In this document: positions 1-64,000 of the stretch, piece by piece
Numbering within the stretch: the first letter of the stretch is position 1
Layout of the letters: each line of letters opens with the position of its first letter
NCBI GenBank assembly: GCA_945883545.1
Contig: CAMCXT010000001.1
Coordinates: 1 to 64,000 of the forward strand
From: Chitinophaga pinensis
Lineage (GTDB): Bacteria; Bacteroidota; Bacteroidia; M30B66
Length of the DNA stretch: 64,000 bases
Direction: 5' to 3'
Position numbers and translations under genes: made by a program
The notes under the pieces: generated by a model
What the model was told of the DNA's origin: nothing
What the model saw: only the letters and a program-made list of their open reading frames with translations
The model's database searches: none

Positions 1-3000
1 GTTGTTGTTGAATTGAATGCTTCAACCAATGGTGTTGTACAATCAGGTTCTAACTTGGCTTGGGAACTTCACCCTGTAACTTGTGGTTCTACTGCATTGT
101 TCTGTAACAATACAAGTGCAAACAGAGGTGTTTCTGAAACCAATACAGTGGTTGGTATCTCAATAGGAACTACTTACAGAATTCGTGTGTATGATATGGA
201 TGCTGGTTATGGTTCGGCAGGTGGTAACTTCTCTATCTGTTTAACTACGCCTCCTCCTCCAGCAAACAACGATTGCGTAGGTGCAACAGTGCTTGCAGTT
301 GGTGGTGCATGTGTAACTACATCTGGTAACACAGTTGCAGCAACACAATCTCTTCCAGCTTCTGCATGCAGCGGTTTCACAGGAAACGCTGACGATGATG
401 TTTGGTATGAATTCACACTTGCAACTGCAACCAACGTTAACATCGAGGTAGCAGCAAGCAATACTACTATGGATCCTGTGGTTCAGCTTTACAGCGGATC
501 ATGCGGTGCTCCAACTTCATTGTTCTGTTCAGACAACTCACTTCGCGGTGGTGTTGAAAGAATTACCCGTGTACTTGCAGCTGGAACTTACTTCGTACGT
601 GTTTATCACTACGGTGTTGGAACAGGTGCTGGTGGAGCGCACACTATTTGTGTAACCAACAGCTTCCCTGCTATTGCTCCTGCGAACGACAATACTTGTC
701 AGGCAATCGAACTTGGTATTGGTAACACATGTTCACCAGAAGGTCCATTCACAACAAATACAGCTACGCGTTCATTGAACATGACATTGGCTGAACAAGG
801 TGATGGTACGCCGAATGATGACGTATGGTTTAAGTTCACGACCGATGGATCTCAAACTTCAGTATCTATCAATGTACAAGGTGGTGGCGGATTCGATCCG
901 GTATTCCAAGTATATGCAATGTCGAACTGTAAAACACTTACAGGTTTGTTTGCTCCGATGGATCTTACTTTTGCGAATCAGCTTGAGTCTCAAACAATCT
1001 TTGGTTTAACTGGTCTTACTACATATTATGTACGTGTTTTTGATTGGAACGCAGCTGCTTCAGTAGGTAACTTCACCATCTGTACTTATGTAACGCCTCC
1101 GCCACCAAATGATGGATTGGTAAACGCACAATTGCTTTATCAGCAAAATTCAACAACCTGCTTCAATACAACTGACGGTTATTCAGTAAACGCAACTACT
1201 GGTGATGCTGCAGCTCCGGGAGCTTGTGGCGGCGCTGCTGACGATAACGTATGGTATAAATTCATCGCTACTGCTCCAACTGCAACGATCACTGTAACTG
1301 GTTCACAAGGATTCGATCCTACGGTAGATTTCAGAAGCGGTGCTGGTGCTGGTACTTCAGTAATTTGTGCGAATTCTACTGGCGCTAACGGTACTGAAAC
1401 GATCAATGCAACTGGATTAACTGTAGGTCAGACTTACAAAATTCAGGTTTACGGTGCTGGCATAGCTCCTGCTGGTTGGGGTACTTTCGAAATCTGTATT
1501 TTCGGAACTGCTTCGGCTCCTGCTAACGACAATTGTGCTGGTGCATTTGCTTTACCAAACACCTCGCCTTGTACACCTATTTCTGGTGTATTAACTGGAG
1601 CAACACAAACGTTGCCTGCTAACTGTTCATTCAACTCACCAACTTACGATGTTTGGTATTCATTCATTGCTTCTTCTAATCAAGCTACACTTACGCCAGT
1701 AGGTGCTTCAGGAGCAACGGATATGGTTGTTGAAATGTACGCTGGTTCTTGTGGTACACTAACATCAATTGGATGTGCTGACAATGATCCAGCTCCAGGA
1801 ACAGAAAACTTGGTTGTAACAGGTTTAACCCCAGGTGTGGTTTATTATGCACGTGTTTATGCTGCAAGCAGTATTGCTCCAGCAACAGCAACTGGTGTAG
1901 ATCCAAACTTCACATTGTGCTACACAGGTGTACCACCAGTGAACGATGACATCACTGGTGCAACATTGGTGAATGTATCTAGCAATCGTGCCGATATCCT
2001 TACCAATAACCTTGGTGCAACCAACAGTTCATTGGCTCCTGGTGCTTATTTCACCGATTGGAACAACGACGTATGGTTCCGTTCAGTAGTACCTACCAAT
2101 GGTGTTGTAGCTATTAACGTTGTAGGTATTGGATTCAATGACCCTAAAGTTCGTGTGTTCACATCTTCTGATAACACAGCTACAGGAACATTAACCAACA
2201 TTGCATGGGATGATGACGGTGGTGCTGGTTTAGGTTCTTACGTTTACATGTCGGGCTTAACTCCAGGAAACACAATTTTCTACGCAGTAGATGGTTTCTC
2301 TGCAGCTAACTTCGGTCAGTTCCGTTTGAACGTGAACGACGGATGGTTGTGGACAGGTGCGAATGGCTTTGGTCACAATGGTGCAGGTAACTGGATCAAC
2401 CAAGGTACAACAGACGCATCTCCAAATCCATTTACAACAGTAACAAACTCGTTCTCTACAGGATGGGGTGTTGCAGCAGGTGATGCGGTAATTAACATTC
2501 CACCGGTAACCAACCAGCCAATTGTAACAGCTAACGCTTCAGTTGGTGGTATTAAGTTCGTTGGTGGTGTGTTTACACAATCACGTATCACAATCAACAC
2601 AAGCGTAATTCTTACCTTGAATGGTAGAACATTCGCAGGTTCAGGTCGCGGTATTACAGGTTCAGCATCAGGTGGACGTGTTGAAGGTGCTGGTCGCCTC
2701 GACATCGGATCTTCTTTGAGCCAAGATGTAAACATTGCTTACCCAACTCGCTTCCGTTGTGCCACTACAGTGCTTGGAACAACCAACGTAAACTCTAACG
2801 GTAACATGATCTTCGATAACGGAGCTTCATTGTACTCTGGTTTAACTGGTCCTGCGTTCTCAATGGTTAACGGTAACATCACTTACCGTCGTCAGGGTAA
2901 CACTAGCCAGTACGTTTACAACTTCTGGGGTGCTCCAATTTCGAATGCTACATTGGCTTCATTGTCGGCTCCAGGTTTGCTTCCAAACCTTTACGCTTAC

Positions 3001-4704
3001 AACACAGCAAATGCAACTGGTCTTGATTACTTAGGTACGCAAGCTGGATGGCAGCCACTTACTCCTGGTACAGCAATGCAACCTACGAAAGGTTACATCG
3101 CAACAGGAGCTGGTTTGGCTAACTTCACTGGTCTTCCTAACCAAATCAACCTTTCTTACACTCCACAATCAGGAGCTGGCGGAAACGACTTCAACCTTTT
3201 GGCTAACCCTTATCCAGCTCCACTTGGTGCGAGCAACTTCCTTACTGCAAACTCTGCACGTATCGTAGGTGGTGCAATGTACCTTTGGGATGATGATGCT
3301 TCGGGTGGAACTGACTACGGTGCAGGTGACTTCATCGTATACTCAGGTCTTGGTACTATAAACGGACCAAACAGTGGTGCTCCATTCTCTGGTAACATCG
3401 GATCTTGTCAAGGTTTCTTCGTGAACTACAACACTGCAGGTGGTGGAACATTCTCTTTCACTAACGCAATGAAAGTTTACGGAACAAACTCTGAGTTCTT
3501 TGATGCAACTACTATCACAAGATTGCGTCTCCGCATGGAGAATGTTAATACTGTAGCTAGCGAAGCAATCGTAGCATTCCTTGAGGATGCAACAGATGCA
3601 GCAGATGCACAGTACGACGCTCTTCGTCTTGCTGGTAACACGCAAATGAGCCTTTACACATTCAACGGAAACCTTGAGTATGCAGTTCAAGCTTGGCCAA
3701 CTTTGACCAACGAGCGCGTAATTGATCTTGGAACTGTAAACACAGTTGCTGGTCCATCTACAATCGCAATGAACTTGTTCGAGAACTTCGATTCTTCAGT
3801 TATCGTTTACTTGGAAGACACTGAACTTGGTGTATTCCATAACCTAACTGAGAACAGCATTTACTCGTTCAACAACACAGGATTGAATGGTGAAACAGTT
3901 CGTTTCAGACTACACTTCCGTGCTCCAATTGCAGTAGCATCTTCAATGGATTGCTCTGGAACTGAGTCAGGAAAGATCATCGTAGCTAACCCTAACGCAA
4001 CTCCAGTTGCTCTAGAGGTGAAAAACGCAAACAATGAAGTTGTAGCTACTGCTGCTGCTTTCGTTGGCGAGCACGAAGTAACTAACCTGTCTGCTGGAAA
4101 CTACAGCTTGAATCTTACTTACGCTGATGGTGGTTCTACAACTAAGAATGCAGTTGTTGAATCTAACGGTATGACTGCTCCTGCAAGCTTTATTGCAAGT
4201 GCAACTACTGTATCTATCGCTGATGCAATTATCGAATTCCAAGGTACTGCACAAGGTGCATCTGAGTACATCTGGGATTTCGGTGATGGTACTATCGTAA
4301 CTGGCGACTTGAATCCAGTTCATGCTTACACAAGTCTTGGTGTTTACACCGTTACTTTCACAGCATTGAACAACGGATGTGGTTCAACAGCAACTTCTAC
4401 TGTATCGGTAACTAACGATGCAACAGGTATTGGTTCTGCAACTACAAACAACGGATTCTCTATCTTCCCGAACCCTGCAACTGACGTAGCTAACTTGCTT
4501 CTCAATGTAGATCGTTCTGAATCAGACGTAACTATCAGCATCAATGATGCAGCTGGTCGTTTGGTGAATACTAAACTTGTAAATGACGTACGCTCTGGCT
4601 CTGTTATCGGTCTCGATATCAATGGTCTTGCTAACGGTGTTTACCAAGTAACAGTAGAAGGTAAAAACTTCCGTAACGTAGGTCGTATCACGATCGCGAA
4701 GTAA
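1..4704 (+). CDS. Large T9SS-secreted repeat protein, 5' end outside window
   Basis: The reading frame is already open at base 1, so the signal peptide and true start lie upstream. At least 1567 residues are visible. Numbering from the TTG at 13, residues up to about 775 are six related modules of 130-140 residues (the first is partial). Each module opens with a P/A-N-D/N-D-x-C-like motif, has a central DDVWYEF-like motif and ends in an aromatic-V/I-x-V-Y strand, which resembles bacterial pre-peptidase C-terminal (PPC-like) beta-sandwiches. A Ser/Thr/Asn-rich beta region follows. A PKD domain with WDFGDG lies at about 1395-1465. A type A T9SS sorting domain fills 1481-1563, starting at the IFPNPATD motif. 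The protein is therefore probably exported by T9SS and attached to the surface. An adhesive or matrix role is inference; no catalytic motif is seen. A strong terminator follows the stop. Confidence 0.85.
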   Translation, partial: VVVELNASTNGVVQSGSNLAWELHPVTCGSTALFCNNTSANRGVSETNTVVGISIGTTYRIRVYDMDAGYGSAGGNFSICLTTPPPPANNDCVGATVLAVGGACVTTSGNTVAATQSLPASACSGFTGNADDDVWYEFTLATATNVNIEVAASNTTMDPVVQLYSGSCGAPTSLFCSDNSLRGGVERITRVLAAGTYFVRVYHYGVGTGAGGAHTICVTNSFPAIAPANDNTCQAIELGIGNTCSPEGPFTTNTATRSLNMTLAEQGDGTPNDDVWFKFTTDGSQTSVSINVQGGGGFDPVFQVYAMSNCKTLTGLFAPMDLTFANQLESQTIFGLTGLTTYYVRVFDWNAAASVGNFTICTYVTPPPPNDGLVNAQLLYQQNSTTCFNTTDGYSVNATTGDAAAPGACGGAADDNVWYKFIATAPTATITVTGSQGFDPTVDFRSGAGAGTSVICANSTGANGTETINATGLTVGQTYKIQVYGAGIAPAGWGTFEICIFGTASAPANDNCAGAFALPNTSPCTPISGVLTGATQTLPANCSFNSPTYDVWYSFIASSNQATLTPVGASGATDMVVEMYAGSCGTLTSIGCADNDPAPGTENLVVTGLTPGVVYYARVYAASSIAPATATGVDPNFTLCYTGVPPVNDDITGATLVNVSSNRADILTNNLGATNSSLAPGAYFTDWNNDVWFRSVVPTNGVVAINVVGIGFNDPKVRVFTSSDNTATGTLTNIAWDDDGGAGLGSYVYMSGLTPGNTIFYAVDGFSAANFGQFRLNVNDGWLWTGANGFGHNGAGNWINQGTTDASPNPFTTVTNSFSTGWGVAAGDAVINIPPVTNQPIVTANASVGGIKFVGGVFTQSRITINTSVILTLNGRTFAGSGRGITGSASGGRVEGAGRLDIGSSLSQDVNIAYPTRFRCATTVLGTTNVNSNGNMIFDNGASLYSGLTGPAFSMVNGNITYRRQGNTSQYVYNFWGAPISNATLASLSAPGLLPNLYAYNTANATGLDYLGTQAGWQPLTPGTAMQPTKGYIATGAGLANFTGLPNQINLSYTPQSGAGGNDFNLLANPYPAPLGASNFLTANSARIVGGAMYLWDDDASGGTDYGAGDFIVYSGLGTINGPNSGAPFSGNIGSCQGFFVNYNTAGGGTFSFTNAMKVYGTNSEFFDATTITRLRLRMENVNTVASEAIVAFLEDATDAADAQYDALRLAGNTQMSLYTFNGNLEYAVQAWPTLTNERVIDLGTVNTVAGPSTIAMNLFENFDSSVIVYLEDTELGVFHNLTENSIYSFNNTGLNGETVRFRLHFRAPIAVASSMDCSGTESGKIIVANPNATPVALEVKNANNEVVATAAAFVGEHEVTNLSAGNYSLNLTYADGGSTTKNAVVESNGMTAPASFIASATTVSIADAIIEFQGTAQGASEYIWDFGDGTIVTGDLNPVHAYTSLGVYTVTFTALNNGCGSTATSTVSVTNDATGIGSATTNNGFSIFPNPATDVANLLLNVDRSESDVTISINDAAGRLVNTKLVNDVRSGSVIGLDINGLANGVYQVTVEGKNFRNVGRITIAK

Positions 4705-4720
4705 TTCATCAATGAATTGA

Positions 4721-4756
4721 AAAAGGGGGATCGGTTTTCCGGTCCCCCTTTTTTTA
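4721..4756 (+). terminator. Rho-independent terminator
   Basis: A 10-bp GC-rich stem (4725-4734 with 4739-4748, one G-T wobble) and a TTTT loop are followed by a run of T. It lies 20 bp after the preceding stop codon. Confidence 0.9.
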
Positions 4757-4804
4757 TTTACGGCTATTATGCTTTAATTTGTGCAAGTAATCCACTTTGA
4801 ACCC

Positions 4805-6169
4805 ATGAGAAAACTTTTTACCCTGGCATTTGCATTTACCGCGCTGCTTGCTAATTCACAAACGATTTATGTGAATACAGCAACAGGTGACGATTCTTAC
4901 GATGGTTTGTCTGCTTCAGTAAGTGGCAGCAATGGTCCTAAGAAAACCATTAACGCTGGTGTTGCGACACTAAATAGCGGAGAGATTCTAGTTATCGAAT
5001 CTGGTGTATACGATGAAAACGTCGTATTCAACAAGAATTTACAATTGGTTAAAACCGGAGCCAATGCTGTAGTGGCAAATTCGATTACCATTACTGATGC
5101 TGCTGATATTACTGGCAACCTTCCAGTTGATCAAGCGATCCAAAGTGTTTCTGTTACTGTTCAAAGCGGTTCATCTGCGAATGACGGGTATGTATTTGTT
5201 GCAGAGAATGGTGCTTTGTATTTGAATGGAGCACAGTTTTCAGAAACGATCTTAGCATCAAAGTCATTTATCCTCACTCCGATTGGTTCGGTTACCTTAG
5301 GTGGTATCCGTATGAATGGAAATTCTGCTACACTTACACTTGGAGGAGACCTCAATGTGAGCAATGCAGTTGAAGTGAATCAATTCAACGGAGGTTTTCT
5401 TGAGTTGAGTGCTTTCGATTTAACAGTATACACAGGAGCTGTTTTAACGCAAGGAAGTGCAGGTTCATTTGTTCGCACCACTGGAACAGGTTCTTTGATT
5501 CTTCAGTCGTTGACTGATGCCTCAACTGTTCTACCTGTTGGTGTTGGAAATCTATACGCTCCAGTTACAATCGATGATGCCAACAACACTGGTGAATCGA
5601 TTTCTGTGCGTGTGCGTTCTGCAATGAACACCAATTCTTTTAATCCTGATTTGCCTGCTGCAGTGAACAGTTTTGTAGGCTTGGAGTGGATCATGAATGA
5701 ATCGGGTGCTGCAGGAAACAACGCAACGGTTAAATTCGATTACACAGGAAACAGCGAATTGAACAATTGGGCAGTAGCACAAAATCGGATCGTTGCGCGT
5801 AACGACGGCACCAACTGGAATGCTGGTACTGATGTTAACGTAGGAGATGGTTTTGCATCAGCAAGCTTTACTTCGTTGGGTGGTACTTTTGCCGTGTATT
5901 CAGATTTCCCGAATGCGATTGGCGATCAAAATGCTAACGGTATTGTAGCTGTTTATCCGAATCCATTTAGTAACGAATTGTTTATTGCTTTGCCTGCTCA
6001 AGTGCAATCGGCGAGTTTCAACCTAATCGATGTAACAGGAAAGCTAGTTGCAAATGGTGCAATTGCCACTAACGCGGTTGTATTGCCTGCTGATTTGGCT
6101 TCAGGTGCTTATTTTCTAGCGCTTGAATTGGACGGAGTTCGTTCAGTAATCAAGTTGATGAAAAACTAA
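4805..6169 (+). CDS. Secreted beta-helix-like protein with type A T9SS sorting domain
   Basis: The protein has 454 residues. I chose the ATG at 4805 over the in-frame GTG at 4781 because a canonical signal peptide begins there (MRKLFTLAFAF, ending in ANSQ at about residue 19). The next region (IYVNTATGDDSYDG, then INAGVATLNSGE and IESGVYDE) matches the start of DUF1565-like or pectate-lyase-like right-handed beta-helix proteins found across Bacteroidota. The centre is low-complexity beta strand. The last 75 residues are a type A T9SS CTD that opens with VYPNPFSNE and ends in KLMKN. No catalytic residues can be assigned, so substrate binding or a structural role is only a guess. Terminators lie on both sides, so it is probably monocistronic. 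Confidence 0.85.
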   Translation: MRKLFTLAFAFTALLANSQTIYVNTATGDDSYDGLSASVSGSNGPKKTINAGVATLNSGEILVIESGVYDENVVFNKNLQLVKTGANAVVANSITITDAADITGNLPVDQAIQSVSVTVQSGSSANDGYVFVAENGALYLNGAQFSETILASKSFILTPIGSVTLGGIRMNGNSATLTLGGDLNVSNAVEVNQFNGGFLELSAFDLTVYTGAVLTQGSAGSFVRTTGTGSLILQSLTDASTVLPVGVGNLYAPVTIDDANNTGESISVRVRSAMNTNSFNPDLPAAVNSFVGLEWIMNESGAAGNNATVKFDYTGNSELNNWAVAQNRIVARNDGTNWNAGTDVNVGDGFASASFTSLGGTFAVYSDFPNAIGDQNANGIVAVYPNPFSNELFIALPAQVQSASFNLIDVTGKLVANGAIATNAVVLPADLASGAYFLALELDGVRSVIKLMKN

Positions 6170-6190
6170 AGACATAAAAAGTAATAGAGA

Positions 6191-6220
6191 AAGGGCTCCC
6201 AAAAGGAGCCCTTTTTTTTT
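6191..6220 (+). terminator. Rho-independent terminator
   Basis: An AAGGGCTCC/GGAGCCCTT stem with a short CAAAA-type loop is followed by nine T. It lies 22 bp after the stop of the beta-helix protein. Confidence 0.92.
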
Positions 6221-6330
6221 GAATCGGTTTGCGGCACTGACCCGCATGGTGTTGCTGTTTTAGAAAGTAATAAGCAGAACAGGATTCTATAAACGTTTAG
6301 TACCTTTATCTTTCTTCTTGATGTTATGCT

Positions 6331-6369
6331 GCAATTTGATCTTCTATTTAGGAGGTTACATCAAATTGC
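6331..6369. repeat. Inverted repeat, 10-bp perfect arms
   Basis: GCAATTTGAT (6331-6340) and its exact reverse complement ATCAAATTGC (6360-6369) flank a 19-nt loop. No U tract follows, so it is not an obvious terminator. Function unknown. Confidence 0.55.
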
Positions 6370-6518
6370 AAAGGAGATAGAATCGTTTTTATCTTGTTTT
6401 GTAATTGAAGCTGTGGTGATTATGAGTATAAAATTGGCTTTTACCTCCCCTGTTTTCTCTGAAGAGAAACTTATGATGTTGTAAACAATGTAGAGTAATT
6501 TCATTTAAGGGCTTCATG

Positions 6519-6544
6519 GATACTATCATTTGATACTATCACTT
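6519..6544. repeat. Tandem 13-bp repeat
   Basis: Two adjacent copies of GATACTATCA-T/C-TT differ at one base. The 9-bp core GATACTATC recurs in inverted orientation (GATAGTATC) at 6721-6729. This could be a protein-binding site or chance. Confidence 0.45.
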
Positions 6545-6810
6545 GTTTTCAATTGGGGGATATTTTATAATTAATACAAAACCACTTTATAGGTTGTAAC
6601 TAGTTTCTTAGTTCATCCTTTAAAGAAGGCTCTGTGAGATGTTTTCTAAAATTATAGAATAGAATTATTGGTTACAAATTGATCTAGGTATCAAAGTCCA
6701 AACAGACTTTAGACTAGTTGGATAGTATCCTAAGGCCTTAAAGGATCAAATTATCCTTCAATCAGCCCGCTCAAAGTTCATGTGTGCATCGTCTGATTGG
6801 GTTGGGTGGA

Positions 6811-6843
6811 AATAAAAAAGGCCCCGAACAATCGGAGCCTTTT
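6811..6843 (-). terminator. Rho-independent terminator of the M43 protease gene
   Basis: On the minus strand, GGCTCCGA and TCGGGGCC pair around a TTGT loop (one wobble), followed by a TTTTTTATT tract. It lies just downstream of the protease stop codon. Confidence 0.9.
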
Positions 6844-6866
6844 CAAAGAATAAAGTTGGATGAATA

Positions 6867-8789
6867 TTATTTCTTCAACAAAATTCTGCGGGTTTGAACT
6901 TGTTCACCGTCGAATACGCGAACAAAGTAAATACCGTCAGTTAAGTCGTTCAATTGAACTTCAACAGCAGGCATATCTTTGGTAAAAGTTAACTCGTAAG
7001 ACTCAACTTTTTGACCAAGGTGGTTATACACTTCAACTGTTTGGTTGATGTCGCTTTCTGGTTTAAGGCGAATGTTCAAAAGACCATTGCTAGGGTTTGG
7101 ATAAACTTGAAGCGCCTCATCGGTAATTTCTGCATTGAGGATTTCAATTTCCTCGCTTGATTGACGAACAAATGAAGTTCCACTGATTTCTGCACGAATG
7201 GTGTAGCAAGAAGTTGCATTGAAAGCACCGTTATAACCGTATACATATGCTGTATAAGTTGTTGCAGCTCGGGTATTGTTATAAATCAAGGATTCAGAAG
7301 TTGTCCCACCATTAGCAGATGTTCCAACCAAAGTGCTAGAACGATATAGTTTCAAATCATAGTCAGCAGGAAGATTCGTCAAAGTAACGCGTACGTTTCT
7401 AGCTGCATTGGTGTTGTTGAATTTCAAGTAATCTTTGTCCGTTGCAGAAGAAATACGCGCGCTGATATTTGTTGCCAAAGCGATTGTTTTTGCACCCGTG
7501 CGGGTTTCGTTAGGCTCGTAGTTATCGGTACAAGTAGTTGTAGCTGCAGTAGTGAAGCTTCCTTGTGATGAAACAGCGCTGTTTCCAGAAGAACATACAG
7601 TTGTTACGCGGAAATTGTAAGTGGTATTTGCAGTTAAGCCAGTTAGTGCTCTGCTTGTTGTAGCATTGTTCACCAAAGTCCAAGTAGTAGCTGCTGAAGT
7701 TTTGTACTCTAAATTGTAGCTAAGTGCACCTGAAGCAGCGCTCCAAGAAACAGTCGCTCCGGTTGCAGAAACAGCTGATGACGCAAGTCCAGTAGGAGTT
7801 CCGCAAGTTGTTCCACCTGTTGGAGCAGTGCATCCATCAGAAGTTAACAAGCCTGCTCTTAATCCACCAGCAGCAAACAAAGCTTGTGAGCGTGTTTTTT
7901 GACCTGCAGAGAACATGTACATGCAATTGTCATCGGTGTAATCCATGTAGTTCATGGTCATTTCGATTGGTGCGCCTGTGCAAGTTGAGTAATGTGGGTA
8001 AGCAGGGCAACCTACGTTAGATGTATTGTGTGTAGGCGTGTCGTTTACTAAATCGCTACCGCAATTGGCATCACCCCAAATGTGGCGAAGATTTAACCAG
8101 TGACCAACTTCGTGGGTTGCTGTTCTGCCTTTGTTAAATGGTGCTGTAGCAGTTCCTGTAGTTCCAAAGTAACGGTAGTCGATAACTACACCATCTGTTG
8201 TAGAGGTAGCAGTTCCTGGAAAAGTAGCATAACCTAAAATGCTGCCACCGATTTCGCATACCCAAACATTGAGGTAACGGTTAGGATCCCAACCTGCAGT
8301 TCCGCCTGTTGATGCTGATTTTACTGCATCGTTAGTTCCAAATGTGCTAGTTCTTGTAGAAGCAACACGGTTAATACCGTTTGAAGCAGCTCCAGTTGGC
8401 GTTCTTTGTGCCATACAGAAATTGAATTCCATATCTGATGCTACCGAAGTAAACACTGAAGGAATCAAAGATGCATCTGCATTTAATTTACGGAAGTCGT
8501 TATTTAAAACTGTAAGCTGAGATGCGATTTGTGCATCAGAGATGTTTTGAGTGGCGTTACGGTACACTACGTGGAAAACCACTGGAATCGTAACAACAAC
8601 GCGCTCTCCAGTGTTGTTTTGTTCAAATTGGCGGGTGTGTTCTTCTACCGCTTCCATTGAGTGCATCAACTCAGGATTTTCGTTGATCATGTGATCCAAA
8701 TGCTCCATTGTGCCGCATTGGCGCTGTGCATTTAAGCTAATGGTAACCCCCATAAGGAGCGCCATCATTGAGGTGTACAGTTTTTTCAT
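6867..8789 (-). CDS. Secreted M43 (pappalysin-like) metalloprotease with T9SS domain
   Basis: The protein has 640 residues. A signal peptide covers about residues 1-21 (MKKLYTSMMALLMG...NAQ). A pro-region is followed by the catalytic domain. The zinc motif HEVGHWLNLRH is at 226-236 (ligands H226, H230, H236; base E227), and the Met-turn MNYMDY is at 279-284, which is typical of Bacteroidota M43 zinc peptidases. A fibronectin type III module spans about 325-415. A PPC-like beta-sandwich with DNYEPNET and DKDYLKF motifs follows at about 418-535. The last 80 residues are a type A T9SS CTD (VYPNPSNGLLNIRL to ILLKK). It is predicted to be an extracellular protease released or anchored through T9SS, with unknown substrate. 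A TATGTTCG box at 8823-8830 (minus) is a possible promoter. Confidence 0.93.
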   Translation of the reverse strand: MKKLYTSMMALLMGVTISLNAQRQCGTMEHLDHMINENPELMHSMEAVEEHTRQFEQNNTGERVVVTIPVVFHVVYRNATQNISDAQIASQLTVLNNDFRKLNADASLIPSVFTSVASDMEFNFCMAQRTPTGAASNGINRVASTRTSTFGTNDAVKSASTGGTAGWDPNRYLNVWVCEIGGSILGYATFPGTATSTTDGVVIDYRYFGTTGTATAPFNKGRTATHEVGHWLNLRHIWGDANCGSDLVNDTPTHNTSNVGCPAYPHYSTCTGAPIEMTMNYMDYTDDNCMYMFSAGQKTRSQALFAAGGLRAGLLTSDGCTAPTGGTTCGTPTGLASSAVSATGATVSWSAASGALSYNLEYKTSAATTWTLVNNATTSRALTGLTANTTYNFRVTTVCSSGNSAVSSQGSFTTAATTTCTDNYEPNETRTGAKTIALATNISARISSATDKDYLKFNNTNAARNVRVTLTNLPADYDLKLYRSSTLVGTSANGGTTSESLIYNNTRAATTYTAYVYGYNGAFNATSCYTIRAEISGTSFVRQSSEEIEILNAEITDEALQVYPNPSNGLLNIRLKPESDINQTVEVYNHLGQKVESYELTFTKDMPAVEVQLNDLTDGIYFVRVFDGEQVQTRRILLKK

Positions 8790-8879
8790 AGGTTGTTATT
8801 TGAAATACAATTTGCGTGTTCTCGAACATATATCCAAGAACAAAATCGCTCGATTTCTCACAAATTCCTTGTTGACTAA

Positions 8880-9920
8880 TTATTCCCAGTTATTCAGGGT
8901 AAATTCTTCACGAAGTGGTTTAGCTAGTTGTTCCTTAATCAATTGTGCATCATCTGAATTGCCCAATAGGAACATCAATTTTGTGACTGCCGCCTCAGTT
9001 GTTATATCCTCTCCACTTAAAACGCCAATGTTTCCTAGCTGGGTGGATGTTTTGTACTTGCCCTGCATTACGGTTCCACTCAAACATTGGGTAACGTTTA
9101 GCACAATGATCCCAGCATTGATCGCTGTTTGAATTTCATGGATAAACCAATCATCCGTTGGCGCATTTCCAGAGCCAAAGGTTTCAAGCACCACCGCACG
9201 TAAACCCGAAATGCCCAAGATTGTCTTTACATAAGCTTGCGACATCCCCGGAAAAACCTTTAAAATGGCAATATTGGAATCGAGTTTCTTGTAAAATCTC
9301 GTTGGTTTACCATTGTAAATCCTCAACATCGGGTCGTTGAATTGAATTTGAACGCCCGCCTCAGCCAAAAACGGATAATTCGCACTCGTAAACGCATTGA
9401 AATGGCTCGAACTGAACTTGGTGGTTCGGTTGCCCTTTAAAAGATGGTATTCGAAATAAATGCAAACTTCACTCACTTTCGGCCTTCCAAACTCTTTGGT
9501 AACGGCAATTTCAAGTGCTGTAATAAAATTCTCACGGGCATCGGTTCTTAAAACCCCAATTGGAAGTTGTGAACCAGTGAAAATAATTGGCTTCGATAAA
9601 TTCTCGACCATAAAGCTGATCGCCGAAGCCGAATATGCCATCGTATCAGATCCATGTAGAATTACAAAGCCGTCGTAACGGTCATAATTCGATTCAATCA
9701 CTTCTACCAACCGAATCCAATGCTCCGGACTCACGTTCGAAGAGTCGATGGTTGGCTCAAAGGTGTGAATGTCGAGTTCTATATCTAGCTTGGCAATTTC
9801 AGGGACATTCGCAATCAATCGTTCGAAGTTCACCGGCATCAACGAGCCTGTGAAACTGTCTTTGACCATCCCAATTGTTCCCCCAGTGTAAATGATCAGT
9901 GCTCTTGGTTTTCCGTTCAT
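8880..9920 (-). CDS. ansA: Type I (cytoplasmic) L-asparaginase
   Basis: The protein has 346 residues and no signal peptide. It hydrolyses L-asparagine to aspartate and ammonia. The N-terminal asparaginase motif IIYTGGTIGM (residues 9-18) carries the nucleophilic threonine (T12 by position in the motif), and the second motif LHGSDTMAYSASA (88-100) carries the catalytic Thr-Asp pair (D92, T93). Length and motifs fit the AnsA family. The start codon overlaps the stop of the upstream TatD nuclease gene by 4 bp (ATGA type), so the two are translationally coupled. A TatD-asparaginase pair is, to my knowledge, common in Bacteroidota. Confidence 0.93.
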   Translation of the reverse strand: MNGKPRALIIYTGGTIGMVKDSFTGSLMPVNFERLIANVPEIAKLDIELDIHTFEPTIDSSNVSPEHWIRLVEVIESNYDRYDGFVILHGSDTMAYSASAISFMVENLSKPIIFTGSQLPIGVLRTDARENFITALEIAVTKEFGRPKVSEVCIYFEYHLLKGNRTTKFSSSHFNAFTSANYPFLAEAGVQIQFNDPMLRIYNGKPTRFYKKLDSNIAILKVFPGMSQAYVKTILGISGLRAVVLETFGSGNAPTDDWFIHEIQTAINAGIIVLNVTQCLSGTVMQGKYKTSTQLGNIGVLSGEDITTEAAVTKLMFLLGNSDDAQLIKEQLAKPLREEFTLNNWE

Positions 9921-10690
9921 AGTCCGGAGAATAGCCTTTTGGCGTTATCGGTTGTAGTTTTTGCAATTTCTCTTCGGCCCGCTAGCAAATGCTCACCAAG
10001 CGTTTCGTTCACGTAAGCAAGATACGACGATTCATTTCTTTTTCCCCGGTAGGGAACCGGTGCCAAATAAGGTGCATCGGTTTCAAGCAGTAAATACTTA
10101 CCATCCACTTGTTTGGCAATGCTTCCAAGGTCAGATTTTTTAAACGTGATCACCCCTCCAATGCCTAAATACCAACCCATTGAAGTAATTTCCAAAGCCT
10201 CTTCAAGCGTTCCTGAAAAGCAATGGAAGACTCCTTTTGCACCTTTTTTGGCCCAAGGCCGGATGATTTCGATGCATTCCGGAGTGGCATTGCGAGAATG
10301 AATAATCATCGGCAAGTCAAATTCTAAGGCCCAGCTGCATTGAATCTCCAATGCTTCTGCTTGAATTTCTTTGGTAGATTGATCCCAATAAAGATCCATT
10401 CCACACTCTCCGATGGCAACAAATGGATGCTTCCTCAGCCAGCTGTAACACAAGTCGAGTTCAGCTTTCCAATTTTCCGGTTGAACAGAACATGGATGTA
10501 AACCCATCGATGGCCGGCACAATTCAGGATATTTTTCAGCCAGCGCCATCATCCCATCAATCGACTCCGAATCAATATTAGGCATTAAAATTTTTGTGAG
10601 TCCAGCTTTTACAGCGCGCTCGATCATCGCATCTCTGTCTGAATCAAATTCAGCAGAATAAAGGTGTGCATGGGTGTCTATAATTTCCAC
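9917..10690 (-). CDS. TatD-family metal-dependent DNase
   Basis: The protein has 257 residues. It has the amidohydrolase-type metal centre of TatD/YcfH nucleases: DTHAHL at the N-terminus (H7, H9), the metal-bridging Glu in GECGMDLYWD, His in MIIHSRNA and VFHCFSG, and Asp in LLETDAPYLAP. The family consists of 3'-5' exonucleases that act on DNA (and RNA) in repair or apoptosis-like DNA turnover. I use the GTG at 10690 as the start because it puts the DTHAHL motif directly after it. A TATCTTCG box ends 4 nt upstream of that GTG. First gene of a two-gene operon with ansA. Confidence 0.92.
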   Translation of the reverse strand: MEIIDTHAHLYSAEFDSDRDAMIERAVKAGLTKILMPNIDSESIDGMMALAEKYPELCRPSMGLHPCSVQPENWKAELDLCYSWLRKHPFVAIGECGMDLYWDQSTKEIQAEALEIQCSWALEFDLPMIIHSRNATPECIEIIRPWAKKGAKGVFHCFSGTLEEALEITSMGWYLGIGGVITFKKSDLGSIAKQVDGKYLLLETDAPYLAPVPYRGKRNESSYLAYVNETLGEHLLAGRREIAKTTTDNAKRLFSGL

Positions 10691-10694
10691 ATGG

Positions 10695-10702
10695 CGAAGA
10701 TA
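10695..10702 (-). promoter_or_regulatory. -7 promoter box of the tatD-family/ansA operon
   Basis: The minus-strand sequence is TATCTTCG, one change from the Bacteroidota TAnnTTTG. It lies 4 nt before the GTG start, so the transcript would be nearly leaderless. Confidence 0.5.
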
Positions 10703-10738
10703 AGCTCAAAAAAGTTCAAGACTTAGTTTCATTCCCTT

Positions 10739-10770
10739 TTTGGTGCAATGCAGATCAACGCTTACATTTA
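10739..10770 (+). promoter_or_regulatory. Bacteroidota-type promoter of the GT9 gene
   Basis: TTTG (10739-10742), a 20-nt spacer, then TACATTTA (10763-10770), which matches TTTG-n19..20-TAnnTTTG apart from the last base. The GTG start follows after 4 nt. Confidence 0.55.
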
Positions 10771-10774
10771 GGCA

Positions 10775-11746
10775 GTGAAAATCTTGGTTATCCGTTTCAG
10801 TTCAATTGGAGACATCGTGCTCACGACTCCTGTGTTGCGGTGCATCAAAAACGATTTGCCTGATGCGGAAATTCATTATTTAACCAAGCCGCAGTTTGCG
10901 CCGTTGTTGGCTCACAATCCTCATGTTACGAAGGTTTGGCAGTGGTCGCGGGAGGTTTTAACCTCCTTGCGGGCGGAAGGATTCGATCATGTTATCGATT
11001 TGCACCACAACCTTCGAACGCTGCGGGTGAAGTGGTTTTTGGGCGTTAAGTCGACTTCGTTCGATAAATTAAATGTTTCGAAATACTTGATGGTTCGATT
11101 CAAATGGAACCGTTTACCTGAAAAACATATCGTTGAACGATACCTTGAAACTGTTGCAAGTTTGGGTGTTCATTGGGATGGCAAGGGATTAGAATTTTAT
11201 CCTGCTCCAACAGATGAGGCCATCCTTCATCAAATGCCCAAGTATTATGTTGCCGTTGTTTGCGGAGCGCTGAAAGGAACCAAGCAAATACCAGTAGAAC
11301 ATCTCATTTCCCTATGTAAATCAATACAATTACCTGTGGTTTTGCTGGGAGGAAAGATGGAAGTAGCCATTGGTGCTGAAATTACGAAATCCCTTGGAAG
11401 CCATGTGCTCGATATGTGCGGCAAAACTTCCATTGGAGAATCGGCTGTTGTACTCCGCGAAAGTGCAGCAGTGCTCACCGCCGACACTGGTTTGATGCAT
11501 ATTGCTGCCGCATTCGAAAAGCCGATTGTTTCTGTTTGGGGAAACACCATCCCGGGTTTTGGAATGTCGCCTTTCATGCCACAAAAGCCCAACAAAAGTT
11601 TTATCGCTGAAGTTGAAGGCTTGTCGTGCCGACCTTGCTCTAAAATTGGCTTTGCGGATTGTCCGAAAGGGCATTTCCACTGCATGCAAAAACAAAAATA
11701 TCCGGCCATTGCTGACCGGATAAATCGTTTTGCTGAACAACAATGA
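10775..11746 (+). CDS. Glycosyltransferase family 9 (heptosyltransferase-like)
   Basis: The protein has 323 residues and starts at GTG. It has the ADP-heptose:LPS heptosyltransferase fold signature: an N-terminal ILVIRFSSIGDIVLTTPVL motif (residues 3-21) and a C-terminal TADTGLMHIAAA motif (about 237-248) that binds the nucleotide-sugar donor. It probably transfers a sugar to lipopolysaccharide core or a related glycan at the inner face of the cytoplasmic membrane. The exact donor and acceptor cannot be read from sequence. It is divergent from the TatD-family gene and convergent with the DUF349 gene (6 bp between stops). Confidence 0.88.
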   Translation: MKILVIRFSSIGDIVLTTPVLRCIKNDLPDAEIHYLTKPQFAPLLAHNPHVTKVWQWSREVLTSLRAEGFDHVIDLHHNLRTLRVKWFLGVKSTSFDKLNVSKYLMVRFKWNRLPEKHIVERYLETVASLGVHWDGKGLEFYPAPTDEAILHQMPKYYVAVVCGALKGTKQIPVEHLISLCKSIQLPVVLLGGKMEVAIGAEITKSLGSHVLDMCGKTSIGESAVVLRESAAVLTADTGLMHIAAAFEKPIVSVWGNTIPGFGMSPFMPQKPNKSFIAEVEGLSCRPCSKIGFADCPKGHFHCMQKQKYPAIADRINRFAEQQ

Positions 11747-11752
11747 GATGAA

Positions 11753-13867
11753 TTATGCTTCGCGAAGGATGCTTAATTGATCCATAAGCGCACCTATTTC
11801 TTCCTTCGCTTTGTTGATTTTACGTTCGATGTCTTTGCGCATTTCATCGGCTGCCTTCGACTTTGAATTTGCAAAGAATCCTATATTGTTTTCTAGGGTT
11901 TGCACCTCAGTTTGTAGTCGACGAATTTTATCCTGAACCACATTTTTTTGCTGGTGCAGTTTGTCTTTACCTTGTGGATTAGAGCTAATATTGCTCACTT
12001 GGTTTCTAAAAACCTGACGACGAGACTCAGCATTGCCTGCCTTCAGTTTGGCAAATTGAGCATCAATTGCTGTTCTAAATGCCTTGTGAACCGAATCTTT
12101 TTCTTTCATCGGCACATGTCCAATTTCCATCCATTGAGCTTGAAACGCTTTCAAGGCCTCGAAATTGGCATTGTTGTCTTCGCCAAGTTCAAATGCCGCA
12201 ATGGCTGCCAACAAATCCTGTTTCTTCTTTAGGTTTTCGTCCTGTTCAGAATTCATTCCAGCGAAATGCTGGTTTCGGCTTTCGTAAAAAACATCGCATG
12301 CTTTTCTGAATCTGGTCCAAAGTTTATCGCTGTGCTTCTTCGCTACTGGTCCTACCTTTTTCCATTCTTCTTGTAAAACGCGAAGGCGCTCGCCAGTTTT
12401 TTTCCAATCGTTGTTTTCTTTGAGCGCTTCTGCTTCCATGCACAGATCTACTTTTAATTTGTAGTTGTGGTTCTGTGTATTTCTGAGGCTTTTGTAGAAC
12501 TCTTCTTTTACTTCATAGAAAGAATCGCGAGCGGTTTTGAACCGCTGCCAGATTACTTCATTGTCTTTTCGAGATGCAAACCCAATCTTTTTCCAATCTT
12601 CCAAAGCCGCCGCCATTTTTTCAGAAGCCTCTTGCCAGTGTTGGTGCGACTTAAATGGAACTTCTGCTAAGATCACTTCAGCACGTTCACAAACAGCCGT
12701 TTTTAGATTGAGGTTTTCGGTGAATGTAGACTCTTGCCCTTGGATATACTGGCGACGACGATCGAATAGCTTATCGCCAGCCGAACGGAATCTTTCCCAA
12801 ACAACTTCACTTTGTTCACGAGCTACTTGGCCAATATCTTTCCATTGATCTTGAAGAGACTTGTAGTCATCGAGCGACTTGCGGATCGATTCTTCGAGCA
12901 ACAATTCTTCAGCCTTTACGCACAGAGAAGTTTTTAACTCAAGGTTTTTCTTCTGATCAAGTTCACGAAGTTCCTTGTTGATCTTAATAACCTCATAGAA
13001 GTTATTGATATGGTGATGGTAGTTTTTCCAAAGTTCATCTACATGGCCAGCAGGAACGAGGCCGATGTTTCTCCAAGTAGCTTGAAGTTCATGCAAACGA
13101 TCGAAAGAAGCCGGAATATTCTCCGTGTTCTCCATCATTTTTTTGAGCTCATCAAGGATCTCTTGCTTTTTCTTGAGGTTATCTGCAAGCTCTTTTTCTT
13201 TCTGCTTGCGTAAATCGTTTCTCTTTTCAACGAATGCTTTTACAGCTTCTTCGAATTCAAGATCAGTATCGTCGTTTATTACTTCAAATTCTAGAGGATC
13301 GCCACCATTCTCGATGAACTTCATCCGCTTAGAACTAACTTCCTCTTCTTTGTTGGTGCGGTAAGCTGCTCGAATAGAGGAGAAGGTTGCTTTTTTCGCT
13401 TCTAAGTCGCTGTTTCCAAGCAATTCCTTCATGGCAATAACCAATTCAGGGCGGGATTTTTCATGCCAAGCTACAAGTGGCAGTAGGTCGTCAAGTTCTT
13501 CTTCAGCAACTTCAGTTTCAGCCACTGCAGGAGTGTCCAATTCAATAGTTGATGTGGCTTCAGCCTCAACTTCTTGAGCTTCCACTGCCGATTCAAGTGG
13601 CGTTTCTGCAACGATGGGTTCGGCTTCTGTCTCAAGAACAACTTCTTCAACAGTGTTTTCTGGTTCAACCACCTCATTAGATTCTTCAGACAATTCAGTA
13701 GCAGCTATTTCTTCTGCATCTGCTTCTTGAATCTCTGTGTTTACAGGTGCTTCAATTGGAATAGCCACTTCAGTTGATGCTGTTTCAGGAGCTTCTATGG
13801 GCGTAGTTTCCGGTTTTTCATTCGGTCCGGTTTCCGGTGTTTGGAGCGATTCTTCAGAATTTTGCAT
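11753..13867 (-). CDS. DUF349 repeat protein, coiled-coil, acidic N-terminus
   Basis: The protein has 704 residues. The first 130 or so are extremely Glu/Ala/Val/Pro-rich and presumably disordered. At about 132-175 lies the conserved block found before DUF349 arrays (LVAWHEKSRPEL to AYRTNKEEE). Five DUF349 modules follow, each with an LQxxWKxIGxV-like motif, a W-x-R/K-F centre and charged helices (near residues 255, 330, 405, 480 and 560). The C-terminal 120 residues are predicted coiled coil. DUF349 proteins are widespread in Bacteroidota and, as far as I know, have no assigned biochemical function in this group. The start at 13867 follows a TATTTTTG box by only 4 nt. Confidence 0.9.
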   Translation of the reverse strand: MQNSEESLQTPETGPNEKPETTPIEAPETASTEVAIPIEAPVNTEIQEADAEEIAATELSEESNEVVEPENTVEEVVLETEAEPIVAETPLESAVEAQEVEAEATSTIELDTPAVAETEVAEEELDDLLPLVAWHEKSRPELVIAMKELLGNSDLEAKKATFSSIRAAYRTNKEEEVSSKRMKFIENGGDPLEFEVINDDTDLEFEEAVKAFVEKRNDLRKQKEKELADNLKKKQEILDELKKMMENTENIPASFDRLHELQATWRNIGLVPAGHVDELWKNYHHHINNFYEVIKINKELRELDQKKNLELKTSLCVKAEELLLEESIRKSLDDYKSLQDQWKDIGQVAREQSEVVWERFRSAGDKLFDRRRQYIQGQESTFTENLNLKTAVCERAEVILAEVPFKSHQHWQEASEKMAAALEDWKKIGFASRKDNEVIWQRFKTARDSFYEVKEEFYKSLRNTQNHNYKLKVDLCMEAEALKENNDWKKTGERLRVLQEEWKKVGPVAKKHSDKLWTRFRKACDVFYESRNQHFAGMNSEQDENLKKKQDLLAAIAAFELGEDNNANFEALKAFQAQWMEIGHVPMKEKDSVHKAFRTAIDAQFAKLKAGNAESRRQVFRNQVSNISSNPQGKDKLHQQKNVVQDKIRRLQTEVQTLENNIGFFANSKSKAADEMRKDIERKINKAKEEIGALMDQLSILREA

Positions 13868-13871
13868 GGTT

Positions 13872-13879
13872 CAAAAATA
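13872..13879 (-). promoter_or_regulatory. -7 promoter box of the DUF349 gene
   Basis: The minus-strand sequence TATTTTTG is an exact TAnnTTTG match, 4 nt from the ATG. No clear upstream TTTG was found at the usual distance. Confidence 0.55.
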
Positions 13880-14162
13880 GCCAATTCCACTCCTAACACA
13901 GAAGCGAAAGATTAAAAATAATGATTTAACAAACTAAATAGACAAAATCGAAATATAAACTGAGTATTTAAATTCATATTAAATAAACTTAAATACTTAC
14001 GTAATTCTAGATATTACAGCGTTCCAGTGCCTTTACAGTCACAAAAGCAAAAACTACTAAGTGTTTTGCTCATTATTTTATTGTGTACAATGTATGAAGC
14101 CAATTGGATGAAATATCTTTACACACTATTCGTTATCTTGTGCTGACGCATCGCGCTATTTC

Positions 14163-16475
14163 ATGAAAAGAATTTTCCCCATTTTATTTTTCTGTTTCAT
14201 TTGTGCTTCTTCATTTGCACAAAGCCTCAATATTCCTGTTGATTCTTGGAGAGAACATCTTCCAGTGAGCAAGGGAATTTCAATTGCACAATCGAATGAA
14301 AAGGTCTTTTGCGCAACCGAAAAAGGCATTATCGTGCTTCGCAAAGACGACAACTCTTTCGAGGTTTTGGGCCGATCAGGTGGCCTGAGTGATATCAATA
14401 TTGGAAGTGTAGGCTTTCATGATCCAACACAAACATTGTTGATCGGATACAAAAACGGGAATATTGATTTGCTTAGAAACAATGAAGTCGCAAATCTTGG
14501 AGATCTGAAAAGATCCAATGTTATTTCTGGCGCTAAAGCCATCAATCGAATTAAATTCAAAGAGAATCTCGCCTATCTGTGCACCAGTTTTGGCGTTGTA
14601 GTCATCGACATGGTTCGCCGCGAAGTGAGCTCAACATTATATCCAACTGCAAGCAACGCAGAAGTATTCGATATCGATTTCAAAGGGGATTCTGTATTCG
14701 TCGCCACCGAACAAGGTGTTCGAAAAGCCGACCTCACCGATCCAGCAGTTTCGTTCTTTAACAACTGGACAACCTTGCCGGGCTTCGACGCAACTCGCCC
14801 CACGAGAAATCTTACTTGGTATAACAACGAATTGTATATCACGCGTTATGTGCCTTTCGAATACGCACGCGACACAATCTTTCGCTTCAACAACGGAAGT
14901 CCAGTAATTGAATTCACCGGAAATGGTTATCCTGGAATTCGTGAAAGCAAAGGACAGCTGCTTGTTTGCGAAAACTTGAGTGTTCTCGTGAAAAAAAGTC
15001 CGACCGAAGCCTTTCAAACCATCTTCGAATACAACAACAACGGAACGCCGAATCCATCTGATGCAATTCGCGACAATCAAGAAGACCGAGTGATTTGGAT
15101 TGCCGACCAAAAACTTGGTTTGGTAAAATCGTTCGCCATTTTCGACAACCAACCATTCACGCCAGAAGGGCCTGCATCGAAGAATGTTTTCAGGTTGCAA
15201 GTTGCTGAAGACCAATTGTGGGTTGCCACTGGTGGATATGATTTCGGGTACGCTCCACTGTATCAAATTGATGGATTGTTTAATCGTGATGGCGCAATTT
15301 GGAATTCATATCAGTACCCAACTGCAACCGATTGGGTGCGCGACATTGTTGGAGTAACGATCGATCCTGCGAATTCTAAACATCTATTTGCCTCAACCTG
15401 GGGAAGTGGAATAGTGGAAGTTGACAATGGCGTGATTGTTCAGAAATACGATACTACCAACAGTGAGCTCTACCCAATTGCCGAAAACAGCGGCGAGATT
15501 CGGGTTTCTGCAGTGGCATTCGACAAAGATGCAAAGCTTTGGGCGGTGAGTACTTCTGCAACTCGGCCAGTCGCTATGCGCAAGCCAGATGGAACATGGA
15601 AGTCGTATGGCTTTAATTCGGCGATAAACGACCAAAGTACTTCCGACATGCTGATCGATTCTTCTGGACAGAAATGGTTTATCGTTCAAGACCGTGGTTT
15701 GGTAGTTTTCAAAACAGATGAAGCTGATGAACTTGAATCCTTTCAATTAATCAACGACCAAATTGGAACAGGCGCTCTGAACTCAACAAGGGTTTTTTCG
15801 ATGGCGCAGGATCTGGATGGCTTGATTTGGGTTGGCACTTCAAAAGGCGTAAACGTTATCTACAGTCCAGATGCAATTTTGGATGAAAACAATCAATCGA
15901 ACTGGGATGCACAAAAAATCACTGTTTCACAAGGAGGTTTCAATCAATACTTGCTCAACTCTGAAGAAGTAACCGCTATCGTTGTAGATGGAGCCAACCG
16001 AAAGTGGTTTGGAACAAAAAGCGCAGGTTTGTTTCTCGTTTCGCCTGATGGTACCGAACAAATTGCAAACTACGATTTCGAGAACAGTCCGCTGTTGAGC
16101 AACACCATCATCAGCATGGCCATGAATTATAAAACTGGTGAATTGTTCATTGGAACCGATCAGGGGATTTGCTCATTCAGAACGGATGCATCCATGAGCG
16201 ATCGCGGTTTCGATAAAATGTATGCGTTTCCTAATCCTGTCCGCCCCGATTACACAGGATTAATTACTGTTACAGGCTTGGTAAACAATGCCGATGTTAA
16301 AATTACCGATGTAGAAGGAAATGTTGTTTTTACAGGAGTTTCCAACGGAGGTACAATCACTTGGAACGGTCGTTTGTATTCTGGTGAACGCGCAGCCACT
16401 GGCGTTTATATGATTTTTGCTGCAAACGAAGATGGGTCGGAAACGAAAGTGACCAAATTGTTGTTCGTGAACTGA
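14163..16475 (+). CDS. porZ: PorZ-like T9SS attachment-complex protein
   Basis: The protein has 770 residues. A signal peptide covers about 1-20 (MKRIFPILFFCFICASSFAQ). It continues with the PorZ N-terminal beta-propeller signature (SWREHLPVSKGISIAQ, then VFCATEKGIIVL and GRSGGLSDINIGSVGF). A second two-component-regulator-type propeller follows, seen as repeated LIWVGTSKGVNVI, KWFGTKSAGLFLV and LFIGTDQGICSF blades. The last 85 residues or so are a CTD (YAFPNPVRPDYTG to LLFVN). In Porphyromonas gingivalis PorZ is a surface T9SS component that helps attach cargo to anionic LPS. The same role is inferred here from architecture. It overlaps recO by 1 bp (TGATG). Confidence 0.87.
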   Translation: MKRIFPILFFCFICASSFAQSLNIPVDSWREHLPVSKGISIAQSNEKVFCATEKGIIVLRKDDNSFEVLGRSGGLSDINIGSVGFHDPTQTLLIGYKNGNIDLLRNNEVANLGDLKRSNVISGAKAINRIKFKENLAYLCTSFGVVVIDMVRREVSSTLYPTASNAEVFDIDFKGDSVFVATEQGVRKADLTDPAVSFFNNWTTLPGFDATRPTRNLTWYNNELYITRYVPFEYARDTIFRFNNGSPVIEFTGNGYPGIRESKGQLLVCENLSVLVKKSPTEAFQTIFEYNNNGTPNPSDAIRDNQEDRVIWIADQKLGLVKSFAIFDNQPFTPEGPASKNVFRLQVAEDQLWVATGGYDFGYAPLYQIDGLFNRDGAIWNSYQYPTATDWVRDIVGVTIDPANSKHLFASTWGSGIVEVDNGVIVQKYDTTNSELYPIAENSGEIRVSAVAFDKDAKLWAVSTSATRPVAMRKPDGTWKSYGFNSAINDQSTSDMLIDSSGQKWFIVQDRGLVVFKTDEADELESFQLINDQIGTGALNSTRVFSMAQDLDGLIWVGTSKGVNVIYSPDAILDENNQSNWDAQKITVSQGGFNQYLLNSEEVTAIVVDGANRKWFGTKSAGLFLVSPDGTEQIANYDFENSPLLSNTIISMAMNYKTGELFIGTDQGICSFRTDASMSDRGFDKMYAFPNPVRPDYTGLITVTGLVNNADVKITDVEGNVVFTGVSNGGTITWNGRLYSGERAATGVYMIFAANEDGSETKVTKLLFVN

Positions 16476-17194
16476 TGATGCTTCTTGCTGGCCCGGCGCT
16501 GGTGCTTCAAACAATTAGGCATGGCGATCAATCTGTTGTTGCCAGGATGTTTACCCGACAACGAGGATTGGTTTCGTTTCTGGTGAAAGGAGTTTATGCC
16601 CGCAAATCGGGGAAGGCAGCCATTTTACAAGCTATGAATTTAGTGCACGTGGCATTTCGGAACCGAGAAAATCGTGATTTGCAAATGCTCACCGATCTAA
16701 AAATGCATCATGCGTATCGGAATGTTCCATTTTCGCCTGTATCGGTTGCTCAGCTTGTTTTTATTTCGGAAGTGCTGATTAAAACCCTGCGCGATTTAGA
16801 GCCCGACGATCAGTTGTTTGATTACGTGCAAGGCATGTTGTTAGCCCTCGATGAGCAATCGGAGGTTATTGCTGATTTTCACTTGCGCTTCCTGCTCGAT
16901 TACAGCAACTTCTTGGGCATCAGGCCACAGATGAATTTTTCTGATGAGTATAAGTATTTCGATCCATCGGCAGGCGAATTTATTGGCTTCCCCCGAACGG
17001 GGACTTGGTCGTTGGAATTGAGTGAACAGTTGGCGATCCTTATGGAAATTCCTTTCGAAGCGCTCTACCTCCGAAAATCGAACCGATACCAACGCCAGTT
17101 GCTTACCGATCATTTGTTGGGTTATTACAAATGTCATTTCCCATCTCTGGGAGAATTTAAAAGTCCAGAGGTGCTGAGCGCGGTTTTCGAATAA
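16475..17194 (+). CDS. recO: DNA repair protein RecO
   Basis: The protein has 239 residues, a normal length for the family. The N-terminal OB-fold region (ALVLQTIRHGDQSVVARMFTRQ, then GLVSFLVKGVYARKSGKAA) and helical C-terminus (LRFLLDYSNFLGIRPQ) match Bacteroidota RecO. RecO helps load RecA on SSB-coated single-stranded DNA in the RecFOR pathway. The zinc-binding cysteines of some RecO proteins are absent. The start codon overlaps the porZ stop by one base, so translation is coupled to porZ. Confidence 0.9.
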   Translation: MMLLAGPALVLQTIRHGDQSVVARMFTRQRGLVSFLVKGVYARKSGKAAILQAMNLVHVAFRNRENRDLQMLTDLKMHHAYRNVPFSPVSVAQLVFISEVLIKTLRDLEPDDQLFDYVQGMLLALDEQSEVIADFHLRFLLDYSNFLGIRPQMNFSDEYKYFDPSAGEFIGFPRTGTWSLELSEQLAILMEIPFEALYLRKSNRYQRQLLTDHLLGYYKCHFPSLGEFKSPEVLSAVFE

Positions 17195-17207
17195 GCACTA
17201 TAGGTTT

Positions 17208-17243
17208 CAGAAGGATGATTTTCCTGTTCTGCAAATCCTTCTG
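17208..17243. repeat. Inverted repeat between recO and tatC
   Basis: CAGAAGGAT (17208-17216) and its exact complement ATCCTTCTG (17235-17243) flank an 18-nt loop, just upstream of the tatC promoter box. There is no U tract. It is either a weak terminator/stabiliser for porZ-recO mRNA or an operator for tatC. Confidence 0.5.
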
Positions 17244-17249
17244 CATTGT

Positions 17250-17257
17250 TATCTTTG
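17250..17257 (+). promoter_or_regulatory. -7 promoter box of tatC
   Basis: TATCTTTG is an exact TAnnTTTG match that ends 6 nt before the tatC ATG at 17264. Confidence 0.6.
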
Positions 17258-17263
17258 CCGCCC

Positions 17264-18094
17264 ATGCCAATAGATCAGACCGAAGAAGAAACGCCAGGAG
17301 CCGAAATGACCTTTTTAGATCATTTGGAAGCTTTGCGCTGGCACATTGTAAGGTCGGCAATTGCAGTTGTGGCTTTCGGGGCACTTGCCTTTTTCTTTTC
17401 CGATTTAATCTTCGATGGGATTCTACTTGCGCCTAAATATGTTGACTTCCCAACATACAGGTTCTTTTGTTGGCTATCGAACGTGTTGTTTCACGACGAT
17501 AGTATTTGTTTAAACGAATTGGATTTTGAGCTCATAAGCACACAGATGTCGGGACAATTTACAACCCACATCATGGTCGCTTTCGCCACAGGATTGATTT
17601 TAGCATTTCCTTATTTATTGTGGGAAATCTGGCGATTCATTAAGCCTGCTTTGTATTCGAACGAAAAGAAATATGCCAATGGAATGGTCTTTTGGGGAAG
17701 TTTTCTTTTCGCCTTAGGAATTTCATTTGGGTATTTTGTGATCACTCCTTTGAGTGTTTACTTTTTCGGGAACTACCAGATTTCCGAAATGGTTGCCAAT
17801 CAAATCACGGTGAGCAGCTTTATTTCGACTGTGGTAACTACAACATTTGGCGCAGGACTGGTTTTCGAGATGCCAATTGTGATTTATTTTTTGGCTAAAA
17901 TTGGCATTGTATCGGCGGCATTTTTAAAGCGCACTAGGAAAATTTCCTATGTGATCATTTTAATTGTTGCGGCGATTATTACTCCGCCAGATGTTACAAG
18001 TCAGGTGATTGTTTCCATTCCTCTTTTTATCTTATACGAAATCAGCATTTTTATTGCGCGTCGAGTAGAGAAGCGGAAATCGGCAGAGTCGTGA
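17264..18094 (+). CDS. tatC: Sec-independent translocase subunit TatC
   Basis: The protein has 276 residues with six predicted membrane spans. The N-terminal MTFLDHLEALRWHIVRS motif is the TatC signature that contacts twin-arginine signal peptides. The FAYLLWEIWRFIKPAL-like segment and a C-terminal run ending in IITPPDVTSQ match the family. I prefer the ATG at 17264 over the TTG at 17246 because the latter would lie inside or upstream of the TATCTTTG promoter box. TatC exports folded proteins together with TatA, which is encoded 44 bp downstream. Confidence 0.93.
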   Translation: MPIDQTEEETPGAEMTFLDHLEALRWHIVRSAIAVVAFGALAFFFSDLIFDGILLAPKYVDFPTYRFFCWLSNVLFHDDSICLNELDFELISTQMSGQFTTHIMVAFATGLILAFPYLLWEIWRFIKPALYSNEKKYANGMVFWGSFLFALGISFGYFVITPLSVYFFGNYQISEMVANQITVSSFISTVVTTTFGAGLVFEMPIVIYFLAKIGIVSAAFLKRTRKISYVIILIVAAIITPPDVTSQVIVSIPLFILYEISIFIARRVEKRKSAES

Positions 18095-18126
18095 TTGTGG
18101 CTGAATAATTCCTTAGCTTTACGGTC

Positions 18127-18134
18127 TAATTTTA
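18127..18134 (+). promoter_or_regulatory. Possible -7 box before tatA
   Basis: TAATTTTA matches TAnnTTT(G) except for the last base and lies 4 nt before the tatA ATG. It may allow tatA to be transcribed separately from tatC. Confidence 0.4.
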
Positions 18135-18138
18135 CGAC

Positions 18139-18324
18139 ATGAACCTCTCTATTTTATTGGGCATTTTAGGCCCTTGGCAGATTGTTCTAATAGTGGCCGT
18201 TATACTATTGATGTTTGGAGGCAAAAAATTGCCAGAACTGATGAAAGGCATCGGACAAGGCATCCGTGAATTTAAGGATGCAAAAGATGGCAATAAAGAC
18301 GAATTGCCAGATAAAAAGAACTGA
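18139..18324 (+). CDS. tatA: Twin-arginine translocase subunit TatA
   Basis: The protein has 61 residues: one N-terminal membrane helix (about 4-25, [20 protein letters not shown]), the FGGKKLPEL hinge, an amphipathic helix ([14 protein letters not shown]) and a charged tail. It fits the short TatA/E family, which forms the pore or membrane-weakening element with TatC. Confidence 0.93.
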
Positions 18325-18340
18325 TCATCCCGAAGAATCT

Positions 18341-19762
18341 ATGTACAAATCACTGGCGGAAACCCGCTCAGCTATTGAATCGGGAGAAACAACCATTGAA
18401 GGTCTTACCCGTTATTACCTCCAGCAAATTGCCGACAAGTCATCACTGAATGCATTCCTTGAAGTTTTCCAACAGGATGCTTTGAATCAGGCAATAGCTG
18501 CCGACGAGAAGCGCAAACTAGGAAATCCAGGGAAGCTCAATGGTATGGTGATCGGCATTAAGGATGTGCTTTGTTACAAAGGGCATAAAGTGTCGTCCTC
18601 AAGCCGCATTTTGGAAGGATTCGAATCAATCTACACAGCTACAGCCGTTCAGCGTTTGATAGATGAAGATGCCGTGATCATTGGTCGCTTAAACTGCGAC
18701 GAATTTGCGATGGGCAGTTCGAATGAAAATTCAGCTTATGGTCCTGTTCACCATCATCTAGATCCAAACATGGTTCCCGGAGGATCTTCAGGAGGATCGG
18801 CAGTTGCAGTTGCGGCTGGTCTTTGTTTGGCAACTTTAGGAACCGACACTGGTGGATCTATCCGCCAACCAGCATCGTTGTGCGGAATTACAGGTTTAAA
18901 GCCAACTTATGGCACTGTTTCCCGCTGGGGATGTATCGCCTATGCATCATCATTCGATCAAATTGGTCCTATGGCCAACACTGTTGAAGATTGTGCAATT
19001 ATCTTGGAAGTAATTGCCGGGCCCGATGAGCATGATTCTACGATGATACAAAAGCCTTCACCAGCTTATTCGCAATTGCTAAAAAGCGAAGGGCCTGTGA
19101 AGATTGCATATTTCAAGCAATACATAGAAAGCGAAGGCTTAGATACTGAAATCAAAGCGTATGTTTTGCAATTAATTGAAAAGCTACGTGCAGCAGGGCA
19201 TACAGTTGAAGAATTGGAATTCCCATACTTGGATTATGTAATTCCTGCTTATTACGTGCTAACAACAGCCGAGGCTTCATCTAATCTTTCACGCTTTGAT
19301 GGAATTCATTACGGTTACCGCAGTAAAAACGCTACCGATTTAGAGTCGACTTACAAACTATCTCGAACAGAAGGTTTCGGGAAAGAAGTAAAGCGCAGAA
19401 TTATGTTGGGAACATTCGTTTTGAGTTCTGGATATTATGATGCGTATTACTCCAGAGCACAAAAAGTGAGACGAATGCTCCGTGATCACACGAACAACAT
19501 TCTGAATTCATACAGTTTCATTTTGATGCCATCAACTCCAGGAACAACTTTTCCTTTGGGTGGAAAATCTTCAGATCCGATTCAAATGTACCTTGAAGAC
19601 ATTTACACTGTTCAAGCGAATTTGTGCGGATTACCTGCCATTTCAATTCCAATGGGACAGCATTCAAACGGCTTTCCATTTGGTGTTCAGTTGGTTGGCG
19701 GCGCATCGAAAGATTCAGACATGCTTGCGTTTGCTGCAAGATTACAGAATGATTTTGTATAA
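18341..19762 (+). CDS. gatA: Aspartyl/glutamyl-tRNA(Asn/Gln) amidotransferase subunit A
   Basis: The protein has 473 residues. It is the amidase subunit that releases ammonia from glutamine for transamidation of Glu-tRNA(Gln) and/or Asp-tRNA(Asn). The amidase-signature catalytic triad is visible as K74 (IGIKDVL), S149 (PGGSSGGSA) and S173 (GTDTGGSIRQPA). The downstream ITGLKPTYGTVSRWG motif is also present. The ATG at 18341 is preferred over an upstream in-frame ATG at 18266, which would overlap tatA out of frame and has no family similarity. It lies 16 bp after tatA. gatB and gatC are not in this window. Confidence 0.94.
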   Translation: MYKSLAETRSAIESGETTIEGLTRYYLQQIADKSSLNAFLEVFQQDALNQAIAADEKRKLGNPGKLNGMVIGIKDVLCYKGHKVSSSSRILEGFESIYTATAVQRLIDEDAVIIGRLNCDEFAMGSSNENSAYGPVHHHLDPNMVPGGSSGGSAVAVAAGLCLATLGTDTGGSIRQPASLCGITGLKPTYGTVSRWGCIAYASSFDQIGPMANTVEDCAIILEVIAGPDEHDSTMIQKPSPAYSQLLKSEGPVKIAYFKQYIESEGLDTEIKAYVLQLIEKLRAAGHTVEELEFPYLDYVIPAYYVLTTAEASSNLSRFDGIHYGYRSKNATDLESTYKLSRTEGFGKEVKRRIMLGTFVLSSGYYDAYYSRAQKVRRMLRDHTNNILNSYSFILMPSTPGTTFPLGGKSSDPIQMYLEDIYTVQANLCGLPAISIPMGQHSNGFPFGVQLVGGASKDSDMLAFAARLQNDFV

Positions 19763-19837
19763 CCTTTGAGCCAATTACGAGCGTATACTTTGTCAACAAA
19801 CCTGTGTTGAATTTGGCTTCATTGGGGATTTATCGTA

Positions 19838-19868
19838 TTGAAAAATCCTGTAGGTTTGAAAAATCCTG
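19838..19868. repeat. 13-bp direct repeat upstream of lytic transglycosylase
   Basis: TTGAAAAATCCTG occurs at 19838-19850 and again at 19856-19868 (18-bp period), about 65 bp before the next start codon. It could be a regulator site; nothing proves it. Confidence 0.45.
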
Positions 19869-19932
19869 AACGACGATCGATTCAGGTATTCATTTATAAT
19901 ACTACCGTTTAGGTTTTGACGTTCTTCTGCGA

Positions 19933-21507
19933 ATGAGATTGTTTGGATTGATCATTCTTTTGTGTTTGTCTGCAGGAAATTCCCTGGTAGGGCAGAAGCG
20001 CACATACACTTCTTCGCGAGATACAACTGTGAAGTTACTCAGCGATGACCCTATTGCTGCAGCGCTAGATTCACTGGCTTACCTAAAACTTTTCGAATCT
20101 ACACGTTTCGGATCGGAGTTTGGCAGAGCTACATCAATGGGCTTTTCGCCCGATTCTGTTCCAGTTTACGATGCTTCGGTAATCGCCGACCGCATTGCAA
20201 AGCTTGATGCACAGTCGCCATTTAAATTGATATATAACGACGAGGTTCGCGCCTATATTAATATGTATGCAGTTCGAAAGCGCAATCAAGTGTCGAGAAT
20301 GATTGGCTTATCAGAATTGTATTTTCCACTGTTTGAAGAAGCACTGGCTCGCCATAAAATGCCTCTTGAATTAAAGTATCTCGCCATTGTTGAATCAGCA
20401 TTGAATCCTGCTGCACGTTCAAGAGTTGGCGCACAAGGTCTTTGGCAATTCATGTACGGTACCGGAAAGCTTTTCAAGCTTGAAGTAAATAGCTATGTTG
20501 ACGAACGCTGCGATCCAATTAAATCGACCGAAGCGGCATGTTTGTACATGAAATATTTGTATTCTATTTACAAAGATTGGTCGTTGGTTTTAGCTGCCTA
20601 CAACAGCGGGCCAGGAAATGTGAATAAAGCCATTCGCCGTTCAGGAGGAAAAACCAATTACTGGGATCTTCGTCCATTTTTACCGAAAGAAACTGCTGGT
20701 TATGTGCCTGCTTTCATCGCTGCAACCTATGTGATGCACTATGCCAAAGAGCACAATCTTTACCCGATTATGCCGCGTGCTATTTTCAGTGAGATAGATA
20801 CTATTCATGTTCATAAGCGTTTGGCATTTTCACAAATTGCGAATGTGCTCGACATGCCAATCGAAGACATCGAATTTTTGAATCCTACATATTTGCTTGG
20901 TGTGATCCCAGAAATGGGGAATTATCAAGTGCTCACTTTGCCTAAGTCGAAGATTCCGACTTTCATCAACAATGAGCAAACGATCTACAGTTACCGCACG
21001 AAGGAAACAACACGCGATAGTTTGATGAACATCACCAAGGCGTTGCCGATGGCATCGAAAACGCACGTGGTGCGATCAGGTGAAAGTATCTCTGCGATTG
21101 CTAGAAAGTACGGAGTTACAGTGGCCGACTTGAAAAAGTGGAACAAACTGCCATCCAATAAGCTCAAGCGTGGGCAACGATTGAAAGTAACTGCGCCGTT
21201 CAAAGCGAAGGTTGATGAAATAACATCACAGTCAGGCAACACTTCGACAGAAACAACTTCGTCCGAATCAGGTCAAAGCAACAGTACAGGTGGTTCTAAT
21301 TCTGAAACAGCACCAACAGAACCTAAAACAACGCCCAAGCAAACTGCCACATCTGGAGCAAGTTTATACAAAGTAAAATCTGGCGATACCTTATGGAAGA
21401 TTGCAGTAAGCCATGGGATGACCTTAGAGGAAATTCGTAAGCTTAATGGATTTACTTCGCGCACCAAACTTCAAGTTGGGCAAAAGATTAAAGTGAAGAA
21501 GAAATAA
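19933..21507 (+). CDS. MltD-like membrane/periplasmic lytic transglycosylase with two LysM domains
   Basis: The protein has 524 residues with an N-terminal signal peptide (MRLFGLIILLCLSAGNSLVG). The SLT (goose-lysozyme-like) domain has the catalytic Glu at E154 (AIVESALNPAA), followed by GAQGLWQFM and AAYNSGPGNV, the three motifs of family 1 lytic transglycosylases. A Ser/Thr-rich linker separates two LysM peptidoglycan-binding modules at about 375-420 and 478-524 (each opening V/K-x-SG[ED]S/T). It cleaves peptidoglycan glycan strands during growth or assembly of wall-spanning machines. A terminator follows. Confidence 0.92.
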   Translation: MRLFGLIILLCLSAGNSLVGQKRTYTSSRDTTVKLLSDDPIAAALDSLAYLKLFESTRFGSEFGRATSMGFSPDSVPVYDASVIADRIAKLDAQSPFKLIYNDEVRAYINMYAVRKRNQVSRMIGLSELYFPLFEEALARHKMPLELKYLAIVESALNPAARSRVGAQGLWQFMYGTGKLFKLEVNSYVDERCDPIKSTEAACLYMKYLYSIYKDWSLVLAAYNSGPGNVNKAIRRSGGKTNYWDLRPFLPKETAGYVPAFIAATYVMHYAKEHNLYPIMPRAIFSEIDTIHVHKRLAFSQIANVLDMPIEDIEFLNPTYLLGVIPEMGNYQVLTLPKSKIPTFINNEQTIYSYRTKETTRDSLMNITKALPMASKTHVVRSGESISAIARKYGVTVADLKKWNKLPSNKLKRGQRLKVTAPFKAKVDEITSQSGNTSTETTSSESGQSNSTGGSNSETAPTEPKTTPKQTATSGASLYKVKSGDTLWKIAVSHGMTLEEIRKLNGFTSRTKLQVGQKIKVKKK

Positions 21508-21527
21508 GGTTCTAATTAGAACGATGT

Positions 21528-21569
21528 AAAAAAGCGCTAAGCATTTATGTTTAGCGCTTTTTGTTTTTC
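21528..21569 (+). terminator. Rho-independent terminator
   Basis: AAAGCGCTAA and TTAGCGCTTT pair perfectly around a 10-nt loop and are followed by TTGTTTTT. It lies 21 bp after the lytic transglycosylase stop. Confidence 0.9.
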
Positions 21570-21595
21570 TATAAATCACATGGTACTAGACCAAA

Positions 21596-21628
21596 CAAAA
21601 AAAGCCGTCCCGATGAAGGACAGCTTAA
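21596..21628 (-). terminator. Rho-independent terminator of rplU-rpmA
   Basis: On the minus strand AGCTGTCC pairs with GGACGGCT (one wobble) around a short loop, followed by a run of seven T. It lies 20 bp after the rpmA stop. Confidence 0.85.
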
Positions 21629-21648
21629 TTAATTTTTGTTAGAATGTA

Positions 21649-21912
21649 TTATTCTCCTGCGATAGGATCAACCGATACAAAAGAACGGTTATCGCTACGG
21701 CGTTTGAATTGAACAATCCCGTCAGTAAGTGCAAACAGGGTATGGTCTTTACCAATACCTACGTTTGAACCTGCATGGTGACGTGTTCCGCGCTGACGAA
21801 CGATGATGTTACCAGCAATGGCAACCTGTCCGCCGAAAATTTTCACGCCGAGGCGTTTGCTATGGGACTCACGGCCGTTCTTAGAACTACCAACCCCTTT
21901 TTTGTGTGCCAT
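21649..21912 (-). CDS. rpmA: 50S ribosomal protein L27
   Basis: The protein has 87 residues. The family motif [21 protein letters not shown] sits at the N-terminus, followed by [15 protein letters not shown] and [13 protein letters not shown]27 lies at the peptidyl transferase centre of the large subunit. It sits 12 bp downstream of rplU, the usual L21-L27 operon. Confidence 0.97.
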
Positions 21913-21924
21913 GGTTCTGTTCGA

Positions 21925-22236
21925 TTAAGCGTTGATACCTTCAATGACGATTTTGGAAAACTGTTGGCGGTGACCATTTGATTTTTGGTACCCCTTACGT
22001 CTTTTTTTCTTGAAAACGATGACTTTGTCACCCTTCAGATGGCTGAGCACTTTCGCACTCACCGATGCACCGCTTACGGTGGGAGCTCCGACCGTCACAC
22101 TTCCGTTTTTTTCAATGAGAAGAACAGTATCGAACTTCACATTTTCGCCTTCGTTATTAGCTAGGCGATGAACGAAAATAGTCTGGTCTTTCTCCACTTT
22201 GAACTGCTGACCTGCGATATCTACAATTGCGTACAT
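21925..22236 (-). CDS. rplU: 50S ribosomal protein L21
   Basis: The protein has 103 residues. The correct start is the ATG at 22236 ([17 protein letters not shown]), the universal L21 N-terminus. An upstream extension of 24 residues would run into the promoter. The C-terminal [15 protein letters not shown] region binds 23S rRNA. First gene of the rplU-rpmA operon. A 42-nt leader follows the promoter box. Confidence 0.97.
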
Positions 22237-22278
22237 AGTATTGAAAGATTGAATTAACCTTTTACTTGAAAAGGGTTG

Positions 22279-22309
22279 CAAAAGTAGTGATTCGATTTTA
22301 ATCTCCAAA
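22279..22309 (-). promoter_or_regulatory. Promoter of the rplU-rpmA operon
   Basis: On the minus strand TTTG (22306-22309), a 19-nt spacer and TACTTTTG (22279-22286) form a perfect match to the Bacteroidota consensus TTTG-n19-TAnnTTTG. The L21 start is 42 nt downstream. Confidence 0.8.
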
Positions 22310-22437
22310 GCTTTTCAACAATTATTGTTAAGAAACTTAGTTTGTCTTTCAAAGGCATCTTAGCGACAAGAGAGATTTATTGTATTTGAGTGCGCTCTAA
22401 GGATGAAGTAATTTTATAAAACTAAAACGAAGAAACC

Positions 22438-23124
22438 ATGAAACAGTTAATCATCAGTATATGCATTTGCGCATTCAGCGGAATGCTTCAAGCCCAAAAT
22501 GGAGGTTCACTTATGGGAGTAATTACCGACTCTACCAACAACGAACCCATTCCTATTGCAGTTGTAAAAGTAACTGGAGGAACGATAAACACAGGAGCAA
22601 TTGCAGATATGAATGGCGCCTATTCAATCAAAGGAATTCCAGCTGGCGAATACAAAGTGGAGATCAGTCATTTAAGTTACCAAAAAACAACCATCAACAA
22701 CGTTGTAATTTCTAATGGAAGCATCACCTTCTTGAACAAACAACTTGGGAATACAAGCCTCAAACCTATCGAGATTGTTTGGGACCAAGAAAAGGAAGAT
22801 CTACTTGGAAAGGGAACTCCTCCAACCATGACGAGAATTACAGCTGAAGAACTTCTTGAAAATGCCAATCCACGCGGTGTTATCGGGAGTATCGTAACCA
22901 GCGTCCCGAAGGCTTTTCAAACCAATGAACGCGCAGGAATTAATTTTTCAGGTTCAAGAACAGATGCCACACAATATTATATAGATGGAATTAAGGTGAT
23001 TGGTGAGCCTCAAATTCCACAATCAGGAATTGAAGAAATGGTCGTGATTACGGGCGGAGTGCCAGCACAGTATGGGGATACAACAAGTGGTGTAGTTCTA
23101 ATCACGACCAAAACTTATAGATAA
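22438..23124 (+). CDS. Stand-alone carboxypeptidase-regulatory/TonB-plug protein without barrel
   Basis: The protein has 228 residues. A signal peptide covers about 1-19 (MKQLIISICICAFSGMLQAQ). A carboxypeptidase-regulatory-like beta-sandwich follows at about 24-105 (GVITDSTNNEPIPIAVV, ADMNGAYSIKGIPAGEYKVEI). A TonB-dependent receptor plug domain fills about 135-228 (MTRITAEELLENANP, the YYIDGIKVIG strand, ITGGVPAQYGDTTSGVVLITTK). It stops exactly where a plug ends and a barrel would begin. Only 190 bp and a terminator follow before the next gene, so it is not a frameshifted receptor. It may gate or assist another outer-membrane protein; the function is unknown. Confidence 0.85.
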   Translation: MKQLIISICICAFSGMLQAQNGGSLMGVITDSTNNEPIPIAVVKVTGGTINTGAIADMNGAYSIKGIPAGEYKVEISHLSYQKTTINNVVISNGSITFLNKQLGNTSLKPIEIVWDQEKEDLLGKGTPPTMTRITAEELLENANPRGVIGSIVTSVPKAFQTNERAGINFSGSRTDATQYYIDGIKVIGEPQIPQSGIEEMVVITGGVPAQYGDTTSGVVLITTKTYR

Positions 23125-23163
23125 TCAAAGCAATTGGTTTGGTTTTTTGGTGTTGGGGATAAC

Positions 23164-23198
23164 ACCGGAGGAGGGGTTTGATTTCAAAAACCTCCGGT
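23164..23198 (+). other. Hairpin preceding terminator
   Basis: ACCGGAGG (23164-23171) and CCTCCGGT (23191-23198) pair perfectly over 8 bp around a 19-nt loop, five bases before the terminator stem. Both hairpins share the CCGGAG core, so alternative pairings are possible. Confidence 0.6.
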
Positions 23199-23202
23199 AA
23201 CG

Positions 23203-23237
23203 ACTCCGGGCAGAAATGTCCGGAGTTTCTTTTTTTA
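23203..23237 (+). terminator. Rho-independent terminator of the plug-protein gene
   Basis: ACTCCGG (23203-23209) pairs with CCGGAGT (23220-23226), followed by TTCTTTTTTT. Confidence 0.88.
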
Positions 23238-23300
23238 TCTCATTGAAACAAGGCAAGAAAAAGTGCGTTTAGAAAGCGATGTTTTCATCTGCTAACCGCG

Positions 23301-23308
23301 TATCTTCG
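23301..23308 (+). promoter_or_regulatory. -7 promoter box of the TPR gene
   Basis: TATCTTCG (one change from TAnnTTTG) ends 5 nt before the ATG. Confidence 0.45.
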
Positions 23309-23313
23309 CTCCG

Positions 23314-25176
23314 ATGCTGAATAGAATACTGCTTTTCTGTGTGCTTGCTTTCTTAGGAATGCCTGTTGCGTTTACTCAACCAGGATCTGAAGGAGAACAA
23401 TCGCCCATGCCATCTACCGAAGAACAACTGGCAGGGCAGTTTTACAACAATGGCGAATGGTTGAAAGCAGTTGCTGCATATGAAGAACTATACGACAAAA
23501 AGCCCGTCAATTTTTATTATACCCAACTACTCAACTGCTATATAAATCTCAAAGATTTTAAGCAAGCCGAGAAATTGGTATCCCGTCAAGCCAAGCGAAA
23601 TGCCCGCCAACCAGCCTATCAAGTTGACCTTGGATATGTTTATGCCCAAAGTGGGGAAGATGACGATGCCCGCAAACAATATGAAAAAGCGCTGAAGCAA
23701 CTCGATATTTCCGACGATATCATGGTGAAAGATTTAGCCAATGCCTTTGAAGGTCGCGGACAAACAGAGTTTGCAGTGAAAGCATATCTCGCCGCTCGGA
23801 AATCGCCAGCGCGCATTTACCAATTCAATCTTGAGCTTGCTCGACTCTACGACAAACGTGGAGAAACCGACAAAGTAGTTGTGGAGTACCTCGAACTCAT
23901 CAATACACAAGGCTATGAGTTTATCGAGCAAATTCAACAGAATCTCCAAGACATTATTGCCTCCGATTTGGATGGCAAAAAAGGCGAGCTCATCAAGGAG
24001 CAGTTGCTAAAGGAAATTCAGAAAAATCCGTCCAATCTGGCATTTTCTGATATTTTGATTTGGTTCTTCATCCAGAAAAAGGATTTTGAGTCAGCGTTTA
24101 TCCAATCGAAAGCAATCGACAAACGCCTGAAGGAAAACGGCAATCGAATCATGGATTTAGCCAGACTTGCCATGAGCAACGATTTTTTCGACACTGGAAA
24201 AAAAGCTTATCAATATGTAATCGACAAAGGGCAAATCACAGAAATGTACTTCTATGCCCGAAAAGAACTTGCTGTTGCGTTGTATCGGAAGCTCACACAG
24301 GCTGGAAGTTACACCCAAGTCGAGCTCACAGAACTTCACAACTTGCTTACAAGCACTTATTCAGAATTGGGGCCCAACGAAAACTCATCGCATGTTGGAA
24401 TTCGCAAAGCACATCTAGAGGCATTTTATATGAATCGCCCCGATGATGGTTTGAAGGTTCTCGATGAATTGAGCACTCCTCAAGCGGGCCTTGAACAAAG
24501 AACTGCCAACGAAGTGAAACTTGAAATGGCCGACATACAACTCTTGAAAGGAGAAGTGTGGGAATCTACTTTGTTGTATTCGCAAGTCGAAAAGGCAATG
24601 CGTGGCGATACTTTGGGCCAAGAAGCGAAATTCCGAAATTCACGTTTGGCTTATTACAATGGAGAATTCGATTGGGCGAAGGCACAGTTAGACGTACTGA
24701 AGGCTGCAACATCGAAGCTTATTGCAAACGATGCATTGGAGCTTAGCCTACTCATTGGCGACAATTTGAATTTTGACTCTACAGGAGAGGCTCTGCGCAT
24801 GTTTTCTAGAGCAGATCTGGCTTTCTTCCAGAATCAAGTTTCTGATGCACTCGCAACACTCGATTCTTTAGAAACAGCATTTCCGGAAAGCACCTTAGGC
24901 GACGATCTGCTTTTCAGACGTGCAAAAATTTATCTCCGCCAAGGAAAAACAACAGAGGCAATAGATCAGCTCGATAAGTTATTGGCAGCATACAAAAAAG
25001 ATATTCTGGCAGACAATGCCCTTTTTATGTTGGCAGGTATTTTCGACTACCAGAAAAATGACGTACCCAAAGCCATGGAGCTTTACAAAGAATTGTTGAC
25101 CGATTTCCCGGGATCCCTTTATGTGGTAGAAGCCAGAAAAAGATTCAGAACCCTTCGCGGGGATTTGGTTCAGTAA
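23314..25176 (+). CDS. Secreted/periplasmic tetratricopeptide-repeat protein
   Basis: The protein has 620 residues with a signal peptide (MLNRILLFCVLAFLGMPVAF). The rest is nearly all helical TPR hairpins, clearest at about 36-70 (AGQFYNNGEWLKAVAAYEELYDKK), 95-125 (VDLGYVYAQSGEDDDARKQYEKAL), and the C-terminus (FRRAKIYLRQGKTTEAIDQLDKLL and LFMLAGIFDYQKNDVPKAMELYKELL). No cysteine lipobox is seen, so it is probably periplasmic. TPR proteins of this type act as scaffolds; the partner is unknown. Its neighbours give no clear hint. Confidence 0.85.
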   Translation: MLNRILLFCVLAFLGMPVAFTQPGSEGEQSPMPSTEEQLAGQFYNNGEWLKAVAAYEELYDKKPVNFYYTQLLNCYINLKDFKQAEKLVSRQAKRNARQPAYQVDLGYVYAQSGEDDDARKQYEKALKQLDISDDIMVKDLANAFEGRGQTEFAVKAYLAARKSPARIYQFNLELARLYDKRGETDKVVVEYLELINTQGYEFIEQIQQNLQDIIASDLDGKKGELIKEQLLKEIQKNPSNLAFSDILIWFFIQKKDFESAFIQSKAIDKRLKENGNRIMDLARLAMSNDFFDTGKKAYQYVIDKGQITEMYFYARKELAVALYRKLTQAGSYTQVELTELHNLLTSTYSELGPNENSSHVGIRKAHLEAFYMNRPDDGLKVLDELSTPQAGLEQRTANEVKLEMADIQLLKGEVWESTLLYSQVEKAMRGDTLGQEAKFRNSRLAYYNGEFDWAKAQLDVLKAATSKLIANDALELSLLIGDNLNFDSTGEALRMFSRADLAFFQNQVSDALATLDSLETAFPESTLGDDLLFRRAKIYLRQGKTTEAIDQLDKLLAAYKKDILADNALFMLAGIFDYQKNDVPKAMELYKELLTDFPGSLYVVEARKRFRTLRGDLVQ

Positions 25177-25240
25177 GCCTGATGGTTTGCTGCTTCCCAC
25201 TTAAGTAAAACGACAATGATCATAGAGCCTTGGGCTTGCC

Positions 25241-25248
25241 TATCTTTG
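25241..25248 (+). promoter_or_regulatory. -7 promoter box of the DUF4286-rsmA operon
   Basis: TATCTTTG is an exact TAnnTTTG match ending 4 nt before the ATG at 25253. Confidence 0.6.
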
Positions 25249-25252
25249 AAGC

Positions 25253-25555
25253 ATGATTTTATATAACGTCACGGTCAACATCGACCCTGCTGTGCACGAC
25301 GATTGGGTGCAATGGATGAAAACCAAGCACATTCCTGATGTATTGTCTACAGGCATGTTCACTGACAATCGATTTCTCCGGGTGCTGAATACCGAAGAAG
25401 GTGAAGGATTTACTTATTCGGTTCAATACACTGCACCAACAATGGAACATTACGAGCGCTATCGTGCCGAATTTGCATCCGCACTTCAAGCAGAACACAC
25501 TGCTCGATACCGCGATCGTTTTGTGGCTTTCAGAACATTGCTGGAATGGGCCTAA
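25253..25555 (+). CDS. DUF4286 family protein
   Basis: The protein has 100 residues. The pattern MILYNVTVNIDPAVHDDW, followed by MKTKHIPDVLSTGMF and EEGEGFTYSVQY, is the DUF4286 family, a small ferredoxin-like (dimeric alpha-beta barrel) domain almost restricted to Bacteroidota and regularly found next to rsmA. It has no known function. The last 10 bp overlap the rsmA start, so the two are translationally coupled. Confidence 0.9.
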   Translation: MILYNVTVNIDPAVHDDWVQWMKTKHIPDVLSTGMFTDNRFLRVLNTEEGEGFTYSVQYTAPTMEHYERYRAEFASALQAEHTARYRDRFVAFRTLLEWA

Positions 25556-26337
25556 ACAATCAACACCAAAATCAGGTAAAAGCCAAGAAACAACTTGGTC
25601 AGCACTTTCTTACCGATTTAAATATCGCCTCCAATATTGCTGATGCTTTAAGGGTTGAAGAAGGAAGAAAAGTGATCGAAGTTGGGCCTGGAATGGGCGT
25701 GTTAACGCAATTTCTGCTCAAGAAGCCGTTCGATTTACAAGTGGCTGAAATCGATCGAGAATCTGTGGCATACTTGGAAAAAAACTTCCCAGATTTGAAA
25801 GACCGCATTCTTCCGGGCGACTTTTTAAGGATGGATCTCAGCCGCTACCTCAATGAAGACGGTGCGGTGATTGGAAACTTCCCATACAATATTTCCTCTC
25901 AGATTTTGTTCCAATGCCTCGACTTCCGTCCTTTCGTGAGTGAGGTTTGCGGAATGTTTCAGAAGGAAGTGGCAGAGCGAATTGCTTCCAAACATGGCAA
26001 TAAGGTTTATGGAATTCTCAGCGTTGTGATGCAAACGTATTACGACATCGAATATCTGTTTACTGTGCATGAACACGTTTTCAATCCACCGCCAAAGGTG
26101 AAATCTGCTGTAATTATCCTCCGAAGGAAAGACAATGTGCAACTCCCTGTTTCGGACAAGTTTTTATTGCAAGTAGTTAAGCTCGCGTTTAATCAACGCA
26201 GGAAAACGCTACGTAATGCACTGAAACCAATGCTTCCCGGCGACGGAACCGAAGAAAAGTGGCTTCACCTCCGTGCTGAACAACTTTCAGTTCCTGAATT
26301 TGCAGAACTTGCATCAGCCCTTTGTAAAACCAAATGA
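25546..26337 (+). CDS. rsmA: 16S rRNA (adenine(1518)-N(6)/adenine(1519)-N(6))-dimethyltransferase
   Basis: The protein has 263 residues. It is the RsmA/KsgA methyltransferase, which dimethylates two adjacent adenines in helix 45 of 16S rRNA late in 30S assembly. KKQLGQHFLTD near the N-terminus, the SAM-binding VIEVGPGMGVLT and the catalytic NFPYNISS (family NLPYNI[ST]T) are all present. The C-terminal helical domain (LAFNQRRKTLRNAL) binds rRNA. It overlaps DUF4286 upstream by 10 bp and the histidine kinase downstream by 4 bp. Confidence 0.96.
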   Translation: MGLNNQHQNQVKAKKQLGQHFLTDLNIASNIADALRVEEGRKVIEVGPGMGVLTQFLLKKPFDLQVAEIDRESVAYLEKNFPDLKDRILPGDFLRMDLSRYLNEDGAVIGNFPYNISSQILFQCLDFRPFVSEVCGMFQKEVAERIASKHGNKVYGILSVVMQTYYDIEYLFTVHEHVFNPPPKVKSAVIILRRKDNVQLPVSDKFLLQVVKLAFNQRRKTLRNALKPMLPGDGTEEKWLHLRAEQLSVPEFAELASALCKTK

Positions 26338-27977
26338 TTAACCGTGCCAATATCCGACTGATCATCGTGCTGATGGTTGTTGCCCTCACGGGATTGATCG
26401 GTATTCAGATCTATTGGATCGACAATGCGATTTCTCTTGAGCGACAACGCTTCGAAAGTACCGTAAATCAAGTGCTTGCCAATGTGGTGGAGTTGGTTGA
26501 AAAACAGGAAGTTGCTCAAAATGTTCGGAAGAAATTCGATGCTTCCCGGCAGGGAAAAATGTTTTTCATGGGAATCGACTCGCTGATTCGCCAAAACATC
26601 GATCGAGAAGATACCACCACTTCGGGACTTGTGTTTTGGAACGAAGTGAGCCCTGGAGAAATCCAAACAGAATTTCGGCAACTCAGCGCCGATGGAACGG
26701 TCGAAATCATTGAAGAGAATTTTTCCGATTCGACGGGTAAAAAGCAGTATCGGAAAGTGAGAAAGTCGAAGCAGACCAACGGTGCTCCGTTTTTTTCGGA
26801 CGTTGCTGGTACTGTGAGTTCTCTCGAAAAAGGAGGCGACCCGAGGTTGGAAAGGTTGATGAAGAAATCAGGCTTGGTGACCGATGTATTCAAAGAGTTG
26901 TTTAATTTGAATATGCGCACTGGTGTGGAAGACCGGGTAAATCCGAAAATGATCGATTCGCTTTTAAGGGCTGAATTCAGTTCGGCAGGCATTTCTACTC
27001 CATTTGAGTTCGGCCTGTACGACTTCATGAACAACAAGTTATTTGTCGATCATCCGACCGATTATACCCAAGAAATCATGAAAACTCGCTTCCGTATGCG
27101 GTTGTTTCCACATGATATTTTTTACCATCCTGATTACCTAATGCTCTATTTCCCAGAGCAAAATAAGTACGTGTTTAGCAACCTGAGGCTGATGTTTGCT
27201 TCATCAGGATTCTTCATCTTAATCATCATTGGTTCGTTTTACTACACCATTTCTACCATCATTCGGCAGAAGAAACTTTCCGACATCAAGAACGACTTCA
27301 TCAACAACATGACCCACGAGTTGAAAACACCAATTTCAACGATTTCGTTGGCTTGCGAAGCCCTGAATGACGCCGATATTTCGAAAACGCCGCGCATGAC
27401 CGAGAACTACACGCGCATGATTGCCGAAGAAAACAAGAGGTTAGCCCAATTGGTGGAGAATGTGTTGCAAAGTGCTTTGTTAGACAAGTCGGACTTCCAG
27501 CTCCAACTGAGCCAAGTCGATATGCATCAAGTGATCGACAAAGTGATGAAAAGCATGCGGATGCACATTGAAAAACGCAAGGTAAAAGCAACTATCCAGA
27601 AAGACGCAACCCAGTTTATTGTTGAAGGCGATGTCGTTCACATTACCAATGTGATTTTCAATTTGATCGATAATGCCCTGAAATATTCTCCTGAAGCGCC
27701 CGAATTGATCATCAAGACACGCAATACCGCAACTCAATTTTTCGTTTCAGTTGGCGATAACGGAATTGGCATTTCTCGTGATCAACAGAAAAAGATCTTT
27801 GAAAAATTGTACCGCGTGCCCACTGGAAATATTCACAACGTGAAAGGCTTCGGTTTAGGCTTGAGCTATGTGAAAGTGATAGTTGATAAGCACAACGGCA
27901 GTGTGAAATTAGACAGCGAGCTGGATGTTGGCAGTACATTTACCGTGAATCTGCCGTTTTCACAAGGCTTGTCTTAA
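26334..27977 (+). CDS. Membrane sensor histidine kinase
   Basis: The protein has 547 residues. Two membrane helices (about 8-29 and 285-310) enclose a periplasmic sensor region of roughly 255 residues without a recognised domain. The HisKA box NNMTHELKTPIS has the phospho-acceptor at H328. The ATPase domain shows the N box (NVIFNLIDNALKYSP), the G1 box (VGDNGIGIS) and the G2 box (GFGLGLSYVKVI). It overlaps rsmA by 4 bp and precedes its OmpR-type response regulator by 76 bp. The stimulus is unknown; the architecture matches envelope-stress-type kinases common in Bacteroidota. Confidence 0.93.
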   Translation: MINRANIRLIIVLMVVALTGLIGIQIYWIDNAISLERQRFESTVNQVLANVVELVEKQEVAQNVRKKFDASRQGKMFFMGIDSLIRQNIDREDTTTSGLVFWNEVSPGEIQTEFRQLSADGTVEIIEENFSDSTGKKQYRKVRKSKQTNGAPFFSDVAGTVSSLEKGGDPRLERLMKKSGLVTDVFKELFNLNMRTGVEDRVNPKMIDSLLRAEFSSAGISTPFEFGLYDFMNNKLFVDHPTDYTQEIMKTRFRMRLFPHDIFYHPDYLMLYFPEQNKYVFSNLRLMFASSGFFILIIIGSFYYTISTIIRQKKLSDIKNDFINNMTHELKTPISTISLACEALNDADISKTPRMTENYTRMIAEENKRLAQLVENVLQSALLDKSDFQLQLSQVDMHQVIDKVMKSMRMHIEKRKVKATIQKDATQFIVEGDVVHITNVIFNLIDNALKYSPEAPELIIKTRNTATQFFVSVGDNGIGISRDQQKKIFEKLYRVPTGNIHNVKGFGLGLSYVKVIVDKHNGSVKLDSELDVGSTFTVNLPFSQGLS

Positions 27978-28053
27978 TACTCGAGTACGATTTTGACAGT
28001 ATTTCTGCCTCGCATGATTTTTGTGCCATGTAAACAAATAAGCTTTTAAAACC

Positions 28054-28752
28054 ATGAAGATATTATTGGCAGAAGACGACCCAAATTTGGGCGCAATTAT
28101 CAGCGAATATTTAGAAGCAAAAGGATATCAAACACATTTGTGTCTCAATGGTGAAGATGCGTTCAAGGTTTTCCTTCGGGAAAAATGGAACTTATGCATC
28201 TTTGATGTTATGATGCCTCTGATGGATGGCTTCACACTCACCAAGGAAATCCGCAACCATAACAAAGATGTTCCAGTGATTTTCCTCACTGCCAAGTCGA
28301 TGAAGGAAGATACAATAGAAGGGTTTAAGGCTGGTGGAGACGACTATCTTACGAAGCCTTTCAGCATGGAAGAGCTGGTTTTGAGAATAAAAGCCATTTT
28401 GAAACGTACCGAGAAAAGCGATGGCACAATGTCGTCGCAGGAATTTGCAATCGGGAAATATATCTTCAATCCAACGCTCAACACTTTAAGCAAAGAAGGT
28501 GAAGAAACCCATAAGCTTACTTCCCGTGAGGTTGAATTGCTGAAGTTGCTGTGTATTAATATCAACGATACACTCGAACGAAATTTTGCCTTACGCGCCA
28601 TTTGGTCGGAAGACAATTATTTCAATGCACGAAGTATGGATGTTTACATCGCCCGTTTGCGCAAATATCTTTCTGGGGATCCGAACATTGAAATTCTAAA
28701 TGTTCACGGCAAGGGCTTCAAGTTAGTTGACCGTTCTTCTGCCTCCCATTAA
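28054..28752 (+). CDS. OmpR/PhoB-family response regulator
   Basis: The protein has 232 residues. The receiver domain has acidic residues D8/D9, phospho-acceptor D51 (CIFDVMMP), T79 and K101 (LTKPFSMEEL). The C-terminal winged-helix DNA-binding domain covers about 132-228 (KLTSREVELLKLL, NARSMDVYIARLRKYL, VHGKGFKLV). It is the cognate partner of the kinase encoded just upstream. Its 3' end overlaps the convergent MFS gene by 4 bp. Confidence 0.95.
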   Translation: MKILLAEDDPNLGAIISEYLEAKGYQTHLCLNGEDAFKVFLREKWNLCIFDVMMPLMDGFTLTKEIRNHNKDVPVIFLTAKSMKEDTIEGFKAGGDDYLTKPFSMEELVLRIKAILKRTEKSDGTMSSQEFAIGKYIFNPTLNTLSKEGEETHKLTSREVELLKLLCININDTLERNFALRAIWSEDNYFNARSMDVYIARLRKYLSGDPNIEILNVHGKGFKLVDRSSASH

Positions 28753-30026
28753 GCGATTTCGGCTTCTTTGCGCAGTGAAAACTGTTTGATTTTTTTGTAG
28801 TTTTTCAACAAGGGAATCATGAACACAGCCACTACCAAGGCACAAATTAGATACGACCAGGCCACATTTCCATCGCGGTTGAAAAACGGCAAGGCAAATA
28901 TCCCGCTCAACAAGGAGCGAAACAGAATGTTGATGGTTTGGAAAACGGAACTTACCCGACCAATATTTTGATTCGGAACATGCTGAAATATCCACGTAGT
29001 GCGCAAAACACGTGCACCAGCATTGGTTAAACCTAGCAATACACTTAAGAACAAATACCATCCAACGGAGTGCGTGAATGCCGAATTGATGTAGATGTAA
29101 ACCGTTGTCGCCATCAGCAAAAGGATGCCGAATAAGGCGCCTTTCTTCTCGAAGACTTTCACGATAACAACTCCGGCGAGCATTGCGCCAACAGAATAAA
29201 AGAATTCTGCCAAAGCGTATGCTCCAGCATCCGATTGCAAATGTTGATCTGTGTACAATGGAAGCAATTGCTGCACTGTTACAAGTAATACGATGAAGAT
29301 GGCAAATGAAGCATTTCCAAACAGGAAAATAAGTGGGTTGCTTTTTAAGAATGCAAATCCAGACTTTATTCGATCGAACAATCCACCTGTCTCAGGATGG
29401 CGTTCGGTGATTGGAATGTACCGAATGGCTGCAATGAGGAAAATACTGATTAGGTAGCTAATTCCATCCGCAAGGAAGATTTCATGAAGCGCCCAAGGTT
29501 GAATTTCGGGCAGCGACTTTCCTGCTATTGTTAAATCGATTGTACCGTTGAGTAGCAGCGCTCCTGCAGCACCAGATAAAATGGATGTGCTTTGTCCTAT
29601 CACTTCCGTCATCGAGGTGAATCGACCATAGTATTTCCGCTCGGTGATTTCTTGACCGAAGGCATACAAAGCTGGATAATGAATATTGTAGATGAATATT
29701 GTTCCAGAAAACACGGCAATAGCACCCCATTCACCAACATCTCCAACCGAATAGCCGTAGGCACTCACAGCGCCAAGCAGCACAGCGCCGAACACATTAA
29801 TTCCTAGAAAAACGTGCTTTCTCGAGAATCGATCGATGAGTGAACCTGCGTAGAGTCCCCAGAAAAGCATGATGAGCGTAGTTGTAGCATACATCCAACC
29901 GAAAAGCTCCGGTTTGTTGATCATCTTGCTGAAATACCAAGGAATGGCCAGCATGCTTATGCCTTGAGCAAAGCCCGAAACGGCATTTGCAGTATAAAGT
30001 AGGCGGTAGGCGGCAGCATTTTTCAT
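28749..30026 (-). CDS. MFS transporter (MFS_3/EntS-like exporter family)
   Basis: The protein has 425 residues and about 12 membrane spans. The N-terminal pattern (TANAVSGFAQGISMLAIPWYF, ATTTLIMLFWGLYAGSLIDRFSRKHVFL) has the MFS motif A between helices 2 and 3 (GSLIDRFSRK). It resembles the MFS_3 group, which includes enterobactin exporter EntS and multidrug efflux proteins; the substrate is unknown. I prefer the ATG at 30026 to the TTG at 30035 because the latter falls in the promoter box (CACCTTTG, 30033-30040). Confidence 0.87.
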   Translation of the reverse strand: MKNAAAYRLLYTANAVSGFAQGISMLAIPWYFSKMINKPELFGWMYATTTLIMLFWGLYAGSLIDRFSRKHVFLGINVFGAVLLGAVSAYGYSVGDVGEWGAIAVFSGTIFIYNIHYPALYAFGQEITERKYYGRFTSMTEVIGQSTSILSGAAGALLLNGTIDLTIAGKSLPEIQPWALHEIFLADGISYLISIFLIAAIRYIPITERHPETGGLFDRIKSGFAFLKSNPLIFLFGNASFAIFIVLLVTVQQLLPLYTDQHLQSDAGAYALAEFFYSVGAMLAGVVIVKVFEKKGALFGILLLMATTVYIYINSAFTHSVGWYLFLSVLLGLTNAGARVLRTTWIFQHVPNQNIGRVSSVFQTINILFRSLLSGIFALPFFNRDGNVAWSYLICALVVAVFMIPLLKNYKKIKQFSLRKEAEIA

Positions 30027-30032
30027 TGTTGG

Positions 30033-30040
30033 CAAAGGTG
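30033..30040 (-). promoter_or_regulatory. Possible -7 box of the MFS gene
   Basis: The minus-strand CACCTTTG differs from TAnnTTTG only at the first base and ends 6 nt before the ATG. Confidence 0.35.
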
Positions 30041-30102
30041 CTAAGAAAGATTGAATCTTTGAGCAGAATCTCGGGTTTGGTGTATTAACTTCACTGCCGA
30101 AT

Positions 30103-30576
30103 ATGACAAATCCACTTTACACGGTAACCGACGCGCTCGAGAAGATGAAGAAGTATTGTGCTTTTCAGGAGCGCAGTAGTTATGAAGTCAAGCTTAAGTT
30201 AATGCAGCATGCCATGCGTGGCGAAGAGGCTGAATTTGTTATCGCCACCTTGATTTCAGAAGGTTACCTCAATGAGGAACGTTTTGCCCGCAGTTTCACA
30301 AGGGGAAAGTTCAGAATGAACCATTGGGGCAAAGCGAAAATAGAAGCAGAGCTCCGCGGCAGAGGAGTGAGCAAGCAGAATATCCAAAAGAGTTTCGAGG
30401 AGATCTCAGATGAAGAATACGAGGAAACGCTTAGAAAGATAATTCGGAAAACTGCAGGCTCTAAAATTCCGAGCGACCGAAAGGGCCGTCAGAGCTTAAT
30501 CAGGAAATTGATGCAGAAAGGTTATGAAGCCAGTTTGGTGTTTCGCATGTTGGGCGAAGATCAAACAGAGGATTAA
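30103..30576 (+). CDS. recX: Regulatory protein RecX
   Basis: The protein has 157 residues made of three-helix RecX repeats. The motifs ALEKMKKYCAFQERSSYEV, LISEGYLNEERFARSFTRGKF and MNHWGKAKIEAELRGRGVS are characteristic. RecX binds the RecA filament and limits its activity. Its stop overlaps the convergent nuoN stop by 4 bp. Confidence 0.92.
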   Translation: MTNPLYTVTDALEKMKKYCAFQERSSYEVKLKLMQHAMRGEEAEFVIATLISEGYLNEERFARSFTRGKFRMNHWGKAKIEAELRGRGVSKQNIQKSFEEISDEEYEETLRKIIRKTAGSKIPSDRKGRQSLIRKLMQKGYEASLVFRMLGEDQTED

Positions 30577-31949
30577 CCTGGTAGTCCGTTGAAGAAATCT
30601 TGGAAGATCGCCAAGAAAAGACTGAGGAAAATGCCACTGAAGATCACCAAATTGAAAGCTACGTTCGCTTGGATTTTATCGGGCGATTGACCTTCGCTGT
30701 TGAAAGCGTAAACCACTGGGCGTAAATAGTAATACACCCCGATAAGTGATCCTGCGATCGCGAACAGAACCGCTACAATCAAGTTGCTATTGAAGGCGCT
30801 GAAGAACACCATGTATTTCCCGAAGAATCCTGCCAATGGAGGAATCCCTGCCAAGGAAAACATCGAAATCACAAGCGCTGTTGTAAGGAGCGGATTGTTT
30901 TTCGCCAAGCCTTTGAAGTTATCAACCGGCAATTCGTTTTTCACACCGCTGAGCGCCATAATAACCGCGAAAACAGTAATCGATGCCACGCTGTAAGCTG
31001 CCGAATAGTAGAAAATAGCAGAAGCAGAAGTTTCATTAAGCGCCATAATCGGGATCAACAAGTATCCTGCGTTGGCAACACCCGACCATGCGAGCATTCG
31101 TTTCGCTTCATTTTGCATCACTGCTGAGATATTCCCCAACAAGATGGTTACAACCGAAATAACCCAAACAATTTGGTACCACACACCATCAATGCCTGAG
31201 AAACAAGTATCAAAAAGTCTGTAGAATGAAGCAATTGCAGCTGTTTTTACAACGGTTGCCATGAAAGCCGTAATCATTGTTGGGGCACCTTGGTAAACAT
31301 CAGGCGACCAGAAATGGAAAGGAACAGCTCCAATTTTAAATGCGAATCCAATCAGAATCATCATCACACCTGCATTGAAAATCAGAGGAGTTGATTCGGT
31401 ATTGTTTACGTAATCGGAAATTACGTTCAGATCGAAGCTATTGCAAACCCCAAATACCAAGGTGATTCCGAAAAGAAGTACACCAGATGAGAATGCACCC
31501 ATCAAGAAATACTTCAATGAAGCTTCGTTTGAGCTCAGGTTTAAGCGGCGACTTCCTGCAAGAATATACAGTGGAATCGATAGAATTTCGATCCCAATGA
31601 AAAGCATCACCAAGCTGGTGAAAGAAGTCATAAGCATCGCGCCAGTGGCGGAAAATAGCATCAGGGCATAAATGTCGGCTATGTTGCTGTCTTCTTTGCG
31701 GAAGTGCCAAGTGGCCAACATGAATAGCATAAAGAGGATGAAGATGATCAAACCGGTAAATGATACCGCGTAGTTATCATAGTTCATCATGCCAAACCAA
31801 GTGATATCCGTTCCCCAATCCATTGCATTTAGAACGAATGCTGCAGCCAATCCAGTAAGTGCAACCGGAAGCAGAAGTTTCTTCTGATCAAAGGCGCCAA
31901 GGAAAAGAACCAAGAAGCCTAGAAGTGACAGGAGTACCAGTGTATACAT
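30573..31949 (-). CDS. nuoN: NADH-quinone oxidoreductase subunit N
   Basis: The protein has 458 residues and about 14 membrane helices. It is the Mrp-antiporter-type proton-pumping subunit of complex I. The family motifs GFAFKIGAVPFHFWSPDVYQGAPT (in the middle of the protein), RMLAWSGVANAGYLL and SLAGIPPLAGFFGKYMVF are visible. It is the last gene of the nuoJ-N cluster, one base after nuoM. Confidence 0.95.
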   Translation of the reverse strand: MYTLVLLSLLGFLVLFLGAFDQKKLLLPVALTGLAAAFVLNAMDWGTDITWFGMMNYDNYAVSFTGLIIFILFMLFMLATWHFRKEDSNIADIYALMLFSATGAMLMTSFTSLVMLFIGIEILSIPLYILAGSRRLNLSSNEASLKYFLMGAFSSGVLLFGITLVFGVCNSFDLNVISDYVNNTESTPLIFNAGVMMILIGFAFKIGAVPFHFWSPDVYQGAPTMITAFMATVVKTAAIASFYRLFDTCFSGIDGVWYQIVWVISVVTILLGNISAVMQNEAKRMLAWSGVANAGYLLIPIMALNETSASAIFYYSAAYSVASITVFAVIMALSGVKNELPVDNFKGLAKNNPLLTTALVISMFSLAGIPPLAGFFGKYMVFFSAFNSNLIVAVLFAIAGSLIGVYYYLRPVVYAFNSEGQSPDKIQANVAFNLVIFSGIFLSLFLAIFQDFFNGLPG

Positions 31950-31950
31950 A

Positions 31951-33459
31951 TCAGTGGGTGGTTGCTAGGTGCTGATCAATCTGGAACAGCAGGAATTTCA
32001 CCGACTCATCGGTAAGGTTAAAGATAAATTGAGGATACACTCCCAAAACAACGATCAACGCGACAACTGGGAAGAGCACCATTTTTTCAGAAAGGCTCAA
32101 ATCAGGGAAGCCTGCAACATGCTGAACATCGCCCAACATGGTTGCTTTGTAAGCGCGAAGCATGTAAACCGCTCCGAGAATTACTGTCAATCCACCGATT
32201 GCAGCGTACCAATAGCTAGTTTCGTAAAGTGCATTCAACAATAGAAATTCACCGATGAAACTATTTGTTAAAGGCAGTGCTGCACTTGCAAATGTGATAA
32301 TCAAAAACGTGGAAGCAAAAACAGGAGCCAACTGACGAATCCCGCCCAGGTTTTCCATTTGTGTTGTATTCAATCTGTTAAGGAAAATCTCAGCAACGAA
32401 GAACAATCCAATCACATTCACACCATGCGCAACCATTTGCACCAAAGCAGCTTGGAAACCAACTTGGGTCATAGTAAACACACCAGCAGTGATCAATCCA
32501 ACGTGCGCAATAGACGACCAAGCAATCATTCGCTTGAAATCTTTTTGTCCGATAGCGATCCATGAAGCATACACAACACCTACGATGGCCATGATGATAG
32601 CTACATCAGCGTACGCTAAAACAGCGTGCGGAGTGATTGGTAAAATCCAGCGGAGGATCGAATAGATACCCATTTTAAGCATGATCCCTGAGAGGAGCAT
32701 TGCTCCAGCATTTGGCGCAGTTGTGTAGGTGTCAGGCTGCCAAGAATGGAATGGCAACAATGGAATTTTGATCGCATAAGCAGCGAAGAAAGCCCAGAAA
32801 ATCCAACGTTGTGAAGAAAGATCCAGGTTAAGACTGTAAAGGTCACCGATAGAAAATGATCCAGCCTGCAAATACAACCAAATGATGGCAGCAAGCATGA
32901 GCAAACTTCCACTGAGTGTGTAAATGAAAAACTTGAAGGTGATTCGAATTCTATTTTCCCCACCCCAAATAAGTACGATGAAATAGATCGGAATCAGCGC
33001 CAATTCCCAGAAGATGTAATACAAGAAAACATCGAGCGAAACGAAAACGCCCACCAAAGCACTCTGCATGAAGAGCATCAAGAAGTAGAACAGGCTACTT
33101 TGCTTGAATTCACGATTCCAGGTCGACAAAACGATGAGAGGCAACAAGAAATTGGTGAGAATCACCATGAGCATGCTGATGCCGTCGAGTCCAACGAAGA
33201 ATCTTACTCCTAGTTGAGTAATCCATGGGAGGTCAACCATTCCTTGCATATTGGCAAGGAAACCTGATCGATAGTTGATGTCGAAAAGGAAGATTGCATA
33301 AGCTGTAAGGAGTGCTTGAATCAAAGTGGAAACAAGCGCAACTTGTTTTGCCTGTTTAGGGATGAATAAGCACAATAGCCCTGAAATGAACGGAAAAGCC
33401 AGCAGGGCAACCGTGATCATCCCGGTGAGAGGAAGGGTAATGGTATCTGGTGTCTGCAT
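31951..33459 (-). CDS. nuoM: NADH-quinone oxidoreductase subunit M
   Basis: The protein has 502 residues. Antiporter-like subunit of complex I. The conserved WELALIPIYFIVLIWGGENR (with the functional Glu), KIPLLPFHSWQPDTYTTAPN and RMIAWSSIAHVGLI motifs identify it. The gaps to nuoN (1 bp) and nuoL (2 bp) show one transcription unit. Confidence 0.96.
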   Translation of the reverse strand: MQTPDTITLPLTGMITVALLAFPFISGLLCLFIPKQAKQVALVSTLIQALLTAYAIFLFDINYRSGFLANMQGMVDLPWITQLGVRFFVGLDGISMLMVILTNFLLPLIVLSTWNREFKQSSLFYFLMLFMQSALVGVFVSLDVFLYYIFWELALIPIYFIVLIWGGENRIRITFKFFIYTLSGSLLMLAAIIWLYLQAGSFSIGDLYSLNLDLSSQRWIFWAFFAAYAIKIPLLPFHSWQPDTYTTAPNAGAMLLSGIMLKMGIYSILRWILPITPHAVLAYADVAIIMAIVGVVYASWIAIGQKDFKRMIAWSSIAHVGLITAGVFTMTQVGFQAALVQMVAHGVNVIGLFFVAEIFLNRLNTTQMENLGGIRQLAPVFASTFLIITFASAALPLTNSFIGEFLLLNALYETSYWYAAIGGLTVILGAVYMLRAYKATMLGDVQHVAGFPDLSLSEKMVLFPVVALIVVLGVYPQFIFNLTDESVKFLLFQIDQHLATTH

Positions 33460-33461
33460 GC

Positions 33462-35381
33462 TTAGTTCAGAAAAAGATTAGCGGCAAGAATGGCAAGAAT
33501 TCCAATGGCCATAGCGAATACATAGAATCCGACATTTCCTGTTTGTAGGAAGCGAACTGTTCTGGAGCTCAGGATTACAACCTGACCAACACCGTTCACG
33601 ATTCTGTCGAAGAAATTGGTTTCAAAGATTTTCTGGATCCAGCTGGATGCTGCAATCACTGGACGTGCAACAATTGCATTGTACAATTCATCGATGCGGT
33701 ATTTGTCGACTAGCAATTGCTGCCATGCAGGGATAGGTTCACCATCAGCAGCTGGAACATGTCCGTTCTTATTGTAGCGAATTCGTGCGTAGAAGATCAC
33801 CGAAAGCACAGCCACCACCGAAACAGCCATGAGGATATATTCGAGTGTGTGTGAAAGGTGCCCATGCTCTTTTCCTTCTAGGATAAATGTTGATCCTGCG
33901 AGGATATCAGCGAAGAAGCGATCGAGCCAATGGTTGCCTCCAAGTACTTCGGGAACATTTACAAAACCAGCTACAACAGAACATACTGCCAAAACGATGA
34001 GCGGTATTGTCATTGTTTTAGGGGATTCATGCAGATGATGCTCTTGTTCGTGTGTGCCGCGGAAGCTACCGTAAAACGTAAGGTAGAATAGACGGAACAT
34101 GTAAAATGCGGTAAGAAGTGCACCACCTAAACCCAATACCCAGAAGATTGGATTGTGGGCATATGCTGATGCCAAAATTTGATCCTTTGAGAAGAAACCT
34201 GCCAATGGTGGAATTCCTGCAATGGCGAATGTTCCGATGGCAAAAGTAAGATGCGTGATCGGCATGTATTTTTTCAATCCACCCATTTTGCGAATGTCTT
34301 GTTCGCCGCCCATGGCATGGATTACAGATCCAGAACCGAGGAATAACAAGGCTTTAAAGAACGCATGGGTAAACAAATGGAAATATGCAGCAGTGTAAGC
34401 TCCAAGGCCCAATGCGAAAAACATGTAACCAAGTTGCGATACCGTTGAGTATGCCAGCACTTTTTTGATGTCGTTCTGTTTGAGGCCGATAGTTGCAGCG
34501 AAAATGGCGGTTACCAATCCTACAACCATGATGATTTCTTGGGTAAACGGTGCCAAGGTAAAGAGCACGTTGCTTCTGATGATGAGGTAAATACCTGCAG
34601 TAACCATCGTAGCCGCGTGGATGAGTGCCGATACAGGTGTTGGACCCGCCATCGCATCTGGAAGCCAAGTGAATAATGGTAGCTGCGCAGATTTCCCGAT
34701 TGCCCCGATAAAGAGGAGAATCGTGGCGTTGCGGATAAGCGGATCACCTGGATCAATTTGAAGGGCTTCGAATGCAATTCGGTTAAATTCGAAGGTGGAG
34801 AAACGCAAATAAAGCAAGAAAATACCGAGCAAAAGGCCGAGGTCTCCGATTCGGTTCATGATGAAAGCCTTGTTGGCGGCTTTGTTGTACTCTGGGTTTT
34901 TATACCAGAATCCAATCAAAAGGTAAGAGCACAATCCAACGCCTTCCCATCCAACGAAGAGCAGGATGTAATTGCTTCCCATGACCAAAATGAGCATGAA
35001 GAACACGAACAAGTTGAGGTAGGCGAAAAACTTGTGGAAGTTCTCATCATCGTGCATATATCCAACCGAATACACATGAATGAGGAAGCCAACACCTGTA
35101 ATTACAAGCATCATCATCAGCGAAAGCTGGTCGAGTTGAATGCTATAGTTGATCGACAGGCTTGCTATGTGCATCCATTCGAGAAAAACGATTCGAATAG
35201 GTTCCTGATCAACAGAGTTGACAAAAGGAATGAAAATAGAAACAGTGAGAATAAACGGCACTAGAATCATCAATGAGGCAATGCTGCCAATGATGTTTTT
35301 AGAAGTGCCTTTTCCAAAGAAAATACTCAACAGAAAACCTGCGAGTGGAAGTACGGGGATCAGCCAGGCGAGTTGTTCCAT
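33462..35381 (-). CDS. nuoL: NADH-quinone oxidoreductase subunit L
   Basis: The protein has 639 residues. It is the distal proton-pumping subunit with the long lateral helix at the C-terminus. Diagnostic motifs are VGWEGVGLCSYLLIGFWY, LPDAMAGPTPVSALIHAATM and FKALLFLGSGSVIHAMGGEQD. The C-terminal region (PAWQQLLVDKYRIDELYN) is normal, so the gene is intact. It lies 10 bp after nuoK. Confidence 0.96.
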   Translation of the reverse strand: MEQLAWLIPVLPLAGFLLSIFFGKGTSKNIIGSIASLMILVPFILTVSIFIPFVNSVDQEPIRIVFLEWMHIASLSINYSIQLDQLSLMMMLVITGVGFLIHVYSVGYMHDDENFHKFFAYLNLFVFFMLILVMGSNYILLFVGWEGVGLCSYLLIGFWYKNPEYNKAANKAFIMNRIGDLGLLLGIFLLYLRFSTFEFNRIAFEALQIDPGDPLIRNATILLFIGAIGKSAQLPLFTWLPDAMAGPTPVSALIHAATMVTAGIYLIIRSNVLFTLAPFTQEIIMVVGLVTAIFAATIGLKQNDIKKVLAYSTVSQLGYMFFALGLGAYTAAYFHLFTHAFFKALLFLGSGSVIHAMGGEQDIRKMGGLKKYMPITHLTFAIGTFAIAGIPPLAGFFSKDQILASAYAHNPIFWVLGLGGALLTAFYMFRLFYLTFYGSFRGTHEQEHHLHESPKTMTIPLIVLAVCSVVAGFVNVPEVLGGNHWLDRFFADILAGSTFILEGKEHGHLSHTLEYILMAVSVVAVLSVIFYARIRYNKNGHVPAADGEPIPAWQQLLVDKYRIDELYNAIVARPVIAASSWIQKIFETNFFDRIVNGVGQVVILSSRTVRFLQTGNVGFYVFAMAIGILAILAANLFLN

Positions 35382-35391
35382 CAGTTTCGAA

Positions 35392-35721
35392 TCACCATTT
35401 AAGGTTTCTTAATGCATTGATATCTGTGGATCGGATATTTCGATATATCATCACCAATATGGCTAAGCCAACAGCAACTTCGGCTGCTGCCACTACCATG
35501 ATGAAGAACACGAAAACCTGTCCGTCTTGGTTGCCATTGAATCGTGAGAAAGCAGCCAACAAAACGTTCACTGAATTGAGCATCAACTCAATCGACATGA
35601 AGATGACGATGAAGTTTCTTCTTAACAGCACGCCCATCACTCCAATCGAAAAGAGGATAGAACTCAAGAAAAGATAGTGGTTGATGCTGATTGGTCCGAG
35701 GAGATTTTCCATAGCTGCCAT
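35392..35721 (-). CDS. nuoK: NADH-quinone oxidoreductase subunit K
   Basis: The protein has 109 residues and three membrane helices. The two membrane glutamates essential for proton transfer correspond to E45 ([12 protein letters not shown]) and E81 ([13 protein letters not shown]). An internal Met at residue 4 is an alternative start. It lies two bases after nuoJ. Confidence 0.95.
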
Positions 35722-35723
35722 GA

Positions 35724-36221
35724 TCAGTCGTTAACAGATTTTTTACCCAAGATAACAGCGCCCACCATTGCAGAAATGAATAGGATGGAAGCCACTTCAA
35801 ACGGGAGAAGGAATTTATTGAAAAGGATTTTCCCCACTTCCTTGGCGGTACCAAAACCATCGGTTAGCGCCAAGCTATTGCTGATGGAGAAATCTTTGAA
35901 TGATGCGGCCAAAACCAACATGAGCAAACATCCTGAAAACACTGCTGCCAATTTGAGCAGAAATGGCTTGTGAGGTTCTGTTTCTTTGTTGAGGTTAAGC
36001 AACATGATCACGAATAGGAAGAGAACCATAATGGCTCCAGCATAAACGATCAGGTTAACAATGGCCAAAAAATGGGCGTCCAGCAGGATATAATGTCCTG
36101 TAATGGAGAAAAAGCAGATAACGAGCCATAATACGCTGTAGATAGGGCTTTTCGAAAAAACCACCATCAGCGCCGAGGCAAGCGTCAATACTGCAAGGAG
36201 GAGGAAAACGATTGAGGACAT
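35724..36221 (-). CDS. nuoJ: NADH-quinone oxidoreductase subunit J
   Basis: The protein has 165 residues and five predicted membrane helices. The [47 protein letters not shown] stretch (about residues 25-72) is the NuoJ hallmark. It is the first gene of the downstream half of a split nuo operon. nuoI, normally directly upstream, is about 25 kb away. A promoter-like site lies just before it. Confidence 0.95.
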
Positions 36222-36237
36222 ACTAAACTTGGTGGCG

Positions 36238-36267
36238 CGAAATTATGCAATTTTAACTCGATACAAT
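36238..36267 (-). promoter_or_regulatory. Promoter-like site of nuoJ-K-L-M-N
   Basis: On the minus strand TTG (36264-36266, within ATTG), an 18-nt spacer and TAATTTCG (36238-36245) match the Bacteroidota promoter with one change. The nuoJ ATG follows after 16 nt. It lies downstream of the PorP/SprF gene's terminator, so nuoJ-N can be transcribed independently. Confidence 0.6.
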
Positions 36268-36352
36268 ATACTGTCTTTAAAGTCTGCGAATAAACAGCCT
36301 ATTTTCGGATTTGTTTATTGCTTAATCGTCGATTTTACTGGCAATTGAGCAC

Positions 36353-36383
36353 AAAAAATCCCCCGGAATTTCTGCCGGAGGAT
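36353..36383 (-). terminator. Rho-independent terminator of the type B CTD/PorP-SprF operon
   Basis: On the minus strand ATCCTCCGG pairs with CCGGGGGAT (one wobble), followed by TTTTTTG. It lies about 50 bp after the PorP/SprF-like stop and insulates nuoJ. Confidence 0.88.
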
Positions 36384-36435
36384 GTAAATGAATGAAATAA
36401 GCTATTTAAAATGATGATTTCAGATCAACTCAGGA

Positions 36436-37371
36436 TTAAAAATCTCTTTGTGTAAAAGAGCCTGATTTGTTGGTCATGAAATCATAACGAACCATGATTT
36501 CGTGCGTTGCTCCAACTCTTCCAGAGAGTTTATTTACAGTGAAATCGGTAGCGTAACCTAATCTGAAATTTTTATTCACCTTCACTTCTGCAAGCACAAG
36601 AATGGCATTTCCAGTTCTGTAGCTCAAGCCAATTCCATATAGATCTTGGTAGTAAAGATTCGAATTGATATCCATCTGAACAGGTGAACCAGCCACACTC
36701 TTTAATAGAACTGATGGCTTTAGTTTCAAATCAGAACCTAAGTCAAACACATATCCTCCATAAAGATTCATGTGCGTCCGAAGGCGAGAAACATTGTCAG
36801 AATTTAACAAATCATCACGCAAAAGATGGTTGTTGAGGTGAGGAAGACTCAATCCACCGTACCATTTTTCGCCATACCAGAATACTCCAGCACCGAAGTT
36901 GAAATTCCAGCTCGAATAGTTGTTGGCAAATGCAACGTCGTATTTGTACTCTGGCGACAATTCCACTTCAGTAAGGTTGATGTTGAAATTGCGAACGCCT
37001 GTTTGAAGTCCGAACGCTAAGGTCGATTTTTCTAACTTCAACTTGTAGGCGTACGATACCATAAAGCTGGTTGTTTTAAAATACCCAACTTGGTCGTTCA
37101 TCATGCTTAGCCCTAAACCCATTGTTTTATTCTTGAGCGGACCATGCACAGTGCAGGTAGATGTTCCTGGAGATCCTGGAAATTTCATCCATTGTCTACG
37201 AAACATTCCAACCGCTTGAAATTGATCGAGTGAACCCGCGTAAGCAGGGTTGATCGAAAGCGGATTAAACATGTACATACTGTACATCGGATCTTGTTGC
37301 GCGCTAAGCGCCGACGGTGCCAGCAGAAGTAAAAGTAACTTTACAATGCGACGGGTAATGCTTATCTCCAT
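36436..37371 (-). CDS. PorP/SprF family outer-membrane protein
   Basis: The protein has 311 residues with a signal peptide (ITRRIVKLLLLLLAPSALSAQ). The PorP/SprF signature QDPMYSMYMFNPLSINPAYAGS follows, then RRQWMKFPGSPGTSTCTVHGPL. The rest is predicted to form an outer-membrane beta-barrel of about 12-14 strands. SprF-type proteins are needed for secretion and surface attachment of a cognate type B CTD protein such as SprB in Flavobacterium johnsoniae. Here the gene overlaps the 3' end of a type B CTD gene by 10 bp, which strongly suggests a dedicated pair. Confidence 0.92.
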   Translation of the reverse strand: MEISITRRIVKLLLLLLAPSALSAQQDPMYSMYMFNPLSINPAYAGSLDQFQAVGMFRRQWMKFPGSPGTSTCTVHGPLKNKTMGLGLSMMNDQVGYFKTTSFMVSYAYKLKLEKSTLAFGLQTGVRNFNINLTEVELSPEYKYDVAFANNYSSWNFNFGAGVFWYGEKWYGGLSLPHLNNHLLRDDLLNSDNVSRLRTHMNLYGGYVFDLGSDLKLKPSVLLKSVAGSPVQMDINSNLYYQDLYGIGLSYRTGNAILVLAEVKVNKNFRLGYATDFTVNKLSGRVGATHEIMVRYDFMTNKSGSFTQRDF

Positions 37372-40337
37372 ATTGTCAAAATGCCGTTTCTGATTTCAGT
37401 TTCACCTTCGATTTGAATTTGGTAATAGTAAGTGCCTTCTGGCAATCTGTCACCACCAAACTGTACGCCTATGTCTGAGGTACCACCCCAATCATTTTGG
37501 TAGTTGAGGCTTTCATAAACAAGATTACCCCAACGATTATAAACTCTAACCTCAGCATTTCTTCCGTTGAGGTTTAGGATTTCAAAAAAGTCAAATACAC
37601 CATCACCGTTTGGAGAGAATCCTGCTGGGATGTAAACTTCTTGGTTTGAACAGAAATCAGATTCATCGCTAAACAAAGTGATGTTTAAGGTATCTGTTGC
37701 AATACAGCTTCCATTTTGTGCGGTGAGCAACAAGGTATTTGTAATGCCTTTTGTTAAACCTGAGAAGGTTGGAGAGGTAGAAAGTGCACCATCAATAAGC
37801 GCTGTTCCTGCAAGCACATCCCAAGTCCAAGTTGCTGTGCCTGTTACCGTAATTGGTAGGTTAATTGGCAATTCGAAAGCACAAATTGAAGTATCTGGTC
37901 CAACGTTTACAAATGGCTGTTCGAAGCGGTTGATTGTTACCGAATCTGAAGAACTACAAGCACCGTTTGATACAGTCCAAATGAAAGTATTTTCTCCAAG
38001 ACTTAATTCGTTTACTGCTGTTGTATTCGAGTTTGGATCAACAATCACCGAAGATCCAGAGAATATACTCCAAACACCCGTTCCTACAGCAGGTGCCGTA
38101 GCGCTTAGGAAGGCTTCTTTTAAACAAGCATCTTGATCTGGACCTGCAAGAGCCTGAGCAACAGGTTCGCTCACTGTTACTACGACTGTGTCGGCTACTG
38201 TAACATTGCCCAATGAAACTGTCCAAACAAAGGTATTTTCACCAGGATTTAAATCGTTAACTTCTGCTAGAGCCAAGGTTGGGTCTACAAAAGCACCAGT
38301 TCCTGTGATTTGCGTCCAGATACCTGAACCTCCAACCGGAATTTCAGAACCTTCTAAGAAGTAAGTTGAATCGCAGACTGTTTTGTCATCACCTGCAAAA
38401 ACAACCAAGGTAAATGCTTGAACGTCGAATATGATTGTATCATTTACACAGATGGCAGGCAATGGGAAGCCTGAATCACAAACAGAAACAATTACCGTAT
38501 CGAAACCAGTGAAACCAGCATCGGCAGTGTAGCTGAAAGATCCATCGCTGTTGAAGGTGAACACACCGTTGTTGGCATCATCTACAATGATAGGATCAAC
38601 AGTGAGCGTTGTGTTTTCAATGTCTGTATCGTTGTCTAGAACGTTTCCATTGTAAAGCACGCCAGCCACAACGATAATATTCTCATTTTGGATAGTTGGT
38701 GCATCATTCACTGGCAATACGGTAAACACCAATGTGTCGATTAAACAAATGGCAGGAAGCGGCAAACCTTGGTCGCAAACTTCGATGAACACTGTATCGT
38801 TGCCGTAGAAATTCTGACTCGGATTGTAGATAAATGAACCATCGGCGTTGATGGTGATCAAGCCGTTTGAAGGACCTGAAATAGGATTCACGTTCACTAC
38901 CAGCGTGGTGCCATCAGGATCGTTGTCGCCATTGTCGAGAATGTTTCCACTTGCTTCTCCGTCTTCGAGAACATCAAATTGGTCGCTAACAATTACAGGT
39001 GGAGTGTTACACTGAATAACAATTGATACTTGGTCGGTTGAATCAGGACAATTACTTCCTGTGATTGTCCATTGAAACACATTTTCGCCAGCACTTAAAT
39101 TTGTAACAATTGTGTTGAACAACGTTGCATCTGCGAAAGTACCGCTACCAGAAACAACGGTCCACAATCCAGTTCCTTCTGTTGATTCTGTGGCAGCAAG
39201 AGTAACTGTGTCTTCACAAATTGTTTGATCAATACCTGCGAAAACAGAGTCCTTTCTGAAAACAATAACTTGAGATACTGATACTGGACAAACTCCATTC
39301 GAAATGGTCCAAGTGAAGATGTTGTCACCTTCCGACAAGCCCGAAACACCTGAAAATGGACTTGTAGCATCTTCAAAAACGCCAGTACCTGATAAAACTG
39401 CCCAAACACCTGTTCCAACAAGTGGATTTTCTGCGTTCAATGCAGCGCTTTGTAAGCAAACTGTTTGATTTGCTCCAGCATTTGAGGTGCTTGGATTGGG
39501 CAATCTTGTAATAGTAACTTCATCAAAAGTTGGAGGAAAACCACCCGATCCTGGAAGTGTCCAACGCAAAACGTTAGCACCTACTCCAAGGCCAGTAACA
39601 ACTGTAGTAGGCGAATTGGAATCTTGGAAAATACCTGATCCAGATACAAGCGACCAAGTTCCTATTCCGAAGAGTGGAGCATTACCGGTAACGGTAGTTG
39701 AGTCGGAGCAGTTTGTTTGATCGTCACCAGCATCTGCTGGAGGATTTGAACATCCATTCGTAATTATTGTAACTGCCCCACCTTGCCCATCAAAATTTCC
39801 AAGTTCAACAAATGAAAATTGATTGTTAACAATATTCAGGTCGCAAGGTTCTGTGGAAGCAGTATTGAAGCGAATATATATCAATACTGATCCATTGGGA
39901 AATAAAGTATTAAGGTTGTTTGAAGTAAATCGAAATTCAAGAAATCCTCCAGAAGCAACATCAGGAGCAGTAAATCCTAGAACCTGCTCAATTCCAGCAA
40001 CATTGATAATGCTGTCGAATTCAAACTCTGTATTATTAAAGAAGAATTGGAAATCCATTGTTGAAATTGGATCATCCGAATTAATGTAAACTGGATAATC
40101 GATAAATCCAGCTCCAACAATAGCATTCGACACGTCGAGAAAAATCGTATCATTTAAGTCAATTGCTGCAACCGAATTAGGCATTGCAGCTGCAGATGCG
40201 ATTGTCGAATTGGCGCCAATAAAAAAGCACATCCATGTAAATAGGAGGTGAAACTTTCTGAAATTAAATTTTAATCCAGCACTAATTAAGTTAACATTGA
40301 AAATGGAAGTCCGCTTCCTGGTTGCACCTGATGTCAT
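37362..40337 (-). CDS. Gliding-motility-associated (type B CTD) surface adhesin-like protein
   Basis: The protein has 991 residues. After a signal region (about 28-50), a cohesin-like beta domain lies at about 60-195. Six homologous Ig-like modules of roughly 85 residues follow, each with a GxDQTxC start, a G-x-W-x-x-x-S-G-x-G centre and a GEN-x-F-x-WT end. Two cadherin/VCBS-like modules (DGSFIYNPSQNFYGNDTVFI and DGSFSYTADAGFTGFDTVIV) interrupt the array near 480-650. Residues 901-991 are a type B CTD (FSPNGDGVFDFFEI, VYNRWGNLVYES). It is exported by T9SS with its PorP/SprF partner. Adhesion or gliding is inferred from family. The start is uncertain: the ATG at 40337 gives a long n-region. 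Confidence 0.9.
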   Translation of the reverse strand: MTSGATRKRTSIFNVNLISAGLKFNFRKFHLLFTWMCFFIGANSTIASAAAMPNSVAAIDLNDTIFLDVSNAIVGAGFIDYPVYINSDDPISTMDFQFFFNNTEFEFDSIINVAGIEQVLGFTAPDVASGGFLEFRFTSNNLNTLFPNGSVLIYIRFNTASTEPCDLNIVNNQFSFVELGNFDGQGGAVTIITNGCSNPPADAGDDQTNCSDSTTVTGNAPLFGIGTWSLVSGSGIFQDSNSPTTVVTGLGVGANVLRWTLPGSGGFPPTFDEVTITRLPNPSTSNAGANQTVCLQSAALNAENPLVGTGVWAVLSGTGVFEDATSPFSGVSGLSEGDNIFTWTISNGVCPVSVSQVIVFRKDSVFAGIDQTICEDTVTLAATESTEGTGLWTVVSGSGTFADATLFNTIVTNLSAGENVFQWTITGSNCPDSTDQVSIVIQCNTPPVIVSDQFDVLEDGEASGNILDNGDNDPDGTTLVVNVNPISGPSNGLITINADGSFIYNPSQNFYGNDTVFIEVCDQGLPLPAICLIDTLVFTVLPVNDAPTIQNENIIVVAGVLYNGNVLDNDTDIENTTLTVDPIIVDDANNGVFTFNSDGSFSYTADAGFTGFDTVIVSVCDSGFPLPAICVNDTIIFDVQAFTLVVFAGDDKTVCDSTYFLEGSEIPVGGSGIWTQITGTGAFVDPTLALAEVNDLNPGENTFVWTVSLGNVTVADTVVVTVSEPVAQALAGPDQDACLKEAFLSATAPAVGTGVWSIFSGSSVIVDPNSNTTAVNELSLGENTFIWTVSNGACSSSDSVTINRFEQPFVNVGPDTSICAFELPINLPITVTGTATWTWDVLAGTALIDGALSTSPTFSGLTKGITNTLLLTAQNGSCIATDTLNITLFSDESDFCSNQEVYIPAGFSPNGDGVFDFFEILNLNGRNAEVRVYNRWGNLVYESLNYQNDWGGTSDIGVQFGGDRLPEGTYYYQIQIEGETEIRNGILTIWR

Positions 40338-40704
40338 TATTCAACAATTGTTTGAAGTCTGTTAAATTCCATATTGAAACAAATTTTATTTAAGGCAACC
40401 ATGATTGGAGAATTAATTTCGTTGATTAATCAAGGATGAATAAACTACTTCTATTTATTCTCTTCCATTGTGGAAAGATCAAATTTTCTCGCGCAAATAT
40501 ATTTCTTCATTGTCTTTTATTTGTGCAGATTGTATTATGAATACGTTAATGATAATTCATTTGAATTCAACTTTTCTTTTTGCAATTCGGCCTATTCTCT
40601 TGAGTCAAATTAAATGCATCGATTAATTACAATAGAAGCGAAAATCAAATTTTATGAGCAATTGAATCTTAATAACGTTTGAATCGTCCGGTTTCGATTT
40701 TTGC
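40338..40704. other. 367-bp AT-rich intergenic region
   Basis: It lies between the type B CTD gene and the terminator of the upstream gene. It must hold the promoter of the type B CTD/PorP-SprF operon, but no box matches TAnnTTTG well. No RNA gene or ORF with coding character is seen. Confidence 0.4.
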
Positions 40705-40746
40705 AAAATAAAAAAGCCCCGACTTTGCAGTCGGGGCTTTTTTTGT
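40705..40746 (-). terminator. Bidirectional-looking rho-independent terminator
   Basis: AAAAAGCCCCGA (40711-40722) pairs with TCGGGGCTTTTT across an 8-nt loop, with T tracts on either strand. It terminates the LEN-domain/cohesin-like gene. Confidence 0.9.
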
Positions 40747-40767
40747 TATTCAGTGAGAGGGTTACTC

Positions 40768-43700
40768 TTACTTGCTAACAACAACTTTCTTCATTACTGA
40801 GAAATTGTCGTTGCTGATTTTTACGAAGTAAACACCAGCAGCAAATTCTGAAGTAGAAATGCTGTGAGTTTGACCTGCAGAAACTGAAGCTGGAGCAGAG
40901 ATAACGCGACCAGCAGCATCCATCATAGAGATAGTTGTAGCTTCTGGAGCAATTACGTTAACCATGTTGCTAGCTGGGTTAGGGAACACAGCAACAACTT
41001 CGTTGTAATCATTAGCGCTGATACCAGTTACGAAGTTACCGATAACTTCAACTTCAGCTTGGTTACCATTGATGTAACCGAAAGCATTCATCAAGTCAGA
41101 AGCATCAACTGCACCGTTCATGTTGAATTTTACAAATGCAACTGGACGAGCTGTATTTACGCTTTCGATACCGTTAGCAGTGAAACGTACTTTTCTATCA
41201 TCAGCATTGAAGTGACTCAATGACTCAAGGTTAGAAGCAACACCTGTCATACCTACGAATGAAAGTTTGTTTTCGTTGATGTTCATAGAGAAGTCAACTG
41301 CGTTAACTCCACCTACAGACATAACAGTAACAGGAACTTCAACTGAACCAGCTGAGTAAACTGCACGGTTAAGATCGAAGATTACTTTTTCAGTTGCAGA
41401 TTTGAATTCAGCACTTGGGTTAGCAGTAGCTACGTTACCGTTAACATCACCTACTAGGATACCTACGTAAGTTTCTGGCGTGTAATCAGGGCAATTTGCG
41501 AAAGAAGTAACTTTGATTGGCAAACAGAAATCAACTGAAGGAACGTTTGATTTAGAGAAACCAACACCGTCGTTTGAAGGATAAGTTGCAGAGATTGAGT
41601 AAGCAGGAGTAGAAGCTACAGTTGAAGAATCAACGAACAACCAGTCTTTTGACAAAGAACCGTTTGATACTCCGTTGATGTCGTAGTTCCAAGCTTGCTT
41701 GAATTCAGGAATGAACAATACAGCACGCTGATTGATTTGTGAAACGTCACCAGCGCTAACAGTACCATCAAGATTTACATCCATTGCAACGATCTGGTAA
41801 ACAGAAGGTGAAAGGGTGATATCGTTGATAAGAACACGACGAGCCAAAAGAGCATCTTGACCATTGATTACAGCTTGAACGTCTGTAGTACCAAGGATGT
41901 CTTTGTCGATGTTGATGCTAAGACCATTGAATGCACTGTGAACGAAAACACCGTTAAGATCAGGCTGAACAGCAGTAGCAGAAGGGCTAGAGCAATCAGC
42001 AGCAGTACCACGGATGTTAGTGATCAAGAATTGGTTAGGGTTAGCAACGTTGTAAGGAATACGGCTGTTGTCTGTCCACAATTTCAAAGTACCAGTGTAC
42101 AAAGAATCACGGTAAGAAATATAGTCACCAGTTTCAACCAATTTAGACTGAACTCCTGTGAAGTATGATTCCTGAAGGAATGGTACTGTAAAGCTTGCAG
42201 TATCATCTGGAGCAAATCCAGCATTTTTAGTAAACTCAACACAGAACAATTCGCCATCACCAACAAAACGAGTTGCAGCAGGAGCAGAACCGTTAAAGTA
42301 TACAGAGATGTTCATAACACCGTTAACTTGGTCGATACTGTTACTTACTTCAGTAAATGCAGGGTTAACAAGATCAGAAGCTACAGTTACAACACCTGTT
42401 GGAGTTACAAGAGTAGGATCGAAATTCAAAACAACGTCATAACCGATAACGTTTGATACTGCCTCAAATACGTTTAAAGGCAAGCAGAAAGAAGTTTCGT
42501 TACAAACGTTAACTGAAGTTCCGATGTTGTAAGGAAGTCCATTAGGGTCAGCGATGTTAAGAACAACAGCAGCAGAAGTTGTGATTGCACCACGGTCATC
42601 AGTTGATTTAGCAGTGATGCTAGCATTTCCGATAACGCTTGTCCAGTTGATTGAGTAAGGTGAAGTATTATCAACACCGATTGATACGTTGTTAACGAAG
42701 AATTCAACTTGTGTTACTGTACCATCAGCATCAGATGCGTTAGCAGAGATAGCTACTACTGCAGGAGCAGTAAACAATGTACCAGCAGCTGGTGAAGTTA
42801 AAGTTGCAGTTGGAGGAATGTTGTTTACAACAACGATTGAAACAGCAGCAGATGTAGCTTGAAGACCAGCATTATCAGTTGCACGAGCAGTCAAAATGTG
42901 GTTACCCAAAGTTGAAGTGTAAGTAGCTGCGTATGGAGCAGTGTTATCAGTTGACAACAAGTTACCATCTACGAAGAATTCAACACCAGTTACGCTTCCG
43001 TTATCGGTTGCAGTTGCAGTAATGTTTACAACATCACCAGTGATGAAAGAAGCACCTGCAGTTGGAGCAGTGATAGCAACTGACGGTGGAGGGTTGCTAG
43101 CGATGTTGATAGTTACACCAGCAGAAGTTACAGTTGCACCTTCGTCATCAGTAACTACAGCAGTAAGAACATCAGTTCCAGTTGTACCAGTGTAAGAAGC
43201 TTCGTAAGGAGCAGTGTTATCAGTTGACAACAATACACCATCAATAAAGAAAGCAACAGAAGCAACAGAACCATTAGCATCAGCAGCAGTTGCAGCGATG
43301 TTGATGGTAGAACCAGTGATGAAACCTTGACCGTTAGTTGGTGAAGTGATAGATACTGTAGGAAGCGTGTTTGGAGCTCCCAAAGTTCCTGACAATGAAG
43401 GGATGTCGATCTCAGCACCAGTTGGAGTATCGTGAACGTAACGCTCAACACCACCAGTTGGAGTTCCGATCTGGATGTTCAACGCGTAAGAAAGGATACC
43501 ATCAGTAGTGATTTGTGCAATCAAAACAAGGTTTGATGCAGTTGGGCCAGTAGCACCAACCAATGATGACCAAGCACCATCAGTTAATTGATACAAAGAA
43601 CCTGATTGGCTTGTAGCATCTAATGCAGCAAGAGCTTGAGGCTCAGCTTGACCTACGAAAGTTACAGAAGATGGAGATCCTAATAAAAGACCATCTTGCG

Positions 43701-44178
43701 TAGTTAAAGGAATACCTGCTGACGCATCAGCATTTTGAAGCATTTGAGGCGTAGAGTTGTTTACTACAGTAGCAACACCATCATCTACTGATTTCAATAC
43801 ACCATAGTTACCAACGCAAGCACCACCAGCCGACAACCATGAATCTAGCATTACAGAATTTCCGCGTGCTTGAGTTTTAGTGTAAGTTGGAGTTGTAGCA
43901 CCACGGTCTTCGTTATTGAAGAATGTAGTAGTTGTTGAGAACGTAAGTACGTCGCCACCAGCTGGTGCACCGTATGCAGCCTGGAATTTGTATCCTGGCA
44001 ACATGTCAACGTAGAAACGGTAAGTAACAGATCCTGTTGGAAGTGTTCCAACTGAACCAGCGGCATCAACAGCATTCGATACGTAGTATTTCTCTACAAC
44101 GATGCTCTCAAGACCATTTTGTGCGTTAACCAAGCCAGCTGATAAAAGCAAGCCAAGGCCTAACATAAATTTTTTCAT
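40768..44178 (-). CDS. LEN-domain T9SS protein with Ig-like, cohesin-like and dockerin-like modules
   Basis: The protein has 1136 residues. I chose the ATG at 44178 because it starts a clear signal peptide (MKKFMLGLGLLLSAGLVNAQ); the longer frame adds 17 residues without one. About 21-265 is an unnamed domain (LESIVVEKYYVSNA..., FFNNEDRG at 86-93, ERYVHD) shared with the 363- and 446-residue proteins near 59-60 kb and 55 kb. Three Ig-like modules follow at about 270-540 (each PTVxITxPTNG-like, ending A-x-ATDNxGxxxTS). A cohesin-like domain lies at about 546-660, a dockerin-like loop DVNLDGTVSAGD near 796, a second cohesin-like region near 925-1045, and a type A T9SS CTD at the end (VFPNPASNMVNV to VVVSK). 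Function unknown. It lies 41 bp after the beta-helix gene. Confidence 0.85.
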   Translation of the reverse strand: MKKFMLGLGLLLSAGLVNAQNGLESIVVEKYYVSNAVDAAGSVGTLPTGSVTYRFYVDMLPGYKFQAAYGAPAGGDVLTFSTTTTFFNNEDRGATTPTYTKTQARGNSVMLDSWLSAGGACVGNYGVLKSVDDGVATVVNNSTPQMLQNADASAGIPLTTQDGLLLGSPSSVTFVGQAEPQALAALDATSQSGSLYQLTDGAWSSLVGATGPTASNLVLIAQITTDGILSYALNIQIGTPTGGVERYVHDTPTGAEIDIPSLSGTLGAPNTLPTVSITSPTNGQGFITGSTINIAATAADANGSVASVAFFIDGVLLSTDNTAPYEASYTGTTGTDVLTAVVTDDEGATVTSAGVTINIASNPPPSVAITAPTAGASFITGDVVNITATATDNGSVTGVEFFVDGNLLSTDNTAPYAATYTSTLGNHILTARATDNAGLQATSAAVSIVVVNNIPPTATLTSPAAGTLFTAPAVVAISANASDADGTVTQVEFFVNNVSIGVDNTSPYSINWTSVIGNASITAKSTDDRGAITTSAAVVLNIADPNGLPYNIGTSVNVCNETSFCLPLNVFEAVSNVIGYDVVLNFDPTLVTPTGVVTVASDLVNPAFTEVSNSIDQVNGVMNISVYFNGSAPAATRFVGDGELFCVEFTKNAGFAPDDTASFTVPFLQESYFTGVQSKLVETGDYISYRDSLYTGTLKLWTDNSRIPYNVANPNQFLITNIRGTAADCSSPSATAVQPDLNGVFVHSAFNGLSINIDKDILGTTDVQAVINGQDALLARRVLINDITLSPSVYQIVAMDVNLDGTVSAGDVSQINQRAVLFIPEFKQAWNYDINGVSNGSLSKDWLFVDSSTVASTPAYSISATYPSNDGVGFSKSNVPSVDFCLPIKVTSFANCPDYTPETYVGILVGDVNGNVATANPSAEFKSATEKVIFDLNRAVYSAGSVEVPVTVMSVGGVNAVDFSMNINENKLSFVGMTGVASNLESLSHFNADDRKVRFTANGIESVNTARPVAFVKFNMNGAVDASDLMNAFGYINGNQAEVEVIGNFVTGISANDYNEVVAVFPNPASNMVNVIAPEATTISMMDAAGRVISAPASVSAGQTHSISTSEFAAGVYFVKISNDNFSVMKKVVVSK

Positions 44179-44219
44179 AATTGAAAGTTCTTTTGTTTTA
44201 GATTTTTGGGTTTGTGAGA

Positions 44220-45905
44220 TTAGTCGCACGAAGTTCCGAATTGACCAACTAGGTCAAGGAAGTCGTTGGTGTTAGTTTGACCATCTTTAGTGATGTCAGT
44301 AGGACAAGCAACTAGACCGTTTGTAGCATCTAAAAGCGCTGAGTAAGACCAAGTAGACATCCAAGAAGTAACACCTGGCTTGAATGCACCACGGTAGTTT
44401 GTAGGAACGAAGAATCCATCAGATGGAGGAACACAAGTTGAAGCAACTAGTGGGTTAGGAACAGCATTGTACTGATCAGTAACTGTAGTTCCAGATGCAG
44501 CAAAGTTGAAATCTAAACCAGCAAGAGTAGCTACTACAGTATTGTTATCAGCAAGGAATTTTGCATCATCACCAGCAACAAGGTTAGCAGCAGAGCCACC
44601 TACGGTGAAAGAAGTAGTGTTTCCAACGAATGTATTACACTCAACAATTAAAGTAGGAGTAAATGTATTACCCGCTTGGTCAATACCTCTCCAGTTGTGG
44701 TAAGACTCAACATTACCTGTTCTTGTTCCTAAAGATTTTACCAAGTTAAAACCAACGCGGTAGTTAGCGAAGATTGAGCTGCGGATTGTACCTTCAACTT
44801 TTTCTTTAGCCATGATCGCAAATGGGCCACCTGAATTACCAAGGTTTGCATTTGTGTTTGAACCGTTACCGATAAAAGTAGAGTTGTAAATAGTTGGACG
44901 TGAAAGTAGGGTTGGGTTACCTTTGTTGTCATCACCATCAATTTCTAAACCGCTATCTCCACCTGTAAAGGTTGCAGCGTCTAATTTAACTGAAAGCATG
45001 AACTGAACTTTACCAGTATATCCTTGGTCATAGTCAAAATTGTCGTCATTGTTGAACATCAATGTCAAATACTTCATGTTCACAGTTCCACCAAATGGCT
45101 CAATACCATCATCGTCATTCGAAATTACTTCGATATTTTCGATTGTTGTACCGCGACCTACTGAACCTAAAGTAAGACCATTCAACTCATTGTTAGCACC
45201 TACTGTTGCACCTGCGTGACGAATAGATACATAACGCAAAACACCAGAGTTATCGTTATCGTCTTCTTGGCCTGGAGGCATACCGTATAGGTTACGTGCA
45301 TCAGCTGCAGTGAAACCTTCGATGAAACCGATACCATCGCCACCATTAACACCTGAACCTGTAGTTCCATTGAAACCGATAGTTCCTGCTGCGCTGTAGT
45401 TTGCCGCTGTAGTTAGGTTATTTTTTGCTTTTCCAAGGATTACAATACCACCCCACTGACCTTTGTTAGTCAAAGCGTAAGTACCATCGAGTGGATCTGC
45501 TTGAGCTGTGAAAATGATAGGGCAGCTTTCAGTACCGCTAGCGAAGATTTTACCATCACGATTAACCAAAATTGCATTTGCAGCAGCTGGAGTTCCAGTT
45601 GGAGCACCTTTGATTACAGTACCTGGTTGAATGGTTAGAGTCTTACCAGCAGGTACATAAATTTTGTTGTCAAGGATATACGTCTTGTCACAAGTCAAGA
45701 TCGTATTGGTAGCAGTTAAATCGCCATCTGTAGCTCCACCGATAGTAGCTAAAGTTGACATAGAAACTGAAGTTCTTGATGCCACTGGAGGACATCCACA
45801 CGCTTCTCCAAGGTTCTGCTGAGACGCGAGCTGAGCAGAAGCCTGGTTGTTAGCAGCTAAAGCGATAATTGCCAAAGCAGCCATTTTGGTAATTTGTGTT
45901 TTCAT
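44220..45905 (-). CDS. Secreted beta-helix protein ending in a dockerin-like motif
   Basis: The protein has 561 residues. The ATG at 45905 begins the signal peptide (MKTQITKMAALAIIALAANNQASAQ). The body has the features of a right-handed beta-helix family frequent in Bacteroidota: TCDKTYILDNKIYVPAGKTL, IQPGTVIKG, QWGGIVILGKA, GVLRYVSIRHAGA and NDDDGIEPFGGTV. There is no type A or B T9SS CTD. Instead the last 25 residues hold one dockerin-type F-hand, D-x-T-x-D-G-x5-D (DITKDGQTNTND), followed by FLDLVGQFG and a terminal Cys-Asp. It may be held by cohesin-like domains of the next gene product; that is inference. A near-consensus AATATTTG box lies upstream. Confidence 0.85.
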   Translation of the reverse strand: MKTQITKMAALAIIALAANNQASAQLASQQNLGEACGCPPVASRTSVSMSTLATIGGATDGDLTATNTILTCDKTYILDNKIYVPAGKTLTIQPGTVIKGAPTGTPAAANAILVNRDGKIFASGTESCPIIFTAQADPLDGTYALTNKGQWGGIVILGKAKNNLTTAANYSAAGTIGFNGTTGSGVNGGDGIGFIEGFTAADARNLYGMPPGQEDDNDNSGVLRYVSIRHAGATVGANNELNGLTLGSVGRGTTIENIEVISNDDDGIEPFGGTVNMKYLTLMFNNDDNFDYDQGYTGKVQFMLSVKLDAATFTGGDSGLEIDGDDNKGNPTLLSRPTIYNSTFIGNGSNTNANLGNSGGPFAIMAKEKVEGTIRSSIFANYRVGFNLVKSLGTRTGNVESYHNWRGIDQAGNTFTPTLIVECNTFVGNTTSFTVGGSAANLVAGDDAKFLADNNTVVATLAGLDFNFAASGTTVTDQYNAVPNPLVASTCVPPSDGFFVPTNYRGAFKPGVTSWMSTWSYSALLDATNGLVACPTDITKDGQTNTNDFLDLVGQFGTSCD

Positions 45906-46565
45906 AAAATAAATTGGTTGTTGACTCAACATTGAGCGGTGCAAATATTGCTCGGCATTGTTTGCTCAGTTGATATTTACAATTATTCAATCATTATGAA
46001 TCAGCCTATCCATTGTTAACTCAAATGAGCAATTGTTTATAAAGAATTAATATGGCCTTTTGATCAAACTTGATTAATCTAAATGGAACGATTAATTGCG
46101 AACATCATCGCAATGTGCTTAATTATAAACATTGGTAATAATAAAAGGCTGTTAATTTGTGAATTTAGTGGCTTAGAGCACTGTATTGTTTTATTTCTGT
46201 GAACGGCCGACTATTCAATAATTTCTTTGAAACGGAGCTTTTGTTACTGTAGCATTAGTCGAGTGTGAATAAAATGTTAAACAGGTTAACTGAATGTGTT
46301 CTTTATGTTTCCTTATAGGTTGTTGTAGCATTGAATTAGTTCCGAGAGGGCTCTCATTGCTACTGTTTTCAACAATTGGCTGAAAACTTATCGATTCGAA
46401 AATCTTTCGAGAATAAATTGAAGCTTGAATTTATTTATTGCCAAAACTTTCTTGTGGCAAATTCAAACACCTTAGACAATCATTCATCAGAAATGCCTTG
46501 AAGGGCTATTGCAAAAAAAAGTAATCAAATATCGATATTGAATGTTAGCGACTAAACGTTAAACT
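45906..46565. other. 660-bp AT-rich intergenic region
   Basis: It lies between the 3' end of the giant T9SS gene and the start of the beta-helix gene. No tRNA, no ORF with coding character, and no strong terminator hairpin after the giant gene could be found. It must hold the promoter of the beta-helix/LEN operon. Confidence 0.4.
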
Positions 46566-49500
46566 CTAGCGAACCAACTTCGAATAGAGGTTTTCAGTGC
46601 CATTAGAAACCGACAATAGATAGATTCCTTTTTCGAAACTACTCAAGTCTATTTCGAAATCTTGAGCAGGATTCGCTAGCTGTAAACTCCGAACAACTCT
46701 TCCTGATAAATCAATAATTGAAATATTCAGCGACTCTGAAATGTTGGTTAATCCAAATCGAACAACCCCGTCATTCATATTCAAGTATGAGAAATCGAAT
46801 TTGTTCTGTTTGATAACATTTACAGATTTTAAATCGCTGTAAGTATATTGACCATCAAAATCAACTTGCTTTAATCTGTAGTATCCGATGCCTTGGTAAG
46901 GATTCTTGTCGGCCGCTTTGTAATTCAAAATCGTATTCGAATTGCCAGCACCTTGTTGTTCAGTTACAAATTCAAAGTTTATCGCATCGCGACTTCTTTC
47001 GACAATAAATTTGTTGTTGTTGGTTTCTGAAGCGGTTGTCCAACCTAACTGCACTTCAGTATTTACTACCTCAGCATCAAAGCTGAGTAATTCTATCGGC
47101 AATGGGTTGGTTCCTCCAGCGCCAAAGCCCCAATTGCTCCAACCACTTGCTCCTTGTCTCTTAACCAATGGTCTTGATGCAATACCTTGGGTTTGAACAT
47201 GGGCGCCACTTTCTAGCCATGTGCCGCTTCCAGTTCTTTTCAAAGCAGTAATGGCACAAGGATCATTCACGATGTTGAATCCTTCTGCATCAAAAGTTAT
47301 GTCGTATAGACCGCCGGTAAGTCCATTGCTTTCTGAAATCTGCCAATAGCCTTGTTCCGACAAGCGACTCACGCTAAATGCAGGGCACGTTCCTGTGGTT
47401 GGAATCTGATAATTTACCGATGGCACACCAAAATTGGCCATGTCTTCCTCCATGAACGAAACCGTTAAAGCGCCACCTTGCAATGGAGCAGTGCTGTATT
47501 CGATCTCTACAAATTGATCATAAAACGGGTTCCCAATCGGAAACAATCCAGTTGTAGGTCCAGAATTAATTTGTGGTGCATACCAACGTTTCATGCTTCC
47601 GATCACTCTGCCGGAAGTATAGTTAAGTATCCCAGGAGCTAGTGTCGATTCTCCAACGGTTAATAATCGAACACCCATGTCGATATTTCCAAGTTGCATA
47701 TTCAATTCTTCCTTCGCCTGAACATTGGAAAGCATGGAAACTTGGTTTGGACTATTGATGGTTAAGCGATTGAATATTTCACCAGAATTTGTTTGAATGG
47801 ATTGCGCTGAAAGTGTTCCGCAGAAACAAACCTCAGAGCCAGTTTCAATGAAAGCAGATTCGTTGTAATTGCTCCAAGTGCCTCCAACAACCAAGCGGTT
47901 TGCGTTTGCATTTAATTTTCCTGGTGCTGCTGGATTACTATTTAAAATCGAAATGTTTCCTTTTATGTTTATGCTACTTCCTCCACCAACAGGAAACAAC
48001 TGGGTTTCTCCACCAACCACAGAACGCTCGATGGTTAAATGGTTGATTGTGGCATTGCAAGCAAGTTGATTTTCATCGCCGATGGTGTTGATTAGGTCGC
48101 TATTTCCGAGCATTACCAAAGAACCTGTGAAGTTGAACCTTTCCGCTTCGCCTGTAATTATAACATCATCGCCCACTTGCAAGAGGTTTCCACCATCCGA
48201 AAACAAGCCTGAATCAGCTTGCTTAATCTTTAGGTCGTTTTTAACCAATAGCGAAGTGGCTGGCATCAAAGTAAATCCACCGCTTCCAGTTTTTTCTGAA
48301 GTGAAGTTATTGCATCTAAAACTGTTGCCATTGCCTTCCAAACTTTGATTGGTATTGGGTGAAGAACTCACCAAGTTCAGATTGTCGTAACAGTTTGAAT
48401 TCATCGAAGCTCCAGCTTCCAAACGAATATCTGCTCCGAATTGCAATGTTTGATTAGGAACCGGTGCCGAAAATTGGGTGGTGCTTCCATCGATGATTAA
48501 ATTTCCAGTTAAACTGAAACTTTCGTTGAGTGTTTTGTTCCCTGATCCACCCAAAATCAATTGGGCATAGGTTGTATTTCCAACCATTTGTTGGTTTCCA
48601 GAGGTGCCTGAGATTGCTCCATTGCGGTTGTAATTGACCATTGATTGCGATCCACAGAGCAAAGAGCCAAGAAAAGCATGGCTTTCACCTCCGATATTCA
48701 AACGATGATCACCAGCGCTCAAATCTAATCTGCTAGATACTCCTCCGATCAAATAAAGCCCACCTGCTGTCATGTTCACTAACGATACAACTCGCGGCAA
48801 TTGACCGAAATCCAATTTTCCATTGCTGGATAAATCCAAAATCTTCATCACTTGTAAATCGGTATTCAGAACTACACCGTCGACGCTCGAATTGCTGATC
48901 GTTAGGTTGTCGAATGACTCTCCGTTTGCGCAAGTAATACTTTGAATTCCACTTCCATTGAAATGCACTGTCGACAAGCCATCCTCCTGAAACCCTAGTC
49001 GATTGTAGTTGCTCCAAGAACCTCCAATTTGAATCGTGTTCCCATTGGGCTTCAGCACAGATGGAGAAACCATTTCCAGATTTTCGTTGATCTGAATGTT
49101 CGAATTGATCGTTTTTGTTGAACCTCCGCTCAAGATCAAATTCGGGTAAACCAATGAAGCACCTTGCAAATTCACAACTCCACTTTGGCACGAATACTCA
49201 ACTGTTGATCCCAATTGAAAGTTGAAAACGTTGTTTGTTGTGCCTAGTCCGTTTATAAATGAATGCAATGCCGATGTATTGTTACGCAGAGAAAATGGCT
49301 TGTTGTATGTCGCCAAGAAGGTGTTTTTTCCACCTGTTAAATTCAGTTTTCCTCCTTGTAAAATTCTGAAGATAGAACCACCTGCCGCACTTCCGTTTTG
49401 CACTGAAACATTTGTACTTCCGGAGTTTCCAGTGCAAACTGAATAGCAACTTACGGTTCCAGCATTTCCAATTTGGAAAAGAACACCTCGAACCGAATTG

Positions 49501-52500
49501 TTTGTAAAGCCGAATATTGTTCCTTGAACATTGAGTGTTCCATTGATGATGAAACTTCCATACATCTCGCCATTGCCTTCTCCATCAGTACCGTCGATCG
49601 AAATATTGGCCGATGAAACATTGCTTGAATAGAGGTTTAACGTGCAATTTTCATTGAGAGTAAAGTCGAACCGGTTATTGCCTCCTGTATTGTTGTAAAG
49701 ACAAGTTCCGTTAGAGAAACCTGCTGCTGGTGAGAATTTCAGTCCTCCCGACATGGCCATAATCAATCTACTATTGGCCTGTTGGGTATAGTTCTTCCGG
49801 ATTCTGCTGGCGTTGAAGCTTCCGCTTCCGTAAATCGTTGAAGGATTGCCTTCTATGTTAAAGCTGATATTATCGTATTGATTTGCTCCTCGTCCGATGG
49901 TTCCATTGCAAAGGATGTTTCCATAAATGGTGAGGTATCGGTTATTGTTGATGGTGCTGTCTTGGGTCCAGATTTTACTGCCCGTTTCAACGGTCAGATT
50001 TCGAATCGGATTTGTAGCACGTGTTGCATCAAGAATTACCGTGTGACCGGCTCTGATCGTTACATTGGCAGTTCCAGAAGCAGATCCAAATTGATTTGGG
50101 AAGATGCTCGATGTTACCCAGCTTACACCATTGTAGGTTTGCCAGATAGCTGGTGTTGAGTAATTCCCTGAATTTTGGGTTCTAAAATCTCCAAATTGAG
50201 GATTGATTGGCATTACGGAGATCATCACACCTTCGCTCCATTGCGAACCTTTTCGTGCAAAAATCTTGAAGTAAACCTGAAAGCCTGCGCTCAAACTATT
50301 GATGGTGGCAGTATTGCCAGAAGTGCTTTTATACACACAGAATTCACCTGCAGGCAAGTTTGCGTTAGCACCAGCATTCCCAAAATTGGCGTTGGATATG
50401 TAACTGCCGCCATTTCCAATTGGAATTGCTGTTACTTCATTGGCTTGCTTGGCAACAATCATGATCTCATCGAAACAAGCCACAGGATTTATCCAACCTA
50501 AACTAACACTGGAGCCAGCAATTGAACTTGGGAAGAAACTCGAGACATCATTCGCGCTTTTCAAAAGGGTTAAACTGCCAATTTGAGGAGCCCCAATAAC
50601 TTCAGGACGACTTGATACTACTCGAATCTTATAGTTGGCACCTTCTTGTAAGTGAGATGGAATTAACGCTGAAATAGTACCTCCATTTGTGGATGTCAAG
50701 CTTCCGATGTTGGTTGGATTGTTGAAACTTCCTGAAGGATCCGATAGTTGCGCTGTGAAAATGTTGCTGACTTCGAATGTCCCAGTGGCGTTAAATGGCA
50801 CGCTGATCGGAGCATTCACGCCAAGGCTTTGGCAAATTGAATTTGGTGTAAAAATACCAGTAGTGATTGTGTTCGTGGGTAGGTAATCCGAAAATGAAAT
50901 GTCGTCGATATTCAATCGGCTTCCGGCACCGCTGATTTTCCTGATTCGAATTCTGATATTGCCCGTTAAGTGAACCTGAATAACTGTTGGCGCGAGTGCG
51001 CTTGTATTGTTCGAAGTGTAGGGTTGACTAACAAAAGCATCGAAGCTCGCTCCTCCATTGTTCGATGCTTCTAAGATCCAAGTGGATGTAGCATCTGATC
51101 CATAGGTTGAATGTAGAATTCTCACAGAATCGATGCCGTTGGTTTTATCAAACTGCATCGAAATTGAACCGTTGTTGATTAAACGAGCAGATCTTGTTCC
51201 GTTAAATCGATCTGAGCCTGCAGTATTGCCAATCAACGCATCGGTGAAGTTCCAAACACCCAAGTTGCATTGCGTATTTGCCGAGGGATAAGATGTTTTA
51301 ACTCCGGGTTCAAATGTTTCGACAAACCCAGCAGAGCTTGTGGTTGCTTGACTGATTGCAGGCAAAGCATCAAGATAGCAGTTCCCACTGATGTTGTAAG
51401 AAAACACTGCCAAATGGTAGGTTGTGGATGACAGTAAATTTGAAACTACCACAGAATTTCCTGTTCCATTGAAAACCACAAATTCGTTTGCATTGAGCAT
51501 CTGTCCCGATCCAAATGCAGCATTGGCAGTATAGATGTCGCCGTTGTTTGGCAAAGAAGTAACCTCACTATTTGCTCGAACAACTACAAGGCTTCTGTTG
51601 CCATTGCCTGCTGTCCATGAAAGATTTAAACTATTTGTTGTTATCGTGTTGATGACAACATTCGTACTTTGAATAGTGGGAGGCGAGCAGGGTAGAGGAA
51701 AAGTGGTAGCTGATGCTATACCTGCATTCGTTGTTAAATAATGGTAGGTTTCAGGATGAACGCCATCCCAGCAATATGGCACGAGTAAATAAGTGTAGGC
51801 AGTTGAGGCCAACAAGCCAGTATTGGTAAAGGTTACAGCTCCTTCACCAACAGTGCTAGAAACAATAGTTCCTGTAGCTGCAACAGGAGCGGCTCCTTGT
51901 CCATTCAACAAAGCTGGAACTTGAGGACTTAATGATCTAATTAAAACGTAGCCTTTCACACTAGCGCCGGTGCTAGGGAAAACAGCGGGCTCCCAAGCTA
52001 AATTGATTTGTGAGGCACTTTGAGCGAAAGCACTAAATGCTGAGGCTTGGGTCGTGGGCCGATTTGAAAGCGTATAAAAACTCTGGTTGTTGCCATAAGC
52101 AAATCCATATGAATTTACAGCATAAGCCCTAGCATAATAATTCGTTTGAGGATCAAGGCCGAAGGCAGATGTTGCAAAACTTCCTATTCCAGTTCCTTCA
52201 TAACTGCTGCCAATTCCAGAAAAGTCGGGATCTGGAATTATGTCCCAAACCATCCCTCTTTCGATTACAGCAGCCCCACCATCATTTACAACAACACCTG
52301 GCAAAATCGCACTGTTTTCTGTAATTGTGGTAGGCGTTTGTGTGGTTAAAAGTGGCAATCCTGCTGTTGTTGTTTGTGTAAATTGAACTGGAATGGAGGA
52401 GAAATTAGCGCTCCACCCATTTCCATTGACTGCAAATACAGAAACAACGTAACTGGTGTTGGGATTTAAACCTTGAACGATTAGTTGGCTTGGTTTATCG

Positions 52501-53555
52501 TAACCGAGATACACGATTTTACCATTTCCATCTACTCCAGTGCAAACATCAGTAGCCGATTGTTTAACAATGGGAGAAGTATTGAAATTTACAGTAAGCT
52601 GATTTAAGTTTCCAGGATAACATGTGAATCGATCGGCTGGAGCACTAGGGGCAGCAGCTTGTCGGATAACAACGGCATATCTTGTGTTTTCTGCACTTTC
52701 ATTTAAGTAGATTAGGCTTGATGCATTGATCGAAAAGCCGGTTGAGTTTACATTAAATAAAGAGATTGCGCCACCATTGTAAACGGGTTCAAAGAATTGG
52801 ATATTTTTTCGATTGAATCTCGCAACCTGAGCTGTGGCTGAAAGATTCCAATTAGCAGTATTTATCAAAGAACCTCGAATGGCTGAAGCGCTTCCGATTA
52901 CATTTCCATTATAAAATGCATTATCAGCGGCATTGTAATAGAAGTCGGACAAGGTGCCCGGGGCTTTACTGGTAATTGCATTGGTTCCACCGGAATTCCA
53001 ATTGGCTGCAATATCAGCTCCCGCAATTCCCGCAATAAATGTAGGGCTTGACGGTGCTCCAATATATGCAATGACCTGATCTCCCAACTGTGACAAACTA
53101 AAATTTGGTATCCCTGCAATTTGGCTTCCGTTGCCATAAATATGCATTACACCATCGGAGGGATCTAAATCACTTGTTCCAACCGCTTCATCAACACGAA
53201 CAATTGTTCCTGAAGGGACATCTGACAAGGCCAATACATTGGGAAAAACATAACTGCCTTCGCCGGTGAGCATTGTATTAGAACTCGTAATTCCATTGTC
53301 GGTTAAAACCACATTGCGCAAATCAATTCTGCGGAGGGTAATAAATTCAAAACCACGAGGCACGGAAGTCTGAAAAGCGGTGAATGCAATATCACCGTTG
53401 CCCGGAGTTAATGAATATGCATTTATTGCAAGTGGAAGCTTTTGTTCCTTATGAGCACCAATAATTCCATCACGGTCAATTGCATTTGAACACAATGTTC
53501 CTGTTGTTATAAATAACAAAAATGCAATAGCCAATAACCAGAATTTGCTCAACAT
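46566..53555 (-). CDS. Giant (2329-residue) T9SS surface protein
   Basis: A signal peptide lies at about 1-23 (LSKFWLLAIAFLLFITTGTLCSN). Residues about 35-260 look like the lamin-tail-like domain of Bacteroidota surface proteins (GDIAFTAFQTS, RIDLRNVVLTDNG). Several fibronectin type III modules follow (for example NSLNLSWTAGNGNRSLVVV and GSSVSLGWINPVACFDEIMIV), with a jelly-roll-like domain near 790-940. A long run of strand-turn repeats occupies the second half (repeated GNISIL, LNANANRLVVGGTWSNYN and FNRLTI patterns), probably a beta-helix stalk. Near the end is the common LPIELLSFDAEV...LGWTTASETNN module, then a type A CTD ending in YSKLVR. Probably a very long cell-surface adhesin; no catalytic motif was seen. 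Confidence 0.85.
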   Translation of the reverse strand: MLSKFWLLAIAFLLFITTGTLCSNAIDRDGIIGAHKEQKLPLAINAYSLTPGNGDIAFTAFQTSVPRGFEFITLRRIDLRNVVLTDNGITSSNTMLTGEGSYVFPNVLALSDVPSGTIVRVDEAVGTSDLDPSDGVMHIYGNGSQIAGIPNFSLSQLGDQVIAYIGAPSSPTFIAGIAGADIAANWNSGGTNAITSKAPGTLSDFYYNAADNAFYNGNVIGSASAIRGSLINTANWNLSATAQVARFNRKNIQFFEPVYNGGAISLFNVNSTGFSINASSLIYLNESAENTRYAVVIRQAAAPSAPADRFTCYPGNLNQLTVNFNTSPIVKQSATDVCTGVDGNGKIVYLGYDKPSQLIVQGLNPNTSYVVSVFAVNGNGWSANFSSIPVQFTQTTTAGLPLLTTQTPTTITENSAILPGVVVNDGGAAVIERGMVWDIIPDPDFSGIGSSYEGTGIGSFATSAFGLDPQTNYYARAYAVNSYGFAYGNNQSFYTLSNRPTTQASAFSAFAQSASQINLAWEPAVFPSTGASVKGYVLIRSLSPQVPALLNGQGAAPVAATGTIVSSTVGEGAVTFTNTGLLASTAYTYLLVPYCWDGVHPETYHYLTTNAGIASATTFPLPCSPPTIQSTNVVINTITTNSLNLSWTAGNGNRSLVVVRANSEVTSLPNNGDIYTANAAFGSGQMLNANEFVVFNGTGNSVVVSNLLSSTTYHLAVFSYNISGNCYLDALPAISQATTSSAGFVETFEPGVKTSYPSANTQCNLGVWNFTDALIGNTAGSDRFNGTRSARLINNGSISMQFDKTNGIDSVRILHSTYGSDATSTWILEASNNGGASFDAFVSQPYTSNNTSALAPTVIQVHLTGNIRIRIRKISGAGSRLNIDDISFSDYLPTNTITTGIFTPNSICQSLGVNAPISVPFNATGTFEVSNIFTAQLSDPSGSFNNPTNIGSLTSTNGGTISALIPSHLQEGANYKIRVVSSRPEVIGAPQIGSLTLLKSANDVSSFFPSSIAGSSVSLGWINPVACFDEIMIVAKQANEVTAIPIGNGGSYISNANFGNAGANANLPAGEFCVYKSTSGNTATINSLSAGFQVYFKIFARKGSQWSEGVMISVMPINPQFGDFRTQNSGNYSTPAIWQTYNGVSWVTSSIFPNQFGSASGTANVTIRAGHTVILDATRATNPIRNLTVETGSKIWTQDSTINNNRYLTIYGNILCNGTIGRGANQYDNISFNIEGNPSTIYGSGSFNASRIRKNYTQQANSRLIMAMSGGLKFSPAAGFSNGTCLYNNTGGNNRFDFTLNENCTLNLYSSNVSSANISIDGTDGEGNGEMYGSFIINGTLNVQGTIFGFTNNSVRGVLFQIGNAGTVSCYSVCTGNSGSTNVSVQNGSAAGGSIFRILQGGKLNLTGGKNTFLATYNKPFSLRNNTSALHSFINGLGTTNNVFNFQLGSTVEYSCQSGVVNLQGASLVYPNLILSGGSTKTINSNIQINENLEMVSPSVLKPNGNTIQIGGSWSNYNRLGFQEDGLSTVHFNGSGIQSITCANGESFDNLTISNSSVDGVVLNTDLQVMKILDLSSNGKLDFGQLPRVVSLVNMTAGGLYLIGGVSSRLDLSAGDHRLNIGGESHAFLGSLLCGSQSMVNYNRNGAISGTSGNQQMVGNTTYAQLILGGSGNKTLNESFSLTGNLIIDGSTTQFSAPVPNQTLQFGADIRLEAGASMNSNCYDNLNLVSSSPNTNQSLEGNGNSFRCNNFTSEKTGSGGFTLMPATSLLVKNDLKIKQADSGLFSDGGNLLQVGDDVIITGEAERFNFTGSLVMLGNSDLINTIGDENQLACNATINHLTIERSVVGGETQLFPVGGGSSINIKGNISILNSNPAAPGKLNANANRLVVGGTWSNYNESAFIETGSEVCFCGTLSAQSIQTNSGEIFNRLTINSPNQVSMLSNVQAKEELNMQLGNIDMGVRLLTVGESTLAPGILNYTSGRVIGSMKRWYAPQINSGPTTGLFPIGNPFYDQFVEIEYSTAPLQGGALTVSFMEEDMANFGVPSVNYQIPTTGTCPAFSVSRLSEQGYWQISESNGLTGGLYDITFDAEGFNIVNDPCAITALKRTGSGTWLESGAHVQTQGIASRPLVKRQGASGWSNWGFGAGGTNPLPIELLSFDAEVVNTEVQLGWTTASETNNNKFIVERSRDAINFEFVTEQQGAGNSNTILNYKAADKNPYQGIGYYRLKQVDFDGQYTYSDLKSVNVIKQNKFDFSYLNMNDGVVRFGLTNISESLNISIIDLSGRVVRSLQLANPAQDFEIDLSSFEKGIYLLSVSNGTENLYSKLVR

Positions 53556-53826
53556 TCAATTCAGTTATTTCAAGGGATTTTCAATTCGTCAATGAATGAA
53601 TAATGACGGCCATCGTTCATAATTTCGCACAAGTGCAGTATCCGAGATCCCATAACTTTTGGCAAATGTTATCGGGTAGTAATAGGCAAAATGCCGTGTT
53701 AATATTTCAATTGATAAATAAACAAATTGATATACTACAACTCAGATTCACAAAGAATCGATGCTGTGATATCAAGAACGTACAAAATTAAACTAATTAT
53801 TTTGAATAAAAACTAATAAACATACA
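53556..53826. other. Intergenic region upstream of the giant gene
   Basis: About 270 bp between the giant T9SS gene's start and the hairpin after the FISUMP gene. No exact TAnnTTTG box is seen on the minus strand and nothing else could be recognised. Confidence 0.35.
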
Positions 53827-53871
53827 AAGTCTTATATGAAATACATCCGAGAAGCATTTCATACAAGACTT
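53827..53871 (-). terminator. Long hairpin downstream of the FISUMP lipoprotein gene
   Basis: 16-bp arms (53827-53842 and 53856-53871) with one mismatch flank a 13-nt loop, starting 8 bp after the stop codon on the minus strand. The following TTTGTATGTTT is a weak U tract, so this is either a terminator or an mRNA 3'-end stabiliser. Confidence 0.65.
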
Positions 53872-53879
53872 AAATAGAA

Positions 53880-54608
53880 TTATTTATTTTTCACACATCT
53901 AACTGCCATCCCAAATTTCTTGCTTACATAAAATCTGAAAACTCCCGATTTTTTGTAATCCAAATTTCTGAAATAAGCAGTTTCATAATCTTTTTCGGTC
54001 GCCGACCACCAGTATCCGCAATATCCAAGGCCTGGGTTTGCCCAATTTCCGTTTGCGAGTCTGCCAGCAGGGGTTAATGCAGTAAACCCGCTTTTATTAT
54101 TCCCCCAAACTTCCCCAAACCTTAACCATGATTCTGGCCCTCTTACTTTTAATTGATCACCGCAGCTTCCACTTTCGCGCCAGTTTACCTTTTCGATTTC
54201 ATCGGCACTCATGCCTAAGTGTTTTTCGAGTTCCTGCCACTCGCTTTCAGTAGCCACATGCCATCCTTCAGGAGCCAATCCGTCGCTGTGATTTACTGCT
54301 TCCCAATTGTAAAGTAAACCAGGCGCGAGCTGATTGTTTTCGAACAAACAAGAAGCAGCAGAGCCCAAGTCCCAATCGTTCTGACTTTGGCTGTTCGCAA
54401 TATTATTCCCATTTCTAAAACGGGTTACTTTGAGGTCTTCGGCCATCCACCAATTGTCGCCAATTTTAACCGTGGTATAAATATTACCATCGATATCGGC
54501 AATTGAATCAATTGTAGGCTTTGTTTCTTCAATAATGTCATCTTCACAGGCCGAAAACAAGCCAATGAAAAGCAAACTAGAGAGGATTAATTTGAACGAC
54601 ATCTTCAT
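53880..54608 (-). CDS. FISUMP-domain lipoprotein
   Basis: The protein has 242 residues. The start at 54608 gives a lipoprotein signal peptide with lipidation Cys at residue 21 (LFSAC), directly followed by the acidic EDD stretch, which resembles lipoprotein export signals of Bacteroidota and hints at surface exposure. The mature part is a 'Fibrobacter succinogenes major paralogous domain': IGDNWWMAEDLKVTRFRNG, LYNWEAVN, PEGWHVATESEWQELEKHLG and the final GYWWSATEKDY to AVRCVKN. The family is thought to be carbohydrate- or surface-related but is not biochemically defined. It is last in the LEN/TonB-receptor operon, 4 bp after the 446-residue protein. Confidence 0.87.
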   Translation of the reverse strand: MKMSFKLILSSLLFIGLFSACEDDIIEETKPTIDSIADIDGNIYTTVKIGDNWWMAEDLKVTRFRNGNNIANSQSQNDWDLGSAASCLFENNQLAPGLLYNWEAVNHSDGLAPEGWHVATESEWQELEKHLGMSADEIEKVNWRESGSCGDQLKVRGPESWLRFGEVWGNNKSGFTALTPAGRLANGNWANPGLGYCGYWWSATEKDYETAYFRNLDYKKSGVFRFYVSKKFGMAVRCVKNK

Positions 54609-54612
54609 TTTT

Positions 54613-55953
54613 TTATTGATTAGTCCATTTACCAAACCAACGACCCCGCTGATTTTGAACTGTTATAAAATACATACCTGGAGAAAGATTCAACTGATCT
54701 AACAAGATTGTTGATCCAGCAGACGCCTTAACATTAGAAGCACTGTAAACAACACTTCCCAAAGCGTTAAGAACATTCACTGTGAAATCTTCAGATGGCA
54801 AAAAGTTGCCACTAATCGAAACGCTGTTTTTCCCCGGATTCGGGAAGGTATTCAAGAAATAAACTTGATTTTTTAGCAAGTCGATCGACAATTCAGGACA
54901 TACTGTAGCAATATCCAAATCGTTGCAATCACCAATATAACAGCACAAATCAATGATATTGAAATTTGCATTTACATCGTAGTTGCATGCAAGTGGATCT
55001 AAGCAACCAAAAACGATTAATGTGCGGCAAGAATCAGCGGTTCCACAGGCGAACGTTGGACTATATTCAAGATAATCTGGATCCTGACAGCCGCATTGTG
55101 GCGGGTAAACAAGCGATGAACTCAACAACTCATCTTGAGCCAAAGAAGAATCGCGCGCAACGTATTTAATTATTTGATTTCCATTCGGACCTTCAACTTC
55201 AATTTCCAGATTTAATTCAAAGTACAATTCTCCAGTAGTGGTTAATTGAGCCAACAACACATGATTTAAAGTGGTGTCGACACCTTTTGTACCTGAGTTA
55301 AATACCGAAGCATTTCTGCTTTCGAATTGATTTCCAGAAACAATAGAACCAAAAATAGTAGAGTCGGTATCGTCGATTGGATTTACAATCCCGATCGATG
55401 CTCCAGCAGATGGCAAGTTCTCTAAGGTATCGTTCCCATCAGCTTCATTGATTGGAATTCCTGCTTCCGGGTCGTTGTTGTTAAGTAAACCTTCAAGAAT
55501 TTCAGCACTACCACCATCATGAACGCCATTTCCAGCGATGAATGACCCATTGGTATCGTTTACTTTTAAAACACCAGCTTGCTTAGTTGAACTGGTTGTT
55601 GTTTGACCAATAGTCAACCAAGTGTCAAGGGCTACAGTGTTTTCATCAAGACGTGTTTTGGGAAACTCATACCCGAATGTTTTACCGTCTGCTTTGTTGT
55701 TGAAAAACGGCTGTGTACTTCTTATAATGATCGGATGGTTTGCATCACCATAGAGTCTTTTGATTTTTGCATTGGGCGCTAAATCAGCATACACACGGTA
55801 GGTTTTGCTTCCAATTGGAAGTCCGCCACCGAGTGTATCGGTAGCATCATTTGCGTCGGAGATATAATACAATTCAACGACTATATTCTCGAGTTGTGCA
55901 TTTGCCTGATTGATTGCCATCAAGCTCAACAGTAATAAAAGAAATTTTCTCAT
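54613..55953 (-). CDS. LEN-domain T9SS protein with Cys-rich GCxDPxACNYD motif
   Basis: The protein has 446 residues. A signal peptide covers 1-20 (MRKFLLLLLSLMAINQANAQ). The unnamed N-terminal domain at about 21-270 is homologous to those of the 1136- and 363-residue proteins (LENIVVELYYISDANDA, LPIGSKTYRVYADLAP, FFNN, VALDTWLTIG). A Cys-rich stretch follows at about 285-350 (GCQDPDYLEYSP, FGCLDPLACNYDVNAN, CCYIGDC), a motif common in marine Bacteroidota surface proteins. A type A T9SS CTD closes it (NTFPNPGKNSVSI, LSPGMYFITV). It lies 12 bp after the TonB receptor gene in the same operon. Function unknown. Confidence 0.87.
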   Translation of the reverse strand: MRKFLLLLLSLMAINQANAQLENIVVELYYISDANDATDTLGGGLPIGSKTYRVYADLAPNAKIKRLYGDANHPIIIRSTQPFFNNKADGKTFGYEFPKTRLDENTVALDTWLTIGQTTTSSTKQAGVLKVNDTNGSFIAGNGVHDGGSAEILEGLLNNNDPEAGIPINEADGNDTLENLPSAGASIGIVNPIDDTDSTIFGSIVSGNQFESRNASVFNSGTKGVDTTLNHVLLAQLTTTGELYFELNLEIEVEGPNGNQIIKYVARDSSLAQDELLSSSLVYPPQCGCQDPDYLEYSPTFACGTADSCRTLIVFGCLDPLACNYDVNANFNIIDLCCYIGDCNDLDIATVCPELSIDLLKNQVYFLNTFPNPGKNSVSISGNFLPSEDFTVNVLNALGSVVYSASNVKASAGSTILLDQLNLSPGMYFITVQNQRGRWFGKWTNQ

Positions 55954-55965
55954 GACTGAATTGTA

Positions 55966-58900
55966 TTATAATCGGTATTGAACAGCAAATTGATAGAAGG
56001 TTCCATATCTGAAACTGTCGAAATCTACTCGTGTTCCGTCGGTAAAATTGTAACGTCTTTGAATAGCCGTATTGAACAAATCCCTTACAGTTAAAGAGAA
56101 TAGCCAATGTTTGCCTACTTCTTTACTCACTTTAATGTCGATCATATCACGAGGCATCTCATATACATCAGGAATACCGAATCCATTTGTAATTACAAGT
56201 CTTTTTCCTTGGCGATTATAGCTGATCGTAGCAGTCAATCCCAATGTATCTGATGTGTAATTTAAAATACCATTGAGTACATATGGCGCTTGTCCAAACA
56301 TTGGTCTACTAATATCTTCAATAGGAAGGTATGTTTTTACGCCATTGTTAAGTTGTAAGACTGTTTGGGTGAATTCTGTTTTTGATTGCGTTAGGGTAAT
56401 ATTAGCTCTGAATTCGAGGTTCTTAACAATTTTTTTCCGCCCTTCAATTTCAATACCTGATGCCATCGATTTGTCGACGTTTTGCCAACTAAATCCGAAA
56501 CTAGAGTTGGTTAACTCGATGTGATTTTTAAAGTCCTTATAAAACAAACTCAAAGAAACATTGTCGCCAGATTTAAAGTAATTCTCTAAACGAATGTCGT
56601 AATTCTTGATGTTTACCATTTTTAAATTCGAATTACCAAACACAGGAACGCGAAGTTCAAAGTCAAGTATGAATACTTCAGAAAGTTCTCGAAGACTTGG
56701 TCGAGCAACTGTTTCTGAGTAATTCACTCTTAAGTTAATAGGAGCTTGTTCATTGTCGCGTAGCTTATAAACTAAGTTGATACTTGGAAGAAAACTTGTC
56801 TCATTAAGTTTACCAGAAATTGGAGCCAAAGCAATAATGCCATCTTTGAAGAATCGTCTTCCATCGTCATCAGCATATCCCAAAGAATCATACAAAGTAA
56901 TATCCGTGAACATATTTGCATGCTCAACCCTTAATCCTCCAGATACTCTGATTTGCGGATTGAAGTTGTAATCGATCATTGCAAAACCAGCAGTGATATT
57001 GCTGTTTCCTATGCTGCTGTTTCCTGGATCGTTATCTTTTTCGTAATACGCGTTGATAATACCTTCTTGGTTAATCTCAAAGTTCGACAAATCAAAGAAC
57101 GGAGAAACATCGTTATTCTGAATAATATATTGATCGAATTTACTGAATGCAAGCAGGTAATTGTATTGGTCATACTCTCTTTCTAAGTTCAGATATGCAC
57201 CACCAAACTTTACTTTTCTGACAAGTCCTGCACGTTGCTTGGCGATAGGTAATTCAAAACCTACTTTAGAGTCAAACAAATTTTCAGATAAGTACCTGTA
57301 AAAGCGGCTAGTTCGTGATCCTGTTGTACTAATAACCAAAATGCTATCACCGTTTAAAAAGTAGTTAAAGCTTTTAAAATCTGGTGCCTCACTTTTTCCA
57401 TTCGTATAAGACGCATTAAAGTCAATTTTTAACTTCGATTTAGGGAAATAATGATCCGTTTTCAATTGATAGACCATTTGATTTCTCTGCTCATAAAATT
57501 GAGTTTGCGTGTATGTAACCAATGATTGGCTATTGTCATCAATTTCAGCATCGTTACGAATATTGTTGTCGCCGTTTTGATTGGGCATAAACATTAAGGC
57601 AATCGAATGATTCGGTGATGGTTTATAGGCTAGATTAAAAAGGGCACTCCAACCGTTCGATTGTCTTGTCGCATGCTGTGTAACGTCACTATTTGCAAAT
57701 ACATTTCCATTGTTATCTATTGCAGCTCTTTGGGCTATTGCATTTGCATCATTTCTGAAAGTGCTGTTATATCTGTATCCAACAAAAAAGCCAAGTGGCT
57801 TACCGAAGAGTTTTAATTGATTTCCAATACTAAAACTTTGAGAAAAGTTTACTGGCCCTGTTTGAGTTTTATTCTGCCAGTTATTTGCAAACTTTGATCC
57901 TGATTCACCAGAAGGCCCATTGATTTTTTGGTAGGCTTCAACTTTATAGTTCCCTGCATTGTATTCGTTTCTGGCAAGATTAAAAGCTTCTGAATTGTTG
58001 AAGTTTCCTGGAGAAAGCAAACCGAGCTGCACCAATCCCAATTTAAAGTAGGTGTCATTCCACTGGGTATTAGAAGTAACTCCAATTGAGTTATAATAAT
58101 CTTCTAATCCATTGGCTGCGAGCTCCTCATATATAGATATGTTTTTGTCATAGGCAGCAAAATTGCTATGATCAACATCTCTAAAACTGTTGTCATAACC
58201 CAACCAATCAGTACTACTTTTCTCTGTAGACAATATTGTTTTACCCGTAGTTTGAGGGTTGTAGGTTATTGCATTTTCAAAAGTCACTGTCAATTTATCA
58301 GGGTAATCTTTGGTTTCTACCGATAAATATGCACCCGCCCAATCGCCTGGTAAATCTGGTGAAGCAGTTTTTGTGATGATGATATTGTCGACCAAGCTAG
58401 CCGGAAATAAATCGAGTTTAATGTTATTGGTAAATGGATCGAGCGTAGGAATTCTCATTCCATTGATATTCGTTTTTAAATAACGGTCACCAATACCACG
58501 TACAGTAATAAAGGATCCGTTTGTTGAAACTCCACTAACACGGGCTACAGCTGCTGTTACGTTGTTATCACCTGTTTTTTTCATGGTTTCTGCAGAAATG
58601 TAATCGATCGATGTGGTCGATTTTTTCTTCAGATTTTCAAGGTAGTAATCTTTGTTTTTTACAGCATCTGCAATAATTTCAACATTGCCAATCACATTCT
58701 CTTTTGGCTTCATATTGAAATTCTTGATAAGTACCTGCCCCTTTTTCAGTTGAACAGTTTCCTCAATAAGCACGTAACTCACGAAAGAAACTTGAATCAC
58801 TTGTGCAGTGCTATCCTTGATAACAAGCGAATAGTTACCGTCAAGGTCTGTGATGGTTCCAACTGATTTGTTAGATTTTAAGAACACCGCTGCACCAATG

Positions 58901-59007
58901 ATGGTTTCGCCATTTTCGTCGGTGATTTTCCCCCTAAGAGTTCCTTGAGCAGTTGCCCCAATAGAAAAGAGGAATAAGGCGATGATATTCAGTATAATGT
59001 ACTTCAT
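55966..59007 (-). CDS. TonB-dependent outer-membrane receptor
   Basis: The protein has 1013 residues. The ATG at 59007 starts the signal peptide (MKYIILNIIALFLFSIGATAQ). Further upstream the frame stays open for 83 codons but runs through a terminator and the preceding gene, so I reject it. A carboxypeptidase-regulatory-like domain (about 22-105) precedes the plug (ISAETMKKTGDNNVTAAVARVSGV, RGIGDRYLKTNINGMRIPT, SPDLPGDWAGAYLSVETKDYP). A barrel of about 22 strands follows, ending in an aromatic-rich strand (FYQFAVQYRL). This subfamily is recognisable by the D-P-F-x-N-N-I-x-L-D-L-F-P motif. The ligand is unknown; neighbours of the LEN family may be its surface partners. Confidence 0.93.
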   Translation of the reverse strand: MKYIILNIIALFLFSIGATAQGTLRGKITDENGETIIGAAVFLKSNKSVGTITDLDGNYSLVIKDSTAQVIQVSFVSYVLIEETVQLKKGQVLIKNFNMKPKENVIGNVEIIADAVKNKDYYLENLKKKSTTSIDYISAETMKKTGDNNVTAAVARVSGVSTNGSFITVRGIGDRYLKTNINGMRIPTLDPFTNNIKLDLFPASLVDNIIITKTASPDLPGDWAGAYLSVETKDYPDKLTVTFENAITYNPQTTGKTILSTEKSSTDWLGYDNSFRDVDHSNFAAYDKNISIYEELAANGLEDYYNSIGVTSNTQWNDTYFKLGLVQLGLLSPGNFNNSEAFNLARNEYNAGNYKVEAYQKINGPSGESGSKFANNWQNKTQTGPVNFSQSFSIGNQLKLFGKPLGFFVGYRYNSTFRNDANAIAQRAAIDNNGNVFANSDVTQHATRQSNGWSALFNLAYKPSPNHSIALMFMPNQNGDNNIRNDAEIDDNSQSLVTYTQTQFYEQRNQMVYQLKTDHYFPKSKLKIDFNASYTNGKSEAPDFKSFNYFLNGDSILVISTTGSRTSRFYRYLSENLFDSKVGFELPIAKQRAGLVRKVKFGGAYLNLEREYDQYNYLLAFSKFDQYIIQNNDVSPFFDLSNFEINQEGIINAYYEKDNDPGNSSIGNSNITAGFAMIDYNFNPQIRVSGGLRVEHANMFTDITLYDSLGYADDDGRRFFKDGIIALAPISGKLNETSFLPSINLVYKLRDNEQAPINLRVNYSETVARPSLRELSEVFILDFELRVPVFGNSNLKMVNIKNYDIRLENYFKSGDNVSLSLFYKDFKNHIELTNSSFGFSWQNVDKSMASGIEIEGRKKIVKNLEFRANITLTQSKTEFTQTVLQLNNGVKTYLPIEDISRPMFGQAPYVLNGILNYTSDTLGLTATISYNRQGKRLVITNGFGIPDVYEMPRDMIDIKVSKEVGKHWLFSLTVRDLFNTAIQRRYNFTDGTRVDFDSFRYGTFYQFAVQYRL

Positions 59008-59018
59008 GATCCCTTCAG

Positions 59019-59048
59019 AAAAAAAAGCAGGACTTTTTAGGTCCTGCT
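59019..59048 (-). terminator. Intra-operon terminator-like hairpin
   Basis: On the minus strand AGCAGGAC and GTCCTGCT pair perfectly around a CTAAAAA loop, followed by seven to eight T. It lies between the 363-residue LEN gene and the TonB receptor gene, so transcription probably attenuates there. Confidence 0.82.
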
Positions 59049-59065
59049 CATGAATGTTTTCGAAA

Positions 59066-60157
59066 TTAATTCTTAACGAAGTTTTGCGTCGATCGTTTTC
59101 CGTTCGAAATAACTTCAAGGATGTATCGGCCTTTAGCCAAATTCGAGATATCGATTTGCTCTGTACTTCCTGATTGGAAGTTTGCAATTGTTCTAACCGA
59201 TACAAGTTCCCCACGCATGTTGAATACTGAATAACGTACTGGTCCGTTTGTTTCATTTTCCAATTTCAACGACAATGCATCTAGTGCTGGATTAGGGAAC
59301 AACGTAATCAATTGATCATTTGTGTTCTGGTAGTGTGCTTTTGTAATTACGTCAGATACATAAGTTAATCCTGGGAATTCAATCTCTGCATCTACAGGAT
59401 TTGAAGCAACATATCTTTCAACTCCTCCAGCAGGTGTTCCAATTTGAATATTTAATTCAAACGACAAAATACCATCAGTAGTAAATTGACCGATTAATAC
59501 TTGGTTTGTTTCTGCATCAGGCCCTGTTGCGCCAGTTAAAGCAGCCCAAGAACCATCTGATGTTAAAAATACAGGACCATTAGTTCCGTCATTTTGAGCA
59601 TCAAACATTGCAAATTGATCATCAGCTCCCACTCTAGTTACACTTACTGGAGTACCTGCAATCATTCCATCTTGTTCTGTTAAAGGAATTCCTGCAGCAG
59701 GGTGCGCGTTCAATAAAACTCCATCATTGTTCACATTGGTTGCAACACCGTCATCAGCCGTCTTAAGAACGCCCATTTGACCTGTACAAGCAGCGCCAAC
59801 AGATACCCAAGTATCCAACATCACTGTGTTGCCACGAGCTTGTGTTTTGGTGTATGTTGGAGTAATTGCTCCACGGTCTTCGTTGTTGAAGAACAATGTA
59901 GTGGTTGCAATTCTTAACTCATGAAAATTTGGCGCTGGAGTTCCATAAACAGCTTGGAGTTTATATCCAGGGAGCATGTCTACATATACTCGGCGGGTTA
60001 CTGAACCAACTGGTAAAGCACCGCCATCTGCATCAACCGTTGCATCATTGGCATCTGAAACATAATATGTTTCAACGATAATATTTTCAAGACCATTTTG
60101 CGAAAGCAATGGAAATGTCAAAAATGACATCAATGAAAGGAGTACAGATTTTTTCAT
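59066..60157 (-). CDS. LEN-domain T9SS protein (short paralogue)
   Basis: The protein has 363 residues: signal peptide 1-20 (MKKSVLLSLMSFLTFPLLSQ), one LEN domain (about 21-275) and a type A T9SS CTD (about 283-363, LFPNPALDALSLKL to FVKN). It is the minimal form of the domain. Residues 89-117 match the 1136-residue paralogue's 86-114 at 26 of 29 positions, so the two are close relatives. Secreted through T9SS; function unknown. It is the promoter-proximal gene of the operon with the TonB receptor. A GACTTTTG box (60199-60206, minus) 41 nt upstream is a possible -7 element. Confidence 0.88.
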   Translation of the reverse strand: MKKSVLLSLMSFLTFPLLSQNGLENIIVETYYVSDANDATVDADGGALPVGSVTRRVYVDMLPGYKLQAVYGTPAPNFHELRIATTTLFFNNEDRGAITPTYTKTQARGNTVMLDTWVSVGAACTGQMGVLKTADDGVATNVNNDGVLLNAHPAAGIPLTEQDGMIAGTPVSVTRVGADDQFAMFDAQNDGTNGPVFLTSDGSWAALTGATGPDAETNQVLIGQFTTDGILSFELNIQIGTPAGGVERYVASNPVDAEIEFPGLTYVSDVITKAHYQNTNDQLITLFPNPALDALSLKLENETNGPVRYSVFNMRGELVSVRTIANFQSGSTEQIDISNLAKGRYILEVISNGKRSTQNFVKN

Positions 60158-60500
60158 GTGTAGAGAGTTGATGGATTTAGTGGTGTTTTACAACGCAGCA
60201 AAAGTCCATAACACATAGATCATAAATCTGTCCTGAATATTATGTTTTGGTTAATCGAATGAAATGCTTCAATAATGCATGAAAGCTTCTATAAATAGAG
60301 ACTTATCGCTCGATAATGCCTTAAATCAAGAATAACATAAGATTAACCCAATGTTAAGCGACGGTCTTTAAAGTTGCCGACTTAAGTTAATTTCGAGGCT
60401 CTATACAGTTCAATATTTACCGATCCTGTCTTTTTGAAATATCGATGTCTGTCATGCCTTGTTCACCTTATTATTTCAGAACGTAATGAAAAGGAACTTC
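60158..60500. other. AT-rich divergent intergenic region
   Basis: It separates the LEN/TonB-receptor operon (minus) from fic (plus) and holds the operon's probable promoter (GACTTTTG, 60199-60206, minus). A 14-bp palindrome TTATCG-CT-CGATAA lies at 60303-60316. No RNA gene is evident. Confidence 0.4.
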
Positions 60501-60532
60501 AAACCTTTTAGCGCCTCTCTTTGTAAAGGTTT
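60501..60532. repeat. Inverted repeat upstream of fic
   Basis: AAACCTTT (60501-60508) and its exact complement AAAGGTTT (60525-60532) flank a 16-nt loop. The 9-mer TTTGTAAAG inside it (60520-60528) recurs at 60561-60569. Possible operator. Confidence 0.5.
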
Positions 60533-60556
60533 CTCGTTTTTCTATACAGAATAAAC

Positions 60557-60564
60557 TAAGTTTG
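60557..60564 (+). promoter_or_regulatory. -7 promoter box of fic
   Basis: TAAGTTTG is an exact TAnnTTTG match, 29 nt before the fic ATG. Its last base is the first base of the inverted repeat that follows. Confidence 0.6.
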
Positions 60565-60588
60565 TAAAGAATTCTTCAGAATCTTTAC
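60564..60588 (+). promoter_or_regulatory. Inverted repeat in the fic leader
   Basis: GTAAAGAATTC (60564-60574) and GAATCTTTAC (60579-60588) form a near-perfect 10-bp hairpin with one bulged A and a TTCA-type loop, directly after the -7 box and 5 nt before the ATG. It could be an operator or could mask translation. Confidence 0.55.
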
Positions 60589-60593
60589 AGATT

Positions 60594-61661
60594 ATGTCTT
60601 GGATAATTGCAGAGCTGCCGCTGAGTCTAGATTTAGAGAGCAAAAAGGTATTAAAGGCATTATCGCCGGCGCACGCTGCTTTGGCCGAGCTTAAAGGTAT
60701 TGCATCAACAATTCCCAATCAGAATATTCTGATCAATACGCTGGGTTTACAGGAGGCGAAAGACAGTTCGGCAATCGAGAATATTATAACAACCCACGAT
60801 GATTTATACAAATCTGAATTGAATTTCGACGCATTCACATCCTTGCATGCCAAAGAGGTTCAAAACTATATCTTGGCGATGAAAAAAGGTTTTGAATTGA
60901 TTACAACTTCCGGCCTAATAACCAGCAACGGTATATTGCAGATTCAGCATTTACTGGAATCCAACAATGCAGGTTTTCGAAAACTCCCCGGAACGGCTTT
61001 GAAAAATTCGGCAACGGGAGAAACTGTGTACACACCTCCGCAGGATTTTGATGAAATTATTCGTCTAATGACAAACCTTGAACGCTACATAAATGATCCT
61101 GCATTTCACAACTGCGATCCTTTGATTAAAATGGCAGTGATTCATTTTCAGTTCGAAAGTATTCATCCATTTTATGATGGCAATGGGAGAACCGGGCGGA
61201 TAATTAACATCCTTTACCTCATTCTCGAAAAGCTGCAAACCTTACCCATTTTATACCTCAGCAAGTATATCATCAAGCATAAAACAGCCTATTATCAGCA
61301 TCTGCAGAACGTTAGAAATGATGAGGCTTGGGAAGAATGGTTGCTATTCATGATACATGGAATAGAACAAACAGCAAGGGAAACCATCGAATTAATAGTT
61401 GAAATCAAAGAGCTAATGCTCAGGTACAAACATCGCCTTCGCAACAATTATAAATTTTACAGTCAAGACCTGCTCAATAATTTATTTAAACATCCTTACA
61501 CGAAAATTGAGTTCGTTGTTCAGGACCTAGGCATATCAAGAATAACTGCCGCAAATTATTTGAATACCTTATCTAAAGACGGAATGCTACGTAAAAGAAA
61601 ATTGGGGACGGGCAATTATTATATCAATGAAGAGCTGTTTGAGCTTCTCACGAAACGCTAA
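60594..61661 (+). CDS. Fic-family protein (class II, N-terminal inhibitory helix, C-terminal wHTH)
   Basis: The protein has 355 residues. The Fic active site HPFYDGNGRTGR is at 191-202 (catalytic H191), so it can probably transfer AMP or another nucleotide moiety to a hydroxyl side chain. The flap region is GETVYTPP. The N-terminal inhibition motif S58-x3-E62-N63 ([S/T]xxxE[G/N]) marks a class II, self-inhibited enzyme. The last 60 residues (FVVQDLGISRITAANYLNTLSKDGMLRKRK) form a winged helix-turn-helix, seen in many stand-alone Fic proteins and consistent with self-regulation. No separate antitoxin gene is present. It is convergent with nuoI (17 bp between stops). Confidence 0.93.
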   Translation: MSWIIAELPLSLDLESKKVLKALSPAHAALAELKGIASTIPNQNILINTLGLQEAKDSSAIENIITTHDDLYKSELNFDAFTSLHAKEVQNYILAMKKGFELITTSGLITSNGILQIQHLLESNNAGFRKLPGTALKNSATGETVYTPPQDFDEIIRLMTNLERYINDPAFHNCDPLIKMAVIHFQFESIHPFYDGNGRTGRIINILYLILEKLQTLPILYLSKYIIKHKTAYYQHLQNVRNDEAWEEWLLFMIHGIEQTARETIELIVEIKELMLRYKHRLRNNYKFYSQDLLNNLFKHPYTKIEFVVQDLGISRITAANYLNTLSKDGMLRKRKLGTGNYYINEELFELLTKR

Positions 61662-61678
61662 ACCTAGGTAGATTTACG

Positions 61679-62209
61679 TTACCGATCCATCCGCTTGCTC
61701 ACATCGATACGTTTCATCGGTTCGATGCCTTCTACCAGCCTGTCTTTACCGTAAATAAAGTCTTCTCTTTCGTAATTGGCTGGTGCAATTTCCTTGGTGA
61801 GGAAAATCGCCTGTTTCGGACATGCTTCTTCGCACAATCCACAGAAAATACAACGCAACATATTGATCTCATAGATCGCTGCATACTTTTCTTCGCGGTA
61901 CAAATGCTCTTCGCCTTTCTTCCGTTCATCCGATACCATGGTGATGGCTTCAGCCGGACAACTTACAGCACACAATCCACATGCAGTGCAACGCTCAGCG
62001 CCATTTTCATCACGCTTTAAAACGTGCTTGCCTCGGTAAACTTCCGAAAACTCACGTTGTTGCTCAGGATACTTTACCGTTGCGGGACGCTTGAAAAAGT
62101 GGCTCATCGTAATGCCTAAGCCTTTGATCACTGCAGGAAGGTAAGATCCTTCTGCTAATGTGAACTTCTTGTCAGAAACAACTACCGATCGGTTACTTAA
62201 AGGTTTCAT
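61679..62209 (-). CDS. nuoI: NADH-quinone oxidoreductase subunit I
   Basis: The protein has 176 residues. Two 4Fe-4S ferredoxin motifs are complete: C74, C77, C80, C84 (CTACGLCAVSC) and C120, C123, C126, C130 (CIFCGLCEEAC). They carry clusters N6a/N6b that pass electrons toward the quinone site. It is the last gene of the upstream half of the split nuo operon, 17 bp after nuoH. The next gene is fic on the other strand, not nuoJ. Confidence 0.96.
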   Translation of the reverse strand: MKPLSNRSVVVSDKKFTLAEGSYLPAVIKGLGITMSHFFKRPATVKYPEQQREFSEVYRGKHVLKRDENGAERCTACGLCAVSCPAEAITMVSDERKKGEEHLYREEKYAAIYEINMLRCIFCGLCEEACPKQAIFLTKEIAPANYEREDFIYGKDRLVEGIEPMKRIDVSKRMDR

Positions 62210-62226
62210 AGCTTAAGATTTTCCTG

Positions 62227-63273
62227 TTATGGTTGGCGAAGTAAAATAACAGTTCCTGTGATAAATATGTTGATCAATGCCAATGGAATCATGTATTGCC
62301 ATCCCAAACGCATCAATTGATCGTAACGGAAACGCGGAAGCGTCCAACGAATCCACATGAAGAAAAAGATGAATGCAAAAATTTTCATGAAGAATACAAT
62401 GGTTCCGATAATCGTGATCCAGTTTTGCGACAAGCCAAGATCATCCATAAATGGGAAGTTGTATCCTCCGAAATACAAACTAGCCATGAATGCCGAAGAA
62501 ATAAACATGTTGATGTACTCAGCAAACATGAAAAAGCCCAACTTCATAGAACTGTATTCTGTATGATAACCTCCAACAAGCTCAGCTTCACACTCAGCTA
62601 AATCGAACGGCGTACGGTTGCACTCAGCAAATGCACAAACAATAAAGAGAATGAAGCCTAGCGGCTGACTAAAGAAATTCCAAGTAAACCAGCCATTGTG
62701 CCAGAAACCGTGCTGTTGGTCGACGATTTCCTTAACGCTCAAGGTACCCGTCATCATGATCAAAGCGATAAGCGCCAAGCCCATGCTAAGTTCGTAGCTG
62801 ATCATTTGCGATGAAGCGCGGATCGCACCCAACAAGGAAAATTTATTGTTCGATGCCCATCCTCCGATCATAATGCCATAAACGCCCAACGATACAACAC
62901 CGAAAACATAAAGAACGCCGATGTTGAGGTCTGACACTTGCAGTGAAACTTGACGTCCTGCAATTTCCAATGTATCACCCCAAGGTATCACCACTGAAGT
63001 CATCAATGCTGTAAGCATCGCGATTCCTGGTCCGATGATGAACAAGAACTTGTCTGATGTATTTGGGATGATCTCTTCTTTGAAGAAAAATTTACCAGCA
63101 TCTGCCAATGGTTGGAAAATCCCAAAAGGGCCCGCACGGTCAGGACCAACGCGGTCTTGAAGGAAGGCTGCAATTTTACGTTCAGCATAGGTGCTGTAAG
63201 TAGCGATGAGCAATGTAATTGCAAATGCCACAAAGGCTATCACCGATTTATCGAGGAGGAACAACAAATCCAT
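62227..63273 (-). CDS. nuoH: NADH-quinone oxidoreductase subunit H
   Basis: The protein has 348 residues and about eight membrane helices. It is the quinone-site membrane subunit. YAERKIAAFLQDRVGPDRAGP near the N-terminus and AFAECNRTPFDLAECEAELV with the following GYHTEYSS are the conserved NuoH loops. It begins 1 bp after the nuoG stop. Confidence 0.96.
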   Translation of the reverse strand: MDLLFLLDKSVIAFVAFAITLLIATYSTYAERKIAAFLQDRVGPDRAGPFGIFQPLADAGKFFFKEEIIPNTSDKFLFIIGPGIAMLTALMTSVVIPWGDTLEIAGRQVSLQVSDLNIGVLYVFGVVSLGVYGIMIGGWASNNKFSLLGAIRASSQMISYELSMGLALIALIMMTGTLSVKEIVDQQHGFWHNGWFTWNFFSQPLGFILFIVCAFAECNRTPFDLAECEAELVGGYHTEYSSMKLGFFMFAEYINMFISSAFMASLYFGGYNFPFMDDLGLSQNWITIIGTIVFFMKIFAFIFFFMWIRWTLPRFRYDQLMRLGWQYMIPLALINIFITGTVILLRQP

Positions 63274-63274
63274 T

Positions 63275-64000
63275 TCAGCTCAGTTGTTTGTTAGGTAAGG
63301 TTACTGGAGATGCAACGAACTTGGTTTTTGCACCATATTGTCCTTGCGAAATTACAGAGTGGCGAGAAAGCTTGCGTGGGCCTTCTTCTGTCCAATCTGA
63401 TGGTGCTTTTTTATCGAAACGACAAGTGTTGCAGATAAACTCTTCAACTTCGCCCCATTGGTCTTTTCTGCCTGTAATGCGGTAAATTTCTTGTCCGTAT
63501 TTCCACAAAACCGTTTTGCCTGAACACTTATCGCAATTGCGGTGCGCATCTACTGGTTTAAGGAACCATACACGGCTTTTGAAACGGAAGGTCTTGTCGG
63601 TTAATGCTCCAACCGGACAAACATCGATCATGTTTCCTGAGAAGTCATTGTCGACAGCGTGTTGGATGTAAGTACTGATTTCAGATACTTCACCACGGTT
63701 AATCACCCCGTGAACACGCTCAGGTGTAAATTGATCTGCTACTTTTACACAACGGTAGCAAAGGATGCAGCGCGTCATGTGCAATTGAATCTTATCGCCA
63801 ATATCGATCTTCTCGAAGGTGCGACGCTCAAATTCGTTACGTGTTTTGCTTTTGCCGTTCTCGTAGCTCAAATCTTGCAAGTGGCATTCGCCCGCTTGAT
63901 CGCAGATAGGGCAGTCGAGTGGATGGTTCAACAACAAGAATTCAACAACTCCATTGCGCGCATCAACTACTTCTGGTGATGTGAAATTTTCCACTTCCAT
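63275..64000 (-). CDS. nuoG: NADH-quinone oxidoreductase subunit G, C-terminal part (gene continues beyond window)
   Basis: At least 241 codons are visible; the frame is still open at base 64000, so the N-terminal [2Fe-2S] domain lies outside. Visible clusters: H-x3-C-x2-C-x5-C (HPLDCPICDQAGEC, cluster N5), the 4Fe-4S motif CILCYRCVKV with distal VCPVGALTDK, and a further C-x2-C pair set (CDKCSGK and CNTCRFDK). The protein ends about 95 residues after VCPVGALTD. It therefore lacks the large molybdopterin-oxidoreductase-like domain of E. coli NuoG and matches the short NuoG form I associate with Bacteroidota. Confidence 0.93.
   Translation of the reverse strand: MEVENFTSPEVVDARNGVVEFLLLNHPLDCPICDQAGECHLQDLSYENGKSKTRNEFERRTFEKIDIGDKIQLHMTRCILCYRCVKVADQFTPERVHGVINRGEVSEISTYIQHAVDNDFSGNMIDVCPVGALTDKTFRFKSRVWFLKPVDAHRNCDKCSGKTVLWKYGQEIYRITGRKDQWGEVEEFICNTCRFDKKAPSDWTEEGPRKLSRHSVISQGQYGAKTKFVASPVTLPNKQLS

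Follow-up and report, generated by a model that had tools for sequence, protein, structure and literature searches.

A gene cluster in the window, the 64,000-nucleotide stretch of Chitinophaga pinensis DNA analyzed here, encodes a TonB-dependent receptor together with secreted proteins that share LEN, a previously undescribed domain family, and its promoter carries a candidate Pho box. The control sites and the gene neighbors point to a cluster that is turned on under phosphate scarcity, and it is thus probably an undescribed route of phosphorus collection: a PhoB-controlled outer-membrane acquisition complex in which LEN proteins would capture the ligand for the receptor. Life in many lakes is limited by phosphorus and, to our knowledge, how Bacteroidota move phosphorus across the outer membrane is poorly understood. 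What emerges here is a conserved multi-protein system, together with a domain family unmatched by any library searched and a candidate Pho box for Bacteroidota; this tandem TTAAC box should allow Pho regulon prediction throughout the class.

The LEN1, receptor, LEN2 and FISUMP genes are all encoded on the minus strand and transcribed in that order, with intergenic gaps of exactly 58, 12 and 4 bp (Table 1). A sequence-only reading had already described this order and these lengths and gaps, and the coordinates agree with it, as does the FISUMP assignment (Fib_succ_major, 2.6e-38; lipobox Cys). The genes of its four-gene unit were right, but the unit is larger, as it also includes the beta-helix protein and a third LEN paralogue, LEN3, located downstream. 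Nor had that reading foreseen the T9SS tails of the LEN proteins, the hairpin after LEN1, the phosphate-starvation kinship of the receptor and beta-helix core or the PhoB-type promoter box. The lipoprotein of the unit is the FISUMP protein and not the beta-helix protein, whose N-terminus (...NNQASAQLAS), read by eye, is of the signal peptidase I type and has no lipobox Cys. The gene for the 2329-aa surface protein is found in a near relative (L035/L060) and is missing from most other loci, and hence probably lies outside the conserved unit; whether the CHU_C and PorP/SprF proteins are members is uncertain. The hairpin in the LEN1-receptor gap suggests that LEN1 may be made in excess; a strict search of 42 other loci found a similar hairpin in just one.

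Table 1 Features of the LEN-receptor locus, in window coordinates.
Feature	Coordinates	Strand	Description
LEN1	59066..60157	-	363 aa; signal peptide, LEN domain residues 19-274, T9SS type A sorting domain
TonB-dependent receptor	55966..59007	-	1013 aa from ATG at 59007; CarbopepD_reg_2 + Plug + barrel
LEN2	54613..55953	-	446 aa; LEN domain, Cys-rich GC(L/M)DPxACNY segment, T9SS type A tail
FISUMP lipoprotein	53880..54608	-	Fib_succ_major; lipobox Cys (SAC)
T9SS-A surface protein	46566..53555	-	2329 aa; ~7-kb gene between FISUMP and beta-helix genes
Beta-helix protein	44220..45905	-	561 aa, ElpS/FI-like; secreted, no lipobox; dockerin-like C-terminal motif
LEN3	40768..44178	-	LEN domain, three Big_7 Ig domains, cohesin-like and dockerin-like regions, T9SS type A tail
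CHU_C protein (991 aa) and PorP/SprF	36436..40337	-	LEN3 neighbors within genus
Intrinsic terminator-like hairpin	59025..59049	-	within 58-bp LEN1-receptor gap
Pho-box-like promoter element	60231..60254	-	TTAACCAAAACATAATATTCAGGA; 97 bp upstream of LEN1
Second upstream direct repeat	60342..60357	-	TTAACATTGGGTTAAT; 11-bp period

LEN1 and LEN2 share 37% identity over 269 residues (E 1e-36), which defines a common domain of ~250 residues. The domain has no family match in Pfam or NCBIfam, and profile searches of the PDB by sequence returned nothing for LEN or for FISUMP. The predicted LEN model is confident (pLDDT 95) and has no significant Foldseek match in the PDB or in BFVD, a viral fold library; YcnI, Als and Flo were considered as fold relatives and rejected, their matches being weak, with TM no higher than about 0.3. 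LEN is an undescribed family, unmatched in every library searched, as anticipated by the sequence-only reading, which could name no family for it; profile searches of Pfam and NCBIfam revealed no characterized family that could claim it. Our literature search found nothing relevant on LEN or FISUMP together with TonB. LEN1 and LEN2 end in TIGR04183 T9SS type A sorting domains (47.2 and 33.9 bits, respectively; cut-off 23) and LEN3 in a Por_Secre_tail (52.1; cut-off 27), while LEN0, an additional paralogue at some loci, has no T9SS tail.

Eight acidic or polar LEN residues are invariant (E11, D20, R38, K114, D117, D145, Q206 and N218). Such residues would suit an enzyme, for example a new surface phosphatase or phosphodiesterase the products of which are imported by the receptor, and phosphatases do occur in other phosphate-induced clusters (PMC8115612). 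We nonetheless regard an enzymatic LEN as unlikely, because remote LEN-like domains in multi-domain proteins of one genome (G256) keep the core residues while missing the 104-173 segment that contains K114 and D117, and because neither a metal-binding triad nor likeness to a known enzyme fold was found by sequence or Foldseek.

The usual gene order across 57 LEN loci is [LEN0]-LEN1-receptor-LEN2-FISUMP-beta-helix-LEN3. The LEN-receptor-LEN-FISUMP core is present in 33 of these loci, nearly all others being cut by contig ends, and the beta-helix gene lies within the operon in most. The LEN2 orthologues form one clade (42/42, support 0.98). Among 396 Bacteroidia genomes, the co-occurrence of LEN and the receptor subfamily was 37:1:0:358 (both, LEN only, receptor only, neither), a count on which no p-value is to be taken literally, as the genomes are related to each other. 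In the sole apparent exception (G020) the receptor adjoins LEN2, and thus 38/38 strong-LEN genomes have the receptor subfamily; the earlier proposal of linkage could have failed on LEN homologues that stand apart from such receptors, and it did not. Sister genomes from five families lack both, which indicates that LEN and receptor were gained and lost together. The system occurs in uncultured lake bacteria. These data bear on whether LEN proteins are surface adhesins or scaffolds whose genes are simply expressed alongside that of the receptor in starvation, with no partnership in uptake. The Ig repeats of LEN3, the Flo and Als adhesins among the weak Foldseek neighbors, and the remote LEN-like domains, which are scattered in G256 only and located in large repeat proteins, would suit such a role. 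It is nevertheless improbable, slightly more so than an enzymatic one, given the retained LEN-receptor-LEN order, the perfect co-occurrence with one receptor subfamily, the tail-less LEN0, a poor adhesin candidate, and certain residues that are invariant only among receptor-linked LEN domains.

The receptor matches CarbopepD_reg_2 and Plug, as in TonB receptors with a CarboxypepD-like N-terminal domain, and scores 177.5 bits against TIGR01782 (TonB-Xanth-Caul), under the curated cut-off of 310 bits. The AF2 model of the beta-helix protein finds parallel beta-helices as its best Foldseek matches. Homologues of this protein adjoin a TonB-dependent receptor in 5/5 plasmid records examined. In Indioceanicola and Sphingomonas the pair is accompanied by T2SS genes, as in Caulobacter cc0170 (ElpS)-cc0171, in Alteromonas it lies beside phoB-phoR-PstS, and it is also present in Pseudoalteromonas and Aureibacter. 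No LEN was found on plasmids. The three plasmid partner receptors that were compared are all homologous to the window receptor along most of its length. ElpS is induced under phosphate starvation (PMC2996285), and the F. johnsoniae TBDT/FI and PhoBR/TBDT/FII clusters are induced upon Pi depletion (PMC8115612). The receptor and beta-helix core is homologous to the phosphate-starvation modules ElpS/cc0171 and the Alteromonas pair beside phoBR, and it is probably common also to Flavobacterium PUSIII/IV, where FI and FII are likened to the window protein by their described fold, family and context. LEN and FISUMP are parts added onto this core. Thus, of the new system previously proposed for these genes, LEN is indeed new, but the core falls within a known phosphate-starvation theme.

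LEN promoters contain TTAAC repeats with an 11-bp period: TTAAC-N6-TTAAY occurs in 8 of 28, compared to 0.2 expected, and is enriched only at period 11. In leave-one-out scoring, 21/28 LEN promoters, including that of the window, beat 95% of 103 control promoters, and the held-out score of the window element exceeds all 103. PhoX, present in 4/29 genomes, was too rare to serve as an independent promoter test set and plcP-agt was taken instead; the same motif is found upstream of plcP-agt in 7/16 regions against 1.05 expected (0/1000 shuffles; controls 5/103). In an unbiased scan for perfect TTAAC triples, phosphate genes (PitA/PHO4, PhoU_div, PstS-PstC, Na/Pi cotransporter, porin O/P, PhoB/PhoR) adjoin 15 of the 30 loci inspected. 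PhoB-like regulators, with scores under the PhoB equivalog cut-off, directly adjoin the LEN cluster in about 7 genomes, plcP-agt lies ≤10 kb from it in 5/19 genomes (p 7e-7), and PhoX is divergent from it in L044/L045/L087. Searches of the window genome found no PhoU and no PhoX, and the window cluster contains no phosphatase; Pst is often missing from Bacteroidetes (PMC8115612). The window's beta-helix/LEN3 unit has no convincing box of its own (p 0.47), and beta-helix upstream boxes, individually weak, give a combined signal of 1.6e-7 over 37 loci. Most of the 26 TTAAC-N6-TTAAY matches in the window's own genome have unrelated genes as neighbors, so one pair by itself is not long enough to define a regulon and was rejected as sole marker. 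We found nothing relevant in the literature on a Bacteroidetes Pho box. The tandem TTAAC element with its 11-bp period is, from these patterns, a candidate Bacteroidota Pho box, and Pho-type control of the LEN operon is well supported; we infer that PhoB binds the box and that phosphate starvation induces the operon. A glycan or carbon uptake locus, in essence a PUL without SusD in which a polysaccharide is bound or cut by the LEN, FISUMP and beta-helix proteins and its fragments enter through the receptor, would suit the beta-helix fold typical of pectate lyases and polygalacturonases, the likening of FISUMP to DUF1566, among C-lectin-type variable proteins (PMC4159848), and the SusCD-like gene order, but is very unlikely, as the conserved unit contains no carbohydrate-active enzyme, the promoter boxes and neighbors are those of phosphate genes and relatives of the receptor/beta-helix pair adjoin phoBR.

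In the phosphorus-acquisition complex that we favor, a PhoB-type regulator would bind the TTAAC repeats upstream of LEN1 under phosphate starvation and switch the operon on. The T9SS would carry LEN proteins to the cell surface, where they, the FISUMP lipoprotein and the beta-helix protein would form a layer surrounding the TonB receptor. This layer would bind a ligand that contains phosphorus, such as a phosphoester, nucleic acid or phosphorylated polymer, and might assist in its processing; the receptor would take the ligand up using TonB energy. The ligand type, the formation of a complex and the role of LEN in capture are our inferences. A bolder version, advanced tentatively although it seems to us better placed than an enzyme or adhesin, is that LEN may be a new fold doing SusD's job: a T9SS-delivered capture module that docks on its dedicated TonB receptor via clade-specific residues 104-173 and passes on the phosphorus substrate, providing SusD-independent import across uncultured aquatic Bacteroidota.

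Comparison with known systems places the unit among several partial relatives. LEN1, LEN2 and LEN3 resemble other T9SS type A cargo in their sorting domains, while the LEN domain itself fits no described cargo family. SusCD/PusCD likewise combine a TonB receptor with co-encoded surface proteins; in contrast, the window unit has no SusD homologue or CAZyme (no gene of the unit has a SusD/RagB family match, in keeping with the SusCD-like logic without SusD proposed earlier) and its partners are T9SS cargo. PUSIII (Fjoh_3856/3857) and PUSIV (phoBR, Fjoh_0545/0546) of Flavobacterium johnsoniae are closer, with a Plug and CarboxypepD TBDT beside a polygalacturonase-like (beta-helix) surface protein, induction of the pair by Pi depletion and, as in the window unit, no SusD; they differ in that no LEN is reported, FI and FII are lipoproteins and the remaining cluster genes are different. 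ElpS (cc0170)/cc0171 of Caulobacter crescentus similarly places a secreted beta-helix-family protein beside a homologous TonB receptor in a phosphate-starvation context. That system uses type II secretion, has a lipoprotein in ElpS and contains no LEN or FISUMP, whereas the window system pairs its receptor with a beta-helix protein that is not a lipoprotein, T9SS cargo, three LEN proteins and a FISUMP lipoprotein.

Re-checking the window showed that the four genes of the sequence-only reading, LEN1, a TonB-dependent receptor (TBDR), LEN2 and a FISUMP lipoprotein, proposed there as a new ligand-uptake system, had been placed exact to the base in order and gaps (58, 12 and 4 bp). The cluster is real and conserved, and extends beyond that account. 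Public Bacteroidota genomes, mainly freshwater metagenome bins, yielded 57 LEN loci, in which the usual order is [LEN0]-LEN1-TBDR-LEN2-FISUMP-(two small genes in some)-beta-helix-LEN3; LEN-TBDR-LEN-FISUMP is retained in 33, and contig ends cut nearly all the remainder. The conserved unit is therefore larger than four genes, also including the beta-helix protein and LEN3, the latter recovered through a third LEN domain at 43.4–44.2 kb in a search of the window's own genome.

Features of the LEN cluster and its surroundings in the window
Feature	Position	Strand	Description
LEN1	59066-60157	-	LEN domain; C-terminal T9SS type A sorting domain
TonB receptor	55966-59007	-	CarbopepD_reg_2 + Plug
LEN2	54613-55953	-	LEN domain; C-terminal T9SS type A sorting domain
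FISUMP lipoprotein	53880-54608	-	Fib_succ_major domain
2329-aa T9SS-A protein	46566-53555		fn3 and G8-like matches
Beta-helix protein, 561 aa	44220-45905		precedes LEN3; predicted structure
LEN3	40768-44178		LEN, three Ig domains, cohesin-like and dockerin-like regions, T9SS tail
991-aa CHU_C-tailed protein and adjoining PorP/SprF gene	36436-40337		beside LEN3
SoFic-like Fic protein	60594-61661	+	divergent from LEN1; apparently outside the conserved unit

LEN1 and LEN2 share 37% identity across the LEN domain, and their sorting domains score above the curated cut-off, marking both as type IX secretion system (T9SS) cargo. The LEN2 orthologues form a single clade (42/42, support 0.98), thus the paralogues are old. 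The gap between LEN1 and the receptor holds a terminator-like hairpin. For the beta-helix model (pLDDT 79), the best structural matches are all parallel beta-helix proteins (E ~1e-3). Between the FISUMP and beta-helix genes, an outer-membrane barrel gene (OMP_b-brl_2, 225–292 aa) occurs in 11 loci and a gene of 180–199 aa lacking any Pfam family in 5 (L062, L070, L079, L083, L085 and others carry such extra genes); both belong to some operon versions. In this genus, the 2329-aa protein gene interrupts the unit before the beta-helix gene, and the entire ~25-kb cluster (35724–62209) lies inside the nuo operon of respiratory complex I, separating nuoI from nuoJ; these two genes are ~55 bp apart in three family relatives (G006, G007, G009).

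Of 396 Bacteroidia genomes with completeness of 90% or more, 38 have a strong LEN match; 37 have the receptor subfamily, and every one of these is among the 38 (Fisher value 2e-51, descriptive only since genomes are not independent); in the sole exception, G020, the receptor adjoins LEN2 too. Relatives in five families lack both (e.g. G007, G008, G016, G019, G028), indicating that the module is acquired or lost as a whole.

LEN constitutes a new family: searches of Pfam, NCBIfam and PDB sequences gave no match. Because its AlphaFold2 model is confident (110 homologues; pLDDT 95, pTM 0.92), yet Foldseek gave no significant hit to PDB (best E 0.046) or BFVD, it is a candidate new fold relative to these two collections. 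Remote LEN-like domains were found in one genome only, the complete genome G256, scattered within large repeat proteins (L092–L096), followed by GC(T)DPxACNYDPxA repeats and unaccompanied by the receptor operon. These domains share E11, R38, D97, Q206, G211 and, almost always, N218 with LEN, and are missing Y14, D20, K114, D117 and D145. K114 and D117 sit in a segment (~residues 104–173) that the remote domains lack and that, judged from this comparison, is the best candidate for a receptor or ligand contact.

TTAAC is directly repeated at an 11-bp period upstream of the first LEN gene. Strict pairs occur in 8 of 28 LEN promoters versus 0.2 expected, and no other repeat period was enriched in these 28. 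Leave-one-out scoring used 103 control promoters taken from genomes of the same kind: 21/28 LEN promoters ranked above 95% of them, and the window's promoter outscored all 103. The motif, defined on LEN promoters, also precedes plcP-agt, the lipid-remodelling pair of phosphate starvation, in 7/16 promoters, one of them in the window's own genome (1.05 expected; 0/1000 shuffles; 5/103 controls). An unbiased scan of the 396 genomes for perfect TTAAC triples gave 30 inspected loci (L205–L234), 15 of which adjoin PitA/PHO4, PhoU_div, PstS-PstC, Na/Pi cotransporter, phosphate-selective porin or PhoB/PhoR genes, and locus L064 carries TTAACGGACAGTTAACATTTCCTTAAC in the intergenic region separating PhoB from a second TBDR/beta-helix pair. 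On this evidence, these bacteria very likely use the element as their Pho box, and perfect triples are a candidate class-wide Pho box in Bacteroidota. A weak TTAAC-type repeat lies at ~40549, upstream of the 991-aa protein gene, and a rhodopsin-like 238-aa reading frame, recognised by eye only, follows a TTAAC pair in the window's genome (L116, 549–1265; C23).

PhoB-like regulators, whose best-scoring models are PhoB yet below the equivalog cut-off, directly flank the LEN cluster in ~7 genomes; plcP-agt lies within 10 kb of it in 5 of the 19 genomes having that pair (p 7e-7), and PhoX is encoded divergently at L044, L045 and L087. On the observed gene conservation, linkage, secretion signals, core homology and promoter motif, the system probably serves phosphate-starvation uptake. 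PhoB would bind the promoter element and induce the operon, LEN, FISUMP and beta-helix proteins would assemble at the receptor, and a phosphorus-containing ligand would be captured and then imported. That LEN is a non-enzymatic capture partner has roughly even chances; its rivals, LEN as an enzyme or as an unrelated surface scaffold, overlap with the main explanation. Glycan uptake is the less probable function.

Phosphate-starvation uptake also has precedents in the receptor and beta-helix core. The beta-helix family occurs in 290/396 genomes, the LEN-associated subtype being restricted to LEN genomes. On annotated plasmids, homologues adjoin a TonB receptor in 5/5 records examined, as in Pseudoalteromonas and Aureibacter records; the receptors adjoining them in Sphingomonas, Alteromonas and Aureibacter are homologues of the window receptor. 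The Alteromonas plasmid pair stands beside phoB-phoR and a PstS-like gene. An ExbB-ExbD-TonB set and a DUF3450 gene accompany the pairs of Alteromonas (L203) and Pseudoalteromonas (L202). The Indioceanicola and Sphingomonas plasmid pairs are accompanied by T2SS genes, exactly the arrangement of Caulobacter cc0170 (ElpS)-cc0171, and ElpS is made under phosphate starvation (PMC2996285). In Flavobacterium johnsoniae, phosphate depletion induces PUSIII and PUSIV, in which a Plug + CarboxypepD TBDT is paired with FI or FII, polygalacturonase-like lipoproteins (PMC8115612). The theme of a TonB receptor with an ElpS/FI-type protein in phosphate starvation is thus already known, and the window system is a variant to which T9SS-delivered LEN proteins have been added.
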